A DNA stretch of 64,000 nucleotides from Thelonectria olida (Eukaryota > Ascomycota > Sordariomycetes > Hypocreales > Nectriaceae): NCBI GenBank assembly GCA_020736575.1, contig JAGPYM010000033.1, forward strand, positions 186,001 to 250,000, given 5' to 3'. The first letter of the stretch is position 1. Every line of letters begins with the position of its first letter. The notes beneath the pieces were generated by a model. It saw only the letters and a list, made by a program, of their open reading frames with translations. It had not been told where the DNA came from and searched no databases. This document shows, in pieces, positions 1 to 64,000 of this stretch. The translations under genes and the position numbers were made by a program.

Positions 1-119
1 TTGACACGACGTCAACTCACTTCTTCCTGGCTTTTCGTACGTCATTGAAGACATCTTTGACGCGCTCGGGCGTGTCACATTCGGCATGGACGCCCGGTTC
101 CTCTCTGACATCGTCTACA
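1..119 (+). other. host flank, possible interrupted exon
   Basis: This is the left flank of the minus-strand LINE. Frame 2 is open from about position 5 and reads IEDIFDALGRVTFGMDARFL near its end. Across the LINE insertion point (119/5643) the same frame stays open for only a few more codons and then meets a stop. It may be a fragment of a real exon broken by the LINE, but I do not recognise the family and the stretch is too short to be sure. Confidence 0.25.
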
Positions 120-456
120 ATACAATACAATACAATTTATTACGCCCGGCGGCTTGAACCGAAAGGGCACTGATTACTAATATACACATACATAGCTCAA
201 ATTGTGTCTTGGTCTCCTCAAGCCCATACCATGCTCTTGTCGTGCTTATGCATTCTCATTTGCTCTCTCCTTTTCTACGGATTCCCGTGGGTTAGTATTA
301 TTATTAGCGAACTAGCTTGAAGCCTATTCTCCAAGTGTTCAGTGTCCTATCTACGGCGGCTGAAGCGGCGTTCGCCTTTGCTGGCACGGGGTGAGGGTAA
401 GTTAGGTTGGGAAGAGTGGGTTAGTGGGGTAATAGGTCCGAGTCTGTCTCTCTTCA

Positions 457-3400
457 TTAACTTGCATCAAGGCGGCCCGTGGCCAATGCAAACCGGATCG
501 TTGCTCGCACAGCTTCCAAGTTTGGTGTCCATTTTTGGTTGTCAGAAGGTGACTTCCCTCCAAGATAGAAGGAGATGTTGCCTCTCCGGGTGTCAGTGCA
601 CTGAAGCATCTCCGTGCGGTATGCCGTCCACTTTTGGCATCGGAAGAGAAAGTGTTCAACTGTCTCTCTCGCTCGTCCACAATCGCACCAGTCCGATGGC
701 ACCGCTTTGACGTGGAAGAGGTATGCATTCAATCTCGCTATACCTGTTCTCAACTGAGCAAGCACACTGGCTTCCTTCCACGATAGTTGGTCATAGAGTT
801 GTTTTGTGTGCTTACCCGGTAGTGCTGCATCGACTCGTTTGGAGTGTTTTCCAACTTTCTCTGGCAGTGACCAATTAGTATTCACTTTAGACCGTGCAGT
901 GCTGAGCGTTGTGGATTGCATGCTGGGGAATTGCTTTTCAGGGGTAGCTCCCTGCTGTGTTGCTTTCCGAGCCTCGTCCTTGGCAAGCTTCAAGAGCCTG
1001 TTTTCGTCGCTAGAGGGAAGCCATAAGATCCTCAACACGTTTCCATCCTTTCGGAGCTCCTTAACAGAATCGTAGATGCAGCGTATATATTCTTGACCCG
1101 ACTGCTGGCGAGGTTGCTTGACTGCAAGCGCGGCAACTTTGTTACTCGTCATCAGTGCGATGCTGCGGTGTCGAAGCTTTGGTATGGTTCGTCTTAGTGC
1201 ATATGCCATTGCTGCCAGCTCTGCGCTGTACGGGTTCTGCTCTGTTCTCATGCCAAGAGTAAACGAGAAAGTCACGAGCTCTGGCCCGCCTCGTACCGCT
1301 GCTGATATCTGGACTGCTCCACCAACACCTACTACATCGTTCCGAGCAGAGCTGCTCACCGCGATGCGTATGGCCCAGCCTGCTTCCGCCTCTTTCGCTG
1401 CTGCCTCATCAGTGATAGCTTCTACTCGTTCTTCCCATGGCGATAGCGTGAGAGGCTGAATGGTTTCCAGCTGCTCCATTGGTATGTCCCTTAGTGTTGT
1501 CGCTACCTGGTAGAGAGGTGATCGATATAACTTTCGGAATAGTCGTATGCGGGATGTCAACCTGCGAAGCGGGTTGGTGTCGGGCAATGTGTGGATATCT
1601 GTCCACATCTTAATCGCTCTCCTCCAAAACCGTTGCCCGGCTGGGACGATGTGAGCTTCTGCTTCTGCCACGCTTGTCGCTACAGTATTGAACGTCCCCA
1701 CGATTGCCTGTGCCCCTGCTCTCTGAACCCTGTTGATCGGTGCCATGAGTCTGTCTATGAACCTGTGCATCCACACATTGGACGCATAGTCCACCACCGG
1801 GGCTACGGTAGCTGTGAACAATTGCCTTGCTGTTGCTGGCGACAGGCCCCTCAACCTCTTCAGTTCCATTGCTGCTACTAGCCCCTTGGAAGCAGCTCTT
1901 GCGATGTGTTCCTTGTACTTGAGCCCGGCGTCCATGACGACTCCTAGAATCTTGACATGGTGTTTCGGTTGCACTGTCTGTCCTTTGATTGTGAACGGCT
2001 CGGAGTCGGACTTGTAGTCTTTCCGGGTAAAGTGGATGATTGCCGTCTTGCTCGCCTCAAACGTCGCACCGCTCCTCCTCTCCCAGTCCAATGCGTCCTT
2101 GATAATTGATTCGACTTCCTTGCGGTTGTTGTGTGCCGTTGGACCTGAGACCCAGGCCGTGAAATCGTCCACGAATGCGATCGCGCCTCTGTTGCTGTCG
2201 ATCCGCCGCTGGACCAAATCCGCATTGAAGAAGAGAAACAGGATTGGAGACAGCGGAGAGCCTTGTGGGAGACCAGCTTGCGGTAATTCTCGAACCTCTG
2301 ATGACTCACCGTTGATTAGAATCGTTGCTGTGCGGTTTGAGCAGAATGCTTCTACCCATCGAAGTAGCTTCTCCGGGATGCCACGTGCTTTCATTCTCTG
2401 GAGCAGCCTTTCCTTGCAAACTCCATTGTATGCCCCCTTGACATCGAAACTGGCGAGACTCACCACCAGTCGACGTCGCCAAGCGATATAGATCTGTTCC
2501 TGCAATAGCAGAAGCGCTTGTTCCGCCGACCGCCGTTTGCGGGCTCCAAAGTGGTTCGTCGGGAGTAACCCGTACGTTTCCACAGCATGTGAGATCCTTT
2601 CAGCCACAACCGATTCCAATACTTTGCCAAGGGTGGCGAGCAGTGAGATCGGCCGCCAGGCTCTGGCCATCGTGTAGTCCTCTTTATCAGGCTTTTTAAG
2701 CGGTATGATCTTTGCATGCCTCCACTGGTCAGGCAGCGTTCTCTCCTCCAAGGACGCACAGAAAATGGACATCACCCAATGCTTGACTACTGGCCACACC
2801 TGCTTCCACACCGCCACTGGTAATCCATCTTCCCCAGGCGCCTTCCATGACTTTGCTGCGAATAGTTGTCGTTCCACCTCCTCCAGTGTGATGTCGGGTA
2901 TCACTACTGGGGCTCTCTGAGGCCTAGTGCCTTCGTCGTCGATGTCGTTCGGCAAGGGAGGAAAGAACGTGGACAGCAGCTCTTCTGCTTGTTCCCTGTG
3001 GTTCGTCGTAGCTGTCCCATCAGCCCTGACCAGCTGCGGTACTTTGCCAAACGCCGCATCATCTCCCGACTTCAGGTATTTAGCTGCCTCCCAGATGTTG
3101 TCGTTATCCGCAAGAAACTCGTTCCAGTGCTTCTTCTTTTGCTGCCTGATGGCACTATGATACTGCTTCGCAGCCCCTTTTGCCATCTCCTCCAGTTCCG
3201 TCCTGATTCTCCCTGCCCGTCTCTCGGTTCGAGAACGGTTCCTCCAGTACGTATATATTTGGCGAAGCTGTGTCAGATCCGTCGTCCACCATCGTTTGGC
3301 GTACGGCGATGGCTTGGCTTTTGGTGTCAGGGAGTGAACCGCCTCCGTAACCACCGACATCAACTTATCAGTCTTCTGTTGCACTGTGCCTTCCAATGGC

Positions 3401-4215
3401 GTTGTCTGCAGCGCGCCTGCAATTCTTGCGTTGATTTCTTTCCAAGGCGCATTCTTCAAGAGAAGTCGTTCCTGCTGTTTTGGTGCGGGGACCGAGATAT
3501 CGAAGATCGTGTCAATCGCCCGATGATCCGAACCGTGTTCCGTCCCGTGTATCGCGCATTTGACGGTCAAGGCCGTCAACTCCTCCGAAGCCAGGGCCAA
3601 GTCGACCGTTGTTTCAAAGTCTCCGCCACTCCACGTCTTCGTTCCTCTGGGAAGCAAGCTGGTGAGACCAAGATCGTACATAAAGTCAATAATCTGGTCC
3701 GCTTCGCCCTGTCTTACTAACGAAACATCGTCTCCTCCCCATAGCTGGTCGTGCCGGTTGAAGTCTCCAACAACCACCACATCCACAACCCTGCCTGCAT
3801 CTCTTCTCGTATCTATGATCACCTGGCGTAAGGCATCGCAGGTGTCTCGTAGAGCCTGAGCGTCTCCTCCTGGTACATAAACTAATACCACCAGGACCAG
3901 CCTCTCAGGGAGCCGTAAGACAGCTGCCGTCATGTCCGGTGATTCTATCGGTATCTGCTCCGCCTCCACATCCTTGTTCACCCACAACATGCTCCGAATC
4001 GCCCATCTGCTATCCCTCCAAATTGTAGGGACCATCTTGATCCATTTGGGGTGTCCCATGGGGACTGTAAGTAGTTTGCCGTCGATTTTCCGTGCCTGTG
4101 GTTCTTGGATCGCAATAACTGCAAAGTCTTGGAGTTGCTCGTCGTTCATTAGGCTCTCGTGTACCATATCCTGTTTTCGCACATTTAGTTGTATTACCTG
4201 AAACATCCTACTCAT
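457..4215 (-). CDS. LINE A ORF2: endonuclease / reverse transcriptase / RNase H-like
   Basis: The protein is about 1251 residues if it starts at the ATG at 4213-4215. The frame is open further upstream to 4449, but that part overlaps ORF1, and the plus-strand relative has its start at the equivalent place. The N-terminal APE-like endonuclease shows [25 protein letters not shown] and HGSDHRAID. The reverse transcriptase shows [20 protein letters not shown] and an FVDD active site. A C-terminal RNase H-like region keeps a glutamate ([12 protein letters not shown]) but not the usual aspartates. The end has a CxC..H..C zinc motif ([17 protein letters not shown]). The start overlaps the ORF1 stop by 8 bp, which suggests coupled termination and reinitiation. 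It performs target-primed reverse transcription. Confidence 0.93.
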
Positions 4216-5518
4216 GCCGGGTAGGATAGAGTTTCGGGCAGCTTCTGCTGAACGCCTCATGCGGCCCGCTGCAGTGCGCACACTTGGGTATCTGCACCTG
4301 GCACTCACTGTGATGGTGGCCTTCAGCGGCGCACCTTGCACATACCCGATTCTTGCTGCACGAGAATGCCTTATGACCAAACTCTTGGCAATTATAGCAT
4401 TGTTCCGGTCCGGTTCTCCGCTCGAATACACTAGTACATGCCGATTCACCTGCGACCAGAAAGTACCGTTCCTGCAAGAGTCTCCTGGCGTCGCTGTTTT
4501 TAGTAAGGTATACTACCATCGATCCATATGCCTTGGGGTTGATCTTTCGACTTAACCAGGCCACCTTGGCAATCTGGATTTCATTCTCCTGGCTCAAGGC
4601 TTCCATTGCTCCAGGGAGGACCTTACATTCCTGGTCGAAAACTGCCGTACGGTTCATGTTGTCAACTTTGACTGGGTACAGTTGGTCTCGAAGGACTCTT
4701 GCCCCTGGGGCCTTCTTAGTCTCGAGAATGGTCTTGATCTTCTGCATTTCTTCCTCGTTCCTACTAATGATCCTTAGGCGGTTGGCGTTCCGTCCATCTC
4801 TGGTTACTGCGACGCATCGCCAGCTAAGTTGATCGCTAGACGTTCGCATTTCCTGTTCAACGGTCTTGCGAATCATTGCCGGTGTAGCGTCTCCAATATG
4901 ATCCTCGGGCACCCTGGATGTGTCCACTGTACAGAACACCGGTTCTGGAGTTGCCGATCGGACGGTAGATGGAGATTGGCTGGGAATACTGATGGGTGTC
5001 ATTCTGGCCGCGTCTGCATATGTCCGGCCCGGCGATCGTGGTGCCTGAGCCTTGTTCAGTGTATCCAGCTGTAGTCGGGTCTGCTCCAGCTCGCCGCAAA
5101 CCTGAGTAAGCTGCTCTCGGACTTGTGATAATTCTTGCGCCATCTGGGCCGTAGTCCTAGTAACTTCCTCAGCCATGCGGTCACTAAGTTTGGCAAACTC
5201 GAGCCGAAACTCCGCCTTCATCGATTCCATTCTCTTATTGAAATCCTGTTCTAAGAGTCGTTTCAGGCTCTGGGTCGCCTCGATCATGCTGCCAGCTGCC
5301 TTGGGCGTGGCCCGTTTCTTAGCTCGGGTATGACTCGGAGCTCCCTCACTGCTCTCCTCTTCCTGCCATTCCATATCACCTTTTTGCTGCTCGTTTTCCA
5401 ACGCCCTCGTCGTTCTGGTCCTTTTACGCAGGGGACGATGATATCCCCCGCCCGGAACATCCGGTTCGCCTTCCATGACGACAATGACGTCTGATGCGGG
5501 GTTCGCAACAACAGACAT
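4208..5518 (-). CDS. LINE A ORF1: Gag-like RNA-binding protein
   Basis: This 436-residue protein binds element RNA in the ribonucleoprotein particle. The central part (roughly residues 80-165) is charged and heptad-like and probably forms a coiled coil. Three cysteine-histidine knuckles close the protein: [14 protein letters not shown] (about 374-387), [14 protein letters not shown] (about 393-406) and [15 protein letters not shown] (about 413-427). The third departs from standard CCHC spacing. A block at about residues 260-300 is conserved with the ORF1 of LINE B ([12 protein letters not shown]). The first ATG gives a full-length product. Confidence 0.9.
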
Positions 5519-5642
5519 CCGCCAAAGGCCTGAATCTCCGCCAAACGGCCACCAGGTATTTCAAAAGTTATAAAGAAGATAAATAATTAGATTTCGAGAG
5601 ATTTCGAGTTTTGTTCGCAATACTGTATCGACATCGTCTACA

Positions 5643-5914
5643 GTTGTGTGCATAAGTAGCTGCCTCTCCACATTATAGTGTTTCTCTTTCTAGCTCTGGG
5701 GAGGTACTCCGAAAGACAAGAATAGACTTTTCCGAGTCCAAAAGTGGCCACTACTAATACAGCAAAATTGCTTGATTGGCCAGTTTTAGTCTTGCGCCAA
5801 ACGTACCTCTGCGTATTGAAAACCCTCTCATCTTTGAAAGACACTCTTTACACTCTTTACACTCTTTACAGGCGAAAGAAGAGGCCGGCGCTGCCGTGAG
5901 CGGGGGATCGTGAG
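5643..5914 (+). other. junction and 5' leader of LINE B
   Basis: This stretch lies between the right target duplication of LINE A and ORF1 of LINE B. It holds a short tandem repeat of ACTCTTTAC (three copies, about 5845-5873) just before the LINE B ORF1 start at 5915. Repeats of this kind occur in LINE leaders. The exact 5' end of LINE B cannot be seen, and no target duplication matching its 3' end was found here. LINE A may have inserted into the leader or flank of LINE B. Confidence 0.5.
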
Positions 5915-7381
5915 ATGGACGCGACCGTCGAGGAGATCCTTGTCGAGGGTGGGGATTCGGTGGCCGCGACGCGTCGCTCGTCGAGACCAGTGAAACCGAC
6001 CGCGAAGGCTCAGAAAAGTGTGCAGGCAGCCGCAAGCAAGGCCGGAACGTCAAAGAATGTTGGCGCAGGGCAAATGGCAGCAGGTGACAACGGTCGTGGC
6101 AATGTGGTCGAGGGATCACAGGCCATGGAGAGCGCGGTGAGCGGCAACGAATCGCTAATCCAGACGATGCTCCGGACAATGCTCCAGGAAACGTCGACCC
6201 ATATAATGACCGAACAGAAGAAGATGTTGCAGAGGCTCTGGGATGCGTTGCTGGAGAACCAGGGATCGGCGACGAAGATGGTGAGCGACCAGCTGGAAAT
6301 GATTCAACGACTCCAACAGGAGATACAGACGGTCAGGGCTGAGGCAGCCGAGGACCGGAAGACGGCTGAAGAAACTAGACGTATGCATGAACAGACCGCC
6401 GAGGAACTAAAGGCGATGCGAGGAACAAACGAGCAACTTAGACAGGCGCAAGAACACACCACGGAAGAGTTGAAACAACTGCGAGAACAGTTGGACATGG
6501 TGGCCCAAAGCATTGCGGCCAATAGTGCCCAGACGAGCCCTCAGCCATCGTATGTAGACGTCGCGCGTACTCCCCCGACAAGCCAACCAGGCAACGTCCG
6601 AAGCCTATCGTCTATGCGAACAACACCGTCCGCGTTCACCGATACTCTCTTCTGTACTATCGACACATCGCGCGTCAACGAGGAGGAGAAGGGCAAGGCA
6701 CAAGTGGGAGGAATCCGTCAGGCCATCGAGGAGGAGATGCGAAAGAAGGAGGACCGACAGGACTGGAGGTGCGCAGCCGTGGTGAAGGACGCGAGGAACA
6801 CAGACCGCATCAAGGTGATCTGTAGAGATGAGGCGGAGATGCAGCTCGTCAAGGAGACAGCCGAGAGGACGGCGGTCAAGGGTGCGAGAGTACTCAGGGA
6901 CCAACTCTACCCGGTCAAGGTAGACGGTGCGAACCGTACGGCAGTACTGGACTCGGACGGCAATATACTGCCAGGAGCGGTCGAGGCACTGGGCAGGGAG
7001 AACGAGGTGACGATCACCAAGATCCACTGGCTCAGCGATAGGGAGAACGGAAAGACGTACGGGTCAATGGTGATCTACGTGACGAAAGGAAACGATGCGA
7101 AGCGACTCCTCGAGGAGGGATACTTTCACCTGGCCGGGGAGTCGGCCAACACCAACATCTTTGAGCGGCGTCAAGGACCAGTTCAGTGCTACAAGTGCTG
7201 GAACATTGGCCACAAAGCATTCGCATGCAAGAAAGAACAGGTATGCGGAAGGTGTGCGCAGCAAGGACACCAGCACAGGCAATGCCAAGTAACAGAGCCA
7301 TCATGTGCTACCTGCGGAGGGCCGCACGAAGCGTTCAGCCGAAACTGCCGGGCACGGAATGGACAGGGCGGTGCATACTAA
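5915..7381 (+). CDS. LINE B ORF1: Gag-like RNA-binding protein
   Basis: This 488-residue protein has no internal stop. A long glutamine- and glutamate-rich helical stretch (about residues 85-205, with repeats such as AEELKAMRGTNEQLRQAQ) is a likely coiled coil for multimerisation. Three knuckles end the protein: CYKCWNIGHKAFAC (about 425-438), CGRCAQQGHQHRQC (about 444-457) and [15 protein letters not shown] (about 464-478). It matches the LINE A ORF1 in layout and in the central [13 protein letters not shown] segment. It overlaps the ORF2 start by 23 bp. Confidence 0.9.
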   Translation: MDATVEEILVEGGDSVAATRRSSRPVKPTAKAQKSVQAAASKAGTSKNVGAGQMAAGDNGRGNVVEGSQAMESAVSGNESLIQTMLRTMLQETSTHIMTEQKKMLQRLWDALLENQGSATKMVSDQLEMIQRLQQEIQTVRAEAAEDRKTAEETRRMHEQTAEELKAMRGTNEQLRQAQEHTTEELKQLREQLDMVAQSIAANSAQTSPQPSYVDVARTPPTSQPGNVRSLSSMRTTPSAFTDTLFCTIDTSRVNEEEKGKAQVGGIRQAIEEEMRKKEDRQDWRCAAVVKDARNTDRIKVICRDEAEMQLVKETAERTAVKGARVLRDQLYPVKVDGANRTAVLDSDGNILPGAVEALGRENEVTITKIHWLSDRENGKTYGSMVIYVTKGNDAKRLLEEGYFHLAGESANTNIFERRQGPVQCYKCWNIGHKAFACKKEQVCGRCAQQGHQHRQCQVTEPSCATCGGPHEAFSRNCRARNGQGGAY

Positions 7382-10300
7382 ACTGCAAATATTCCAACTC
7401 AACGTACGAAAGAGAGATGTGGTCCAACTAAGCATGATGAACGACCAGGACCTTCAGCAGTACGCAGTGCTGGCTGTTGCCGAACCATACGCACGAACCA
7501 TTGAAGGTGCGGTGGTGACGACACCGAATAGCCATAGCAACTGGACCAAGATGATACCGACGCAGACGCATGATGCGCAGTGGCCAATCCGTAGCATGCT
7601 ATGGATTCGACGAGACATAGAGGCGGAACAGATCCCAATACCATCAGCAGACCTAACGGGGGCGGTGCTGCGATTCCCCGATAGGGATGTGCTGGTGATC
7701 TCGGTGTATGTGGAGGGGAAAAACGAGGAGATGCTGCTTGCCACAATGGAGACGCTGCATACCCAAGTGACGACATTCCGCAACGCAACAGGGAGAAGAA
7801 CGGATGTGATACTAGCGGGCGACTTCAATCGCCACGACCACCTATGGGGAGGAGAAGACGTGACAGGCAGGAGACAAGGCGAGGCAGAGCCGATTATCAG
7901 TCTCATGGAGGAGCACAGCTTGCTCAGCCTTCTCCCCCGGGGAACGAAGACGTGGGAGAACTCGGAGCACTCAAGTACGATAGACTTGATACTGGCGTCG
8001 GCCGAGTTGGCTGAGGAGATGGTAGCATGCGGGATCCACCCAACGGAACATGGTTCAGACCACAGAGCAATCCGAACCGAGTTCGACCTCAGCGTGCCAG
8101 AAAGGAGGGCCAGCGAACGACGACTGTTCAAGAATGCACCGTGGACAGCGATCAGAGAAAGAGTGGAGGAAAGGCTTCGATGGCTGCCATGGGATGAAGA
8201 CGTGCAGACCCAAACGGACATGCTCATGGGAGTTGTGCTCGAAGCAACCGACAAGCTCGTGCCACTAGCAAAGCCATCCCCGTACGCGAGGCGGTGGTGG
8301 ACAACAGACCTAACCCGGCTTCGACGGGCGTACACGTACTGGAGGAACCAGGCGAGATCACGACGTCGAAGAGGTCAACGGTCACCAGATCTGGAAAAGA
8401 GAGCCAAAGAAGCAGGCAAAGAATACCATGACGCGATCAGGAAACAGAAGAAGGCACACTGGGATGACTTTCTCGCGGACGGAGCCAGTATTTGGCAGTC
8501 GGCAAGATACCTCAAGCCCGGAGGCGATGCCATGAGCGACAAGATCCCACCGCTCAAGAGGCCGGATGGAACAAAGACAAAGGACAAGGCAGAGCAGGCA
8601 GAGGAGCTGCTTAGCGCTTTCTTCCCACCACTGCCGGCCGTCATCGAAGATGAAGGGACCCGTCCCCGCCGGATGGAGGTGGACATGCCGAACATAACCC
8701 TGGACGAGGTGGAGCAGAAAGTCATGGAGGCCAAAGCATGGAAAGCACCCGGGGAAGACGGCTTACCGGCGATGGTATGGAAACAACTTTGGCCAGTGGT
8801 CCAAGACCGGGTATTACACTTATTCCGAACGTCATTGATAGATGGAGTACTGCCGGACTAGTGGAGAAGCGCCAAGATCATCCCGCTCAAGAAACCAGAC
8901 AAGGGCGACTACGCGATCGCCAAGGCATGGCGACCCATCTCACTACTGTCGACGCTGGGTAAGATTCTCGAGGCCGTCGTGGCGGACAGGATTTCGTACG
9001 CCGTCGAGACGTTCGGACTCCTACCCACAAACCACTTTGGAGCAAGAAAACGGAGGTCGACGGAACAGGCACTGCTGCTCCTGCAGGAACAGATCTACAG
9101 GGCGTGGAGAAACCGCAAGGTGGTTAGTCTGATCAGCTTCGATGTCAAAGGCGCATACAACGGCGTATTCAAGGATCGACTTCTGCAGAGACTGGAGGCC
9201 AGAGGCATACCACGGTGGCTGGTCAAATAGATCGATGCTTTCTGCTCAAACCGCACAGCGAGTATCGTAGTGAACGACTACACGTCGGAGCGACAGCCGC
9301 TACCCCAAGCGGGCCTTCCGCAGGGGTCGCCGCTGTCGCCGGTGCTGTTCCTGTTTTTCAACGCGGATCTGGTACAGAGCAGAATCAACTCAACGGGCGG
9401 CTCGATGGCATTCGTCGACGACTACTCGGCCTGGGTGACGGGGCCAACGGCGGAGACAAACAGAGCGGGCATTCAAGCCATCATAGACAAGGCACTGGAA
9501 TGGGAAAGACGGAGCGGTGCAACATTCGAAGGCGACAAGACAACCATCATACACTTCACGCGCAATGCCGAGCGCACCAGCGACACGCCATTCGTGATCA
9601 AAGGAAAAGAGGTCAGACCGACACCAAGCGCCAAGATCCTGGGAGTGGTGATGGATGCGAAGCTACGGTACAAGGAACACATGGCCAGAGCAGCAGCCAA
9701 GGGCTTGGCGGCCGCCATGTGCCTGAGGAGGCTCAAGATGCTATCACCTCGGACAGCAAGGCAGCTCTTCACGGCTACAGTGGCACCAACCATGGACTAC
9801 GCCTCCACCGTGTGGGCGCATGCGTGCGGGATAAGAGAACTGAGTTGGCTGAACAGAGCACAGAAAGTAGGGGCGCAAGCGATCACCGGCGCCTTCCGAA
9901 CGGCAGCGACGGCTGTGTTAGAAGCAGAGGCAAGCATCCCCACGATAAGGGAACGGCATGCCCGAGCCGGCACTAGGCTCTGGATCAACCTGCACACCCT
10001 ACCAAAGACGCACCCACTCGCTGGTCTCAAGATGTCAAGCAGCCGGAGATACCTGTCTCCGATGAAGAAACTCGCGCTGGCACAAGGAGGGAACGCAGCT
10101 GAACGAATGGAAACAATCCAGGCATATACACTACCACGATGGCACAGCCGCCTGCCCATCGGGTACGACCTCGACCGGGATATGGCGACAGAAACCGCCA
10201 ACAGGATGGAGGGGATCCTGGTGGCAACCAGTGCCTCTGAGAAGGCAGGAAGGGTAGGCATGGGCGGCATCGTCCGTGATACTCTGAGCAACAGACCGGG

Positions 10301-11141
10301 CGAGGTGGTGGCCAGGTACTCGATTATGATCGGTTCCAGAGACGACCAGAACGTGTACACGGCAGAGCTGGAAGCTATAGCGACGGCGCTGAGATGCATG
10401 CCAGATGGACTTCAACATCGACAGTTGACCGTTATGACGAGCAGCCGATCAGCACTGCAAGTGATCGCGCGGCCGCAACAGCAGTCGGGACAATGTACCG
10501 TCCAGGAGATCCATAGGCATGCCGAACGACTCCAGAAGAGTGGCAACATCGTTAAAATGCTGTGGGTACCAGCCGGAGACAAGGACTTCCCGATGGGCAG
10601 CGAGGCAAAGACGGAAGCGCGAAGAGCCGCACGAGGAAGACAGAGACCTGAGAAACCAATATACCAAGCGCGTTCCACACGGATGAGACTAGCGATCGCA
10701 CAGCAACAGCGGCAGAAGATCCTGCCCGATGGGGTCGGAAAGTACGCGAAGCGAATCGACAAAGCGTTACCAGGTACACACACACGCTCCCTGTATGATG
10801 GACTGAAGAGACGCGAAGCAGACATGCTCTCCCAGCTCCGCACGGGGATGGCTAGAATCAACAGCTACCTGCACAGGATTGGAGCAGCAGAATCGGACAT
10901 GTGCACTTGTGGACAAGCAGCAGAAACGATGGAACATTTTCTATTCCGGTGTACGAAATGGGACACGCAGCGAGACGGCATGCGACAAGTCGGACAAACA
11001 ATGATGGGAAACCTCCCTTTCTTTTTGGGCGGAAAGGCAGCATCGGATGGACCTAAATGGACACCTAACCTACAGGCGGTGCGGGCGGCGATTAAGTTCG
11101 CCATGGACACGAGGAGACTTGATGCAAACCAGACTGTATAA
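7359..11141 (+). pseudogene. LINE B ORF2 with two in-frame stops
   Basis: One continuous frame runs from the ATG at 7359 to 11141 but is broken by TAG at 8859-8861 and TAG at 9228-9230. By alignment to LINE A the first replaces Gln (LPDQWR) and the second replaces Trp (LLRWVEAFC). Both fit single CpA-to-TpA changes, on one strand and the other, which is the RIP signature. The endonuclease ([22 protein letters not shown]), the RT with an FVDD box after SMA, the RNase H-like region with only its glutamate kept (TAELEAIATAL) and the terminal CTCGQAAETMEHFLFRC motif are otherwise preserved. Inactive unless complemented. Confidence 0.9.
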
Positions 11142-11438
11142 CCTACTAACTAACCACATTTAGCGGCCAAATCTGGCGATACTAACATCAAACAGCCTCA
11201 AGTTGGCAGACCATGCTTCAGCTGCTGAAGATAGGATGCTGAACACTTGGAGAAACTGGCCTTCAAGCAGGCCTGTCACATCAGAGTCAAGCGAGGCGGG
11301 ACTAATCAGTGGACGAGGAAGAATGTGGGGCTTCTGGGTGATCTCGATTAATCGTTAGAACTGAAAATAGTTTAGCGTCATGGCCCTATGAGGCTTGGTC
11401 CTCCCGGGCGTAATAAATTTCATTCATTCATTCATTCA

Positions 11439-11498
11439 GTCGCCCCTTTCGGCTCAAGAGCCGCCGGGCGTAATAAATTGCGTTGCGTTGCGTTGTAC
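11439..11498 (+). repeat. 5'-truncated LINE 3' tail fragment
   Basis: Directly after the LINE B (TTCA)n tail lies a second LINE 3' terminus. It reads CCCCTTTCGGCTCAAGAGCC, then GCCGGGCGTAATAAATT and a (TTGCG)n tail. It resembles the ends of LINE A and of the fragment at 22.74 kb. It is either an older truncated insertion or a template-switch product added when LINE B inserted. Confidence 0.75.
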
Positions 11499-11867
11499 AT
11501 ACAGAGCATGCTGGCGCCAAATTTCGCTACTGGCTACGCTAGGCAAAGTACATATTAGAATCGGTGGTTGTGGAAAGAATCTCGCATATGGTAGAAACAG
11601 ATCTTGCTTGCAGGGCGGATGCGCACAACAACTAGCCTTCCCTTCCACAGAAGCCAAATATGGTCAATTGGCAAGGTACAGTATATGCAACGTGGTGCGC
11701 TTTGAAGTGTTGCTAGAATGGGGCATGGTTGTGGATCTCAGTGGGATTATACAAAGGAGTTAGGAAATGGACGATAACCGTAGCCGCGGTAGAGAACATC
11801 ATATATGAAGTTAACATCTAATGCCTTGCTCGACAGTCCGTTGCAGAGGATCGTCTCCTCCAGCATC
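11499..11867. other. no gene seen
   Basis: Normal base composition. Short open frames exist here but none has recognisable features. It may be the upstream region of the small MADS-like frame that follows. Confidence 0.5.
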
Positions 11868-12086
11868 ATGGAATCTCTTCCGAAAAAGCGAGATAGAACG
11901 AATGAAAATTTCTCTAGGGCCATGCAGCGCCTTATGCAAAGATGCAATCAAGTAAGTCGTCGTTACGACGCAGATGTATACATTCAAGTGCGCCGAAATC
12001 GTCGGTACCGCGACTTCATCTCGACCAACGATCCATCATTTCCACTTGCAACTAGCGAACTTGTGAGTTCGCTACTCCAGACAGAC

Positions 12087-14991
12087 CAGGCTTGCAAACA
12101 AATAAATCAAATCAAATCGAGCCACCGATTTGATTTGATTTGGATTGGCGAAAACTCAATTTGATTTGATTTGATTTGATTTGGATTGATTTGGATCAAT
12201 TTGGATCGATTTGGATAACTAATTCGATACCTGTTCACGACGTTATCTGGACCACCCCACTCTTTTCCCAAGACGATATGCATTGAGCTGCTCCGATAAT
12301 ATCTGCATGCAGTCGGCTTCTCTGAGGCGTCACCATCTGTCCTGCTAGACTGAATATCCGCTCCGGCTCAGAAGACATCGCCGGAATTGAAAAGAGATCC
12401 ACTGCCATCCGGGACAGGCGCGGATACTGGCTTCTTCGAAGAAGCCAATATTGAATCGGGTTTTCCACCAAACAATCGCCTGGATCGGTTGCGGCCACCC
12501 ACTCTGCATACTCATCGCGCGTAGGTGATGATGAAGGTGCTGGGTGAGTTCTGAGCTGTCTGATGGAGGCCATAAACTCATCTAGCTCAGTTCCCTCCTT
12601 CGTAACGGTAGGCTGCTCAGGCACGGGATCCTGCGCTACAGGAAGATTTCGATACTCCTCCCACAACTCTTGTACAGCTGTCCTCCCCCTCACTAACCAA
12701 TCGGGATGATCTGCCCATTGTGACTCGACGGCTGACCAGCGGAAAGCAGGGTGCAGGACCAAGGCTGCGAGATATGCAGGACTTTCCTCAGTGAGAGTGT
12801 AGTATTGGTCCAGCTTCATCCAGCCAAGGTTGCAACCAATCCGGAGGTATGGTTCTTCGTCAAGCTCGTGTTGGATCTTAGACTCTTCCAGATGCTTCAG
12901 GAGCCACTCCATTGTTAGCAACACCTCCCAGATCGCACCGCATTTACCTAAAACCTGTAAGCAAGGGTTAAGCAATGCGAGGCTATATCGAGCTCACCTT
13001 CTGCAGGTCGGCCCTCGAGGCGCTTGGTAGCTGTCTTTAATGGCTTCAAAATGGCCAGGTACTCTGCAATCACTGCCCAGTCCTCGGCAGTCATTTTATC
13101 GTCAACAATCGCCGGCTTCTTTCGGCTCTTCTTGGGCATCGACTTTGTCCCGTTCTCAGTCCTCCTGGCCACGTATTGGTTCCACTCAGTAACTTCAGCC
13201 TGGACCATGGAATCAAGCGCATTACGAAGCCGGTAGCCTCGCTCCATCATCGCCTCAGATGAGTTCCAGCGGGTGGCGTTATCGAGAATGACATCGTAAG
13301 TTGTCTTGTCGTCAAGACTCAGAGCTGTATTCTCCACAAACTGGAGTTTGTGGAGCATGTCAATGCGCTGACCCGATCTGTGCACCCAGTGAGCAATATT
13401 GTGCAGCTTGCCAATGGGACCTTTCGCTCTCCAGAGCTTCATCTCGTCCTGAATCTCCTTATCGGCTTGACAGTCCTCTTCAAAGGCGTCGGCATCCGTT
13501 CCGAAGAGGATAGACCGGGCGACGAGATTAATAATATGCCCGCAGCAACGAAGTCGCCGGTGCTTCCTATTGAAGCCAAACTCGACTCCGAGCTCATCAA
13601 GGCATGTGCCGTTATTGTCAGCATTGTCTGTAACGAAGTAACCGATGCGGTCCTGAATTCCGAATTCTTGAATTATTTCAGCAACCTTATCTGCAAGGTT
13701 CTCGCCACTGTGACGACCCTCAATTCGTGGCAGACCAAGGAGGAATGTGCAGAACTTCCCTTCTTCGTCAAGGAAATGCACAGTAAGACCAAGAAGGGAG
13801 GTAAACTTGCGGGAGGTCCAGGCGTCGAAGGAGATATTAACCCGGCTCAATGAGCGACCGAGAAGCTCTGTCACAACGCCCTTATGGCGATTAAACGACC
13901 GCACAATCCATTCACGCATTGTGCTGTGAGTTGGGAGACTCCCTGACTTGATAATCGCACCATTCGAGTATCCCATAAGGTCGCGGAAATAGGGACTTTC
14001 AAGCTTATTAAACGGGACATTATCGCAGACCACCCATCGAATGAGCAACCGTTGAAAATGGATAGGATCGAATGACGCTATAAAAGCATTCATCACAGTT
14101 TGGTCCTTTGGTCGATGAGAGTCCAGATCTGCCATATCAAAAAGCGTCCGTTGTTTCTTCCTCTGCGGCAACACTGGTCCCTCTTTGTTGATGCGGTGGA
14201 CAATTTTCATGTGGCTGTTTGCTTGGCTTGTGGATGCAGCATCGTACATGTGCGTGGTCATAACCTTCTTTCTATGACACTCCTTGCAGAGCCAAAAGCG
14301 TCGGCCTGTGCCGTCTTTCTCGATATCGTATCCATACTCCCACACCCATCCCGTCCGCAGTCTCCTTCTATGTTTGCGAATGTAATAGCCTGGAAGGCGG
14401 TTCCAATCGATGCCTTCGTAACCGGTGTAGTCGACTGAGGAGGACGCATCAACTGTCGCCTCTCTGTTGGCCTCGGATGGATTGAAGTTGGTGGGGCTGT
14501 CAAGGCCGCTGTGGGCGGTAGAAAGAACAGTGGATGATTCCCTGTCGGTGTTCGGAGATTGTGCCATGTCGAGTAGCGGCAAAGGCTGCCAAGACTTTCA
14601 GATCAGCTGCAATGCTTGTGGACTGGAGTAACCGTGGAATAGCCAGATGAATTCACTGAACTATTCACCACAACAGGGCCGATACAGGCTCAATATATAT
14701 ATTTCCATAATTACCGCGACTTGTTAAAAGCAAACCTGCTATGCGGCATGCAAAAAAACAAACCCTCGGACGGTACGCAGGGTGGCTGGTTCGACTAGGC
14801 AAATGGCGGACAGTGATTGGGCCAGACCGCACGAGGGGCGCTTATCCAAATAACCAAATATCCAAATAAATCTGGGCTTTGCAATTTGATTTGATTTGGA
14901 TAAAATTTACCCCGATTTGATTTGATTTGATTTGGTTAAATTTGATTTGATTTGAATAGATTTGGATTTGATTTATTTGTTTGCAAGCCTG
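12087..14991 (-). mobile_element. hAT-family DNA transposon with 8-bp target duplication
   Basis: The element is 2905 bp and ends in near-perfect terminal inverted repeats, CAGGCTTGCAAACAAATAAA at the left and its complement at the right. An 8-bp target duplication AGACAGAC flanks it at 12079-12086 and 14992-14999. Both subterminal regions (about 12105-12225 and 14875-14975) hold many copies of TTTGATTTG and TTTGGAT. Such subterminal repeats are usual transposase binding sites in hAT elements. It contains one two-exon transposase gene without visible damage, so it looks autonomous and recent. Confidence 0.95.
12235..14582 (-). CDS. hAT transposase (two exons)
   Basis: Exon 1 is 14582-12998 and exon 2 is 12947-12235, with a 50-bp intron (donor GTGAGC, acceptor TTTTAG). 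The frame closes to 765 residues. A BED-type zinc finger lies near residues 80-131 (C99, C102, then SHMKIVH). The DDE-type core shows ISFDAWTS and FVTDNADNNGT. The hATC dimerisation region near the C-terminus shows YPRLSRMAVDLFSIPAMSSE and LADIIGAAQCISSW-like spacing. It cuts and pastes the surrounding element. M6 (MAQSPNT) is an alternative start. No stops or frameshifts are visible. Confidence 0.93.
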
Positions 14992-15023
14992 AGACAGACT
15001 TCATCTCTCTAACCGTGGGATAA

Positions 15024-15349
15024 GGACAAATTATATCCAGTCCCTATCAGGAAAAATCAGGATAGTTTCTGCTAGCAAGGGAGCATTTCGTCGATGCGGA
15101 CAGCTTTGCATCGAGTAAGCAGAAGATAGCCACTAGATTGAAATCACAGACCCAATGAGCAAGGATCGATTCCATATCAGCTCTTCCCACACATGAACAA
15201 TTCCCGAAGGTGCCAATGACCAACTGAGCTCGAGAACGTTCAACAAGGTTTCATGAAAGCCATCTCTAATTAAGACGACGATTGTGTGCAGTTAGTTTAT
15301 TCACTAGGATACAAGACCAGCATAGTAATCTGAGACCGCACTTGTCACG
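15024..15349. other. no gene seen
   Basis: Stretch between the end of the split small ORF and the copia target duplication. No convincing coding sequence or repeat was seen. Confidence 0.5.
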
Positions 15350-15354
15350 TATAC

Positions 15355-15477
15355 TGTCAAACATCACGGTGTTTGAAACAGTAATGCGTAACAGGAGTTG
15401 GGGATGTGTATAAGTATGAATGCTCCCGCCTGTTTGAATAATATATAGAATAACAAACACAATCACTCATTCCAACA
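15355..15477 (+). repeat. copia 5' LTR
   Basis: This LTR is 123 bp, short for a copia element. It begins TGTCAAACATC and ends CATTCCAACA, so it has the usual TG..CA ends. It contains a TATATAGAATAA stretch that could supply TATA-like and polyadenylation signals. It matches the copy at 21491-21613 base for base as far as I can compare. Confidence 0.95.
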
Positions 15478-15489
15478 GGTTATGAGCCC
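15478..15489 (+). promoter_or_regulatory. primer binding site, initiator-Met half-tRNA type
   Basis: GGTTATGAGCCC starts immediately after the 5' LTR. It is the reverse complement of GGGCUCAUAACC, the anticodon stem-loop of initiator methionine tRNA (anticodon CAU), and not of the tRNA 3' end. This is the priming mode known from Drosophila copia and yeast Ty5, where a tRNA fragment cut in the anticodon loop primes minus-strand synthesis. Confidence 0.8.
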
Positions 15490-15628
15490 GGGTTCTGCAC
15501 GCAAGCGAGACCCGGAACTACATATGTCTACAGCTAAGCTTCCGCAAATGAGTGATAACCCTCTCTAGCAATCTCTAACCAACCTATTAGAAATGACAAA
15601 TTGAAAGGCGAAAAGATCAAGCAGCCTA

Positions 15629-15790
15629 CGTCACAGCAGCGATGGTGCTACAGTTGTGAAACCACAACCAGACAACAGACCCATCAAAAGACGTCGCAGC
15701 AGCGATGATGCTGCATTTGTGAAACCACAACAAGACAAAACCCCCATCAAAAGACGTCACAGCAGCGATGGTGCTACAGTCGTGAAACCA
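15629..15790 (+). repeat. 63-bp tandem repeat in copia leader
   Basis: Units start at 15629, 15692 and 15755; the third is partial. The open frame through them encodes repeats of the type PIKRRRSSDD with VKPQ spacers, resembling basic nuclear-localisation motifs. This frame ends at a TAG (15869-15871) and is in phase with the SANT-like ORF that begins at 15875. There is no ATG upstream of the repeats in this frame, so whether it is translated is unclear. Confidence 0.7.
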
Positions 15791-15874
15791 CAAGAAGAAG
15801 ATAAATCACAGACCCGCCGCGTAAGCTCAAACCCGCTTCACCAGAACGGCATGCAACACACAATGGAATAGAAA

Positions 15875-16711
15875 ATGCCATTCCCAATCACTGGATCCTT
15901 AGTTGACCTTCTTCAACTATCGACTATATCTCCAAAGAAACCACCGCGACCACAGAGAAAGCAGCGAGGAACGTTTCACCGCTGGACGGACGAGGAACTA
16001 AACCTCATTACGTATCTTCGGCTGCATCGCAATTGGAGCTGGGTCCAAATTCAAAGGACATTCTTCTCGTCAAAATCGGCTGCTGCAGTTAGGCTAGCTT
16101 ACACGCACATACCGACTGAAGAACGCATGCACCGCGCGACAGCGGCATTGTCTCTGCCTGTCAACCCCACGAATATTGTCGGTGAAGGGAGCGGCATCCG
16201 CAATAGAACCCCCATATCTACTCCTTCCTCCAAGCAAGGAAGAAGTCACTCCATTCCAGCCGCTTCTAGTTCTGTTCAGACCGGGAATGACATCGAGCTC
16301 GTGGCTTTGACCGCATCAAGTTCTGAGGACGAATGTACAACCTTCACCAACAATAGCATTACCAGTCGTTATAAACTTCGTCCAAATAGACCTAAGAGCT
16401 TCAAGGAAAATAGTTCGCCGTGTCTGGTTGACCGCTCACGATTTCCCCACTTCTGTCAGGCATATAAAACTCACTGGAAGCAACACACGGCACCTGACAC
16501 AGATTACTATCCACCTTCTCAATCGCCTACACCGGAATTGAATGATCGCAGTCCCTCCGTCGCCTTGAGCCTGCTCAGTAACGCATCAAGCCTAGAGCTT
16601 TTTGGCCTAGAAGTACGTCCGGTCAACCCGCCAGATCCTGGCCTTTCCATCATTCCAAGCTCGCCCGGCGACGAGTTCCTCAGTGCAGAAGAATATCCGG
16701 CCTCACCATGA
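15875..16711 (+). CDS. SANT/Myb-like ORF carried by the copia element
   Basis: This 278-residue protein lies between the 5' LTR and gag, where copia elements normally have no gene. Residues about 30-80 look like a single SANT/Myb helix-turn-helix (FHRWTDEELNLITYLRLHRN, then WSWVQIQ and the alternating hydrophobic third helix). A basic proline-rich stretch precedes it. The rest is low-complexity and serine-rich, with one SRYKLRPNRPKSF segment. Its TGA overlaps the gag ATG as ATGA at 16708-16711, so gag may be reached by reinitiation. It could bind DNA to direct integration or transcription, but that is inference. Confidence 0.75.
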   Translation: MPFPITGSLVDLLQLSTISPKKPPRPQRKQRGTFHRWTDEELNLITYLRLHRNWSWVQIQRTFFSSKSAAAVRLAYTHIPTEERMHRATAALSLPVNPTNIVGEGSGIRNRTPISTPSSKQGRSHSIPAASSSVQTGNDIELVALTASSSEDECTTFTNNSITSRYKLRPNRPKSFKENSSPCLVDRSRFPHFCQAYKTHWKQHTAPDTDYYPPSQSPTPELNDRSPSVALSLLSNASSLELFGLEVRPVNPPDPGLSIIPSSPGDEFLSAEEYPASP

Positions 16712-19320
16712 CGGACATTGCAAAGTTTGAACAATTCGGCCTAAATGCGTTCTATAATGCTATCCCAACACTCGACAATGCCAATGACTGGTTCAAGTGG
16801 AACCAGAAGGTCAAAGAATTCATTCAAATATCGGCTGTTGCTGAAGACGGAGCAGACCCACCATTAGAAGAAGAGGATGTGCAACAATGGGACCGCCGCC
16901 AGAAGTTCTACTCAGCAATGCTCACGGCAAAGTTGACGCACAATGCTGCGCAACGGATCAATGCCTTTGAGATCCATCGAGTTCACTCTCTTGTCGGGGC
17001 AGTCAAGGAGAACTTCAAGCCAGAAGGCTCTGGGACCTATGTCAACCTCCAACGACGATACATGTCCCTCACGCGAGAAAAGTGTGGGAGCGCCCAAGCC
17101 CTTGGAGCTGAGATCAGAAGGATTCACGCCGAGAAGCTCCTACTTGATCCCGACTGTGTCACATCAGAAATTGAGCGGATGTTCTTCTTCATGCACGCAC
17201 TAGGCCCTGAGTATGAAGCCTTCCGTGACCACATATTCAGGCAAATGGATCTCGTAAACGACAGAGACGCAGACGGGAATGTAGTCAAAGCGGCACCCAC
17301 GTTCGACTACATTGAGAACAAGGCAATCGAGGAAGAACACAGGAAAGGGCAGCTGGGAAAACAATCGAGTGAGGTGCAGGTGCTTCCTGTTCTTGCTCTG
17401 GTTCGGGGGCCTGGCCAAAAGAACCTCATTCCGTCATCTGATGGAACCACATGCCGAATAGAGATCGACAATGTTCCCTACTGCTCCTTCTGCCGAAAGC
17501 CCTACCACGTCGAAACCGAGTGCTTCAAGAAAAATCCAAAGCTAAAAGGCCAAGGGAAAGACGAAAGGGGCAACAAGGCAAGGACACGGGCCTCGCAAGC
17601 CAACGGTCGAAAGCCGTCAAAGAGACAGCACTCCACTGATGATGAGGATGACGATGCGGCTGGTCCGAAAGACCCGAAGAAGCCCACCTTCATGGCGATC
17701 AAGGCTACAGGAGAAGATATCAATGCGGCATTTGGAAAGGACGTCGAACGCAGTTGCGCCGCACGCACCTACACCCTCGCGATGATGGCTACGAGGACGC
17801 TCCCAATCCGCGACGCCTGGATCGTCGACAGTGGCTCTGCCCAGCACGTATGCAATGACGCCTCGAAGTTTGTTCAGATGGACATGTATCACGGGCCCGC
17901 ACTTAGGAGCGTTGATGCATCCACATCTCCCTCAGGGGTGGGGACGGTAAATGTTCTGTGCAATGCACGGGGTAGAAGGAGATGGCTCGTCCTCGACAAT
18001 GTCCTTTTTGTCCCACCTGCACAAGCAAACCTCATATCCGTGCTCCAGTTACTCGAACGAGGAGCCAAAGTCGAGTTCTCAAGCAAGGGCGCGAGTATCC
18101 GCAACAAATTAAGTAAGAGGAGCGGGTACACCGCAAGCAAATACCACGGTGTTTACGCACTCGACCTATGGACGAACCTCTCTTTTCCAGCCTACCACGT
18201 TAGCCCACAAATGACCCTCTGGCACAACCGACTGGCCCATCTGAGCGATGCGAATTTACGGCGGCTTAAGAAGCAAGCCCACGGCATTCGAGACGTACAA
18301 CCACGAGAACCATGCAATCCCTGCCTTCAAGGGCGAATGACTGAAAAGCCGCACAACAGCTCAGGCAGAAAGGGAGAATACCCAATGGAGCTTCTTCACA
18401 TGGACGTCGCAGGACCGTTCGATGAGGGCCTTGATGGCAGTCGCTACTGGCTCACCATCGTCGATGATTCGACCGGGTGGATCGAAGTCATCCCCATACC
18501 ACGACGACAGGGATTTGTCATTGAGTCACTGCGCTTCTTCCTCGATCATAACGAGCGCCTTGAACGAAAATGTAGACGAATACGACTTGACCGGATTCCT
18601 GAGCAAGTGGGAGAACAAATGAAATTTATCCTCTTCTCTCGGGCAATTCAAGCCGAGGTCACTGGCGTTGATCAACATCAGCAGAACGGCGTTGCCGAAA
18701 GAGCTCACAGGACAATATACGATCGAGTCGGGCCTACACTAGCGCATGCTAAACTCCCATCAAAGTTTTGGCCAGAGATAGCCCGAACAGCAGCATACCT
18801 TTCCAACCGATCGCCCTCGTCAAAGCTTCAGATGACACCGTACCAGGCATGGTACGGCGAGAAGCCTGATTTATCACGACTAAGGGTGATCGGGTCGAGG
18901 GGGGAATACCTGGTCCCACCGAAGCAAAGGAAGAAGCTGACTGAGCCACGAACAAGGCCATGCATTTTATTGGGCTACGAGGGAAACACCAACTACCGCA
19001 TCCTACTAGAAGATGGGAGGATTGTTGGGACTCCAAATGCCGAATTCCATGAAGCCCTTATGACTCCCTCCACACAGACTGTACAAGATGTGGGAGCCAA
19101 ACGATATGGCTCACCTGAGGCAACGGCTGCTGCCGCAGGGGGGAGTGAGACGGTGGGGCCACTAAACCAACCGTCGGTAAGCATACGGCAAGCATCCGTG
19201 GCAGCCTCTGGACGTCACGCGACCGTGGCAGCACCAGAGCAAATCTTATCTGAAACAAGCCACGGGGACTTGCAAATATTACCTCGTACGAGCACTGAGG
19301 ACTCGCAAGCACTACCTTAG
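16708..19320 (+). CDS. copia Gag-protease-integrase, ends at in-frame TAG
   Basis: The 870-codon frame holds a UBN2-type Gag (FKWNQKVKEF, about residues 25-200), one CCHC knuckle (CSFCRKPYHVETEC from C259), an aspartic protease (WIVDSGSAQHVCND, catalytic D374), the pre-integrase HHCC zinc region (LWHNRLAHLSDANLRRLKK) and the integrase core (LLHMDVAGPF, later HQQNGVAERAHRTIYDRVGP with its glutamate). The expected middle aspartate region is atypical (IRLDRIPE). It stops at TAG 19318-19320 inside a tandem peptide repeat of the form SDDDSQxLPR. The next frame continues in phase, so this is one gag-pol with one stop. Confidence 0.93.
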   Translation: MTDIAKFEQFGLNAFYNAIPTLDNANDWFKWNQKVKEFIQISAVAEDGADPPLEEEDVQQWDRRQKFYSAMLTAKLTHNAAQRINAFEIHRVHSLVGAVKENFKPEGSGTYVNLQRRYMSLTREKCGSAQALGAEIRRIHAEKLLLDPDCVTSEIERMFFFMHALGPEYEAFRDHIFRQMDLVNDRDADGNVVKAAPTFDYIENKAIEEEHRKGQLGKQSSEVQVLPVLALVRGPGQKNLIPSSDGTTCRIEIDNVPYCSFCRKPYHVETECFKKNPKLKGQGKDERGNKARTRASQANGRKPSKRQHSTDDEDDDAAGPKDPKKPTFMAIKATGEDINAAFGKDVERSCAARTYTLAMMATRTLPIRDAWIVDSGSAQHVCNDASKFVQMDMYHGPALRSVDASTSPSGVGTVNVLCNARGRRRWLVLDNVLFVPPAQANLISVLQLLERGAKVEFSSKGASIRNKLSKRSGYTASKYHGVYALDLWTNLSFPAYHVSPQMTLWHNRLAHLSDANLRRLKKQAHGIRDVQPREPCNPCLQGRMTEKPHNSSGRKGEYPMELLHMDVAGPFDEGLDGSRYWLTIVDDSTGWIEVIPIPRRQGFVIESLRFFLDHNERLERKCRRIRLDRIPEQVGEQMKFILFSRAIQAEVTGVDQHQQNGVAERAHRTIYDRVGPTLAHAKLPSKFWPEIARTAAYLSNRSPSSKLQMTPYQAWYGEKPDLSRLRVIGSRGEYLVPPKQRKKLTEPRTRPCILLGYEGNTNYRILLEDGRIVGTPNAEFHEALMTPSTQTVQDVGAKRYGSPEATAAAAGGSETVGPLNQPSVSIRQASVAASGRHATVAAPEQILSETSHGDLQILPRTSTEDSQALP

Positions 19321-19450
19321 GCGGGCGACGGGGACTCGCAAATACTACCTCGGGCGAGTGACGATGACTCGCAAACACTACCTCGATCGAGTGACGATGA
19401 CTCGGGAGAGCGAGAGCCGTCCCAATCGAGTGACGATGACTCGCAGCCAG
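19280..19450 (+). repeat. tandem peptide-coding repeat at integrase-RT linker
   Basis: Imperfect 33-36-bp units encode DSQ(I/A/T)LPR followed by an acidic SSDDDS. Four to five units are visible. The gag-pol TAG replaces the arginine position of one unit, so it lies in a flexible linker and not in a catalytic domain. Confidence 0.7.
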
Positions 19451-21336
19451 TTGCTGAACAGGGAGACAGGACCTTGTCGCCTCTTGGGAGTGACGATACT
19501 TTCGGGTCTTTTCCGGATGCCCCAGAAAGAGACGATCCACTGCCCAACGGTGGCCAGCAACGGGACGACGCTCGTCATGACCAAGACTCAGGAGAACGGC
19601 AACGATATCCGAGGCTCCAGCTTGATCGCCCAGTTCATGGAGTGAGGCAAGAAGCCTTAGAATATCACCCTGAACTCAGAATCCGTATTCCGCAGGCCGC
19701 ATCAGATACATCCGATGACAGCGTAGAAGAGCTCACGCTGATGAATGTATCTGAAGGCAACGTAATCCCGACGTTCTTGACAGTAGCTGCGGAAGAAACG
19801 GAACCCTTTGAACCAAAAACTGTTCACCAAGCGAAGAACGACACAAGCTGGCCCGAATGGGAAGGGGCAATGCTTGAAGAAGTCAATTCGCTCAAACAAA
19901 ACAAGACATGGGAGCTTGTTGACCCTCCCAGAGATCGACGGGTCCTCAGTGGCAAATGGGTCTTCAAGCTCAAGCGAGGACCGCAAGGAGAGGTCATCCG
20001 CCACAAGAGCAGATGGGTGGTTAGGGGTTTCACACAAGAAGAGGGAGTCGACTACGACGAAACGTTCGCCTCTGTTGTCAAGCCAATGAGCTATAAAGCT
20101 TTATTTGCAATCGCGGCCGCTCTAGACCTTGAGATCGAACAAATGGACGTCAAGACAGCTTTTCTATATGGTGGTATAGATTATGAGATCTATGTCGAAC
20201 AGCCTCACCACATGACGGACGGCACATCGAGGGTCTGCAAGCTCCGGAAAGCACTCTACGGCTTAAAGCAAGCTCCCCGCATCTGGTACCAAACGCTCAC
20301 AAACTTCCTACGCAACCTCGGCTTCGAACCAATCAATGCCGACCTCGGAATCTTTGTGCGAAGCAACATGTACATCGCAGTGTACGTGGATGACCTCTTG
20401 ATCGTTGGGCCGAGCATCGCCGAGATAAAAAGGATCAAGAGGGCCCTTAGAAACCGTTTCCAAATGACAGATCTTGGACCCTGCAGCTACTACCTCGGGA
20501 TGTCCATCCAACGAGACCGACAGAACAGGATGCTGTACCTGAGCCAAGGAGCCTACATCAACAAGGTCGTTCAGCAGTTCGGGCTTAGCGATTGCACCCC
20601 CGTCAGTACACCGATTGAAACCTCGCCACCGACAGAAAACAATCCAGACTATAGCTGTCCCTCAAGACAGAGGGTTGAATATCAACGCATTATAGGATCT
20701 CTGATGTACATTATGCTCGGAACAAGGGGGGACATCGCATACGCAGTGTCCATGGCGAGCCGGCATCTGGCGAACCCAGGACCACAACATATGAAGCTCG
20801 CACGACGCATCTTGCGGTATCTCAAAGGCACAAAGGATCTTAGGCTCACGTACAAGGGCCATCTTCGAATGCTGGAAGGATACACAGACGCGGACTGGGC
20901 TGGTTGTCGTGACACGCGACGATCAACTGCTGGATACCTGTTTAACATCGGAAGCGGAGCAATCAGCTGGCAATCTAAGCGCCAGAGTGTCGTTGCCTTA
21001 TCAACTTGCGAAGCTGAATTCATGGGGCAAACTCAGGCAACCAAGGAGGCGATCTGGCTGAGAAGGCTTCTCGATGAGCTGAACCTAGGCCAAGGAAGAG
21101 CTGCAACAATCATCTGTGGCGACAACCAAGGAGCCATAGCCCTATCCTCGAACCCGCAGTATCACTCACGGACTAAGCATATGGAAATTCAACGCAAGTG
21201 GCAAGGAGAAGTTCAAGAAGCCGGGACGGTTCAATTGAAGCATATCCCAACTGCAGAGCAAATTGCCGATGGGTTTACCAAACCCCTTGCACGAGACAGG
21301 TTCGAGTGGTTTCGGAAAGGGTTGGGTATCGAGTGA
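19321..21336 (+). CDS. copia reverse transcriptase-RNase H, in phase after the TAG
   Basis: The frame is open from just after the TAG to 21336; the first ATG-type start given by a simple ORF call would be near 19474. The RT starts at WELVDPPRDRRVLSGKWVFK and shows DVKTAFLYG, LYGLKQAPRIWYQ and the YVDD active site (about 20383). The RNase H shows YTDADWAGCRDTRRSTAGY and STCEAEFMGQTQATKEAIWL. The end, IADGFTKPLARDRFEWFRKG, is the standard copia terminus, so the C-terminus is complete. Expression needs readthrough or a stop-free source copy. Confidence 0.93.
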   Translation, partial: AGDGDSQILPRASDDDSQTLPRSSDDDSGEREPSQSSDDDSQPVAEQGDRTLSPLGSDDTFGSFPDAPERDDPLPNGGQQRDDARHDQDSGERQRYPRLQLDRPVHGVRQEALEYHPELRIRIPQAASDTSDDSVEELTLMNVSEGNVIPTFLTVAAEETEPFEPKTVHQAKNDTSWPEWEGAMLEEVNSLKQNKTWELVDPPRDRRVLSGKWVFKLKRGPQGEVIRHKSRWVVRGFTQEEGVDYDETFASVVKPMSYKALFAIAAALDLEIEQMDVKTAFLYGGIDYEIYVEQPHHMTDGTSRVCKLRKALYGLKQAPRIWYQTLTNFLRNLGFEPINADLGIFVRSNMYIAVYVDDLLIVGPSIAEIKRIKRALRNRFQMTDLGPCSYYLGMSIQRDRQNRMLYLSQGAYINKVVQQFGLSDCTPVSTPIETSPPTENNPDYSCPSRQRVEYQRIIGSLMYIMLGTRGDIAYAVSMASRHLANPGPQHMKLARRILRYLKGTKDLRLTYKGHLRMLEGYTDADWAGCRDTRRSTAGYLFNIGSGAISWQSKRQSVVALSTCEAEFMGQTQATKEAIWLRRLLDELNLGQGRAATIICGDNQGAIALSSNPQYHSRTKHMEIQRKWQGEVQEAGTVQLKHIPTAEQIADGFTKPLARDRFEWFRKGLGIE

Positions 21337-21490
21337 GGCTTACGAGTTTTTGACTGCAGCAAAGGCAAGCTGTACAGGCACCCTTTCCTTTATTTTTCCT
21401 TCCGAAGGTTTTTAAAGGTTTTAACGGGGCCTATCAACACTGTGATGAACAGTCGATAGCACTCCTGACAGAGCAGCCATCGAGTGGGAG

Positions 21491-21613
21491 TGTCAAACAT
21501 CACGGTGTTTGAAACAGTAATGCGTAACAGGAGTTGGGGATGTGTATAAGTATGAATGCTCCCGCCTGTTTGAATAATATATAGAATAACAAACACAATC
21601 ACTCATTCCAACA
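21491..21613 (+). repeat. copia 3' LTR
   Basis: This 123-bp LTR is identical to the 5' copy and is followed by the target duplication TATAC at 21614-21618. The identity implies few or no generations of divergence since integration. Confidence 0.95.
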
Positions 21614-21663
21614 TATACAGTTCGGCAAACAGGCAACTGCAGCATGCTTATGCTTGTGCACGT

Positions 21664-22075
21664 CCGTTGTCCCAGGACCAGAGCTGTCCCAGGACCAAAG
21701 CTGTCCCAGGACCAGAGCTGTCCCAGGACCAACCAAAGCTGTCCCAGGACCAGAGCTGTCCCAGGACCAACCAAAGCTGTCCCAGGACCAGAGCTGTCCC
21801 AGGACCAACCAAAGCTGTCCCAGGACCAGAGCTGTCCCAGGACCAACCAAAGCTGTCCCAGGACCAGAGCTGTCCCAGGACCAACCAAAGCTGTCCCAGG
21901 ACCAGAGCTGTCCCAGGACCAACCAAAGCTGTCCCAGGACCAGAGCTGTCCCAGGACCAACCAAAGCTGTCCCAGGACCAGAGCTGTCCCAGGACCAGAG
22001 CTGTCCCAGGACCAGAGCTGTCCCAGGACCGGAGCTGTCCCAGGACCAGAGCTGTCCCAGGACCAAAGCTGTCTA
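21664..22075. repeat. minisatellite with 38-bp higher-order unit
   Basis: The array is built from a 17-bp unit (TCCCAGGACCAGAGCTG) and a 21-bp variant with an extra CCAA (TCCCAGGACCAACCAAAGCTG). The 17+21 pair repeats seven times, with single 17-bp units at both ends and one G variant near 22030. Because 38 is not a multiple of 3, long frames are open on both strands; these are artefacts of the repeat, not genes. It starts about 50 bp after the copia element. Confidence 0.95.
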
Positions 22076-22123
22076 ATCGAATACAAAAAGTCTAAATTTA
22101 TCACCATTAATAGAAGCGTTGTA

Positions 22124-22658
22124 CAGTGGGGTGCGGATCTATCACTGTAATTTTGCCAAACAAGGCCAAAACTAGTGCGAAGAGTCCATTTCTGACCGAA
22201 GCCTACGTTCAGCGTCAGTGTTTGAGCTCTGAAATCTCTCAAAATTTTGCTAATTTTAGCGACTTGCGCACTGTCTGTGTACGGTGGAACCGCGCGTAAT
22301 TACCGAGAGCGACCAGAAACGGCCAAATGTCTCCGTACTTCGTCTACTTGGTCCATTTTTGGACAAAACTACACTGAATTACTGACGCTGAACCTGCACC
22401 TCAGTGTATGTATCATCGTTTAGTGAACGTAGGCTTCGGCCAGAAATGGACTCGGGGATAATTATGGATGAACTTCCAGGAGGTAGGCAGCCAGAAGTTG
22501 CTCGTAGCCCAGGTTGTTGATGCCCGAATGCCAAGGCACTGATATGCTGTTATTGTTGGAATACGACAGGGGCATATTCGCGCTAGTTTTGGCCATTTTT
22601 GGCCATTTTTGGCAAATTTACAGTGATAGATTACTGACGCCGGGCCGGCACCCCACTG
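22124..22658. mobile_element. pogo/mariner-like MITE, nested
   Basis: The 535-bp element has terminal inverted repeats that start CAGTGGGGTGC and end GCACCCCACTG, flanked by TA on both sides (22122-22123 and 22659-22660). The arms pair over about 60 bp once a gap of about 15 bp in the left arm is allowed. It carries no transposase. Inside is a second inverted pair (about 22185-22212 with 22424-22449) and a further TIR-like end near 22368-22406, so it looks like one element inside a related one. Confidence 0.75.
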
Positions 22659-22742
22659 TACCGCGCCGTGCATGCATATTTCTTTAGAGACTACCAAAGG
22701 AGGAATCCGATTTCGCCCTCGATAATACAGAATATTTGGGCC

Positions 22743-22812
22743 ATATATGTGTACATTAGTAATCAGTGCCCTTTCGGTTCAAGCCGCCGGGCGTAATAAA
22801 TTGTATTGTAAT
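22743..22812 (+). repeat. 5'-truncated LINE A-type 3' tail
   Basis: About 70 bp match the 3' terminus of LINE A closely: ATTAGTAATCAGTGCCCTTT, then the GCCGGGCGTAATAAATTGTA end with a TTGTA-type tail. It is a dead-on-arrival insertion of the same LINE family. It ends about 35 bp from the stop of the HMG-box gene. Confidence 0.85.
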
Positions 22813-22845
22813 ACAGACCACAGACCATATTCTTCAGGTGTTTTG

Positions 22846-23349
22846 CTAAGCTAGACTCTTCTCGTGATTCGCTTTCTCGGTGATAGCTAATGTCTTAAAC
22901 CATGTCCGCAACTGTTCTGATTCCCGGAGCCAACTCTCTCCACATATCTTCGAAACGACTTGTTGAAGTTTAGTGCCATAGACCCGCTCAGCTGCATGCC
23001 GAAAGGCTATTCGATAGAGAATGAAGGCGTTTGGTGGGCGTTTGGCCTTGCCACCAGCTGCTTCTAGGCGCCTTTGTTCTGGGGTCCGCTGCACATATTG
23101 CTCGATTTTGTGTATTGACGTTGGCGAAAATTCACAGTTGCTAAGGACATCAACTCTATGACATTGCGGTGATGCGATGTTCGATACGTCTTCGGGCTGC
23201 TCGATCGGATCCGGTATATCCGGAAACAACAACCAATCGCTTTCAAGCCACTCGGTCCACGTATATTCAGCGTCAGCAGAACTCGGGCAGTAATAATCTT
23301 GAAAGGTTCTTGGCTGAAAGACGGGATGTGAGGGATTGGTCGTGGCCAC
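22846..23349 (-). CDS. HMG-box protein, short C-terminus
   Basis: This is a single frame of 167 residues. The N-terminal 90 residues are acidic and aromatic and of unknown role. The C-terminal half holds an HMG-box pattern (about residues 100-163): KRPPNAFILYRIAFRHAAER, then SKICGESWLRES and a third helix WFKTLAITEKANHEK. The opening resembles MATA_HMG boxes of fungal mating-type and related regulators. The protein stops right after the box and lacks the usual basic tail, and a LINE tail lies just downstream, so the 3' end may have been cut. It could bend and bind DNA as a regulator. Being the MAT1-2-1 gene itself is unlikely because the usual mating-type neighbours are absent. An upstream exon cannot be excluded. 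Confidence 0.65.
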   Translation of the reverse strand: MATTNPSHPVFQPRTFQDYYCPSSADAEYTWTEWLESDWLLFPDIPDPIEQPEDVSNIASPQCHRVDVLSNCEFSPTSIHKIEQYVQRTPEQRRLEAAGGKAKRPPNAFILYRIAFRHAAERVYGTKLQQVVSKICGESWLRESEQLRTWFKTLAITEKANHEKSLA

Positions 23350-24991
23350 AGTTTGGAGAATATGATTCTTACCATTGAGGGATAATGTAACAAGGGCCCT
23401 TCAGAAATAGGAGTTGTATCATTGAGTAAGGCAGTATACAAAACCATGCCTTGATCTGCGGCGGAATCCATGACTAGTCGTCGAGCTCGAGGATTGCGGA
23501 AATCTTGAGCGGTGCGACTACCTCATCGCGTTTCAGAAAATGATTGAGAAAGGTAGTTTTTCAAAGGAATAATACAGTACAAGAAAACTCAGACCGAACA
23601 ATATGTATTACGGAATACATGTGCTTTTAAAATCAAGTACGCCCATCTACAAGTCCTCTTCCGGCACATGTACATACTTTCTAGACAGTGCTTTGCGTCC
23701 GATCCATACGAACTGAATAAACACCCATTTCCTTCCACGGCTGTTTGGAAATGTTTTACCGGAATTTGAGGGAGGGTGTCTCATAAGAAGTTTTGTTGGC
23801 GTGGCCAGAAATGGATCAATTTAACTATATACGGCCCGAAAATGGTTATAGTCCCAAATTGGCCGACGCATTAGTCTATGCTAATCACCGTTTGAAATGC
23901 GACGCGGATTAGGCAAGCGGTGAGCGGGACGTACTTGAACGGTAGTCTTTTGAGTAGGCGGTGAAAAAAGTGGGTAGGTATGGGATTTCATAACCCTTTT
24001 TATAATATTTGGATAATTCACAGAGGGCTTCGCCTAAGATCCTTACTTCCATAATTACTCAAGTTATTCCATTTGCTTTATATCCTAGTTGCAGCCAAGT
24101 CTCCACAAGAAGGCATTGCTCTGCAATCGCGCATCTTTCTAACATATGTTTTTGCCTACTGCGCTCTCAGAGTGCAGATTATAAGCACCTAGATAGCTTG
24201 AATCAGGCTTAGACACCTTATAGTGAACGATATCGTGCCCATCTGACTAACAGCCGAAATTAATCGGATAGGTAAACTGCTGTCTCAACACTATGCTAGT
24301 CGCTCGAGTAGGTTTTCAGTGGAAAGTTTACTGAACGTTCTCGTACTCAATTAACCATTAAATAATACTAATGTTTTGCTTCATATATCCCAACAATCTA
24401 TTGGCTATCTTCTGCTGACTCAACATGGAGTTGTCCGAACTATTGAAATAATGCTCTCATACGAGTAGAATTTATCTGGGTTCTCCTGATAAGAGCTGGA
24501 TATATATTGCCCTTATATTGGAACTATAAGTGTTTTCGTGAGGAAGTTAAGTAAGACTACATTACTGAGCGTTCGAGAACTCAGAGTCTTTAGACAGCCT
24601 CGCTATCTTAACGCGAGAGTGGCCACTGAAGTCGGTGTAACAGCTTAGTATGCCAATAGCTTGGTGTGCTGGCGCTGTGTGTGGTAGAACGAAGATTAAA
24701 TGCCACGAGCTGTACTCACCCCCTACTCCTAACAACTGCCCTACTTCAGTGGCCCAATCACCACGGGATCACGAAGTCAAACCGTGATCCAAGACAAACG
24801 ATCACAACCTGCAACTGTAATTCATTTGTACCCAAAGTAGAATCCAAGCTTCCTCAGCTTTCAATACAACTTGATTACACTCAACTACTTTGAGCACATT
24901 ATATGTATAACTCGTGTCTATTTCTAAGATGAATTCAACCTAAAACCTAGAAAAGAGATTTTCCACGAAAGGGAGGCAATCACATCTGTGC
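23350..24991. other. no gene seen
   Basis: 1.6 kb of moderately AT-rich sequence between the HMG-box gene and the recombinase. Short frames such as 24009-24212 have no recognisable content. No inverted ends or long repeats were noticed by eye. Confidence 0.5.
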
Positions 24992-27651
24992 TTATCGATT
25001 ACCCTTCACCATTTGACGGTGCCTAGCTTTCCGCCATCGTCTATCCCTCACTTGCACCGAGGATCGGAGAGTGACCCCATGAATATTTTGAACGTGGCTC
25101 CGAAAGTGGTCTAAATGTTTGAACTTCTCGTCCTTACATCTAGGGTGTTCGCACCTGATTGGTTCTCCACGATGCTCGACGCGCTCCCGCCCCGGCAAGT
25201 GACAATCATCAAAGTGATCATTTCGAACCGTGGGACGGCAGTACAGAAACTTCCGCTCCTCCAACGAAAGCCGTTCATCGCCAAAGCAGTCCGGGCACTG
25301 TGTCGCTTCCATGAGAAGAGGGAAAGAATTAGGAGTTGAACGGTATTCCGCTCCAGGCGATTCAACCTTGATAGGCAGAGTGGTTCGAGCTTTCTGTTGG
25401 ATGTGCTTCCGCCTCACTGTCTCCCGTTTACCGCATAAAGCGACCATGAGATCGATGGCTTTGATCCTTTGTTGGAAAACCTCCTCCTCGGTCCAATCAT
25501 CAGGCTGCTTGCAGAGAAGTTTCGCGAGCCTGGCACGTTCGGGAATGGAAACATCAATCTCAGGTTCCACGTACTCCTCCTCTTCTTCCCCTCGCGCCTG
25601 TCTTTCAACATCCCAGGTCGGTGCATTATAGAAGAAGAATTCGCGATACCGTTTGACCACACGCAGTTTGTGATGTGCACACTTATTGTCGATGGTACGT
25701 TTAAGCTGTCGAATCTCTTTCTCGTGCTCATGACCCTCAATGCGATATCTACCCCCTCTGAGTTCCTCGAGTTGCCTTTCAAGTTCGATAATTTCCGGGT
25801 CTGGCGGAGTATTCTCCCACACCTCTGGGGGAACCATATTTGCAGTCGCACGGGGATCGCGAGTAAGGCTAACATAGGCGAACATGCGGAAGAGTTCGGT
25901 TTCTTTCTCTTCTTCCAGGAAGGCATTCTGAACGTCGAAATTGAGGATCTCGTTCAGGTAGGCGTTTTGAAAGGTCAGAAATGCAGGATCGTGACGCATC
26001 ATTTGGTCACGGACAGGATCAGGTGCGTCTCCTAGAAAGAATGAATTATGTCAGCCCAGTCCCAAGCCATGACCTCATTCGATACCACATCCCATCCTTA
26101 TGGGGGTTGCATAAAAACATACCATTAACAGCATTTGCGGTACCTCTCCTAGCGAACCTAGGTGTTGTTTTTTTCTCATTGCCTAAGTCGAGACTCTGCT
26201 GTCCCATATCATCTCTAAGCTTGGTATACTCCATGGGCTCGTCGGCCGAGAGAGTATGGCCATGGTAGCGACGGAAGATCGGTATTTTCAGCTTGGATAT
26301 CTTCCATCGGAGCGGGAGGCACTCCTTAAATCGCGGCGGGGCCTTGGAAAAGACGCTGGAAGCATTGATCAAGCTCGGTGCATCGAATGCTTCATCATGG
26401 AGGGCGAGAGCGAGGATTGTCGAAACAGCACAAAAGGCGAGCTTTTTAGCAGGCGTGAAGTAGAAAATAGTCCTAGAATAGTTAGTATACAAGATGCCTA
26501 ATACCTAGGGACGAAGACCGGTATAAAAGAAAAGAAAAACACATACGGCTTAGGTTTATTATCAGCGCCCTTATGGTGGATAAACTTGATAGCCATGGCT
26601 AGTATGCACCGTTTGGTGATAGGATGGCGCACGATCATCATCTGAATGTCTTCATAGCAGAGGGCCTTAGGACGTCCGCGTACTACGGTCTCTTGAGCAA
26701 GAAGGTCGTCCAGTATTTTGGAGTCTTTATCCAACGCCGGCGCCTGGTCTGCATCATCATCCGGGGTTGAGTGAACAGCTTTGCAGCCGAAAAGCACTCC
26801 ACCGGAGCCATCTTTCGGCTTCGACCGCACGGCATTCACGAGCTCGGCAGGGCGTGCTCCGGTATAACAAAGGAGCTGGTAGCAGCCGTGCATGTTGAGG
26901 CGGTGTCGCTCGCCGGGGAAGGTTTTCATGTCGAAGGCGATATTAAACGTCACGTGAAGACGTAGACTGTCGACATTGAACACCGGCTTGCCATCCTTGT
27001 TCGGCGGTTGATGGTCGAATCGAGGAATCAGAACGCTATTATAATACTTGATACACATCAGAAGGGCCCAAATTCAGGGTCAAGCAGTAAACAGCTAGTA
27101 CGGTGTAGCGCTAAGACAATGGAAAGAGATGCCCCATACCTTGTATACCTCCTTAGAGTCGTTGCGGTCCATGTAGCGACCGTTTAACGTAGTATATAGC
27201 TGCTGGAATTGACGAATATACACCTTGCCGGTGCTCCATGAGGAGATATTGTACTTCTCGCATATGAATAGGAAAAAGTCTTGCGTCGTTTCACGTTTGA
27301 GGTTCTCGATCGTCGCCTTCCAGTCACCCACCTTCATCTCGCTGCAGTATCTGCATCGATCAAAATCAGTACGTGGTAAGTCTCGTAAAGGGACGAAGGG
27401 AATAGTTGGCCATACCGCTGCCATTTTTTGAAGATCCCGCAAACGTTAACTTGAGTTTCGTGAGCGTACCTTGGTTTGATGAAGAGAACGGTGGTCAATT
27501 GCGCTCGATGAGCAGCGTGTTGTTCAACCGAGAGCGTCTCCTTCTGCTTTTTAGCTCGGTCCTGCGCCTCGTGGGTAGCGAAATATTCGAGAAAGGCGTT
27601 GTGATCTCTCTTCGTGCCCATGCGCGAGGCCGAAGGAGCGTGCGATGTCAT
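24992..27651 (-). CDS. DUF3435 tyrosine recombinase (Starship captain-like)
   Basis: Five exons join cleanly: 27651-27416, 27350-27140, 27046-26547, 26472-26123 and 26031-24992. The introns are 65, 93, 74 and 91 bp. The frame closes to 778 residues with no stop. Landmarks: helical N-terminal DNA-binding part (about 70-200), CYTGARPAELV with the likely catalytic arginine 214, ARRGTANAVNG (about 423-433), then MRHDP and the NAYLNE tyrosine near 457, which together give the R..R..H..Y pattern of tyrosine recombinases. The C-terminal part adds a CPDC..C cluster and a C2H2 finger (CEHPRCKDEKFKHLDHFRSH). DUF3435 is the family of Starship captains, which lie at the 5' end of the element and read inward; here that would place the element to the left. 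DUF3435 proteins with C-terminal fingers also occur outside known Starships, so captain status is inference. Confidence 0.85.
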
Positions 27652-28044
27652 TTGGGAAAAATTCGGTGACGGATAAGCAACGCTCGCGAGGTTTGGGGAG
27701 GTTGTCTTGCGCTGACGAGATGATGGGGACGGAAGGGAAAAGGGGCGCGAGGTCGTTGCCGCCCTTTATGGCAGGCGGCGGTTGCGAAGACTCACGATAC
27801 CAACATGACGGCGGGAAATAGGGCACGGTTTGTGGGACTGATGGAGAGTCCAGAAATTGATCCCAAAATTGGGAGGATCCAAAAAGGATCCCGGCATGTG
27901 CAGGTGGTCCGTGTAGTAGGCATGGACATAGGTATATAGTACCTCTCGCTCTCTTGCTGCTCTGCAGTTCCCCCGCACTGCAAGCGCCTCTAAAAACAGC
28001 GGCACTTTCCACCCGATTTGGCGGCCCCAGCAGCGCTTTCTCGG
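27652..28044 (-). promoter_or_regulatory. upstream region of the DUF3435 gene
   Basis: About 390 bp of normal composition separate the recombinase start from AT-only DNA. The change of composition near 28045 is abrupt. The region is a promoter candidate and could hold the 5' edge of a mobile element. No inverted end was confirmed. Confidence 0.4.
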
Positions 28045-29260
28045 TTTATTGAGTAATATAAAATATTAATCTAATCCTTTTAAACTATTATATGTTAAAT
28101 AAAAAGTTAAATATATAAAAAATAATTTTAAATTTCTTTATAGGAAAACTAGCTAATATAATTGCCTTTTAAATTAAATATAAAATAATAGGCTTAATTA
28201 AAATAATTAATTATTTTTTATAAAAATATATATATAACTTAAAGTTATAGCTTTAAAAGCTATTATATATAATAGTAATAATTTAAATAGTTATTTATAT
28301 GTAAAATAATATAAAATAAAGGAAAATTTTAAAAATAAAAAGTAAGTTAAATAGATAAGTAAATATAAGTATTAAAAAGTATAAGGGGCTAAAAGAGTTA
28401 AATAAAAAAGAAAGTTTAAAAATAAATTAAATAGATTTAAAAGTAATTAAGCTAATAGAAATAAGTAAGGTAATTAAATAGAAAAATATATAAAAGTTAT
28501 AAATCTTTTAAATATTTATTAAAATCTCTTATTAGCTTAATATATTTAAAGAAATTTATATATTTTAATATATAATTAATAGTTATATAGCTTTTATTAT
28601 CTAGTTAAATAATATTATATTTAATTAATAAAAAGTTAAGTATTTTTACTATTATATATTATATTATTAGTTAAATTATATAAATTATAATTAAATAGAA
28701 AAAATAAATACTTTTTTATTAAAAGCTTATAATATAGTTTTTTAAATAAGATTTATTTAATGAAAACCTTTATTTTAAAACTAATTATAAGCTTTATTAA
28801 AAAGTTTATTAAACTAAATATAAAGCTAGAGTTTAGCTTATATTAACTTTTATTATATATTAAAATTATTAGCTTTTTTAATAATAATATTATTTTAAAA
28901 AATCCTAATTATTAAAAAGTTATAATATATAAAGCTACTTTTATTAAGCTTATAACTTATATAAATATATTTTTTTAATTTTTTACTTTTAACTTATAAT
29001 TAATAGTTATTATTATTATTATTAAAAGCTAATAATTTAAGCATATAATAGAGGTTAATATAAGCTAAACCCTAGCCTTATATTTATTAAAATAAGCTTT
29101 TTAATAAAGCTTATAATTATAATTAATAGTTATATTTATTAAATTATAATATAATAAACTGAGTTAAAAACTCTTTTATTTTTATAACCTACTAGAAAAT
29201 TAGCCTGCCCCATATATATTTCTACTATTAAAGCTACTAATACTCTAACCCTAGAATGAT
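28045..29260. repeat. AT-only block, RIP-type repeat relic
   Basis: Almost all C and G have been lost and TpA is very frequent. The few remaining C are nearly always followed by T. It contains a forward copy (about 28735-28862) and a reverse copy (about 29040-29170) of a motif ending AGGGTTTAGCTTATATTAAC-like, which also occurs at 42.6, 55.0, 61.3 and 61.7 kb. This points to an inactivated transposon. No gene survives. Confidence 0.8.
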
Positions 29261-29392
29261 CTTCTATTAGTAATTGCATGCGGGGTGTTCTACATAAGCC
29301 GTCTTCGGGCTTGAATCCTCTTTTTAGCCAAGGCGGTCAGGCTGGCGATATCGCCCTTTGAACCGTGAACTTGTCCATCGAACACAACAGCA

Positions 29393-32031
29393 ATGAATCT
29401 CGACGAAACCAACAAGATATCTGAACCACCCTTGACCAATCCGTCGCTCATTTGGAACACCATCCCTTCCGACAATCCAGCCACGATCGGATGCAGCCCC
29501 GCGGAGTCAGACCTACCATCTGGCTCCACCGCCATTCCATCAACCCTGAGTCTGCGATCCTGTGTGACATGTCGTCGTCGGAAGGTCAAATGCGACAAAG
29601 CAGTTCCGTGCGCCAATTGTGTGAGGCATGGAGTTGCGTGTGTGTTCCCACCACCTGGCCGGTCCCGACGGAAACCACGTCCTCGAGCTGCCGAACGCAT
29701 CCTCAACAGAGGTCTCGGAGGCAGGGCTATATCTGACCTGACAACCGCCTTCGTTGCAAAGGAACGCCCAGATACGAGCCAGGCAGATGACCATTTTCGA
29801 CTCGATGCAACGATACTAGGGAAAGAGCAGTGGATAGAGCGATGGTGGTACCTCGGAGAGCGATTGCCTAAACGTCTCTACAGGTTCGACACGAAGCCGG
29901 GAACTCGAGCATTGCATTTTGAAGAAGAGGCCGCCTGTGAGTTTACTTCACGCTTGGCGGAGCTATATCAACTAGTACGCAAGTTCTTTTTCTTATCTCT
30001 ATGCTCAGTCACAAGTTATCTAGCCACTACCCTGATGAGGGGTTTTCTAACGATAGCATATACAGCTTCGTCGCGCCGATGGATATATCCCAGGTGATTC
30101 AAGCGAAGAGATTTCAACTGAACTCAACGCTCCCTACTTCGATCCAGTTGAACCGTTTCCGCAAGAGTTGCCGACTTCCCTCAACGATCATGCGTTTATT
30201 GTGGGCTGCAACTCGCCCGACTCTAGCCTAAGCAGCCAGCATCCTTCCCCATCACAGATACCATTTTTTTGGCAGACATTTGTCGAAAACGTCAATCCTT
30301 TAATCAAAATCTTCCATATTCCGACCTTAGGGAAGCTAATTAGAGGTATCCAGAGGAGAATTCGTTCGCTCAGTCCAGCCGAGGAAGCGTTGATCTTCGC
30401 CATCTACTTCGCAGCGATAAGTTCGATGGCTCCGGACGAGGTCAGTAAACTCCCTTTCATCTGTCCATATGGATCCCGCTGATGTGAAGCAGGTGCGAGA
30501 GCTTTTGGGCCGAGACAAGGCGACCCTTCTCACACAGTATCGTCATGGTACAGAGGCAGCACTTGCAAGAGCTGAGTTCATGACGTCTGCGGACCTGATG
30601 ACACTGCAAGCATTTGTCTTGTTTATTTGTTGTCTCCGACAGTACGCGCAACCACGATTGACGTGGAATCTCACCGCCCTGGCTGTGCGGATAGCACAAG
30701 GCATTGGTGTGCAGCACCCCGATTCTGAGTTGTCCCCCTACGATTTAGAGACCCGGAGGAGGTTATGGCTTTGCCTCTGGTTGTTGGATTTGAAAACTGC
30801 AATGGACCTGGGGACCGATTGGTTGATAGCTGACGATCACATCGGTATGGGACTTCCGCTAAATATCAACGACTCCGACCTTGACCCCGCGAACACAGAG
30901 CCTCCAACTGCGAGGACGGGCATGACCGACATGGCCCATGTTCTGGTCAAATATGAGATTGGCTTTCTCTTGAAAAGGCTCCGATTTGAGCAAGTGAATA
31001 AGTGCCCGGAAAACCTCAATGAAGAAGGCATGGAATCATTGGTGACAATCTGCAAAGAACAGATAGAAAAGAACTATCTTCGGCATTGCGCAGATGACGA
31101 CCCCTTGGAGTGGTTGACGGCTGCGAATGCAAAGCTCTTCCTTGCTACGGCTCCTCTCCTCATCTACCATCCTGTCTTATCTTCCGAGTTGCGGTCCTCC
31201 ATCTCAGCCGACGTCCGAGACCGCCTACTAGCTGCGTGCATCGAGACTATTGAGTGTTTGCACATCTTGGAGACAATGTCGACATCTCACCGCCGGGGCT
31301 GGTTGTTTGGCACTTATCTGCATTGGCACGCAACCGCTCTTATTTTGGAAACACTTCTACTTCGACCCCAAGAGACGGACGCCACTCAAAGGTCTTGGAA
31401 CGCGATGGAACTTGCATTAGGTCTTTGGGCCGCAAGCCCTGGAACTCAACGGGCAGTTGGGCCATGGCCTGCACTTATCAAACTCGTGGAGAAGACAAAA
31501 ACAATGCGCCGAGCAAATCTGGCTTTCGATGGTCGGGGATACAATGTTGGGGATGGGATCCTCTCCATCTCAGCCAAGGCACGAGCTGGAATGAGTGTCG
31601 CACTTCCTCCACATGCCGGAACCGCATCTTCAAATCTATCAGACTTTCAAACATCCATTAGTAGCATGAGACACGAGCAACACTCCCTCCCCGACGATTT
31701 CTTGGAAATACCGAACCCCGACTCTCGACTCGTCAGTGTAGCTCAAGCCACATCGCTCCAGACATCATCAATCAGACCCAACTGCCCAGCACTCGGCGAG
31801 CGGTTGATGCTTGGCGGCAGTCACTCAGCTAGCGAATTTACGGATAATATGCTGATATCAGAAGGTTCCTTTTCAACAAACCCTGTATTCGCAGGAGTAT
31901 GGCCCATCGAGAATCCACCAACTCAGGATCTCACCTGGGGTGCGAGCGAGGCGTTGACGGATAACTCGGTTGACAACACGACGGAATACTGGGCGGTATG
32001 GAATGACTTGCTTGGTGATCTTGAGAAATAA
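29393..32031 (+). CDS. Zn2Cys6 transcription factor with Fungal_trans domain
   Basis: Three exons join in frame: 29393-29974, 30066-30440 and 30493-32031, with introns of 91 and 52 bp, giving 831 residues. The binuclear zinc cluster is CVTCRRRKVKCDKAVPCANC and onward, with cysteines 57, 60, 67, 73, 76 and 83 in the standard spacing. The Fungal_trans middle homology region spans roughly residues 240-480 (FFWQTFVENVNPLIKIFHIP, EEALIFAIYFAAI, ARIAQGIG-type, RRRLWLCLWLLDLKTA). The tail is serine-rich and probably activating. It acts in the nucleus on DNA. The targets are unknown; the nearest genes are not a visible pathway. Confidence 0.9.
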
Positions 32032-32511
32032 CATGAGGCACGACGCTGCCAGCGTTATGGAGGGCATGGTACAAATCTACGTATTCGATCCCTTGACATC
32101 CTCTCTCCATTGTCCTTAGCACCATGCCAGATATTCAAGCCCCTTGGCATCCATGACTGATTGCCTCGAAGCAGTTCCTCCAATTAGTCCGTTCATATAG
32201 TCTCCTATCCTTCTCCTTCAAAGGCTTCCTTGGCAGTCTTGCCAACCAACCCTCGATCGGGGGCACAATTTGGGGAAGGCTCAGTTCGAGAGAGAGACGA
32301 CGTATGTCCACCGGCTGTAGTCGTGGCGGCCAAGGTACACGAAGGTGGGCTGGTATTTGTGTCGTTGATGGAGCAAATGTGTCACATGTGTATGACACTG
32401 ACACCTCTAAGGTGATCTGTGGTATCAAACTGAAATAGGCGCATGTTCTATGAAAGAGCTCTTGCTAGCGTTGAAAGCCTCGATAGGATCATGACCAAGT
32501 GCTAGCTATCT
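32032..32511. other. convergent intergenic region
   Basis: 480 bp between the ends of the transcription factor (plus) and the kinase (minus). It should hold both terminators. No other feature was seen. Confidence 0.5.
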
Positions 32512-33627
32512 TCAATAGTGCGGGCGGCCGTCTGCAACCCGACCATCTCCTCCAGAAACCTTCGCAGTTGCCTCGGCATTCTTCCGATACTTGTAGACAG
32601 TCCAGTCGAAAACGTAATCATACTGAAAGCCCTCCCGAACAAAGAGATCCCGAAAGATCTTTCGCAGATAGCTATAATCGGGCTTATCGTCAAAGCGAAG
32701 AGATCTGCAGTAGTTGAGATAAATAGCGAACTCATTAGGCAGGCCACGACATAAGACTTCTGTTGGAGTAGTCATCTTCTTCTCCATAATACGATCATAC
32801 TTCTGTTTTTTGGTCGCTGCCTTCAAACCTTGCCAAGGCAGAGAGCCACGGCTGAAGTACAGTATAATATAACCAAGAGATTCCAGATCATCCCGTCGAG
32901 ACTGTTCGACACCGAGGTGCGTGTTGATGGAAGCATAGCGAGCGGTGCCGGTGAGATTTTTATTCTCGCGGTATGGGATGTGGAAATGGGTCTTTGGGTC
33001 GCGATATTTTTTCGCCAAGCCAAAATCGATAATGTTGACTTGATTTCCTCGCTTGCCGATGCCCATTACAAAGTTATCGGGCTTTATATCCCGATGGATA
33101 AAGGACTTCGCATGGACATATTCGATGCGGGAAACCAGCTGGTCAACCAGCAGAAGGACTGTTTTAAGAGAGAATTTGCGGTTGCAAAAGTTGAACAAAT
33201 CCTCTAAGCTGGGCCCAAGGAGGTCGTAAACCATGGCATTATAATCGCATTCGGTGCCGTACCAACGGACAAAGGGGATGCCGACGCCACCAGCAAGTGA
33301 TTTATAAACGCGGGCCTCGTATTCGAGTTGAGGGTGTCTTGCCTTAACGCTTTCGAGTTTGATGGCGATCTCCTCGCCGGAGAGAATATTCGTGCCGAGG
33401 TATACATCGCCAAAAGATCCAGAACCAATCTTTCGTCCAATGCGATACTTGTTGCCGACACGGAGATCCTAGAATGAATAGTCAACCAATTGATATCGAA
33501 CTATTACAAGGTTGTGAAGAAACCGGCCAGGAATCGCTTGTGGAATGACAATAAATGAGAAGGATTTGGAAATGGGAAATCGGCCTTGATCATAGTATAA
33601 CGAGGCGTTACATACCACGGTCGACAT
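32512..33627 (-). CDS. casein kinase 1 family protein kinase
   Basis: A 12-bp first exon (33627-33616, MSTV) joins exon 2 (33468-32512) across a 147-bp intron; the product is 322 residues. It is a CK1-type serine/threonine kinase: glycine loop [13 protein letters not shown] lysine K41 (AIKLESV), [11 protein letters not shown] with D131, [10 protein letters not shown], and the CK1-typical [20 protein letters not shown]. The kinase core is complete. The C-terminal tail after [15 protein letters not shown] is only about 20 residues, much shorter than in the usual fungal Hrr25/CkiA enzymes. It may be a second, divergent copy in an accessory region. A missed 3' exon is the main alternative. Confidence 0.9.
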
Positions 33628-34359
33628 GTTGCGAGGCGTTGAGATTGTCCCTTAGTCCTAGCATAACCTGGGTGCAAGTGTTTGGTCTCGTTCTCCAGCT
33701 GTCGAGGATTGAGGCGGCCACTGCAAAGTAGGTAACAAGGACAGAAAAGTATGGGTAAAGAAATACCACAGAGGGTTGAAGTTAGGACAGGCGGTTTATG
33801 AGAAGCGGTTCCAGCCTATTACGTGCAGTCCCGAGTGAGTGGCCCAGGATTAATGAATGCTCGGTGCTCGCCCAGCTCGGCGCTCGGCCTTCGGCCTTGC
33901 ATAATCCAAGTCGGTGTGGCCCGAGGCAGTCCGATGACCGAGTGCGCCAATTCCTCACGCGCTTTGACTATTAAAACTTCCTTCCGCCATGGAAGCTTGG
34001 CTAACCTGGTGTTGCACCACTCGCGACTTGATGGGCCTTGGCATCCCTCGAATTACGTTGAGTAGACATATTGTGCAGACCTATAGACGAGAAATCTTGC
34101 TGACTTAGTGGGAAGCAAATAGTGTTTAACTGGATCCCTAGACTGCAGTTGAAGATAATGTTCGACGTGGATGCCATGAGCAATCTATCCAAGTGATTAG
34201 ACAAAAGCAATTGTTGTTTAAGTGCTGAAGTGCAATCCTGATAGCTTACACCCTCAAATAATAACGAGACGTTGGCAAGCAGTTGCTGGAAAACTTGTGC
34301 CCTGCTTTGCTCACCGTCTATTCTTGAACCCCCCTTCCCCCCAAATAACCTACGACATT
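33628..34359. other. no gene seen
   Basis: 730 bp upstream of the kinase and downstream of the AAA ATPase. It probably includes the kinase promoter. A GC-rich patch of CTCGG repeats lies near 33860-33900. Confidence 0.5.
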
Positions 34360-35645
34360 TCACATCTCTAGACCGCTGAATGACCTGGATAATCTGGTTT
34401 CCCCCGCCGCGCTCTCTTCAGACAGCGGTTCGGACTTGGTTGCTCCAGGGCAGGCTAGTCGAATGACGTGTTCCACGCTGGTCAGGTCTAATGGCTGTTG
34501 GCTCTGTGCGCACCACTTGACGGCCATGTGCATGGCGTTCTTGATCTGGCGGCCATTGAGTGTCCACGCCGAGGGTTCCTGTATATCGGAATCTGACAGC
34601 GTGGAACCGTACACGGCCACTTCCTTCACGAAATTGATCCATATCGTCTGGCGGGATACTGGCGGAAGTCTCTGGAACTTGACATGCACATGAACTTGTG
34701 ACTCCATGGCTTCGTCGATGGTATCGACAAGGTTTGTGGTCAGAAACATGGTGCCTAAGGCAATATTAGTCCACAAGAGGGGATGGTGGTTTCCCAATAT
34801 AAGAATCCTATCTTACCTCTATAATATTCCAGTTCTCTGAGGAAAACTGCGAACATTGTAAGATATCCACTCGATCAGCGGTGTTAAAGCCAGAGACTCA
34901 CCAGCAATGGATTCGTTCCGTTGTGCATGTTCCACCGATCGTTTTTGAAGAAAAACATCGGCCTCTTTGAAAACGCGTATGAGTCTTGTTCAAGCTTTTA
35001 GCAACGATAATGATTGTCTACTGACCGTCAAGCAGTACTATAGCGTTCCACTCAGATGCTATGTTCATGATTTGCCGTAACCGCACGCTCAATGTTTCGA
35101 CAACCGATCCAATCTCGTGGGTGTCAACGTGGTAAAGCGGTCTCTTTACTCGTTCGGCAACTTTTTACAGTCGTCAACTCCGGAGTCCATATTAGGGGAA
35201 GGCGAAATACTCACTTGCTTCTGCTGTCAAGGTTTTTCCTGTGCCGGGAGGGCCACTCAGAAGGACCAACAGCCCCTGTCCTTCACAAGACTCAGTAACA
35301 TTGTCCAGAGCGGAGACAAGGGGAGGTGCATACCCTTCCCCGCAATCACATCGTCAAGTTCTCGAACCCTTTCGTCATGCTCCTTGGCAAAGACCAGTAG
35401 CAGTTCCTTCTGTCTCTGAGGCATCACGAGATAATCAAACGCGTTGTTTTGGAAAACCACCGGCTTGAGACACTCAACGAGGAAGTGAACTGGTTCTGCG
35501 TCAGTAGAAAGTGGTATTGACAGTCGAAACAATACATGGTCCACTCACGCCACTTTTTGTCCTTAAACGAGAACCCTTCGAGCAACGGGGACATGCATAG
35601 GAGATAGTGCTTATTAGCCTCCACCTCTCGCCGGTTCGCCTCCAT
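34360..35645 (-). pseudogene. AAA ATPase, N-terminally truncated
   Basis: Several exons on the minus strand add up to a fungal AAA+ ATPase. Walker A is LLSGPPGTGKTLTAEA (about 35240), Walker B is AIVLLDEADVFLQK split by an intron (about 35030-34950), followed by LRELEYYRGTMFLTTN with sensor residues and a winged C-terminal part (INFVKEVAVYG, LNGRQIKNAMHMAVKWC). Clear exons include 35495-35334 and the one starting at 35280. Going upstream, homology ends at about 35645 (EANKHYLLCMSPLLEGFSFK), where the divergent ankyrin gene begins. Related fungal proteins are normally much longer at the N-terminus, so this is probably a broken gene. The C-terminal exons carry no visible stop. Confidence 0.75.
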
Positions 35646-35683
35646 CTGGTCATCTTCGGGCCGAGATCTAGTATGATACGCGT

Positions 35684-37101
35684 GAGCTCCTTCTTGATGC
35701 TGGGGCGGATGTCAATTTCATCGGCGGTCGCTTCAACAGTGCTTTGTTTGAGGTGCCCAAGAAGGACACGATCACATTGTCAAGCTTCTCATCAGCCACG
35801 GAGCTGAAGTGGGGAAATCAGGCGGTTCCTCTGCAAACCCTCTTCGAGTCGCGGCTGAGACTGGGCACAACGAGGTCGTCCGAACACTGCTGAAGAGCGG
35901 CGCAGACGCAGACGAGTACGACGAACTCGGTGTCAATGTCCTGTTCTGGGCCATCATATCATGCTCCGAGAGTACTGTGAAAGCCTTAGTCGATGCTGGT
36001 GTTGACTCCCGCACTTTTATTTCACCCGGTTTCAACCTGCTTCATTGGTTCAGCTTATACGGTGACGAGGCCGATGTTGATCTTCTGCTTGAAGGAGACG
36101 ATGCCAAGCGTCGGGAGCAGCTGGCGGCAGAGGACTTTAAGGGTTCAACACCTCTGCACTGGGCGGCGTCCAACATGCGTGAGAACGTCCTGAAGGTCTT
36201 GTTAGACGCCGGTTCTGACCCTTCAACAGCGAACAACTACGGCATCACCCCCATTCATCTGGCGTCTGCAAAGTCGGGCTTCGATCACATCCAACTTCTG
36301 TTGGACCACGGGGCTGACCTGGAGGCCCGAGATGTAATGGGATTCACCATCGCCCACTATGCAGCGCTGAACAGTTCCGAGGACATTCTTGGATCCTTCA
36401 TTGAGTCGGGGTTGGATGTGGCAAGCCCAGATGATTATGGTCGAGCACCCATCCACATAGCGGCAGAATTCGGCTGCTTGCGGTCCTTGGAGCTTTTAGC
36501 CAATATGCCCGAGGACTTGGATCGGCAAGACATTAACGGATCGATGGTCCTGCACGCTGCGGCTCGTCACGAGCGAGAAGAATGCCTGCGCTACTGCCTC
36601 GAGCAACACACGGACACGACTTCATGTAACCTCGTCGGAATGACACCGCTGCACTGTGTCTTCGATGACAGCGCGTTGCCGTTACCAGACATGAGCTGCA
36701 TCCCCGCAAACTTCGACGGCATCAGAGACGAGTACTACCGTCGTAGGCAGAGAAGAACAAGCCAAACAAAGAAGCGCGGCGAAGATAAACACAAAGTTGA
36801 GCCCCGACCAGCTGCCAGCGCCGGCAGGCAACACGACCCAACGGTTCGCAAGAACAAGGTCCGGATGCTTCTCGAGCACGGCGCAGAAGTGGACGCCAGG
36901 GACGACAAGGGATACACCGCCCTCCATCTGGCGTGCTTCGACGGGAACATGGCCGCTGTCCAGCTCTTGCTAGAGCGAAACGCGGACGTCAACGCTCGCA
37001 ATGCTGAGAACAACCGGCCGGAAGACACTGCGAAGACGGAGAAGATCCGCCAAATTCTACGCTCTGAAGTAACTCGCCGGGAAATGTTAAAATATGCTTA
37101 A
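35684..37101 (+). pseudogene. ankyrin-repeat protein, 5'-truncated with a frameshift
   Basis: The main frame is open from 35755 to 37101 and has about nine ankyrin repeats (for example GSTPLHWAASNMRENVLKVL, GYTALHLACFDGNMAAVQLL), a linker of charged residues (about 36720-36850) and a C-terminal pair of repeats. Upstream of 35755 the homology continues in another frame (LLDAGADVNFIGG, about 35690-35750), so an indel near 35750-35756 breaks the gene. No start is visible; the ATG-like call at 35809 is internal. Such proteins often form the C-terminal sensor part of fungal NLR-like proteins, but no NACHT or NB-ARC is present here. Confidence 0.75.
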
Positions 37102-37319
37102 CACACGCATTGGTGTCATGTCCAGTGTCAGCCTAATGCACGATTCAGCCCGCATCATGCTGACTCATACTCAACTGCAGTAAGCTGACGACCAGGCTCA
37201 TAAGATCAGCACTAAGCCGCAAATAAAGTACAAGGCAACGCTATAAATGCCGCTCTTTTTCGTTCTTTATCACCTTTTCGTCTTATCGCCCTCGGCTTGT
37301 CACCCAAGCAAAGCCGACG

Positions 37320-39802
37320 ATGCGTTTACGTGAACTTCAATTCCGCCTCGGCGTGTTTTTCAAGCTCAAGGACGAGATCGCTCAAGTCTCAGAATCAGAA
37401 TGCACTCGGTGCGGCATCATTGTCAATGACTTGGAACATCGCAAGCTCGCCTCCATTTTGAGGCCCCTGGGCCCCGTTTATCGCAGTTTTCCTATCCACC
37501 GCCATTCGTTGGAACTGATAGCTGGCGTTAAGGCGGGTTGTTGGTGGTGCACTCGAATTCTTCAGCAGATCATGGACCATCTTGAGGTACAGGGCTTTGA
37601 TATCGAAATATTTCACAAGCTTTGTTCCAAAGTTGAGACGTTTGTGCAGTTGGAGTCAGCCATCGGATCGTATAGAAAAGCACGGGGAAGCGAGAATCCT
37701 CGCATACAACTGACGTTGAGCATATTCTTTTGGAAGAATGGTGCTGGCCCTGAAGATGCTACACGAATAGTGCAACAAGTCAACCGCAGCCGAGAGCCTC
37801 CATGTCTTGACTTGTCTCATCTGGCAGCCGCCACTTCTAGGCAACGCGAGTTATCCCACTTGGCAGAGCGGATTGACAACTGTACAAAGAACCATACAAC
37901 TTGCAACCAGAAAAGGGATTGGTTGCCGACACGACTACTACAGATTCATGTGTTGGGGGATACGGTGACTCTCAAGCTCGTTCCTGGGAAAGATGTCCCG
38001 TTGGACAGCCGGTATATCACGTTGAGCCACCGATGGGGTAAACAAGAGAGCCTGAAACTCACAAGGAACACGTTTTTGGAGCATTCACGCGGCATTCATG
38101 GAGAGAAGCTACCGAGATTGTTCGCTGAAGCTGCTCAAGTAGCAAATAGTCTCGGTGTCTGTTTCATCTGGATCGATTCGTTGGTGAGCCATCTCGCGAC
38201 CCATAGGACGTGTGCAGGGGATGCTAATCTTAGATATCATAGTGCATCAGGCAGGATTCTGATGATGACCTTGCAAAAGAGCTTGCCACGATGGACAACA
38301 TATACCAAAATGCATTCGCCAATATCGCCGGAACTTTTGCTTCCGATAGCTCTGGTTCCCTTTTCAGTGACCAGAACGCCCTGTCATTCTCGTCTCACCG
38401 GGCTCGCAAGTCCGGCGATGTATCTACGGGCTTGGCGACCGATTTCTGGTGGTTCGACTCTGACGATGGGGTATTCAACCGTCTCGAAGCCGAGTCTCTC
38501 TATTCGCGCGCCTGGGTCTTTCAAGAACGGCTCTTGGCGAGGAGGAACGTGAGCTTCACCGGCTCACAACTCTTTTATGAATGTTCTGAAGAGCTGAGCT
38601 GCGAGGCTGTCGAAATCTCCCACCCGTCTCTGAATAGGCTTTGTGTGGCAGAAGCCCTCAGGTGTCGGCCGTTTGACTCGTTTGACTCGGTAGCCTCTGA
38701 GGACTTTCGTCGTCCCCAATTGTTCTCCATCGAAAGTCTGGACCAGTTGACCCGGACGCAATGTCTGAACGTATGGGGGAAAATAGTCCAATCATACAGT
38801 GGACTGAACCTGACGGTTCCGAGTGACAAACTAGCGGCATTGTCAGGACTTGCACGAAGGTTCCATGCTAGGCTTCAGACACCATATTACGCTGGGCTAT
38901 GGGGCGCAAACCTACAAGCCGACTTGTGCTGGCAAAGGTCTCCGGATGGCAGTGACGATTCAGGCCCAGCTCGACGAGTAGACGGATATCGCGCTCCTAC
39001 TTGGTCTTGGGCATGTCTTGATGGCCCAGTGGAGGTAAAGCTCTCCACATATCACAGTCAGTGGTACTTTGAGATTCTGGAAGCGTACACCACCCCCTGG
39101 AAACGAGATCCATTTGCAAGGTTGATTGATGCCAAGCTTTGCCTAAGAGGCACCATGTTTGCCTTGAGAGAGGAAGATCTCGGCCGCCATGCTTTGGAGC
39201 ATGGGTATTACTCATCGGGCACTCTCGAGACATTTCCAGACCGGCCGAATATTGAATTTTGGTGGGATGTTCTGCCATCTGACTTGTCATTCCCCTTCTA
39301 CGCTATGGTGTTGAGGTCTGAAGGCCGCAACGGAATCTTGCACTTCCGGTGCCTGGTGATGACCGCTGTCGTCCCATCAAGGGGATTCTACCGGCGGGTG
39401 GGAATGGCCACAATCACTGTGTTTCCAAGACACCTCAAAGAGCTAATGGGTCAGTCAAAGGTGAACTCACAGTTAGTCCAGGTGGATACAACACCACTCG
39501 AACTGTTCCCAGAAAACGACTTTGCCAAAGAGTTTGTTGGTGAAGACTCGAGCAGCATCCGGGACATTGGGCAGAGCTTTGTCGGCGGGAGGACCGGGTT
39601 CATGACATTGCCCAATGAAAACACCGCGAGCATGTACAAAGCCATCAGTAATGGGGGCTCGGTCAGGACAGCATGTTCGGATGACAGAGGACCAGATCTC
39701 AAGGTGGCTGCTTGGTATTTGGAGGACCTACGAGAAAAAAGTAGTCAAGTCCCATCAATTCGGCGCGAGGAAGACGGAAACCATACAATCGTTATTATCT
39801 AA
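37320..39802 (+). CDS. HET-domain protein
   Basis: Exon 1 is 37320-38183 and exon 2 is 38243-39802, with a 59-bp intron in the classic place inside the HET motif, giving 807 residues. The HET domain (about residues 230-400) shows YITLSHRWG, then LGVCFIWIDSL joined to CIRQDSDDD, MDNIYQNAFANIAGT and YSRAWVFQERLLARRNVSF. An N-terminal region has CWWC and CTKNHTTC cysteine pairs common in this class. HET proteins trigger cell death in vegetative incompatibility. The C-terminal half has no recognised domain (RAPTWSWACLDGPV is typical of the family). The neighbouring ankyrin and AAA genes suit an incompatibility or immune region. Confidence 0.92.
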
Positions 39803-40600
39803 GAATGGTCTTGTAAGGATTTAAAATGGTGAGTGAAGATCTCGCTATAAAACAAACAGCACCACTTAATCGTCCCCCTCCAGGAAAAGTGCCCATCTTC
39901 TAATGTACTGCCTAGTAATAGTACACTAATAGCTCTTTGATCTTATTTAAGTACCTTCGAGTGGCTGGAAGCGGAGGATCTACCCTTCGTAAAGGTCGCG
40001 ACACTTTGCAACACCCGATTTACGGATGCTCGATTTCACCAAGGATGCTGCGATTCTTCAAATCCTTCTTGCTAGCAATTAGTCGTCAAGAAGCTCGCAT
40101 TCTGTCCTCAGGGGAATCTGCAAGTGTTCTGTCCAGTAACCTCCATCGTATTGATGAAAAGATGGCCCAGTTTGAGCCTCGACCTTACAAGTCAGACGCC
40201 TGCTTTGGGTCTGTTGGAACGTATTGGACATAGAAGCGGACATTCTTCGTGGGTGTTCAAAATTGCTAAATCACTGGTCCTTGCCAGAAGGACGCAGAAG
40301 GAAACCGACGCCTTTGTCCATGAAATTGTTTTTACTGCCCCATACCGTGTTGATGCCTGCGTGGAGACTCACACTTGATCTCGTCCAAGATGTCACAGAG
40401 CCAATTGCGGAGGGGAAGCCCTGATACATCCCTGTCGGAATCCGGCAAATAGTCAAGAGATCAAGCCTGATCTCAATTCGGTCGTCATCTTAACAACTAT
40501 TTCCAGGCTCTCGGTGCTCATACAACGGGGTGTCAAGGCTAGGTGGAAGAAGTGTTGAGGTCTGAAGGAATCAATTTGAATTCGCCTGGTGTCTACAAAG
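39803..40600. other. no convincing gene
   Basis: 800 bp without a recognisable coding gene. Just before the MITE a frame reads VEEVLRSEGINLNSPGVYKD and continues on its other side as LKRIRADGYIWYQGGG up to a stop near 41173. So the MITE may have landed in the end of a small real ORF. Confidence 0.4.
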
Positions 40601-40608
40601 ATCTCAAG

Positions 40609-41110
40609 TAAGGCATAACATTACCCGCCCGCGGGTACCTGTGGGCACCCGAGGTAAAAATTTAGCTGCCCGTGGGTACCCATAAGGAAGATAAAGGTAC
40701 CCATACGGGAATTTTTAGCTTATAAAAAAGAAGAAAACTGCCCGCGGGTAGCTTATAAAATAGCTTAAATTTATTAAAAATTCTTAAAAAGTTAAATAAA
40801 AATATATTTAAAATTATTATTTAATATTAATATTATAAAAAATAAGTTTTATTTTAATATTTTTTTTTTTTTTTTTTTTTATAATATATTTTAATTTAAT
40901 TTTTAAATTTAATAAATAAGCTATAGAGTATTTATTAATAAGATTAATAGCCTTATAGGTATTTTTTTTTACCTATAGGTACTTAAACTTTCTAATGGGT
41001 AATTTTATTTTACCCACAGGTACCCATAGGCATTTCATTTTACCCGATAGGGGGCTTAGGTACCCGCGGGCTGCCCGAGCCCCGGGCGCCCATGGGCCTT
41101 TTACGCCTTA
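40609..41110. mobile_element. hAT-like MITE with AT-rich core
   Basis: The 502-bp element is flanked by an 8-bp duplication ATCTCAAG (40601-40608 and 41111-41118). Its ends are imperfect inverted repeats beginning TAAGGCATAA on the left and TAAGGCGTAA on the right when reversed. Both subterminal regions hold repeats of GGTACCCGCGGG and GGGTACCCATA type. The core (about 40740-41030) is AT-only and includes a run of about 23 T. No ORF is present. The 8-bp duplication suggests hAT transposase mobilised it in trans. It is not related in sequence to the hAT at 12.1 kb. Confidence 0.75.
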
Positions 41111-41118
41111 ATCTCAAG

Positions 41119-42600
41119 CGTATTAGGGCAGATGGATATATCTGGTATCAAGGCGGAGGAAAGATAGAGAATTAGGAAGAAAGACGACGGAAAATAGGCC
41201 CAAGTTCAACGTTCGCGTGACAGTGAAAGGCTCCCTCTGGAGGACCTTTGTTTGCATTGCAAGTCAGTGAGGCAGTGAGGCGGAGCACCGTCAACGAAAT
41301 GAACGACAACATTGGGTAGACGTTGGGCGAAGCTGAAGTGGCCCTTATAAATATGATTGCAGAAAAAGTCAGCACGGGTGGCTTAAATGTGTAATCATAT
41401 CGAAGGGCATGCTTAGATGTAGTAGGAGGGGTTAGTTAAGCGATAGGTTGTGTGATAATCTCCTGATAAAGCTTGATCATCGCCTGCTAGTAGTGTTCGA
41501 GATAAAGTCTATGAACCAGCATGGATAGTCCGGGAATGCCACGTCGCGCATAAAGATCCAGATATGACAATCTATTTCAGATAAGTGTGTGACGAGGGAA
41601 CCCACCTCTAATAGACTCAGGAAGGAGTTATCACCCCCTACCTACAACCATCTACAGACCTTTCCTCTTCCAGTCTTGTTTGCTTTAACTCATCGAAAGC
41701 CGGTGTCTAGTCTTACTTGGGCATTGGTTGGGGCCACTAAACCAGCTCACTCCGGCCCGTCGTGCTCATTACGCCAAAGTCATCTCATCACAGGCTACAA
41801 ATTTAGTAAAGTGCTATTACATCTATGTGCGTCTGCGGAACTTGAGAGCGCTCTCGAGCTTACCATGAACATCACTCAGCACTTGAGAGATAAACGAGTA
41901 AAGGTGGCGACGTTCTAGTATGCCCACCCATGTTAATGACGATACCATCAGCAGGATTTTTTATGAACAAAGGCAACATGAGTGGCGTAAGCAATTCGGA
42001 CCAGATGGCGTGCAATCCATAATCTGTAGTAGACCAACCCTCGCTCATCGCGCACTCGAGAGTCAGTAGTGCGCTAACATCATAGGTACTGAGCTTGGAA
42101 GTTGGTTGCCACCGTAACTCGAAGCAGGTGTATGCGGGGTAAGGGAAGCCAGGTGAAGAGGCAGGTTGGAGGGGGTGGAGGACAGGAACTGGGCTGGCGA
42201 TAACAACAAAGATGGCAGGGAGATTATTGGGGGCGGACTGAGTAGATGAAGCAGCGAGGCACCGGAGACGACGTGTTCTCGACCTTGTTGAGCGCCTCAG
42301 AAGTGTCCTTGGCGTTCTCATCGCTCTCAACTACGACCTGCTTGGCGGTAATCATGCCATGGAAAGGCCAATTGTGGGTGGAGTTGGGAGGATACTCTCT
42401 CTGTTGAATGAGTTTCCCCGGTAGAGTATGTATGGTGGCCTGCAATGATATCAGATGATGTTTCTGCAGTTAAAGGGGAACACTGCTTCTTAAAGTCAAT
42501 AGGGTGGATAGCTGGATAGAAACAGATTGAAAGGCAACCAAGACACTCCCGTTGATCATAACTAACAGCAAGAATATCATTATCAAACAGCCACCAAAAG
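41119..42600. other. no convincing gene
   Basis: 1.5 kb with short open frames only (for example 41872-42330 minus). None shows a recognised domain or consistent splice structure. Confidence 0.45.
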
Positions 42601-42830
42601 AGGCACACAATAGAGGTCAATATAGGCTAAACCCTGGCACTGCATCCGTCACGATAAGGTTGACAATAAGACTCACAATTGGTCTCAAGGTTTCAATCCC
42701 TACTGAATAGCAAGTGTATAACGCAAGACACTATTCACAATTAATATCTCATTACACACACTCTCCTAATGATAGGAATAGGGTACTCACATTAGAACAC
42801 TCACTCCATTACCTACAAAAGACCTGGACT
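42600..42830. repeat. less mutated copy of the AT-rich repeat family
   Basis: The start, CAATAGAGGTCAATATAGGC followed by TAAACCCTGG, matches motifs in the AT-only blocks (for example AATAGAGGTTAATATAAGCT at 29.05 kb and its complement at 61.75 kb) but retains many C and G. It may be a terminal piece of the same transposon family with little RIP. Confidence 0.5.
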
Positions 42831-42858
42831 CATTTTGAGAATTATGAAACCATCTTTT

Positions 42859-45669
42859 TTACCCCGTTCTACTGCCTCCCGTAGAAGAAGAAACCACAAT
42901 GCGAGGCCTGAATCCATTTTGCCCTTCGTGACTTGATTCAACGAATTCATATCGCAAACTTAAGTCATACACTCTCCGATTTCGCTCCCTTGTGCTTAAT
43001 TCTGACAATGAGTGTAGGTGAGCCATAAGGTCAGGCGAGTTATTCAGCGTGTGGAGAATGAACTTGATTGGATTCTTTTGTACTCTCTTCGTAGAAATGA
43101 ACCGACTGTGCGGTTCAAGGAGGAGAACGGCAATCATGGCGAGAAGAACAATCACCATAAAGCTAATAAGCCCGACAGACACCCATGTAGAAGCCACGTA
43201 CGCGTCCCATGTGGTTGTGCGATCGAAGGGGACGTTAGCTAGCACCAGGGGGAGGAAGTCGCTGAGGATAGTACTAAAAGAGATTCCGACGGCCAGATAT
43301 CGTAGGGATGCAACGCTGGATACAAAGTGGGTGTACGAGGCTGATGCGTACGGAAGGGCGATTGATTTGGACGAAATGCTAGGCCCCTTGGCCATTGCAA
43401 GATAGGGCGCAAGTAGTAAGTATTCTGCCAGTTGTTAGTCCACCTGGTATGTCAAATGGAGATTTCACAGAAAAGACGTACTTGTGAAGATAGCAACCCA
43501 GAGAAAGTTGATTATCACACCAACAGCAGAAAACAAAAACCTGGGCCCAAATGATTGGCTGCTTAGAAACCGTCCCAAAGGTTGATTGTCTGGAGTCAGC
43601 CTGTAGTAGATAATGACCACGGCAAGGACTATCAGACCGACTGCGAATAGTCCCAACGTGAGCGCAATTCTAATGGGAATCTGGTGATTGAGATGATGGC
43701 GGATCTCTTCCTGTTCGTGTCTCACCCGAGCGAGCTTCTCAGCTGCAATACTAGTTGAAGTAGTTGCGACCAGAATGCCGAAATCCTCTTGATGGGTGGC
43801 ATCATCTCTGTGATGGCCGTAGTGGAGGTTTATCTGGGAGAAATGTCTCCCTTCCCTCTTCCACCAGTGCCACCAACTAGCCACGTTGGCATAGGATGCG
43901 AATAACGCCAACAGTTCGGTGGAATGAGACAGGCTCGCAACCCCCAGAATGCTTCTTGGGTCTGATCGGAGCCCAGTTGACCAGCGGTTTAGAACTACCA
44001 TCATACCCAGAGCAAGAACAATATTCAACACTAGGAGTGCTTCAAGGATTCGCACAATAAGTTTTGAGATCGTCACCACTGGTGTGCATCCCTCGTTGGT
44101 AAATTTGTCACAACTTCCTTCGAGATCAACCTTCCAACCCTCTGCGGCAAGTGGTGCCACGGCAGCGGTGGTATAGGCCATCACCCAGCAGATTGCCGGG
44201 AGGGGAACCAAAAGGGAGCCCATGCCTTCGTATTGTCGAAGGAATGACGACATGCGAGTTCCCCCGGGCCTGGCCAACTGACGAAAAGGCTCCAGTGAGG
44301 ATGCGTGGATGGCTAGAATCTTCCACGGGATAGCAAAGACGGCGGCTGCAAGAGGTGGAACGATGGTGCCGACAACATACCCACCTTTGACCCCTGACTC
44401 TGCGTCGTCGAGAAAGCTCCCGGGAGGTGGAGCAGTTGGTGGTTGATAGCACGTTGGTAGTTCGACTATTTCGCCTTCGACTCGACACACAGTAGTAGGT
44501 TCATATCCGAACGAGTCGGCAGCGACAGTGACTTGTTCTGTGATGGGTGATCCGTGATTCCTGTTCCAGCTTAGCATTAGAGAAATCGTCGAATGATATC
44601 AAGGGACTCGGTGCAAATGCAGACAACCAGGGGGGAACCTACTCCGTGGTGACGTCGGAGAGACTGTAATGACCCTCAACGTCGCATGTTACCTCGAATT
44701 GGTCCATCGAGTTCGACTGAGAACGTTTCATGGTGACTTCGGAGATATAAACTTTCGTCAGACTTCGAGACGTCAGGGTGGTAGACTCGGAAGATTTTGA
44801 TATGGCGCTGCTTGTGGGGAGCACATGGCATGAAATCTCCACGAGAACAATGGCTGTGATCATGAAGCTAATGAGGACGGCGATCACCCGCCGGGTGAGA
44901 ATCCCCGGTCTGAAACAGTTGTCCCGAACTGTTGGAGTCGACGCTTGTTGCTTCGATTGCAGCACTATACACGCTACAAGTACTCCAACGAGCGTTAAAG
45001 ATACTGGCAAGAAAGCAAGGGCTAGTCCCACCTGATCCCGAGTCTGGAGAGCCGGCAACACCGGGTGGTCGGGGATTGGAACATAAGACGCAAGGGTCAG
45101 GCCGGGCGTTAAAGGGTGTGTCTCGAGAATAGAAAGGTCTGATGATGCCCATCGGATCTGGATGGCAGGTCGCGACATGAGAAGCTCGATGGAGAAGCCC
45201 CCCGCTTCATACGAAAGGATAGACGTTGAGACACAAGCACCTTCACCGCAACCACTGCCCTCTGCCGAATTCAGCCCGCTATGGCGTCGCGATTAGATTG
45301 TGCAGGGAATTGATGCAAAACGATGAGTATTCCATCGACGCACCTTGGGCAGCAATACATTGCCGTTTCACCTGGTTCCTCAGGCGGTCCGCTGCCTCCA
45401 ACGACTGGTCGAGTGTAAGCGGCCGTCCATCCATCAGGACAAATTGCTGGCGAGTAGTAAACCCCCGTTAGCGGCTGACATGTTGTTTCGCTGCCAACAA
45501 GCCAGACACGCGTTGATGACGAACAATCCCGAGGAAACGTGAAGATTGTCTGTAAGGGACCATCAGGTTCCAGCCCAGAATGACGACGGTTGATGGGTCC
45601 TTTGGTGGTGGTAAGATCGGTCGTCAAAAATGCGTCGCCCATGGTGAAGAAGCGGGTAGGACAGCTCAT
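42859..45669 (-). CDS. DUF3433 family membrane protein
   Basis: Four exons join in frame: 45669-45344, 45254-44643, 44569-43482 and 43424-42859, with introns of 89, 73 and 57 bp, giving 863 residues. The N-terminal extracellular part has CPDGWTAAYT and CCPSGCGEGACVST, a pattern common in fungal surface membrane proteins. Several membrane segments follow (VGLALAFLPVSLTLVGVLVA, RVIAVLISFMITAIVLVEIS). The DUF3433 signature is WKILAIHASSLEPFRQLARP, and a second copy of the fold follows YLLLAPYLAMAKGPSISSKS. The function of the family is unknown; it is expected at the plasma membrane or cell surface. No defects are visible. Confidence 0.88.
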
Positions 45670-46246
45670 GCGGCGTCTCTAGAAATCGAACCTCGATAAA
45701 GATATCAGGAAAAGTGTTGAGAAAGGCATCGATGTGGTGCATAACCTTTGCCTCAATGCTTTCAAGTTTGCGTGTTGTGCAACCGTCAAATGGAAATTAC
45801 TGGGAGGTGTGATCGCTCTAGTTCTCGTTTCGTTCATCATCGGAAGAATGTTGCAACGGTGGAAACGAATAATCTGAATTTATGTGATTAATAGAGGTCA
45901 GCGGCTGCTGCTGCCTACCATCGGGTGATTGTGGCTTGAAGCTGAAAACGCTAAAGAATCATTCCGTGGACTCCTTTGTGCAATGGGATGCCTATCACGC
46001 CACCGTCGCCAACGGATTGGGCAAAATCAGTTGTGGCGCTGGCACTATCAAGGTATGCATGCACCTGAAGACCAATTGGCAACTCTCTCTCCTAGGATTA
46101 GAATTTCGGAACTTAGCTGTCGTATGAGAAGCACGATGCACAGTATAATGTCACAATTCACATGTTCTCTCTCTTTGGCCTTCTAGCAGCAGTGTTTGTG
46201 TATTAAAGGCTGGCATCCCAAAGCGGCGCTGGTGTATCGTTCCATA
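45670..46246. other. no gene seen
   Basis: 580 bp upstream of the DUF3433 gene; probably its promoter. Nothing else recognised. Confidence 0.45.
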
Positions 46247-47395
46247 TCATCCAAATACCCAAACCCATTCCGGATTAACGGTTCCTACCGGATCGTAAAA
46301 AAGGCTGTAATAGAAAAAGGCACCTAGGATAGTCAATAACCACATCGGGATTAGGAAGAGTTCGGCCCAATCCCAAGTTTCCGATCCGTGATTCCTACGA
46401 AACAGTAAAAAGAGCCCCCAAATTCCAGCCGTAAAAATAACAGACATCCCCAAAACCACTATCCAAAAATAGGCTATGATTTCCAAAAAGATATGGCCGG
46501 GACTATCAAGAGCCATCATTGAGACGATGCTTTGGAGGGAGTGAAACGTGACGGCAAGGAATGCACCAACCCAGAAAAAGATTGGGGCATTTCGAATCCC
46601 TTGGCCAGTCATTGAATCGAATAACGAGCCGGACGACACCCCGAAGCCAGCGCCGGCGAAGGCGAACAACATCAACCAACCCAAAGCTGTCGCTAACAAG
46701 TGCTGGGAGAAGATCATTGACCGGATGCGGCACAAGTTGTAAAAGACGAGGGAGGCATGGCAAGCAATGGAAACCAGCATTACCTTCTGGCAGACACTCC
46801 ACAAGACAGTGTCATACACTCTGGGGGGTCCGACAGACTGGAGTGGACGATATCGAGTCATTATGGTGGCTGAGAGATATTGGATCTCACCGACGACAAT
46901 AGACAGGAAATACATCAGTGCCCAAGTTTTTGTCCACGGAATTCCCTTCATAGCAACTAACTTGATCGTCTGGCATGGGATCCCACTCAGGCAAAGCAGC
47001 GTCCAACGCATGATGGTTCCATTTTCGGCTTTCGTTTGACGGAGGTCGAGCTCGCTATTGTCATCTGACTCTCGCACCTCCACGGTACTCTGTGGCAACA
47101 TTACCGTGTGCTCATTGCGAAAACGGAACTGTACATGCGACGTTAGAATGTCCAGGTCTAGCGAGCCGTCGCGAAGAAATTCCATGAAGACGTCGGCAAC
47201 GAGTAAACCGATCCATTGAACCGAATCAGCGATACAGAGAATGGGAGAGCATCGTAACCAGAAGCTGTATTTTGTTGGAAGGTCAAGGACGCGACCACAT
47301 GGCTGGAGCATGGCCCCTATGGCGAGCGGAACCAACGCCCAGAAGGCCGTCTGCCACTTCACCACTTCCTCAGTCTCTGTGAAACTTAGCCGCAT
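46247..47395 (-). CDS. polytopic membrane protein, unknown function
   Basis: The single frame has 382 residues and about eight hydrophobic segments (for example WALVPLAIGAMLQPCG, TWALMYFLSIVVGEIQYLSA, ATALGWLMLFAFAGAGFGV, IIAYFWIVVLGMSVIFTAGI, PMWLLTILGAFFYYSLFYDP). A soluble loop lies near residues 85-130. I do not recognise the family; the layout resembles uncharacterised fungal integral membrane proteins. The ATG at 47395 gives a first helix at about residue 15. An upstream exon around 47440-47560 (MGESPKLEGVFIPEQ) is possible but no clean intron was found. Confidence 0.7.
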   Translation of the reverse strand: MRLSFTETEEVVKWQTAFWALVPLAIGAMLQPCGRVLDLPTKYSFWLRCSPILCIADSVQWIGLLVADVFMEFLRDGSLDLDILTSHVQFRFRNEHTVMLPQSTVEVRESDDNSELDLRQTKAENGTIMRWTLLCLSGIPCQTIKLVAMKGIPWTKTWALMYFLSIVVGEIQYLSATIMTRYRPLQSVGPPRVYDTVLWSVCQKVMLVSIACHASLVFYNLCRIRSMIFSQHLLATALGWLMLFAFAGAGFGVSSGSLFDSMTGQGIRNAPIFFWVGAFLAVTFHSLQSIVSMMALDSPGHIFLEIIAYFWIVVLGMSVIFTAGIWGLFLLFRRNHGSETWDWAELFLIPMWLLTILGAFFYYSLFYDPVGTVNPEWVWVFG

Positions 47396-48007
47396 TCTGC
47401 ATCCTGTTCTGGGATGAACACACCTTCAAGTTTTGGTGATTCTCCCATGTTAACAATCGGGAAGGCTTGCAATGTCTTACACGAGGCTGGCTGGCACAAG
47501 TTCCGGCTGTCGGTGTCAATGATGAGTGAATTCGTGAAGCGCCAGAGTAAATATACAGGATGGATCAAATCGACGTTTTTTCACCTGGGGAAACTTAATG
47601 CTTTTAATCTACTGTGACTTGTAAGTCCGTCATGCCCCTGACTAGGATTAATATCACCGAATGTAAGCCTCAGGAAAATGGTTCATATTACGAAAAGTTG
47701 CAAAAAGCAAGGTTCCTAGAGGATAGGTAATACCGTAACTTGAGGATCATGGAGTAGAGCTATTAGGCATGACTAAGTAATCAACTGAGATATAGGTATC
47801 ATAAACCATGAGATTGACCACTTCTTCTCGGAAAGTATTCAACAGCTTTTCTATATCATGATGATGCCACTCATTCTACTGTCTTGAGGACCATGAGATG
47901 CAGGTGAAATGGAAGAACGAGGAAGCTAGCTTTATTCTGATGAACCCCTCCTAGCGTGCACGGACTTGACTTGTACACCAGGGGACTAGCCTAACCTGCC
48001 CTTTCAA
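47396..48007. other. no gene seen
   Basis: 610 bp without a supported gene apart from the possible upstream exon of the membrane protein. Confidence 0.45.
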
Positions 48008-48367
48008 CTAATTGCCATGGCCTCTACCACGGCCTCGATCTCCGCCTCTGCCCCTGCCCCCGCCTCTGCCCCCGCCTCTGCCGCGCTTGCCACCGCCTCT
48101 GCCGCCTCTGCCCCCGCCGTTGTATCGTTTCTTCTCCTCCTCCTTATTATCACCATTCTCGTAATCACGCTTCTTCTTGTCCCCACGATCACCAGAGTAG
48201 TAACTAGGATCCCTCTTAGTTGGATCGTAGTCAGGGTAGACTCCTCTGGAAGGATTGTAGTCCTGGCGCTTGGCCGGAGCCTTATACGAGTCAGAATTAG
48301 ACTCAGCGGTCGGGGCCGCGATGATAGCTGACACGGCAGTAAGGAGGGCGGCGACAGATAGCTTCAT
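48008..48367 (-). CDS. secreted Kex2-processed repeat peptide precursor
   Basis: The ATG at 48367 gives 119 residues with a clear signal peptide (MKLSVAALLTAVSAIIAAPT). The frame is open 20 codons further but that extension would bury the signal. Dibasic Kex2-type sites occur at residues 33-34, 51-52, 66-67 and 80-81. They would release short Tyr/Asp-rich peptides beginning QDYNPS, DPSYYSGD, DYENGDN and YNGGG. The C-terminus is a glycine-arginine (RGG) tail. Repeated Kex2-cut peptides are seen in fungal pheromone, RiPP and repellent-like precursors. The peptides are not identical, and no UstY-like or other modifying enzyme is next to it, so its role is open. Confidence 0.65.
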   Translation of the reverse strand: MKLSVAALLTAVSAIIAAPTAESNSDSYKAPAKRQDYNPSRGVYPDYDPTKRDPSYYSGDRGDKKKRDYENGDNKEEEKKRYNGGGRGGRGGGKRGRGGGRGGGRGRGGDRGRGRGHGN

Positions 48368-48689
48368 GTCGGCGAGTTGCTTGTGCAAGTATAGTATTGC
48401 AACGGATAGGTGAGTTAGCTTGTGCAAAGTGGGATTTTGAGAGAAATAATAAGTAGAGGGGGAGAACGAGAGAGACTGCTGATCCGGGGCTGCTAGAGCT
48501 AATATCTTAAGATATTTCTCGTCTGGAACCGAGGCAAGATCCTCTTTTCCATATTTCTATGTTGCCCGAGAGGTGGCGCTCGCCTTGTCTTCCCCATATG
48601 TTTTATCATCCTGACGTCAATCCGGACACTCGGGCATGACAAGCGTACCTCAAGCCGATGCCGGGCTGCCGTAAGAGTCTCCCACGCGA

Positions 48690-50070
48690 CGCCACTTATT
48701 CATCTATGATAAGACCGACAGGTTCGTGCACAAAATCGCAAACAATCCCTCGCTAGGCCACTCCCCAGCGCGCATATGGGCCAGCTTTGGCCGGTATACT
48801 TACAGCGGCTTTGCATCGCAAATCTTTGGCATGGAGGTGAGTCCTACAAGTGACGAGCACAGCGCATACCGGTCATAACTAATCATGACTAAACTGCCAG
48901 GTTCCCGAGAGCGAGGACCCAGTTATCGAATACATTCACGGTGCGTCCGCCCTAAAACAGCCCCGATTCTCGTGTTCAAAGAAAGGACTAACACATTGTA
49001 GAGACGGCCAAAGCACAGATCCCAGGTACTTAGCTTCATAGCCTTGGACTCTTTCTCCATCCTGAGACTGACAAACGTAGCAACTCTGCCAGGGATGTTT
49101 ATAGTTGATACGATAACCGCACTGGACCATTTGCCTCTGTTTCTGAAGCCATGGGAGCGAGACGTACGGGGTCGATTCCAGACAGACTTGGAGTGGTGCA
49201 TAGAGAAGCTGGATGCAAGTGCCAGGTTACAGTTCACAAAATTCAAAGACTAACCGCTACCCTTGGCGCTCTCAAGAAACAGAAGCCCCTCGAGGACTCA
49301 ATATTTCGCACGGGTTTTCTTCGCATGGTTCTCAACGACCAGAAGCATATGGGCTTCCAGACAGTGGAAGAGGCCGCCTTTATGTGTTTACACATTCTAG
49401 TCGGGGCAGCAGATACAATATGACGCCCTAAATCTACAGCGGCAAGCTGGTGCTAATATAACAGCGCATAGAGCCAAATGTCTGCCTGGTCCCTTCTGGA
49501 AGCTACAATGATGTTTCCAGACGTACAGAAGAAAGCCCAGTTATAGATTGGTGCAAGCCTATTAAACCAATTCCTGGTATGCCAGAGCTAACTGCCGCAA
49601 ACAGACCGCGTCGTCAAAGATCGCCTCCCGTATTCTCCGATGTCGAAATGATACCATATGTAAGGTATTTAATGAAGGAGGTATGGCGTTGGAGGCCTCC
49701 AGTTTCGCTCGGCCTCCCTCACACAACCACGCCCGACCTCGAGTACGGAGGATATCGAATCCCGAAGGGGTCTAGCTTACACTTGAGCGCTTGGTACGTG
49801 AACCATGTATTCTATATCCGCAACTCCACAGAGCCAGACATGACCCCAGGGCCATTGACCACGATCCTCACCGTCATGAGGACTCAGAGAGATTCTGGCC
49901 AGAACGGTATATGCATGATAAGACAACAGTGAGGCTGCATTTCCCTAACCCCCACGTCCAGGCGGGGACTGGACCGCTAAGTCGTACGACAGGCAATGCA
50001 AAGCAGAAATTTCTCTGATGTATCTATGAGAGACCATTTTGCCTTTGGGTCAGGCCGTCGAATTTGTAAG
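48690..50070 (+). pseudogene. cytochrome P450 pseudogene
   Basis: Exon-like pieces with P450 features follow one another on the plus strand but in changing frames. They include RFVHKIANNPSLGHSPARIW (about 48720), SGFASQIFGME, LPGMFIVDTITALDHLPLFL (about 49085), QTVEEAAFMCLHILVGAADT (I-helix region, about 49360), MMFPDVQKKAQ (about 49510), the ExxR helix KEVWRWRPP (about 49675), YGGYRIPKGSSLHL, FWPERYMHDK and the haem motif FGSGRRIC (about 50047-50067). There are frameshifts near 49210, 49550 and 49830, and the N-terminus and C-terminus are missing. It was probably an oxidase of a secondary-metabolite pathway. Confidence 0.85.
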
Positions 50071-50289
50071 TACATCGTCGTCCAAGGCGGATTGGTGCTT
50101 CATTGCCAGACATACCTGTGCCTCAATTAACGCTACTGACAGTTTGTTCCTCTTGACGTGTCCAGGAGAGCCTCAGTTGAGAGTTTAGGGTATTTGCGTA
50201 GACTCTAGCATCAGCAGGCGATGCTGCGAGGGACGGACTCGTCATGTGGACAAGTATGATATACCCTGGGTTCTATTTAGAGGCCATTC

Positions 50290-50930
50290 GGACAGAATTC
50301 CCTAGGTACTGTTTGCAGGCGATTCTGGCAGAATCGGGGCGGGGCCGCCACTATAGGGTTGCGAGGTGACCTGTGAGCAAATTCGCGTTGGTCGACAGTC
50401 TCGAGCCATGCCGGATTAAAAGGTGGTGGCAGGCACCGCCGTGAGAAACCATGCCTAGGAATCGCGTATGGTGCGTGTAAGCAGCCCGGATAGCGTAATA
50501 GCCTCCTGTTGAGATGCCTCATCCCACCACTCGCTTGCTATCGATTGCTTCTTGGTCATCGATCCAGTCCAGCAAGCTTGACCACTGCCGGTCAGGGCTG
50601 AGGGGATCGTCAGCAAGGGCTGGCGAGTCTCCAGTCCCCGGAACTTCGGCGATAATCATCCCAGTCCTGCAGCGCTGTAGAACCCCGGTGAAGCAGGCCA
50701 GCTCTGGCAGCCAAGAGTCTAAACCCCCCATAGCCAGGACAACAGGTGCTGGATGCTACATAGATGCGCCGTCGGGTAATGATGCCCAGATAGGGATGTG
50801 TTTGCCCTCACGATGCAAAGCATGCTTATACGGTACCATTTCTTCATGGATAGGTATTCCTCGCAGCTGGAGACCCTTGAGACAGGCTTGCTTGGACATC
50901 TTCTAAGCATTGCGCTGATTATCACAGATC
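50290..50930 (-). pseudogene. FrsA/Ayg1-like alpha/beta hydrolase pseudogene
   Basis: Reading the minus strand, VMGGLDSWLPE, GMIIAEVPGTGDSPALADDP, SPDRQWSSLLDWIDDQEAID and SKRVV run in one frame. After a shift near 50510, [20 protein letters not shown] and [20 protein letters not shown] follow. GISTGG is the GxSxGG nucleophile elbow. Families with this arrangement cut polyketide side chains or related bonds in pigment and metabolite pathways. Both ends are missing and at least one frameshift is present, so it is dead. Confidence 0.75.
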
Positions 50931-51851
50931 AGCGCTGGGTATCGCGATAAAAACCATACCGTGCAAGCTCGTGGGTAGTATTCTGACGCCCTTTCGAGCT
51001 GTCCCGCCTGTTCAGCAGCAGAAGCTGTCTCGGACAGCTTGTGTGCCTGGGGTTCAAAAACCGAGGCGTAAGTCTCTCATTCATATGGTTCTTTGGCTCG
51101 AAGCTATGTTACATCCTTCATAAGAAATCCAAGCTTCGCCAAAAGGTTTGCAAACAATTTGACTCACCTGTGTCAACTGTTGGACGATGGGCTCGAAATC
51201 AGAGGCATCTATATAAAGGAAAAGATACGTCATGGTTTTAGCCTAGCATGAAGGAAAGTCAATACCAGGGCATGCTTGTAAGGGTCAAAGACGTACCAAA
51301 GGCACCCAGCGCGTTTCCCATAAACGTGCGAAGGACTCATGATGTAGATGCTTCTCATCCAGCTGGTCGTGGATGAAAAAATTTCCTCCTGGTGCTGTCA
51401 TATTAAGTTGTCGATCCAATTGTTGTTGGCTGCCGAGGGAGATCGCTACAGATCCTTGATAAAATCGATGCTGAGGTTGGATTTTAGTTCGGATCCCCCA
51501 GCGAGAGACCCCATGTCGAGAATGATGTCAGCATATTCAGAGCATAGAATCGCCCGAGGAGAAGCAGTCCGAAAGTTCGGCCCGAACCCCTAGACTAACA
51601 CCAAAGACGCAAGCCGAAGAACGTGTAGGAATAGTTATCTTTAGTGAGATTAATAGAGATTACGCTGAGGAAAAGCGACCAGATATGTTGATGCCCTGAG
51701 TAAATACTTCTTGCAGTGCGCCATTCGGTATAGTGTCCAGTCCGTTACTCTCTGTATGCCGAACGATTAGGGTTAGAAGACCGAATATTCGGACCGACAT
51801 GAAATGCCGAAAACCCCCATGCCGAATTCCCGAGGGTTCGCCTTTCCTTTG
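50931..51851. other. no convincing gene
   Basis: 920 bp. On the minus strand a frame near 51480-51590 (LCSEYADIILDMGSLAGGSE) looks coding-like and could be a piece of the broken hydrolase or another relic. It could not be assigned. Confidence 0.35.
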
Positions 51852-52184
51852 TCAAGTATCCCTTTCGGAGTAGTAAGTCTGTTCATCTCCCATCGATCCA
51901 AGGCGAGCCTTGCTCCTTTTTGATGTCGTTATAGACTTACCGCGCAGCCAAGGCAATATGGCTTTCAAGAGGAAGCCAGGACCATTATCCGCTAGGTATT
52001 CCTGAAAGAACGTCGGTTCGTGGAAGGGTAGATGGACGTTTATAACTCTCCTGAAGTATATGGCTCCTAAAGCCATACCCGTGGGGTGAGGCGGAAGATC
52101 AGAGTTTTCAATATGTCGGGAGTAAGAGGTCTGCAACGCCCGGGTTTCGTGTAGTCGACGGCGGATCTGGGCCTGTTGGAGCAT
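51852..52184 (-). pseudogene. possible fungal transcription factor fragment
   Basis: The 110-codon frame contains FRRVINVHLPFHEPTFFQEY and FLLKAILPW. This resembles the first helices of the Fungal_trans domain of Zn2Cys6 regulators (HxPTF..Y....LLLkAI). No zinc cluster or remaining domain is visible nearby, so it is a fragment if the assignment is right. Confidence 0.4.
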
Positions 52185-53301
52185 TAGTAACTACAGCTGC
52201 AGCCTCGTCGGTTTGGAAGCCCGTGAATTATCTATCCTATAAGTCTAACACGTATTCTGCCATATTTAACCGCCTGGATTAGGTTTAGGTCACGCCTGGG
52301 CCGCGATATTTAATCTATCCATAATTCCAAAACTCAAGACGGGAGTGTAAACAATTACTGAAAACCCGATGTCATACTTGGCAGCGTGGCTGTCCAAACC
52401 ATTAAAACGACGCCAGGTGGTCAAAAATTCAAGCTATTGCTGTCCCCCACCCCAGTTACGTCGGTCGTGTTGGCCTAGTTACAAGTGTGGCGTTGCACTA
52501 GCCGTAAATACAGTATTAGCAGGCTATTGTCCAACTCCGTACGGATATACAGGGCGTGGCTGCCTTTAGGCTGAAAAGATACAGAGATAAGGGCAATTGT
52601 TTTAATATTACGAAATGGAAAGGTTGAGAAAGCCTTACTTAGCCAGCTTGCGGCACATCATGCAAATACGCGCCGTTGGATGTCACAATCCACAGCTGCC
52701 TGATGACTTAATAACGTTAGAGCCGACCTAACGTCTTGGCAATTTATTATCCCCTCCTATTATTCCTTAGTAAATACGATTGAAGTTGACAATGTTAATA
52801 TTTAAGCTTTTTGGGCATTCTCGTTTAGTAAGCAGTACTGCTTACTCGTGCCAAAAACGGCTGAATGATATATCAAGTACAGCTATTGTTCTAGACCGAG
52901 AATAGCACAGCGCGGAGGCTGAGATACCTGCAAGAAGGCAACCAAGTCATGACCAGCTGGAAGGAAATGCAGCCTAAGGCCTTGTGACCGATTTCTAGCT
53001 GGCAGTTCTCTCTTCTGGACCGGTTCAACCCCATCATTGTCTTGCCGCATTTGGAGCGGCTGAGAGATAACACTAATAATCCTTGCAAGCCGCGCTGTAT
53101 GCTTCAAGCTATAGTGCTTTCCCCTCAGCATTTGTTAGTTATTATACCTTGGGCGTAAAGTTTCTGCTGGGACCTTGCAAGGATTGAGGATATAAGAGTT
53201 GAGGTGTTGCCAGGACTGAGAATGTTAACGACATATTGACTTGCAAGCTTATAACTATTAACACAAGTTCCCCTGCCAAGCATCAAACCACAGTCCCTAA
53301 A
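52185..53301. other. no gene seen
   Basis: 1.1 kb with scattered short frames and moderate AT content. Nothing supported. Confidence 0.45.
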
Positions 53302-54877
53302 ATGGCTTGCAGCAATTTCACATACGCTCCACTGCCACACTTCAATAACCCTACTCTTATTGATGTGATCGAAAAGCTCCGCCAGACCTGTCCTGACGAC
53401 TTAGTGGATGGTATCGGAATAAGAAGTGACATTGCCAAGGAAATCTTCCAAGGCGTGAACTCACTCTTCTCTACGAGTCTCGGCCGCTGGTCGCCCTATG
53501 CGGGGGCTATCATCGTCAGCCGGCTGATCGATTTTAAGCTGCCTTTGGTGCAGCTGATCTCCCAGCTTCCCCGTCCTCGTCTTGTTCTTGGCAGGTGGGG
53601 GGAAGCTTTTGCGATTCTCCATATGATCGTTGATCCCATTGACTCGATGAGCAGTTACCTCTTTACGTTGGCAACTTGCCAGGTTGTTCTCCGGAGGACG
53701 AAAGAAATAATGGCAAGCATCCACGGGATTTCTCCCTCGAAATTAGCCTATGAAATTAAAAGGTTCGGGAGGCGATGCAACCACATCGCTTTGGTGTACG
53801 TCTCATATGCTTCAAACGGTCAGCCAAAGCGACTTGAGAACTTAATAAGGTAATCTGTCATGCATTCCTATCAACAGCTAGTCTAACACTAAATTGTCGC
53901 AGTTACGAAGCAGCCCACCCGGAGGCCTTCGAAACTGCAGCGCTATCTCTTGCTGCGGACCGTGGTTCCAACTTCCTAGCGGTCGGAGTAGCCATCTTCG
54001 GCTTCTTGATGGCCGTCATAGTCAAGTATGTCTATATCGACGCCGAAACGTTCGATATGACCAATCCTCAGCACATCGACATTTGGAGTCTATCGTCGTC
54101 AATGACGATGATGCACATCATCCCGAACGTCCTCCTTGCTTCCATCATCAGCACGCAGCAGTCGCGGAACACGGCTTCGCGGTTCCTCCAAGGATTTGAA
54201 GAGCGCATTGGCCTTCGAGAGAGGGGAGCCGACTGGGCTCAGCTGGAGGCTGGCCAACAGATCGACCATGGGGCAATTCCTAACTGGCGACCAAATCGAC
54301 ACCACGCAAGTATGCCGTGTGGACTCCAGGCCATTCGCAGCCCCTGGAGATGGATTATCGACCTTGCATCATTCCTTATTGTTATGACTGGGTCGGCTGG
54401 TGCTATTGGGCTGGCTGCCGCGGTTCCCCCCGAAGGTTCAACTGCCGCACCGTTATCAAGTTGATTATGATGTCGGTCTACTTGGTGAAATATGCGGCGC
54501 AGCTGCTTGTAAATCAGCTACGTACGCTGTCCACCCGCCAGAAAATGTGGATCACAACAGCGATGGATATCATATCTGTCAGCCTATTTGCCTCCATCAT
54601 CTTTACTACCCAGAGCGGGATTCTAAACTGCCCCGGGTGCTACGAACAATGCCAGGATAACGGCGAGTGTGGTGTCTATCCGGCCTTGATTACCTGGAAT
54701 ATCGTACGAGAAAGGCTCCGTGTAATGTACCCGGGTATTCTATTTGGGTTCCTTGGGATGCAAATTCTTATCTGCGCTGCGCTTCTGGTCGTTGTCTGGG
54801 AGGCTAGGAAAGTATATTTACAGGACGATGAGGCTTTTGGGGAAGATAATAGGAACAGGGGAAACAGGGACCTTTAG
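53302..54877 (+). CDS. membrane protein, one frameshift at a C6 run
   Basis: Exon 1 is 53302-53849 and exon 2 starts at 53903 (53-bp intron), joining ENLIS to YEAAHPEAFE. Membrane segments include NFLAVGVAIFGFLMAVIVKY, MTMMHIIPNVLLASIIS, WIIDLASFLIVMTGSAGAIG, IKLIMMSVYLVKYAAQLLV, SVSLFASIIFTT and GILFGFLGMQILICAALLVV. A cysteine cluster (LNCPGCYEQCQDNGECG) lies between the last two. The frame breaks at six C at 54426-54431; one extra base would continue it to the TAG at 54875. The product would be about 507 residues. This may be a real mutation or a base-calling error. The family is unknown. Confidence 0.65.
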
Positions 54878-54899
54878 AAGTCGGAGCAGGTGTAATAGG

Positions 54900-55190
54900 C
54901 GCCTTTACACTTTTTAATTGAAGGGATAAGTGCAAGACTTGAAATAATAACAGGTACATTCTAATTTAAAACTTGTTATAGCTTATATACTATTTTTAAA
55001 AAAGGTTAAAATTTTAAATATATAATAGAAGTTAATATAAGCTAAACTTTAGTTTTATAAATATAATAATAAATTTTTTAATAATATTTATAATTAGTTT
55101 TAATTTTATAATTAGTAATTTTTATTATTATATTAACTCTTTTATATATTTTTCTATTTAATTATATAACTTATTTCTGTTAGTTTAATT
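54900..55190. repeat. AT-only repeat relic
   Basis: Contains TATAATAGAAGTTAATATAA and following bases that match the repeat family at 29.05 and 42.6 kb, and a stretch nearly the same as 60535-60610. It forms the left edge of the copia relic. Confidence 0.6.
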
Positions 55191-55199
55191 AGTTCGGAA

Positions 55200-57430
55200 G
55201 CAATGTCTCTAAGAGTATTGTCGAATTTATCGCTTTTCGGTTTAGATTTAGTCTGTTAGTCAGTTTCTGTGTTTGAACGTAGTGTTCTGCGGATAGGAAC
55301 TTCGCTAGATGCGATAAGATCGCTGAGTTCCTCAGCTCCGGGATCAGTAAATACGGCTTCGTATTCAACGTTGTCTTCTTTATTAGAGTCATGAAAGGTA
55401 GATTCGTCAAAACGCATGTCTCTCGCATCGACAGCCTTATTGAGCTCTGGGACCCAGATCACATAGATCTTGGCCTTGTAGTCTCGGTAACCCACCATAT
55501 AGTCTTTGCGTGCTGTAGGGGTCATCTTGGCTGAGTTCTTCTGGTCTTTGCAGCGTACGAAGGTAAGGGCACCAAATGTGACGAGCTGAAGAGGTGACTC
55601 TTTAGCTTCGGCGCAAAGACGAAGATACTCACAATATCACTGATGAGGGGTTTTGTTGTCAGTCCCATTCGGCAGGAAGTTGTGTGTAAAGACAGAAGTA
55701 GCTTCTACCCAGGGCGAAAGAAATTCTAGTAGCTTTGCTGCAATAAGTGCTGTTCTGGCTAGGGCGAGTGTGGCCTTGGCTGTGGCTTCAGCCTTGCCAT
55801 CGCACTCGTGTGTCTTCGTAGGGGATCGGTGCCACTTGATACCTTTCTTGGCGATAAAGTTGTTCACTTGGCCAGCGATGCCAAGAAATTCCCTACCGTT
55901 GTCAGAATGAAGGATTTGGACTTCCAAACCTGTCTGTTTCTCGAGCTGGATGGTGAAGTCAATGATCTTTTGACTCATCTCGTCCTTCGTGCATGTGAAG
56001 GCTATGAAATGGTAGTCTGAATAGCCATCGGCAAATGGCACTGGATATGAGAACCCTGTCAGTGACTTGGGTGTGTGTGTGTGTGATAGTGTCGAGGTAG
56101 AGGACCTGAAGAGGTCTTGCTTGAATAGAGGGAGATCGCAAGATGATTTGCTTTGCTTTGCCTGGTTGGCAATCATGGCAATTGAATTCTTAAGGCTGAA
56201 TCTCGGTAGACGAATGCCACCCTATTCGCATGCCTTGTGTGCTTTGCGTGGGTTGGCATGCATAAATCGTGGAGTCATGAACTGAAGATCAACAGCTGCA
56301 AAGTGAGGCAGTTGATCAACTGGTTTCTTGGGGATCTTTGCGATCCTGATGACCGAGATGTTGTTCACCCATTTAACTTGGCGGACTTCTGTCCTGCAGT
56401 CTTTCAATTTGAAGGTGTCATTGTATGGATCAAAATCACCCCCTCAAACTTGAGTGTTCCAACACTGAGGGTGTTGATTGGTGAGTCGGGATTATTGTAA
56501 AGTACTGCTCCAATCTTCCAATCCACGTCACGCTCGGTAGAGGTACCAACATGGCGCAGGACTGGCCCGATTGCGGTGGCCTTGGCAGTACCCCCACCAG
56601 CCACACCCCAGAAGGGCCGGTTCTGGAAGTACACCGAAGGCGATGAACCGCTTCTTGTCATTGAAGATGGTATAGGCAGCACAGGACTCGCCAGCAACGG
56701 TGTCGTGATGTAAGAAGTCGTCAAATCCAGTGGGTTCGACGTCTTGTTGTGGTTGTTGAATGACCATCAAGTCGGTTGAGAGGGTGAGGGGAGCACGTGA
56801 GGGCCTACCCACCGTCATCTTTGTCGATGTTGTCTTTTGGAGGGTAAAAGGAGGGTTTGTTCTCTGGATAGCATGTCCAACAAGATTCAAGGTTCTTGGT
56901 GTGGCGTCCGCATTTTGCATCCCAGATCCAGTCAGGTGAACGTTTCTTCTTGCATACCGAACAGTCAATCATCGGCACTGAACGGTTCGGAGGCGACGTG
57001 GAGTCCTTGTCTCTTGAGGAGTCTCGATGAGGGGATTGACGTGTAGTTCGTCGTCGGGTTTGAGTCGTCGTACTGCTGTTCTGCGGTGCAGAAACCAGCA
57101 ACATGTCGGAGTTGGCTTCTTCGTCTGCCTTCTTCTTAATGTTTTACGCGAGGTTAGGCCATGTGAGAGTGCCTTTGCCGAATTCGCGTTGAAGGAAGCC
57201 ATGCCACTGAGGACATTGTTCCTTGATTCCTTTCAGGGCGATACTTAAAATGCCCTTATCAGTCTGTCCACAATCCGGCTGTTTGAGCCGATTGTGAAGA
57301 AAATGGAGAGAAGAGTTCCATGGTTTCAAAGGTGTGCCGTCAATCAGTTTGAGGATGATGAGCCGAGGGCTCATAACCAGTTGTGGGAGAAGCTGGTCCA
57401 TGAGATCAGGAAAGTGATGTATTGAGCTCT
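55200..57430 (-). pseudogene. degenerate Ty1/copia element (gag to integrase)
   Basis: On the minus strand, a Gag-like part (about 57400-57150, PWNSSLHFLHNRL, ALKGIKEQCPQWHGFLQREF), a cysteine-rich CSVCKKKRSPDWIWDAKCGR segment with a protease-like stretch (about 56970-56530), a pre-integrase part and an integrase core follow each other. The integrase shows DGYSDYHFIAFTCTKDEMSQ, QILHSDNGREFLG and TKTHECDGKAEATAKATLAL. The GKAEATAK segment keeps the glutamate. Then comes KMTPTARKDYMVGYRDYKAK. Several frame changes occur, and RT and RNase H are missing; AT-only DNA follows. It is unrelated in detail to the intact copia at 15-21 kb. Confidence 0.85.
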
Positions 57431-57595
57431 GGTGAAGTCATCCAGCCTTGCTAGCTACAACGGGGACATAGGGCAACCAGGGTTGGCCTCAGGCCACGAC
57501 GGAAAATGGAAGCCGACATTCTTCGTGCGAAGTCTTGTTCACGCTGCCGTCGCCCAGACTCAGTTGACTCATGTCCAGAGCGAATTGTAGAAGGC

Positions 57596-58291
57596 TTATT
57601 CGCCCGGGTCTACCATCGTTACGGCATTCCGCTCGGTAGGAGAATCTTTCTTTCGTGCCACCACCCACATAAACTCAGCGCCAAAGTCTGGATCATCCTC
57701 CTCCAATTTCCCATCGCCTGCCTGCAATACTTCCACTTGCAATAAGTCGAATCCGATTTCTGTCAGCAGTGCTCGATTCCCGTCGATGTCAAAGCTACTC
57801 CAGAACATTCCATATCCCAAGAATTCACCGTGGATTTCTTCCTGGTCGATGGTGGCGAGATTGAAAACAAAGACTCCGTTAGGCTTTAGCCAACTGTGGA
57901 TCTTGATGAGCATATCCTTGAGCTTCGACCGTGGGAGGTGGAACAGTGTGTAGAAACTGATTGCTCCATGGAAGCTCTGAGGCTCGAAAGTGAGTGCTGT
58001 CATGTCGCCCGCAACTAGCTCAGCATCCGGGAAGCGGGCCTTGGCCATTTCGACTTGCTTCGTCGAGATGTCATTTGCGACTACGCGTGCGCCTCGGTCG
58101 AGAAGCAGTTGCAAGACAGGGACTCCGGGGCCACACCCAAGCTCTAGAATGGAGGGTGAAGGTTGCAGCTCCTCAAGCAGCTTCTTGGCGTATCTCTCTC
58201 GCGGCGATTTCTGACTCTCGACCCACTGCAGATACCATTCTGTGATGTGGTCGTATGCGTATTCGACGATGCCTTCAGGTGCCTCAAACAT
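57596..58291 (-). CDS. class I SAM-dependent methyltransferase
   Basis: The 231-residue single-exon frame is complete. Motif I is SILELGCGPGVPVLQLLLD (about residues 48-66), then an acidic motif II end (VVANDIS), ELVAGDMTALTF and FHGAISFYTLFHLPRSKLKD, and finally PNGVFVFNLATIDQEEIHGE. The short length and lack of a targeting signal suggest a cytosolic small-molecule methyltransferase of the Methyltransf_11/25 type. It lies between copia and gypsy relics and near remnants of biosynthetic enzymes. The start at 58291 fits the fold, with MFEAPEGIVEYAYDHITEWY as lead-in. Confidence 0.85.
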   Translation of the reverse strand: MFEAPEGIVEYAYDHITEWYLQWVESQKSPRERYAKKLLEELQPSPSILELGCGPGVPVLQLLLDRGARVVANDISTKQVEMAKARFPDAELVAGDMTALTFEPQSFHGAISFYTLFHLPRSKLKDMLIKIHSWLKPNGVFVFNLATIDQEEIHGEFLGYGMFWSSFDIDGNRALLTEIGFDLLQVEVLQAGDGKLEEDDPDFGAEFMWVVARKKDSPTERNAVTMVDPGE

Positions 58292-58446
58292 GTTTTAGCG
58301 GATCACAGCACGTGGAAAACGTGGATCGGAGAGGCGGAAGATGGTGTTTGTTGAATGGTGCTAACTGCAGAAGGTGGCGTGTCATGATCGAACTTGTGGC
58401 CAAGCAGGCCCTCAGCTTTTAGCCGAAACGTCGCGCAGGGTAATTA

Positions 58447-59040
58447 GTGGGACGCAGCCCCCAAAGAAACGGCCACGCTGCGGTTGCTGCGGTAAGAAAG
58501 GCCATACGGCAACGGACTGCCGGTCAAACAACTAATCAGTCAACCCCGTGGCCTGAGCTCGAGGCCGCTCCTACGCGCCCCCCAACAAAAATAGCTCCGT
58601 ACCAGTTTCCCGCATGCCTTTCGGTTTAAAGACTGCCCCAGCTGTGCTCCAGCGATTCATGGGCTACACCCTTTCCTCTTTCTTCGAGGTTTGTTTTGTT
58701 TATATGGATGACGTGTTGATCTATTCGGACCGACTACGCGATCTGCGCAAAAAAGTACGGCAGGTCAAGAATCGCTGAAGTAACGAGTAAATCCCCCGCT
58801 CTGCCGAGACTCCCGTTGACAGACGGAATTTGTGGGGTTCGTTTGCAGATTCTTGCTCGAGAAACTCAACAAATTCGTGCTTGCGGCTTTCTTGTTAAAG
58901 TGCTTCATGTCATCGGGCACGTCGGGACGTGCCCGCTCTGGAGGTGATTTGTAAGAAGGTCGATGCCAGTTGTGAACTCGATGTCACTGGGTTTATACAG
59001 ATGTCGCTTTTAAAAGTTTTGTCCCGCGCTAAGGACGCCG
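58447..59040 (+). pseudogene. gypsy retrotransposon relic
   Basis: A Gag CCHC knuckle, CGCCGKKGHTATDC (about 58477-58520), is followed after a gap by gypsy RT. The RT reads RMPFGLKTAPAVLQRFMGYT and then VYMDDVLIYSDRLRDL (about 58612-58745). The YMDD aspartates are kept. Everything between, and nearly all after, is deleted or out of frame, and AT-only DNA begins at about 59045. Confidence 0.8.
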
Positions 59041-59044
59041 CTAG

Positions 59045-61955
59045 CGTAGGAAAAAGTAAAATAATACTAAATTTATATGGGCTAATTCTTTATATATCTA
59101 TTTGGTTGTTTAACCTTTCTTATATTTATTTCCTCTCTTTAACTTAATAATGTTTTTTATATAATTAGAAATATATTTAATTTAAGCTTAAATAGCTTTT
59201 TATAATAGTTTCTTTTAAGCTATATTTTAAGCTTTTATAATATTATTATAGTTTTTTAATATTTCTTTTTTAATAGTTTATCTTTTTATTTATAGCTAGG
59301 CTAGTTAAATAGTATTAAGGTCTAGGGAATTTTAATATTAAAATAGCCTTTTAATACTATTTATATTATAATAGTATTAGTATATATAATAGTTATAAGC
59401 TAGAGCTTTATCTTTTTAAATAAGAGTGCCTAGCTGGTTTTTAATATATTTTTTAATAACAGGAAATATTTTAAAAATTAAAATTATAGCCTAATATTAA
59501 TACTAATTAATCCTACTTTTTAAACCTTTTAAAAGCTTACTAGTTTATTTATTTTATTATTAAATTAGCTTTAAGCTAGGCAGTTAATAAAGATTTAAAT
59601 ATTAAATACTATTAGAAAGCTTTTTATTCTTTTTATATAAAAAGTTTAAATTTTTTATTTATTTTTTAAATAGCCTAATTAGCTGCTTTTTTTTCTATTA
59701 AAGTTTTTATAGCCTAATAGTATAAAAGGCCCTTTTTATTATAGGAAAAATAGTTTTAAAATATAAATTTAAATATACCTTTTTATCTTTTTTATATATA
59801 ATATTAAAAAAACTACTTATTTAACTTTCTCTATATATAATAACTATTATACTAATAAAATAGAATAATTAAAGTTTTATTAAATTAAATAATATTCTTT
59901 TAATCTTTTAAAATCTAGTTCTAATATTAAAAGCACTACTTTAAGTATTACTTTCTTATTTTTTTTATTAATTTAAACTTCCTTATTAGCTTAGTCTTTT
60001 TAAACCTAGCTTTTTAAAGAACTTGCTAAATAGTAATAGTTAAAATCTTAATTCTATTAATACTAAGCTCCCTAGTAATATTAGTATATAATTTTTCCTT
60101 ATTAAATTAATTATAATATACCTTAGTAATAATATTAACCTAAGCTTTATCTATTTGCTTTTTAAGTTAGCTGGAACAGTTAGTATTATAAAAATAAAAG
60201 TTTTAAAAAGTTAGAAGTTAATAATTAAAGTTAAAACTGCATTTAATAGTATAAGCATAAATGCAATTAACTTAATAGGTTAAAATACTAGTTATTTTTA
60301 CTATTTTTACTATTATTTTCCTATTAGAAGGGCTCTTAAGTATAATAATAAGAGCCCGGGTTATAATATTTATATTTAATATTATTATACTAATTAAAAA
60401 AGAAAAAAGAATAAAAAATAAAATAGTATTTAAAAAAATTAATATAAGAATTTTCCACTTACTTTTTCCTTTATTATAACTAATACTAGCATTTTAATAA
60501 AATAAAACTTTTAAAAGTAATATTTATAAACCTAATAAAACTTTATAATTAGTAATTTTTATAATTATATTAACTCTTTTATATATTTTTCTATTTAATT
60601 ACTTTACTTATTTCTATTAGGTTAATTGCTTTTAAACCCACTTAATCTATTTTTAAACTTTTTTTTTTATTTAACCCTTTTAGCTCCCCCCCACTTTTTA
60701 ACCCTTATATTCACTTGCCTATTTAATTTACGTTTTATTTTTAAACTTTTTTTCTATAGTCTTTTAAATAACTATTTAAATTATTACTACTATATATAAT
60801 AGCTTTTAAAGTTATAACTTTAAATTATTCCCTTATATTTTTTAAAAAATAATTAGTTATTTTAATTAAGCCTATTATTTTTTACTTAATTTATATGGCA
60901 ATTAAATTAGCTAACTTCTCTATTAAAAAAATTAAAATTATCTTTTTATATATTTAGTCTTTTAATTAGAATATAATAGTTTAAAAGGACTAGGTTAATT
61001 TTTTATATTACTTTTAATAGTATACTTATATTAGCTAATATAAAAATATTAAAAAGTTATAACTATTTAAAATGTTTATTAAGCTTTCTAATTAAATAAA
61101 TATATTTAAAGAAATTTATATAATTTAATAGATATTAAGCTATTATATTAATATTATTTTTTTAAATTATAATTTATTTAATTAGTAGGAAGTTAATTAT
61201 ATAAAGTTATATATTATATAATTAGTTAAGTTATATAAATTAAAGTTTAAAGAAATAGTATTTTTATATTAAAGGCTTAAAATAAGGTTTTTTAAATAAG
61301 GTTTATTTAATAAGGATTTTCACTTAAAAGCTAATTATAAACCCTATAAAAAAGCTTATTATAATAGATATAAGGCTGGGCTTTACTTATATTAACCTTT
61401 ATTATATATTAATATTAGGCTTATTTTAATAAATAATAAACTTAATAGAAATAGAAAGCTAAGTAATAAAAAGAAATTATATTATAATAAAAAGAAACTA
61501 TTATTTAAATATATTAAAATGTTTTTTAATAATATAAAGTAAAATATATAAAAGATTAATAATATTACTATTTTATAATAAATAAGAAAAATAATATATT
61601 TAAATATAATATTATATTATAATTTATATATTGGAGGCCCGGAATAAGGTTCCTTAAGTAGGGTTTACTTAGTAGGGACTTTTACCTTAAGACTAACTGT
61701 GAGCCCTATTAAGAAGCTTATTATAATAGATACAAGGCTAGGGTTTAGCCTGTATCGACCTCTATTATGGGCCTAGATTATTAGCTTTTTTAATAATAAT
61801 AATATTATAATTTATATTAATATTATAATTTAAAAATAAAATATAAAGTAAAATAAATTACATTTTTTATTATAATTATTATACTAAATTTAATAAATAT
61901 AAATATAAAATTTAATAATATTAATTATTATCTCAGCTATTATATTAATAAATAG
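59045..61955. repeat. 2.9-kb AT-only block with a less mutated island
   Basis: Base composition is nearly pure A and T. Residual C are almost always in CpT. The island at about 61625-61790 keeps normal C and G and reads TAGGGTTTAGCCTGTATCGA at its end; the same motif in mutated form precedes it at about 61265-61400 and appears at 28.7 kb. This looks like stacked, RIP-mutated retrotransposon ends, probably the continuation of the gypsy relic. No gene survives. Confidence 0.8.
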
Positions 61956-62600
61956 CTAAGTAAACAACTCCTCTGGCCTTGACAGCGCCCTAATGCTAAC
62001 GGCCGCACGCAATATTATTGCCATATCATGGTAGGCGTTCCCAATCTCGCGTTGTAAGTCCACGGCGATCCGGCCGACTCTTAGAACCCTGGCAGTGACG
62101 CCATGCGAAGCGGCGTGAAAACAAACCTGCTCGGCGAGCGCCTTGCACAGAGCGGCCGCCTGCGAATAGGTGCTCACCGAGGAATAAAAGTTCATCGACG
62201 CCCGAAGAGGAGATGTCCTACAAAGCGTAATCAAGTTCAATACGGTGGCGACGTTATCGTTCCCGATGTCGGAGCTGTGCACTTCCAAGCCGTCGTTCCA
62301 CGCGCAATGAACGACGACTCCGACGCAACGAGCAAGAGCGGTATGGTTAGAGGCTTCGAGGCAAGACTCGAGCGTTCAGTCTGAGTGAGAACTGGGAAGA
62401 TTTTGCTGCGGGGTTCCGTCGGCAGCGAATCGTAGACTTGGTTCTGGACTACCAGCGACTACCTGAGACGTGCAGTTCCCTCCGCGCCTGAAGAGCCACT
62501 TATGAGGCAGTATACGCAGTCAATTCTCTCGTCAACGGCGAGCTTTGCAACGACGTGGGCACCGAGCGAATCCGTAGCACCTGTTATCACCTGAGAATGT
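61956..62600 (-). pseudogene. NRPS-like thioester-reductase domain relic
   Basis: On the minus strand the start reads VITGATDSLGAHVVAKLAVD, then ERIDCVYCLISGSSGAEG. This is the Rossmann entry of NAD_binding_4 reductase domains. After a TAG and frame changes, VVVHCAWNDGLEVHSSDIGN follows, then YSQAAALCKALAEQVCFHAA and TARVLRVGRIAVDLQREIGN. These are the catalytic YxxxK region (here YSQAAALCK, with the lysine position changed) and the cofactor region. In complete enzymes the domain lies at the C-terminus of NRPS-like carboxylic acid reductases. Only this domain is visible, and its downstream side runs into AT-only DNA. Confidence 0.7.
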
Positions 62601-63517
62601 GAGCAGGGAGTCGATATCAAGTGAGGAAAAGGGGACGTACCGCCGATTATTTCTCAGCTTGTCGAGGCGTCATTTCCGAGGCTTGAACCGGACATCTTAC
62701 AGCGTGTCGAGGCGTGATCTCCAAGTCTTTGCCCCTCTGAAATGGACATCTTACAACATATGGAGGCGTGATTTCGATGTCATCCTCTTCTTCCTCGTCG
62801 TTTGGCCAGTTTTGTAAGTCGTGAGAAGACATGCTGAAATTCTCGATAAAGGCTGCTTAAAGACGATGTCTTGTTCAAGTTTGATGTTGTTAATCTGCAA
62901 GTTCTCGCTCTCCGAGGGCGGATAGTCGTGCTCTTCATAGTCGTACTTTGCACTTGATGTACATGCAGCGAATGCAGATGAAGGAATGAAGAAGTTCGTG
63001 TCATTGACAATGAAGACCTTGTCTCTATGTGAAGTGTCCGTACAGCAAGGTCTTGCGCGAAAAGGTTAATGTTGGGTTATTGTAACGGTTCGTAACTACT
63101 CCCGTCGAGCCTGAGCCTCCTGCTCCTATTAAACTTGCTCCTGCTAAGTCTGCCCCTATAGCAACTACTCCTACCAACCCTCCTGCTTCTATTCTAGTAC
63201 GCATCTTGCTCCTGATAAGCTTGCTTCTATTGCACCTACACCTACCATGCCTCCTGCTCCTATTGCGCCTCTTTTCCTGCTAAGCCTGTAGACTTTGGTA
63301 GCGTCGTAGGCCTCGTCACTCCCTTCTAAGCTCTAATACTACTACGTGCCCTTTACGGTGACGCTGACTGTTGTTCGAGAACATTCGTCAAGTGGCCACA
63401 AGTTCATCAGGGAAGCCTTGAGTCACCAGTATATTCTAGAAGTGAAAGTTTCCTCAGAATATGACTGGTATTCAGAAAACTGTTCTAATGCATCACTACA
63501 TCCCATCCACCCCAAGA
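62601..63517. repeat. no gene; two imperfect repeat tracts
   Basis: About 62650-62790 has three imperfect units of about 50 bp beginning GTCGAGGCGT(C/G)AT and containing GGACATCTTACA. About 63100-63300 has degenerate CCTCCTGCTCCTATT-type units that would encode Pro/Ala-rich sequence. Neither forms a supported gene. Confidence 0.5.
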
Positions 63518-63936
63518 CTAATATGCCGTCGACGCCGCCTGCCCACTTATCAACCACGTCACGCAGCCGTACGTACCATTGTCCGTGTAGCTACCGCCGT
63601 ACGTCTCATCCACTGTCGGCCCTTGGTTGCAGCTAGCAAGAGTATCGAGAGACTGCTGGCAGTAATCGCTCAACTGGAATTCCTTTACCGGCTGACACCC
63701 GTCTTGCAGGTCCTTGTCGGCGAAGACTTGGATGAGCACGCTGTGCTCAGCATCAATGTTGAAGGTGCCCTTCCTCATCTCAATCGACCCATCCGAGTCT
63801 GGCTTCAAGGTGGTTCCGTCACAGAAGCTGTCGATGCTGAATTCCTGTTCCGCTCTCGTGAAGGGGATAAATCCGAGTTCGTCTCCGAGGACGACGGTGC
63901 AACGGCATCGGTAGTTGGGCCCTGTTCCGTTCTGCA
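63518..63936 (-). CDS. 3' exon of a cysteine-rich, probably secreted protein
   Basis: An exon follows an intron with a donor at the window edge (GTGAGT, about 63996) and a likely acceptor CTTGCAG near 63937. The exon reads NYRCRCTVVLGDELGFIPFT and ends YTDNGTYGCVTWLISGQ. Seven cysteines and the C..sLDTLASCN....YGGSYTDNG...C.TW pattern recall C-terminal parts of fungal secreted glycoproteins, including class V chitinases of the killer-toxin-like type. The upstream part lies beyond the window, so identity is not settled. Confidence 0.55.
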
Positions 63937-64000
63937 AGACCGGCATATAATGACGATATCAGCTTCTGCGTCCCATGCGGTGAATATTTGCACTCACAAT

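Follow-up and report, generated by a model that had tools for sequence, protein, structure and literature searches.

Thelonectria olida, a nectriaceous ascomycete and soil fungus, was studied in an assembly of 52.5 Mb in 165 contigs, which is the genome searched throughout. The window, by which we mean the whole 64,000-nucleotide stretch analysed, is C93:186001-250000. It contains, on the minus strand, a gene for a tyrosine recombinase of the DUF3435 family, whose five exons (27651-27416, 27350-27140, 27046-26547, 26472-26123 and 26031-24992) join in frame to give 778 residues and a stop, with GT...AG ends in all four introns; the product is identical to P0001, a deposited protein of Thelonectria olida (B0T10DRAFT_520891). 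The first-pass annotation had described an intact five-exon gene of this length, and the in-frame join, the intron ends and the identity with P0001 bear this description out. The region of the gene occurs in four copies in the genome: A (the window), B (C93:67143, plus strand), C123 (C123:71972, plus strand) and C150 (C150:41467, plus strand). The features of the window considered in this study are as follows.

28057..29260, no strand: AT-rich repeat DNA outside the proposed element; it begins with a member of the target repeat family
28052..28056, minus strand: TTACT at the 5' edge, target-type sequence, the same in all four copies
28027..28051, minus strand: 5' terminal sequence of the proposed element; a 24-base probe finds it at four genome places only (up to 3 mismatches)
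24992..27651, minus strand: DUF3435 tyrosine recombinase gene, the putative captain; 5 exons, 778 residues, first gene of the proposed element
22846..23471, minus strand: short HMG-box gene, with its DNA in all four copies
21666..22109, no strand: array of tandem repeats, with the HMG-box gene on one side and the Copia element on the other; length and matches differ among the copies
15355..21613, plus strand: Copia-type LTR retrotransposon inside the proposed element; in A and B, absent from C123
12087..14991, minus strand: hAT transposon, in copy A only, with ends CAGGCTTGCAAA...TTTGCAAGCCTG
11479..28056, minus strand: element-derived stretch of copy A, matched in B, C123 and C150 except for the nested insertions
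5841..11478, plus strand: LINE 1, an insertion that copies A and B have in common
117..5612, minus strand: LINE 2, flanked on each side by GACGATGTC and placed head to head with LINE 1

Against the Pfam DUF3435 profile (PF11917) the recombinase scores 190.9 bits (E = 4.9e-56, cut-off 25.8); the score is that of a 760-residue model with a different donor for intron 1, with which P0001, longer by 18 residues, agrees at 760/760 positions. The catalytic-type landmarks that had been pointed out in the letters alone are present as R214 in TGARPAEL, R424/R425 in RRGTANAVNG, the MRHDP motif and Y457, and the catalytic-type residues are kept across an alignment of P0001 with 46 of the other 119 listed matches, out of 252 found. 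The predicted structure has a Cre-type fold with weak Foldseek support (no match down to E = 0.001, the best being 3.4e-3), and the stretch of the model around Y457 is poorly predicted (pLDDT < 50). The reading frame is open in copies A, C123 and C150, with a stop in C123 that falls 4 codons later than in A; in copy B it is broken by a one-base gap. Copies A and C123 are separated by 21 synonymous and 33 non-synonymous changes (dN/dS = 0.43, Fisher p = 0.004), which suggests, as judged from this one pair of lineages, that the coding sequence is under constraint. A search of the genome with the DUF3435 profile gave 35 exon-level matches.

The common 5' edge and the sites occupied

Upstream of the recombinase, the likeness among the copies ends at the identical nucleotide in all four (window 28056), inside the interval of 27.7-28.1 kb in which the edge had been predicted. 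There are 405 bp between this edge and the start codon, and the gene reads inward, as anticipated for the captain-type first gene of a mobile element. The edge sequence is TTACTCAATAAACCGAG in copies A, B and C150, and TTACTATATAAACCGAG in C123. Copies A and B, which face each other on C93 at a distance of 147 kb, are 99.55% identical over 6282 aligned positions from the edge. The outer flanks differ among the four copies and are all AT-rich: the GC content is 0.13 in A (bin 28001-29000), 0.11-0.27 in B and 0.08-0.25 in C150 over the first kilobase; the AT-rich outer flank of C123 is only about 0.35 kb long. Together with the nested LINE, Copia and hAT elements, this DNA agrees with the transposon-rich surroundings reported at first pass. 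Farther out, at window 35752-38552, an ankyrin-repeat frame adjoins a frame with a HET domain.

Repeat families in the same genome supply unoccupied relatives of the sites. The flank of copy A is a member of a large family (259 genome matches to the half-site pattern with up to 3 mismatches). Among its relatives that run through the insertion point (14 family members and the window's own, or 15 of the 37 family places listed), TTAC is found in 13/15, TTACT in 12/15 and TTAC(N7)A in 13/15. The site of copy B has 6 close unoccupied relatives (L049-L054, out of 13 loci, L055-L061 being left out as too unlike to place the site), of which 3 have TTAC, 2 TTGC, 1 TTCC and none TTAC(N7)A. The single unoccupied relative of the C150 site, the one such repeat copy in the sequenced DNA examined, has TTACT (1/1; TTAC(N7)A 0/1). 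For C123 neither TTAC at the aligned point nor TTAC(N7)A occurs in the 13 loci compared (0/13 each), out of 47 other places listed. The comparison of occupied with unoccupied sites shows the insertion for A, B and C150, not for C123; it concerns the 5' half only, and is made via paralogous repeats within one genome. An AT-rich block elsewhere in the window (59000-62000, GC 0.16-0.18) contains an unoccupied member of the target repeat family of copy A, with TTACT at the site.

Given one common edge, different flanks, and TTAC-bearing unoccupied relatives of three of the sites, we conclude on sequence grounds that the locus, headed by the captain gene, has moved, and that its copies stand at four places of the genome. 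A question that arises is whether TTACT belongs to the target at all. It is found at the edge of all four copies, and the 13 relatives of the C123 site are without TTAC at the aligned point, as would be expected if TTACT were part of the element and the element had no preference for TTAC; this is unlikely, because TTAC lies at the exact point in relatives of the three other sites, against a background in AT-rich DNA of about 0.005 per base per strand. The densities per base per strand, which were calculated from 21.0 kb of AT-rich and 161.5 kb of ordinary DNA in chosen regions rather than in a random sample, are 0.0053 versus 0.0024 for TTAC, and 0.0046 versus 0.00078 (about 6 times) for TTACT. 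The canonical target of the Hephaestus family is given as TTAC(N7)A in a part of one report (PMC12153272); the feature shared here is TTAC, the full TTAC(N7)A fitting the relatives of one site of the four (copy A).

Contents and inner side of the proposed element

Copies A, B and C150 have an open HMG-box frame (as a 188-residue model that differs at the N-terminus from the deposited one), and C123 has a 4-base gap in it. As its DNA is present in every copy, we take the HMG-box gene to travel with the captain. As a candidate for a widespread partner of Starships the gene was rejected, the search having given 2 proteins only, one of them from T. olida itself. The two LTRs of the Copia element (15355-15477 and 21491-21613) are identical at 123/123 bases, TATAC flanks it on both sides, and its site is unoccupied in C123; the hAT transposon is bounded by an 8-bp duplication, AGACAGAC, and its site is unoccupied in copy B. 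Since hAT is found in copy A only, and Copia and the LINE in A and B only, we regard the Copia, hAT and LINE elements as later insertions and not as shared cargo. The proposal that both the HMG-box gene and the nested transposons were cargo is thus retained for the former and given up for the latter.

The left limit of the copy A stretch is set by LINE 1, and is not a proven 3' end. Without nested insertions, the core common to all four copies amounts to about 7 kb. Copies C123 and C150 are alike, small gaps aside, for at least 19.3 kb from the edge, 12 kb beyond this core, and the shared stretch spans two frames, one for a DDE_3 transposase and one of F-box/ankyrin type; because the two copies have different 5' flanks, we infer that at least 19.3 kb moved as one, a length exceeding the captain alone. 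Beyond 19.3 kb, C150 follows contig C113 in order (C113:161243-176467); the cargo block shared by C123 and C150 is likewise present on C113, at 149708-153765. The C150 element may therefore extend past this point, on a contig that stops 38.7 kb from the edge. For these reasons the end of the C123/C150 likeness (91262 / 61263) was rejected as a 3' end, the DNA of C113 to the left of the point also not being the AT-rich 5' flank of C150. Over C113:149708-176467 the cargo block and the right part of C150 are in the same order, and no DUF3435 match is found on C113. On contig C81, a block resembling the C123/C150 cargo has other DUF3435 matches (594636-601568; 609477-612110) at 8-15 kb upstream; there the same cargo may have been carried under a different captain.

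These lengths bear on the possibility of a small, Crypton-like element of about 7 kb, consisting of the captain and the HMG gene without large cargo, and ending near window 11.48 kb / C123:79.28 kb. The four-copy homology does stop there, and captain-only units exist: part of one report describes units of less than 15 kb as captain indels, never as full Starships (PMC12153272). However, C123 and C150, with different 5' flanks, remain alike for another 12 kb, up to 19.3 kb; in A and B the likeness is broken by the LINE insertion, C81 has a few bases running through the point, and AT-rich target DNA does not resume at it. We therefore hold a small unit to be quite improbable, and the break at window 11479 / C123:79284 was given low odds as a 3' end. 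Like the T. olida element, Cryptons have a tyrosine recombinase and no reverse transcriptase of their own, but the stretch common to two of the copies here is at least 19.3 kb; Cryptons are set apart by description in this comparison, not by sequence. The Crypton and DUF3435 recombinase groups are very distantly related according to a section of another report (PMC12134995).

On the inner side of copy A, LINE 1 is met near 11479, followed by LINE 2 head to head and then by DNA unmatched in the other copies examined. In copy B, LINE 1 is cut at window 7420, a point common to contig C128, and is followed by C128-like DNA, listed as 100%; this inner side appears to be the product of a LINE-linked rearrangement. 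C128:105344-113657 and C93:80.6-89.0 kb (L024) are near-identical, sharing the 5'-cut LINE and the DNA that follows and differing on the 3' side of the LINE, a pattern suggestive of recombination among LINE copies.

In none of the four copies did we find a 3' end, a direct repeat at the two ends, an inverted repeat or a whole giant element. When the other half of the target of copy A was sought, all matches on C93 with 0-1 mismatch fell to the right of the edge (among 100 listed of the 259 matches). The 5' end was not met a second time in any copy: a 24-base probe with up to 3 mismatches gave the four 5' ends only, leaving room for shorter inverted repeats. Inward of the four copies, AT-rich target DNA appeared neither in 1-kb bins nor in samples (C93:94-178 kb, 20 x 200 bases, GC 0.37-0.61, AT-rich in 0/20 between B and A; C123:95-133 kb, 10 x 80 bases, GC 0.46-0.65), between which small AT-rich stretches could be missed; for this reason our claim is about the 5' edge, not the whole element. 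Two further candidates were discarded: copies A and B as the two ends of one 147-kb unit, because their flanks come from different repeat families, and an AT-rich block at C93:88.5 kb, which is an artefact of a short last bin.

A probable Starship-type element and its landing sites

Starships are elements of 15-700 kb with cargo genes and direct repeats at their ends, in which terminal inverted repeats are usual, not universal; they are usually called by strain comparison. The T. olida element resembles them in that its first gene, close to the 5' edge and directed inward, encodes a DUF3435 recombinase, and in its TTAC edge and its insertion into TE- and AT-rich DNA, as these features are described in parts of three reports (PMC12134995, PMC12153272, PMC12506042). 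It differs in being known from its 5' side only, no 3' end, direct repeats or full size having been found. In a gene tree presented in part of one of these reports, captains are scattered among solo DUF3435 genes (PMC12134995), so that membership of a clade would not be a clean test. A literature search of limited coverage found no Starship paper on Thelonectria.

From the model fold, the conserved residues, the common 5' edge with its four different flanks, TTAC in unoccupied relatives of three sites, and at least 19.3 kb in two differently placed copies, we are reasonably confident that the gene is a captain and stands first in a Starship-type mobile element whose 5' end is at window 28056. 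Most likely this is a Starship with a Hephaestus-like TTAC target, its 3' side, giant size and membership among the Starships being presumed. As to the direction and chemistry of movement, a Cre-like captain recombinase would join the ends of the element to a TTAC-containing target, with Y457 doing the cutting and R214, K308, R424 and H446 helping in putative catalytic roles; the joining would leave the element behind TTAC. Copies would in this way have landed at four places, each beside AT-rich, RIP-like repeat DNA, and copy A would later have received Copia, LINE and hAT, and a rearrangement at the LINE probably separated it from its 3' end. That a solo DUF3435 gene was instead spread by segmental duplication, without transposition of its own, is very hard to believe, although solo genes are said in part of one report to be commoner than captains (PMC12134995) and LINE-linked rearrangement is present in this genome, because the edge is the same nucleotide in all four copies, and the unoccupied relatives of three sites continue across that point.

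From the four copies and the target repeat families of one assembly, the 5' edge is fixed at single-base precision; a single-assembly approach of this kind could also serve to place captains with elements that strain comparison cannot call. A further and more doubtful suggestion concerns RIP, the fungal defence that ruins repeats by C-to-T mutation: RIP might itself make the landing sites of the element, by turning TTGC into TTAC in old repeats. In the repeat family of copy B, TTGC is found in both members with a GC content of 0.25-0.26, and in the members with a GC content of 0.18-0.21 the same position reads TTAC in 3/4 and TTCC in 1/4; these six sequences are a lead only, which also draws on the roughly sixfold density of TTACT in AT-rich DNA and on the position of all four copies beside such DNA. 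That the TTAC target motif could be a product of RIP may be the new part of the finding; if true, silenced transposons would serve as docking sites for the next Starship.
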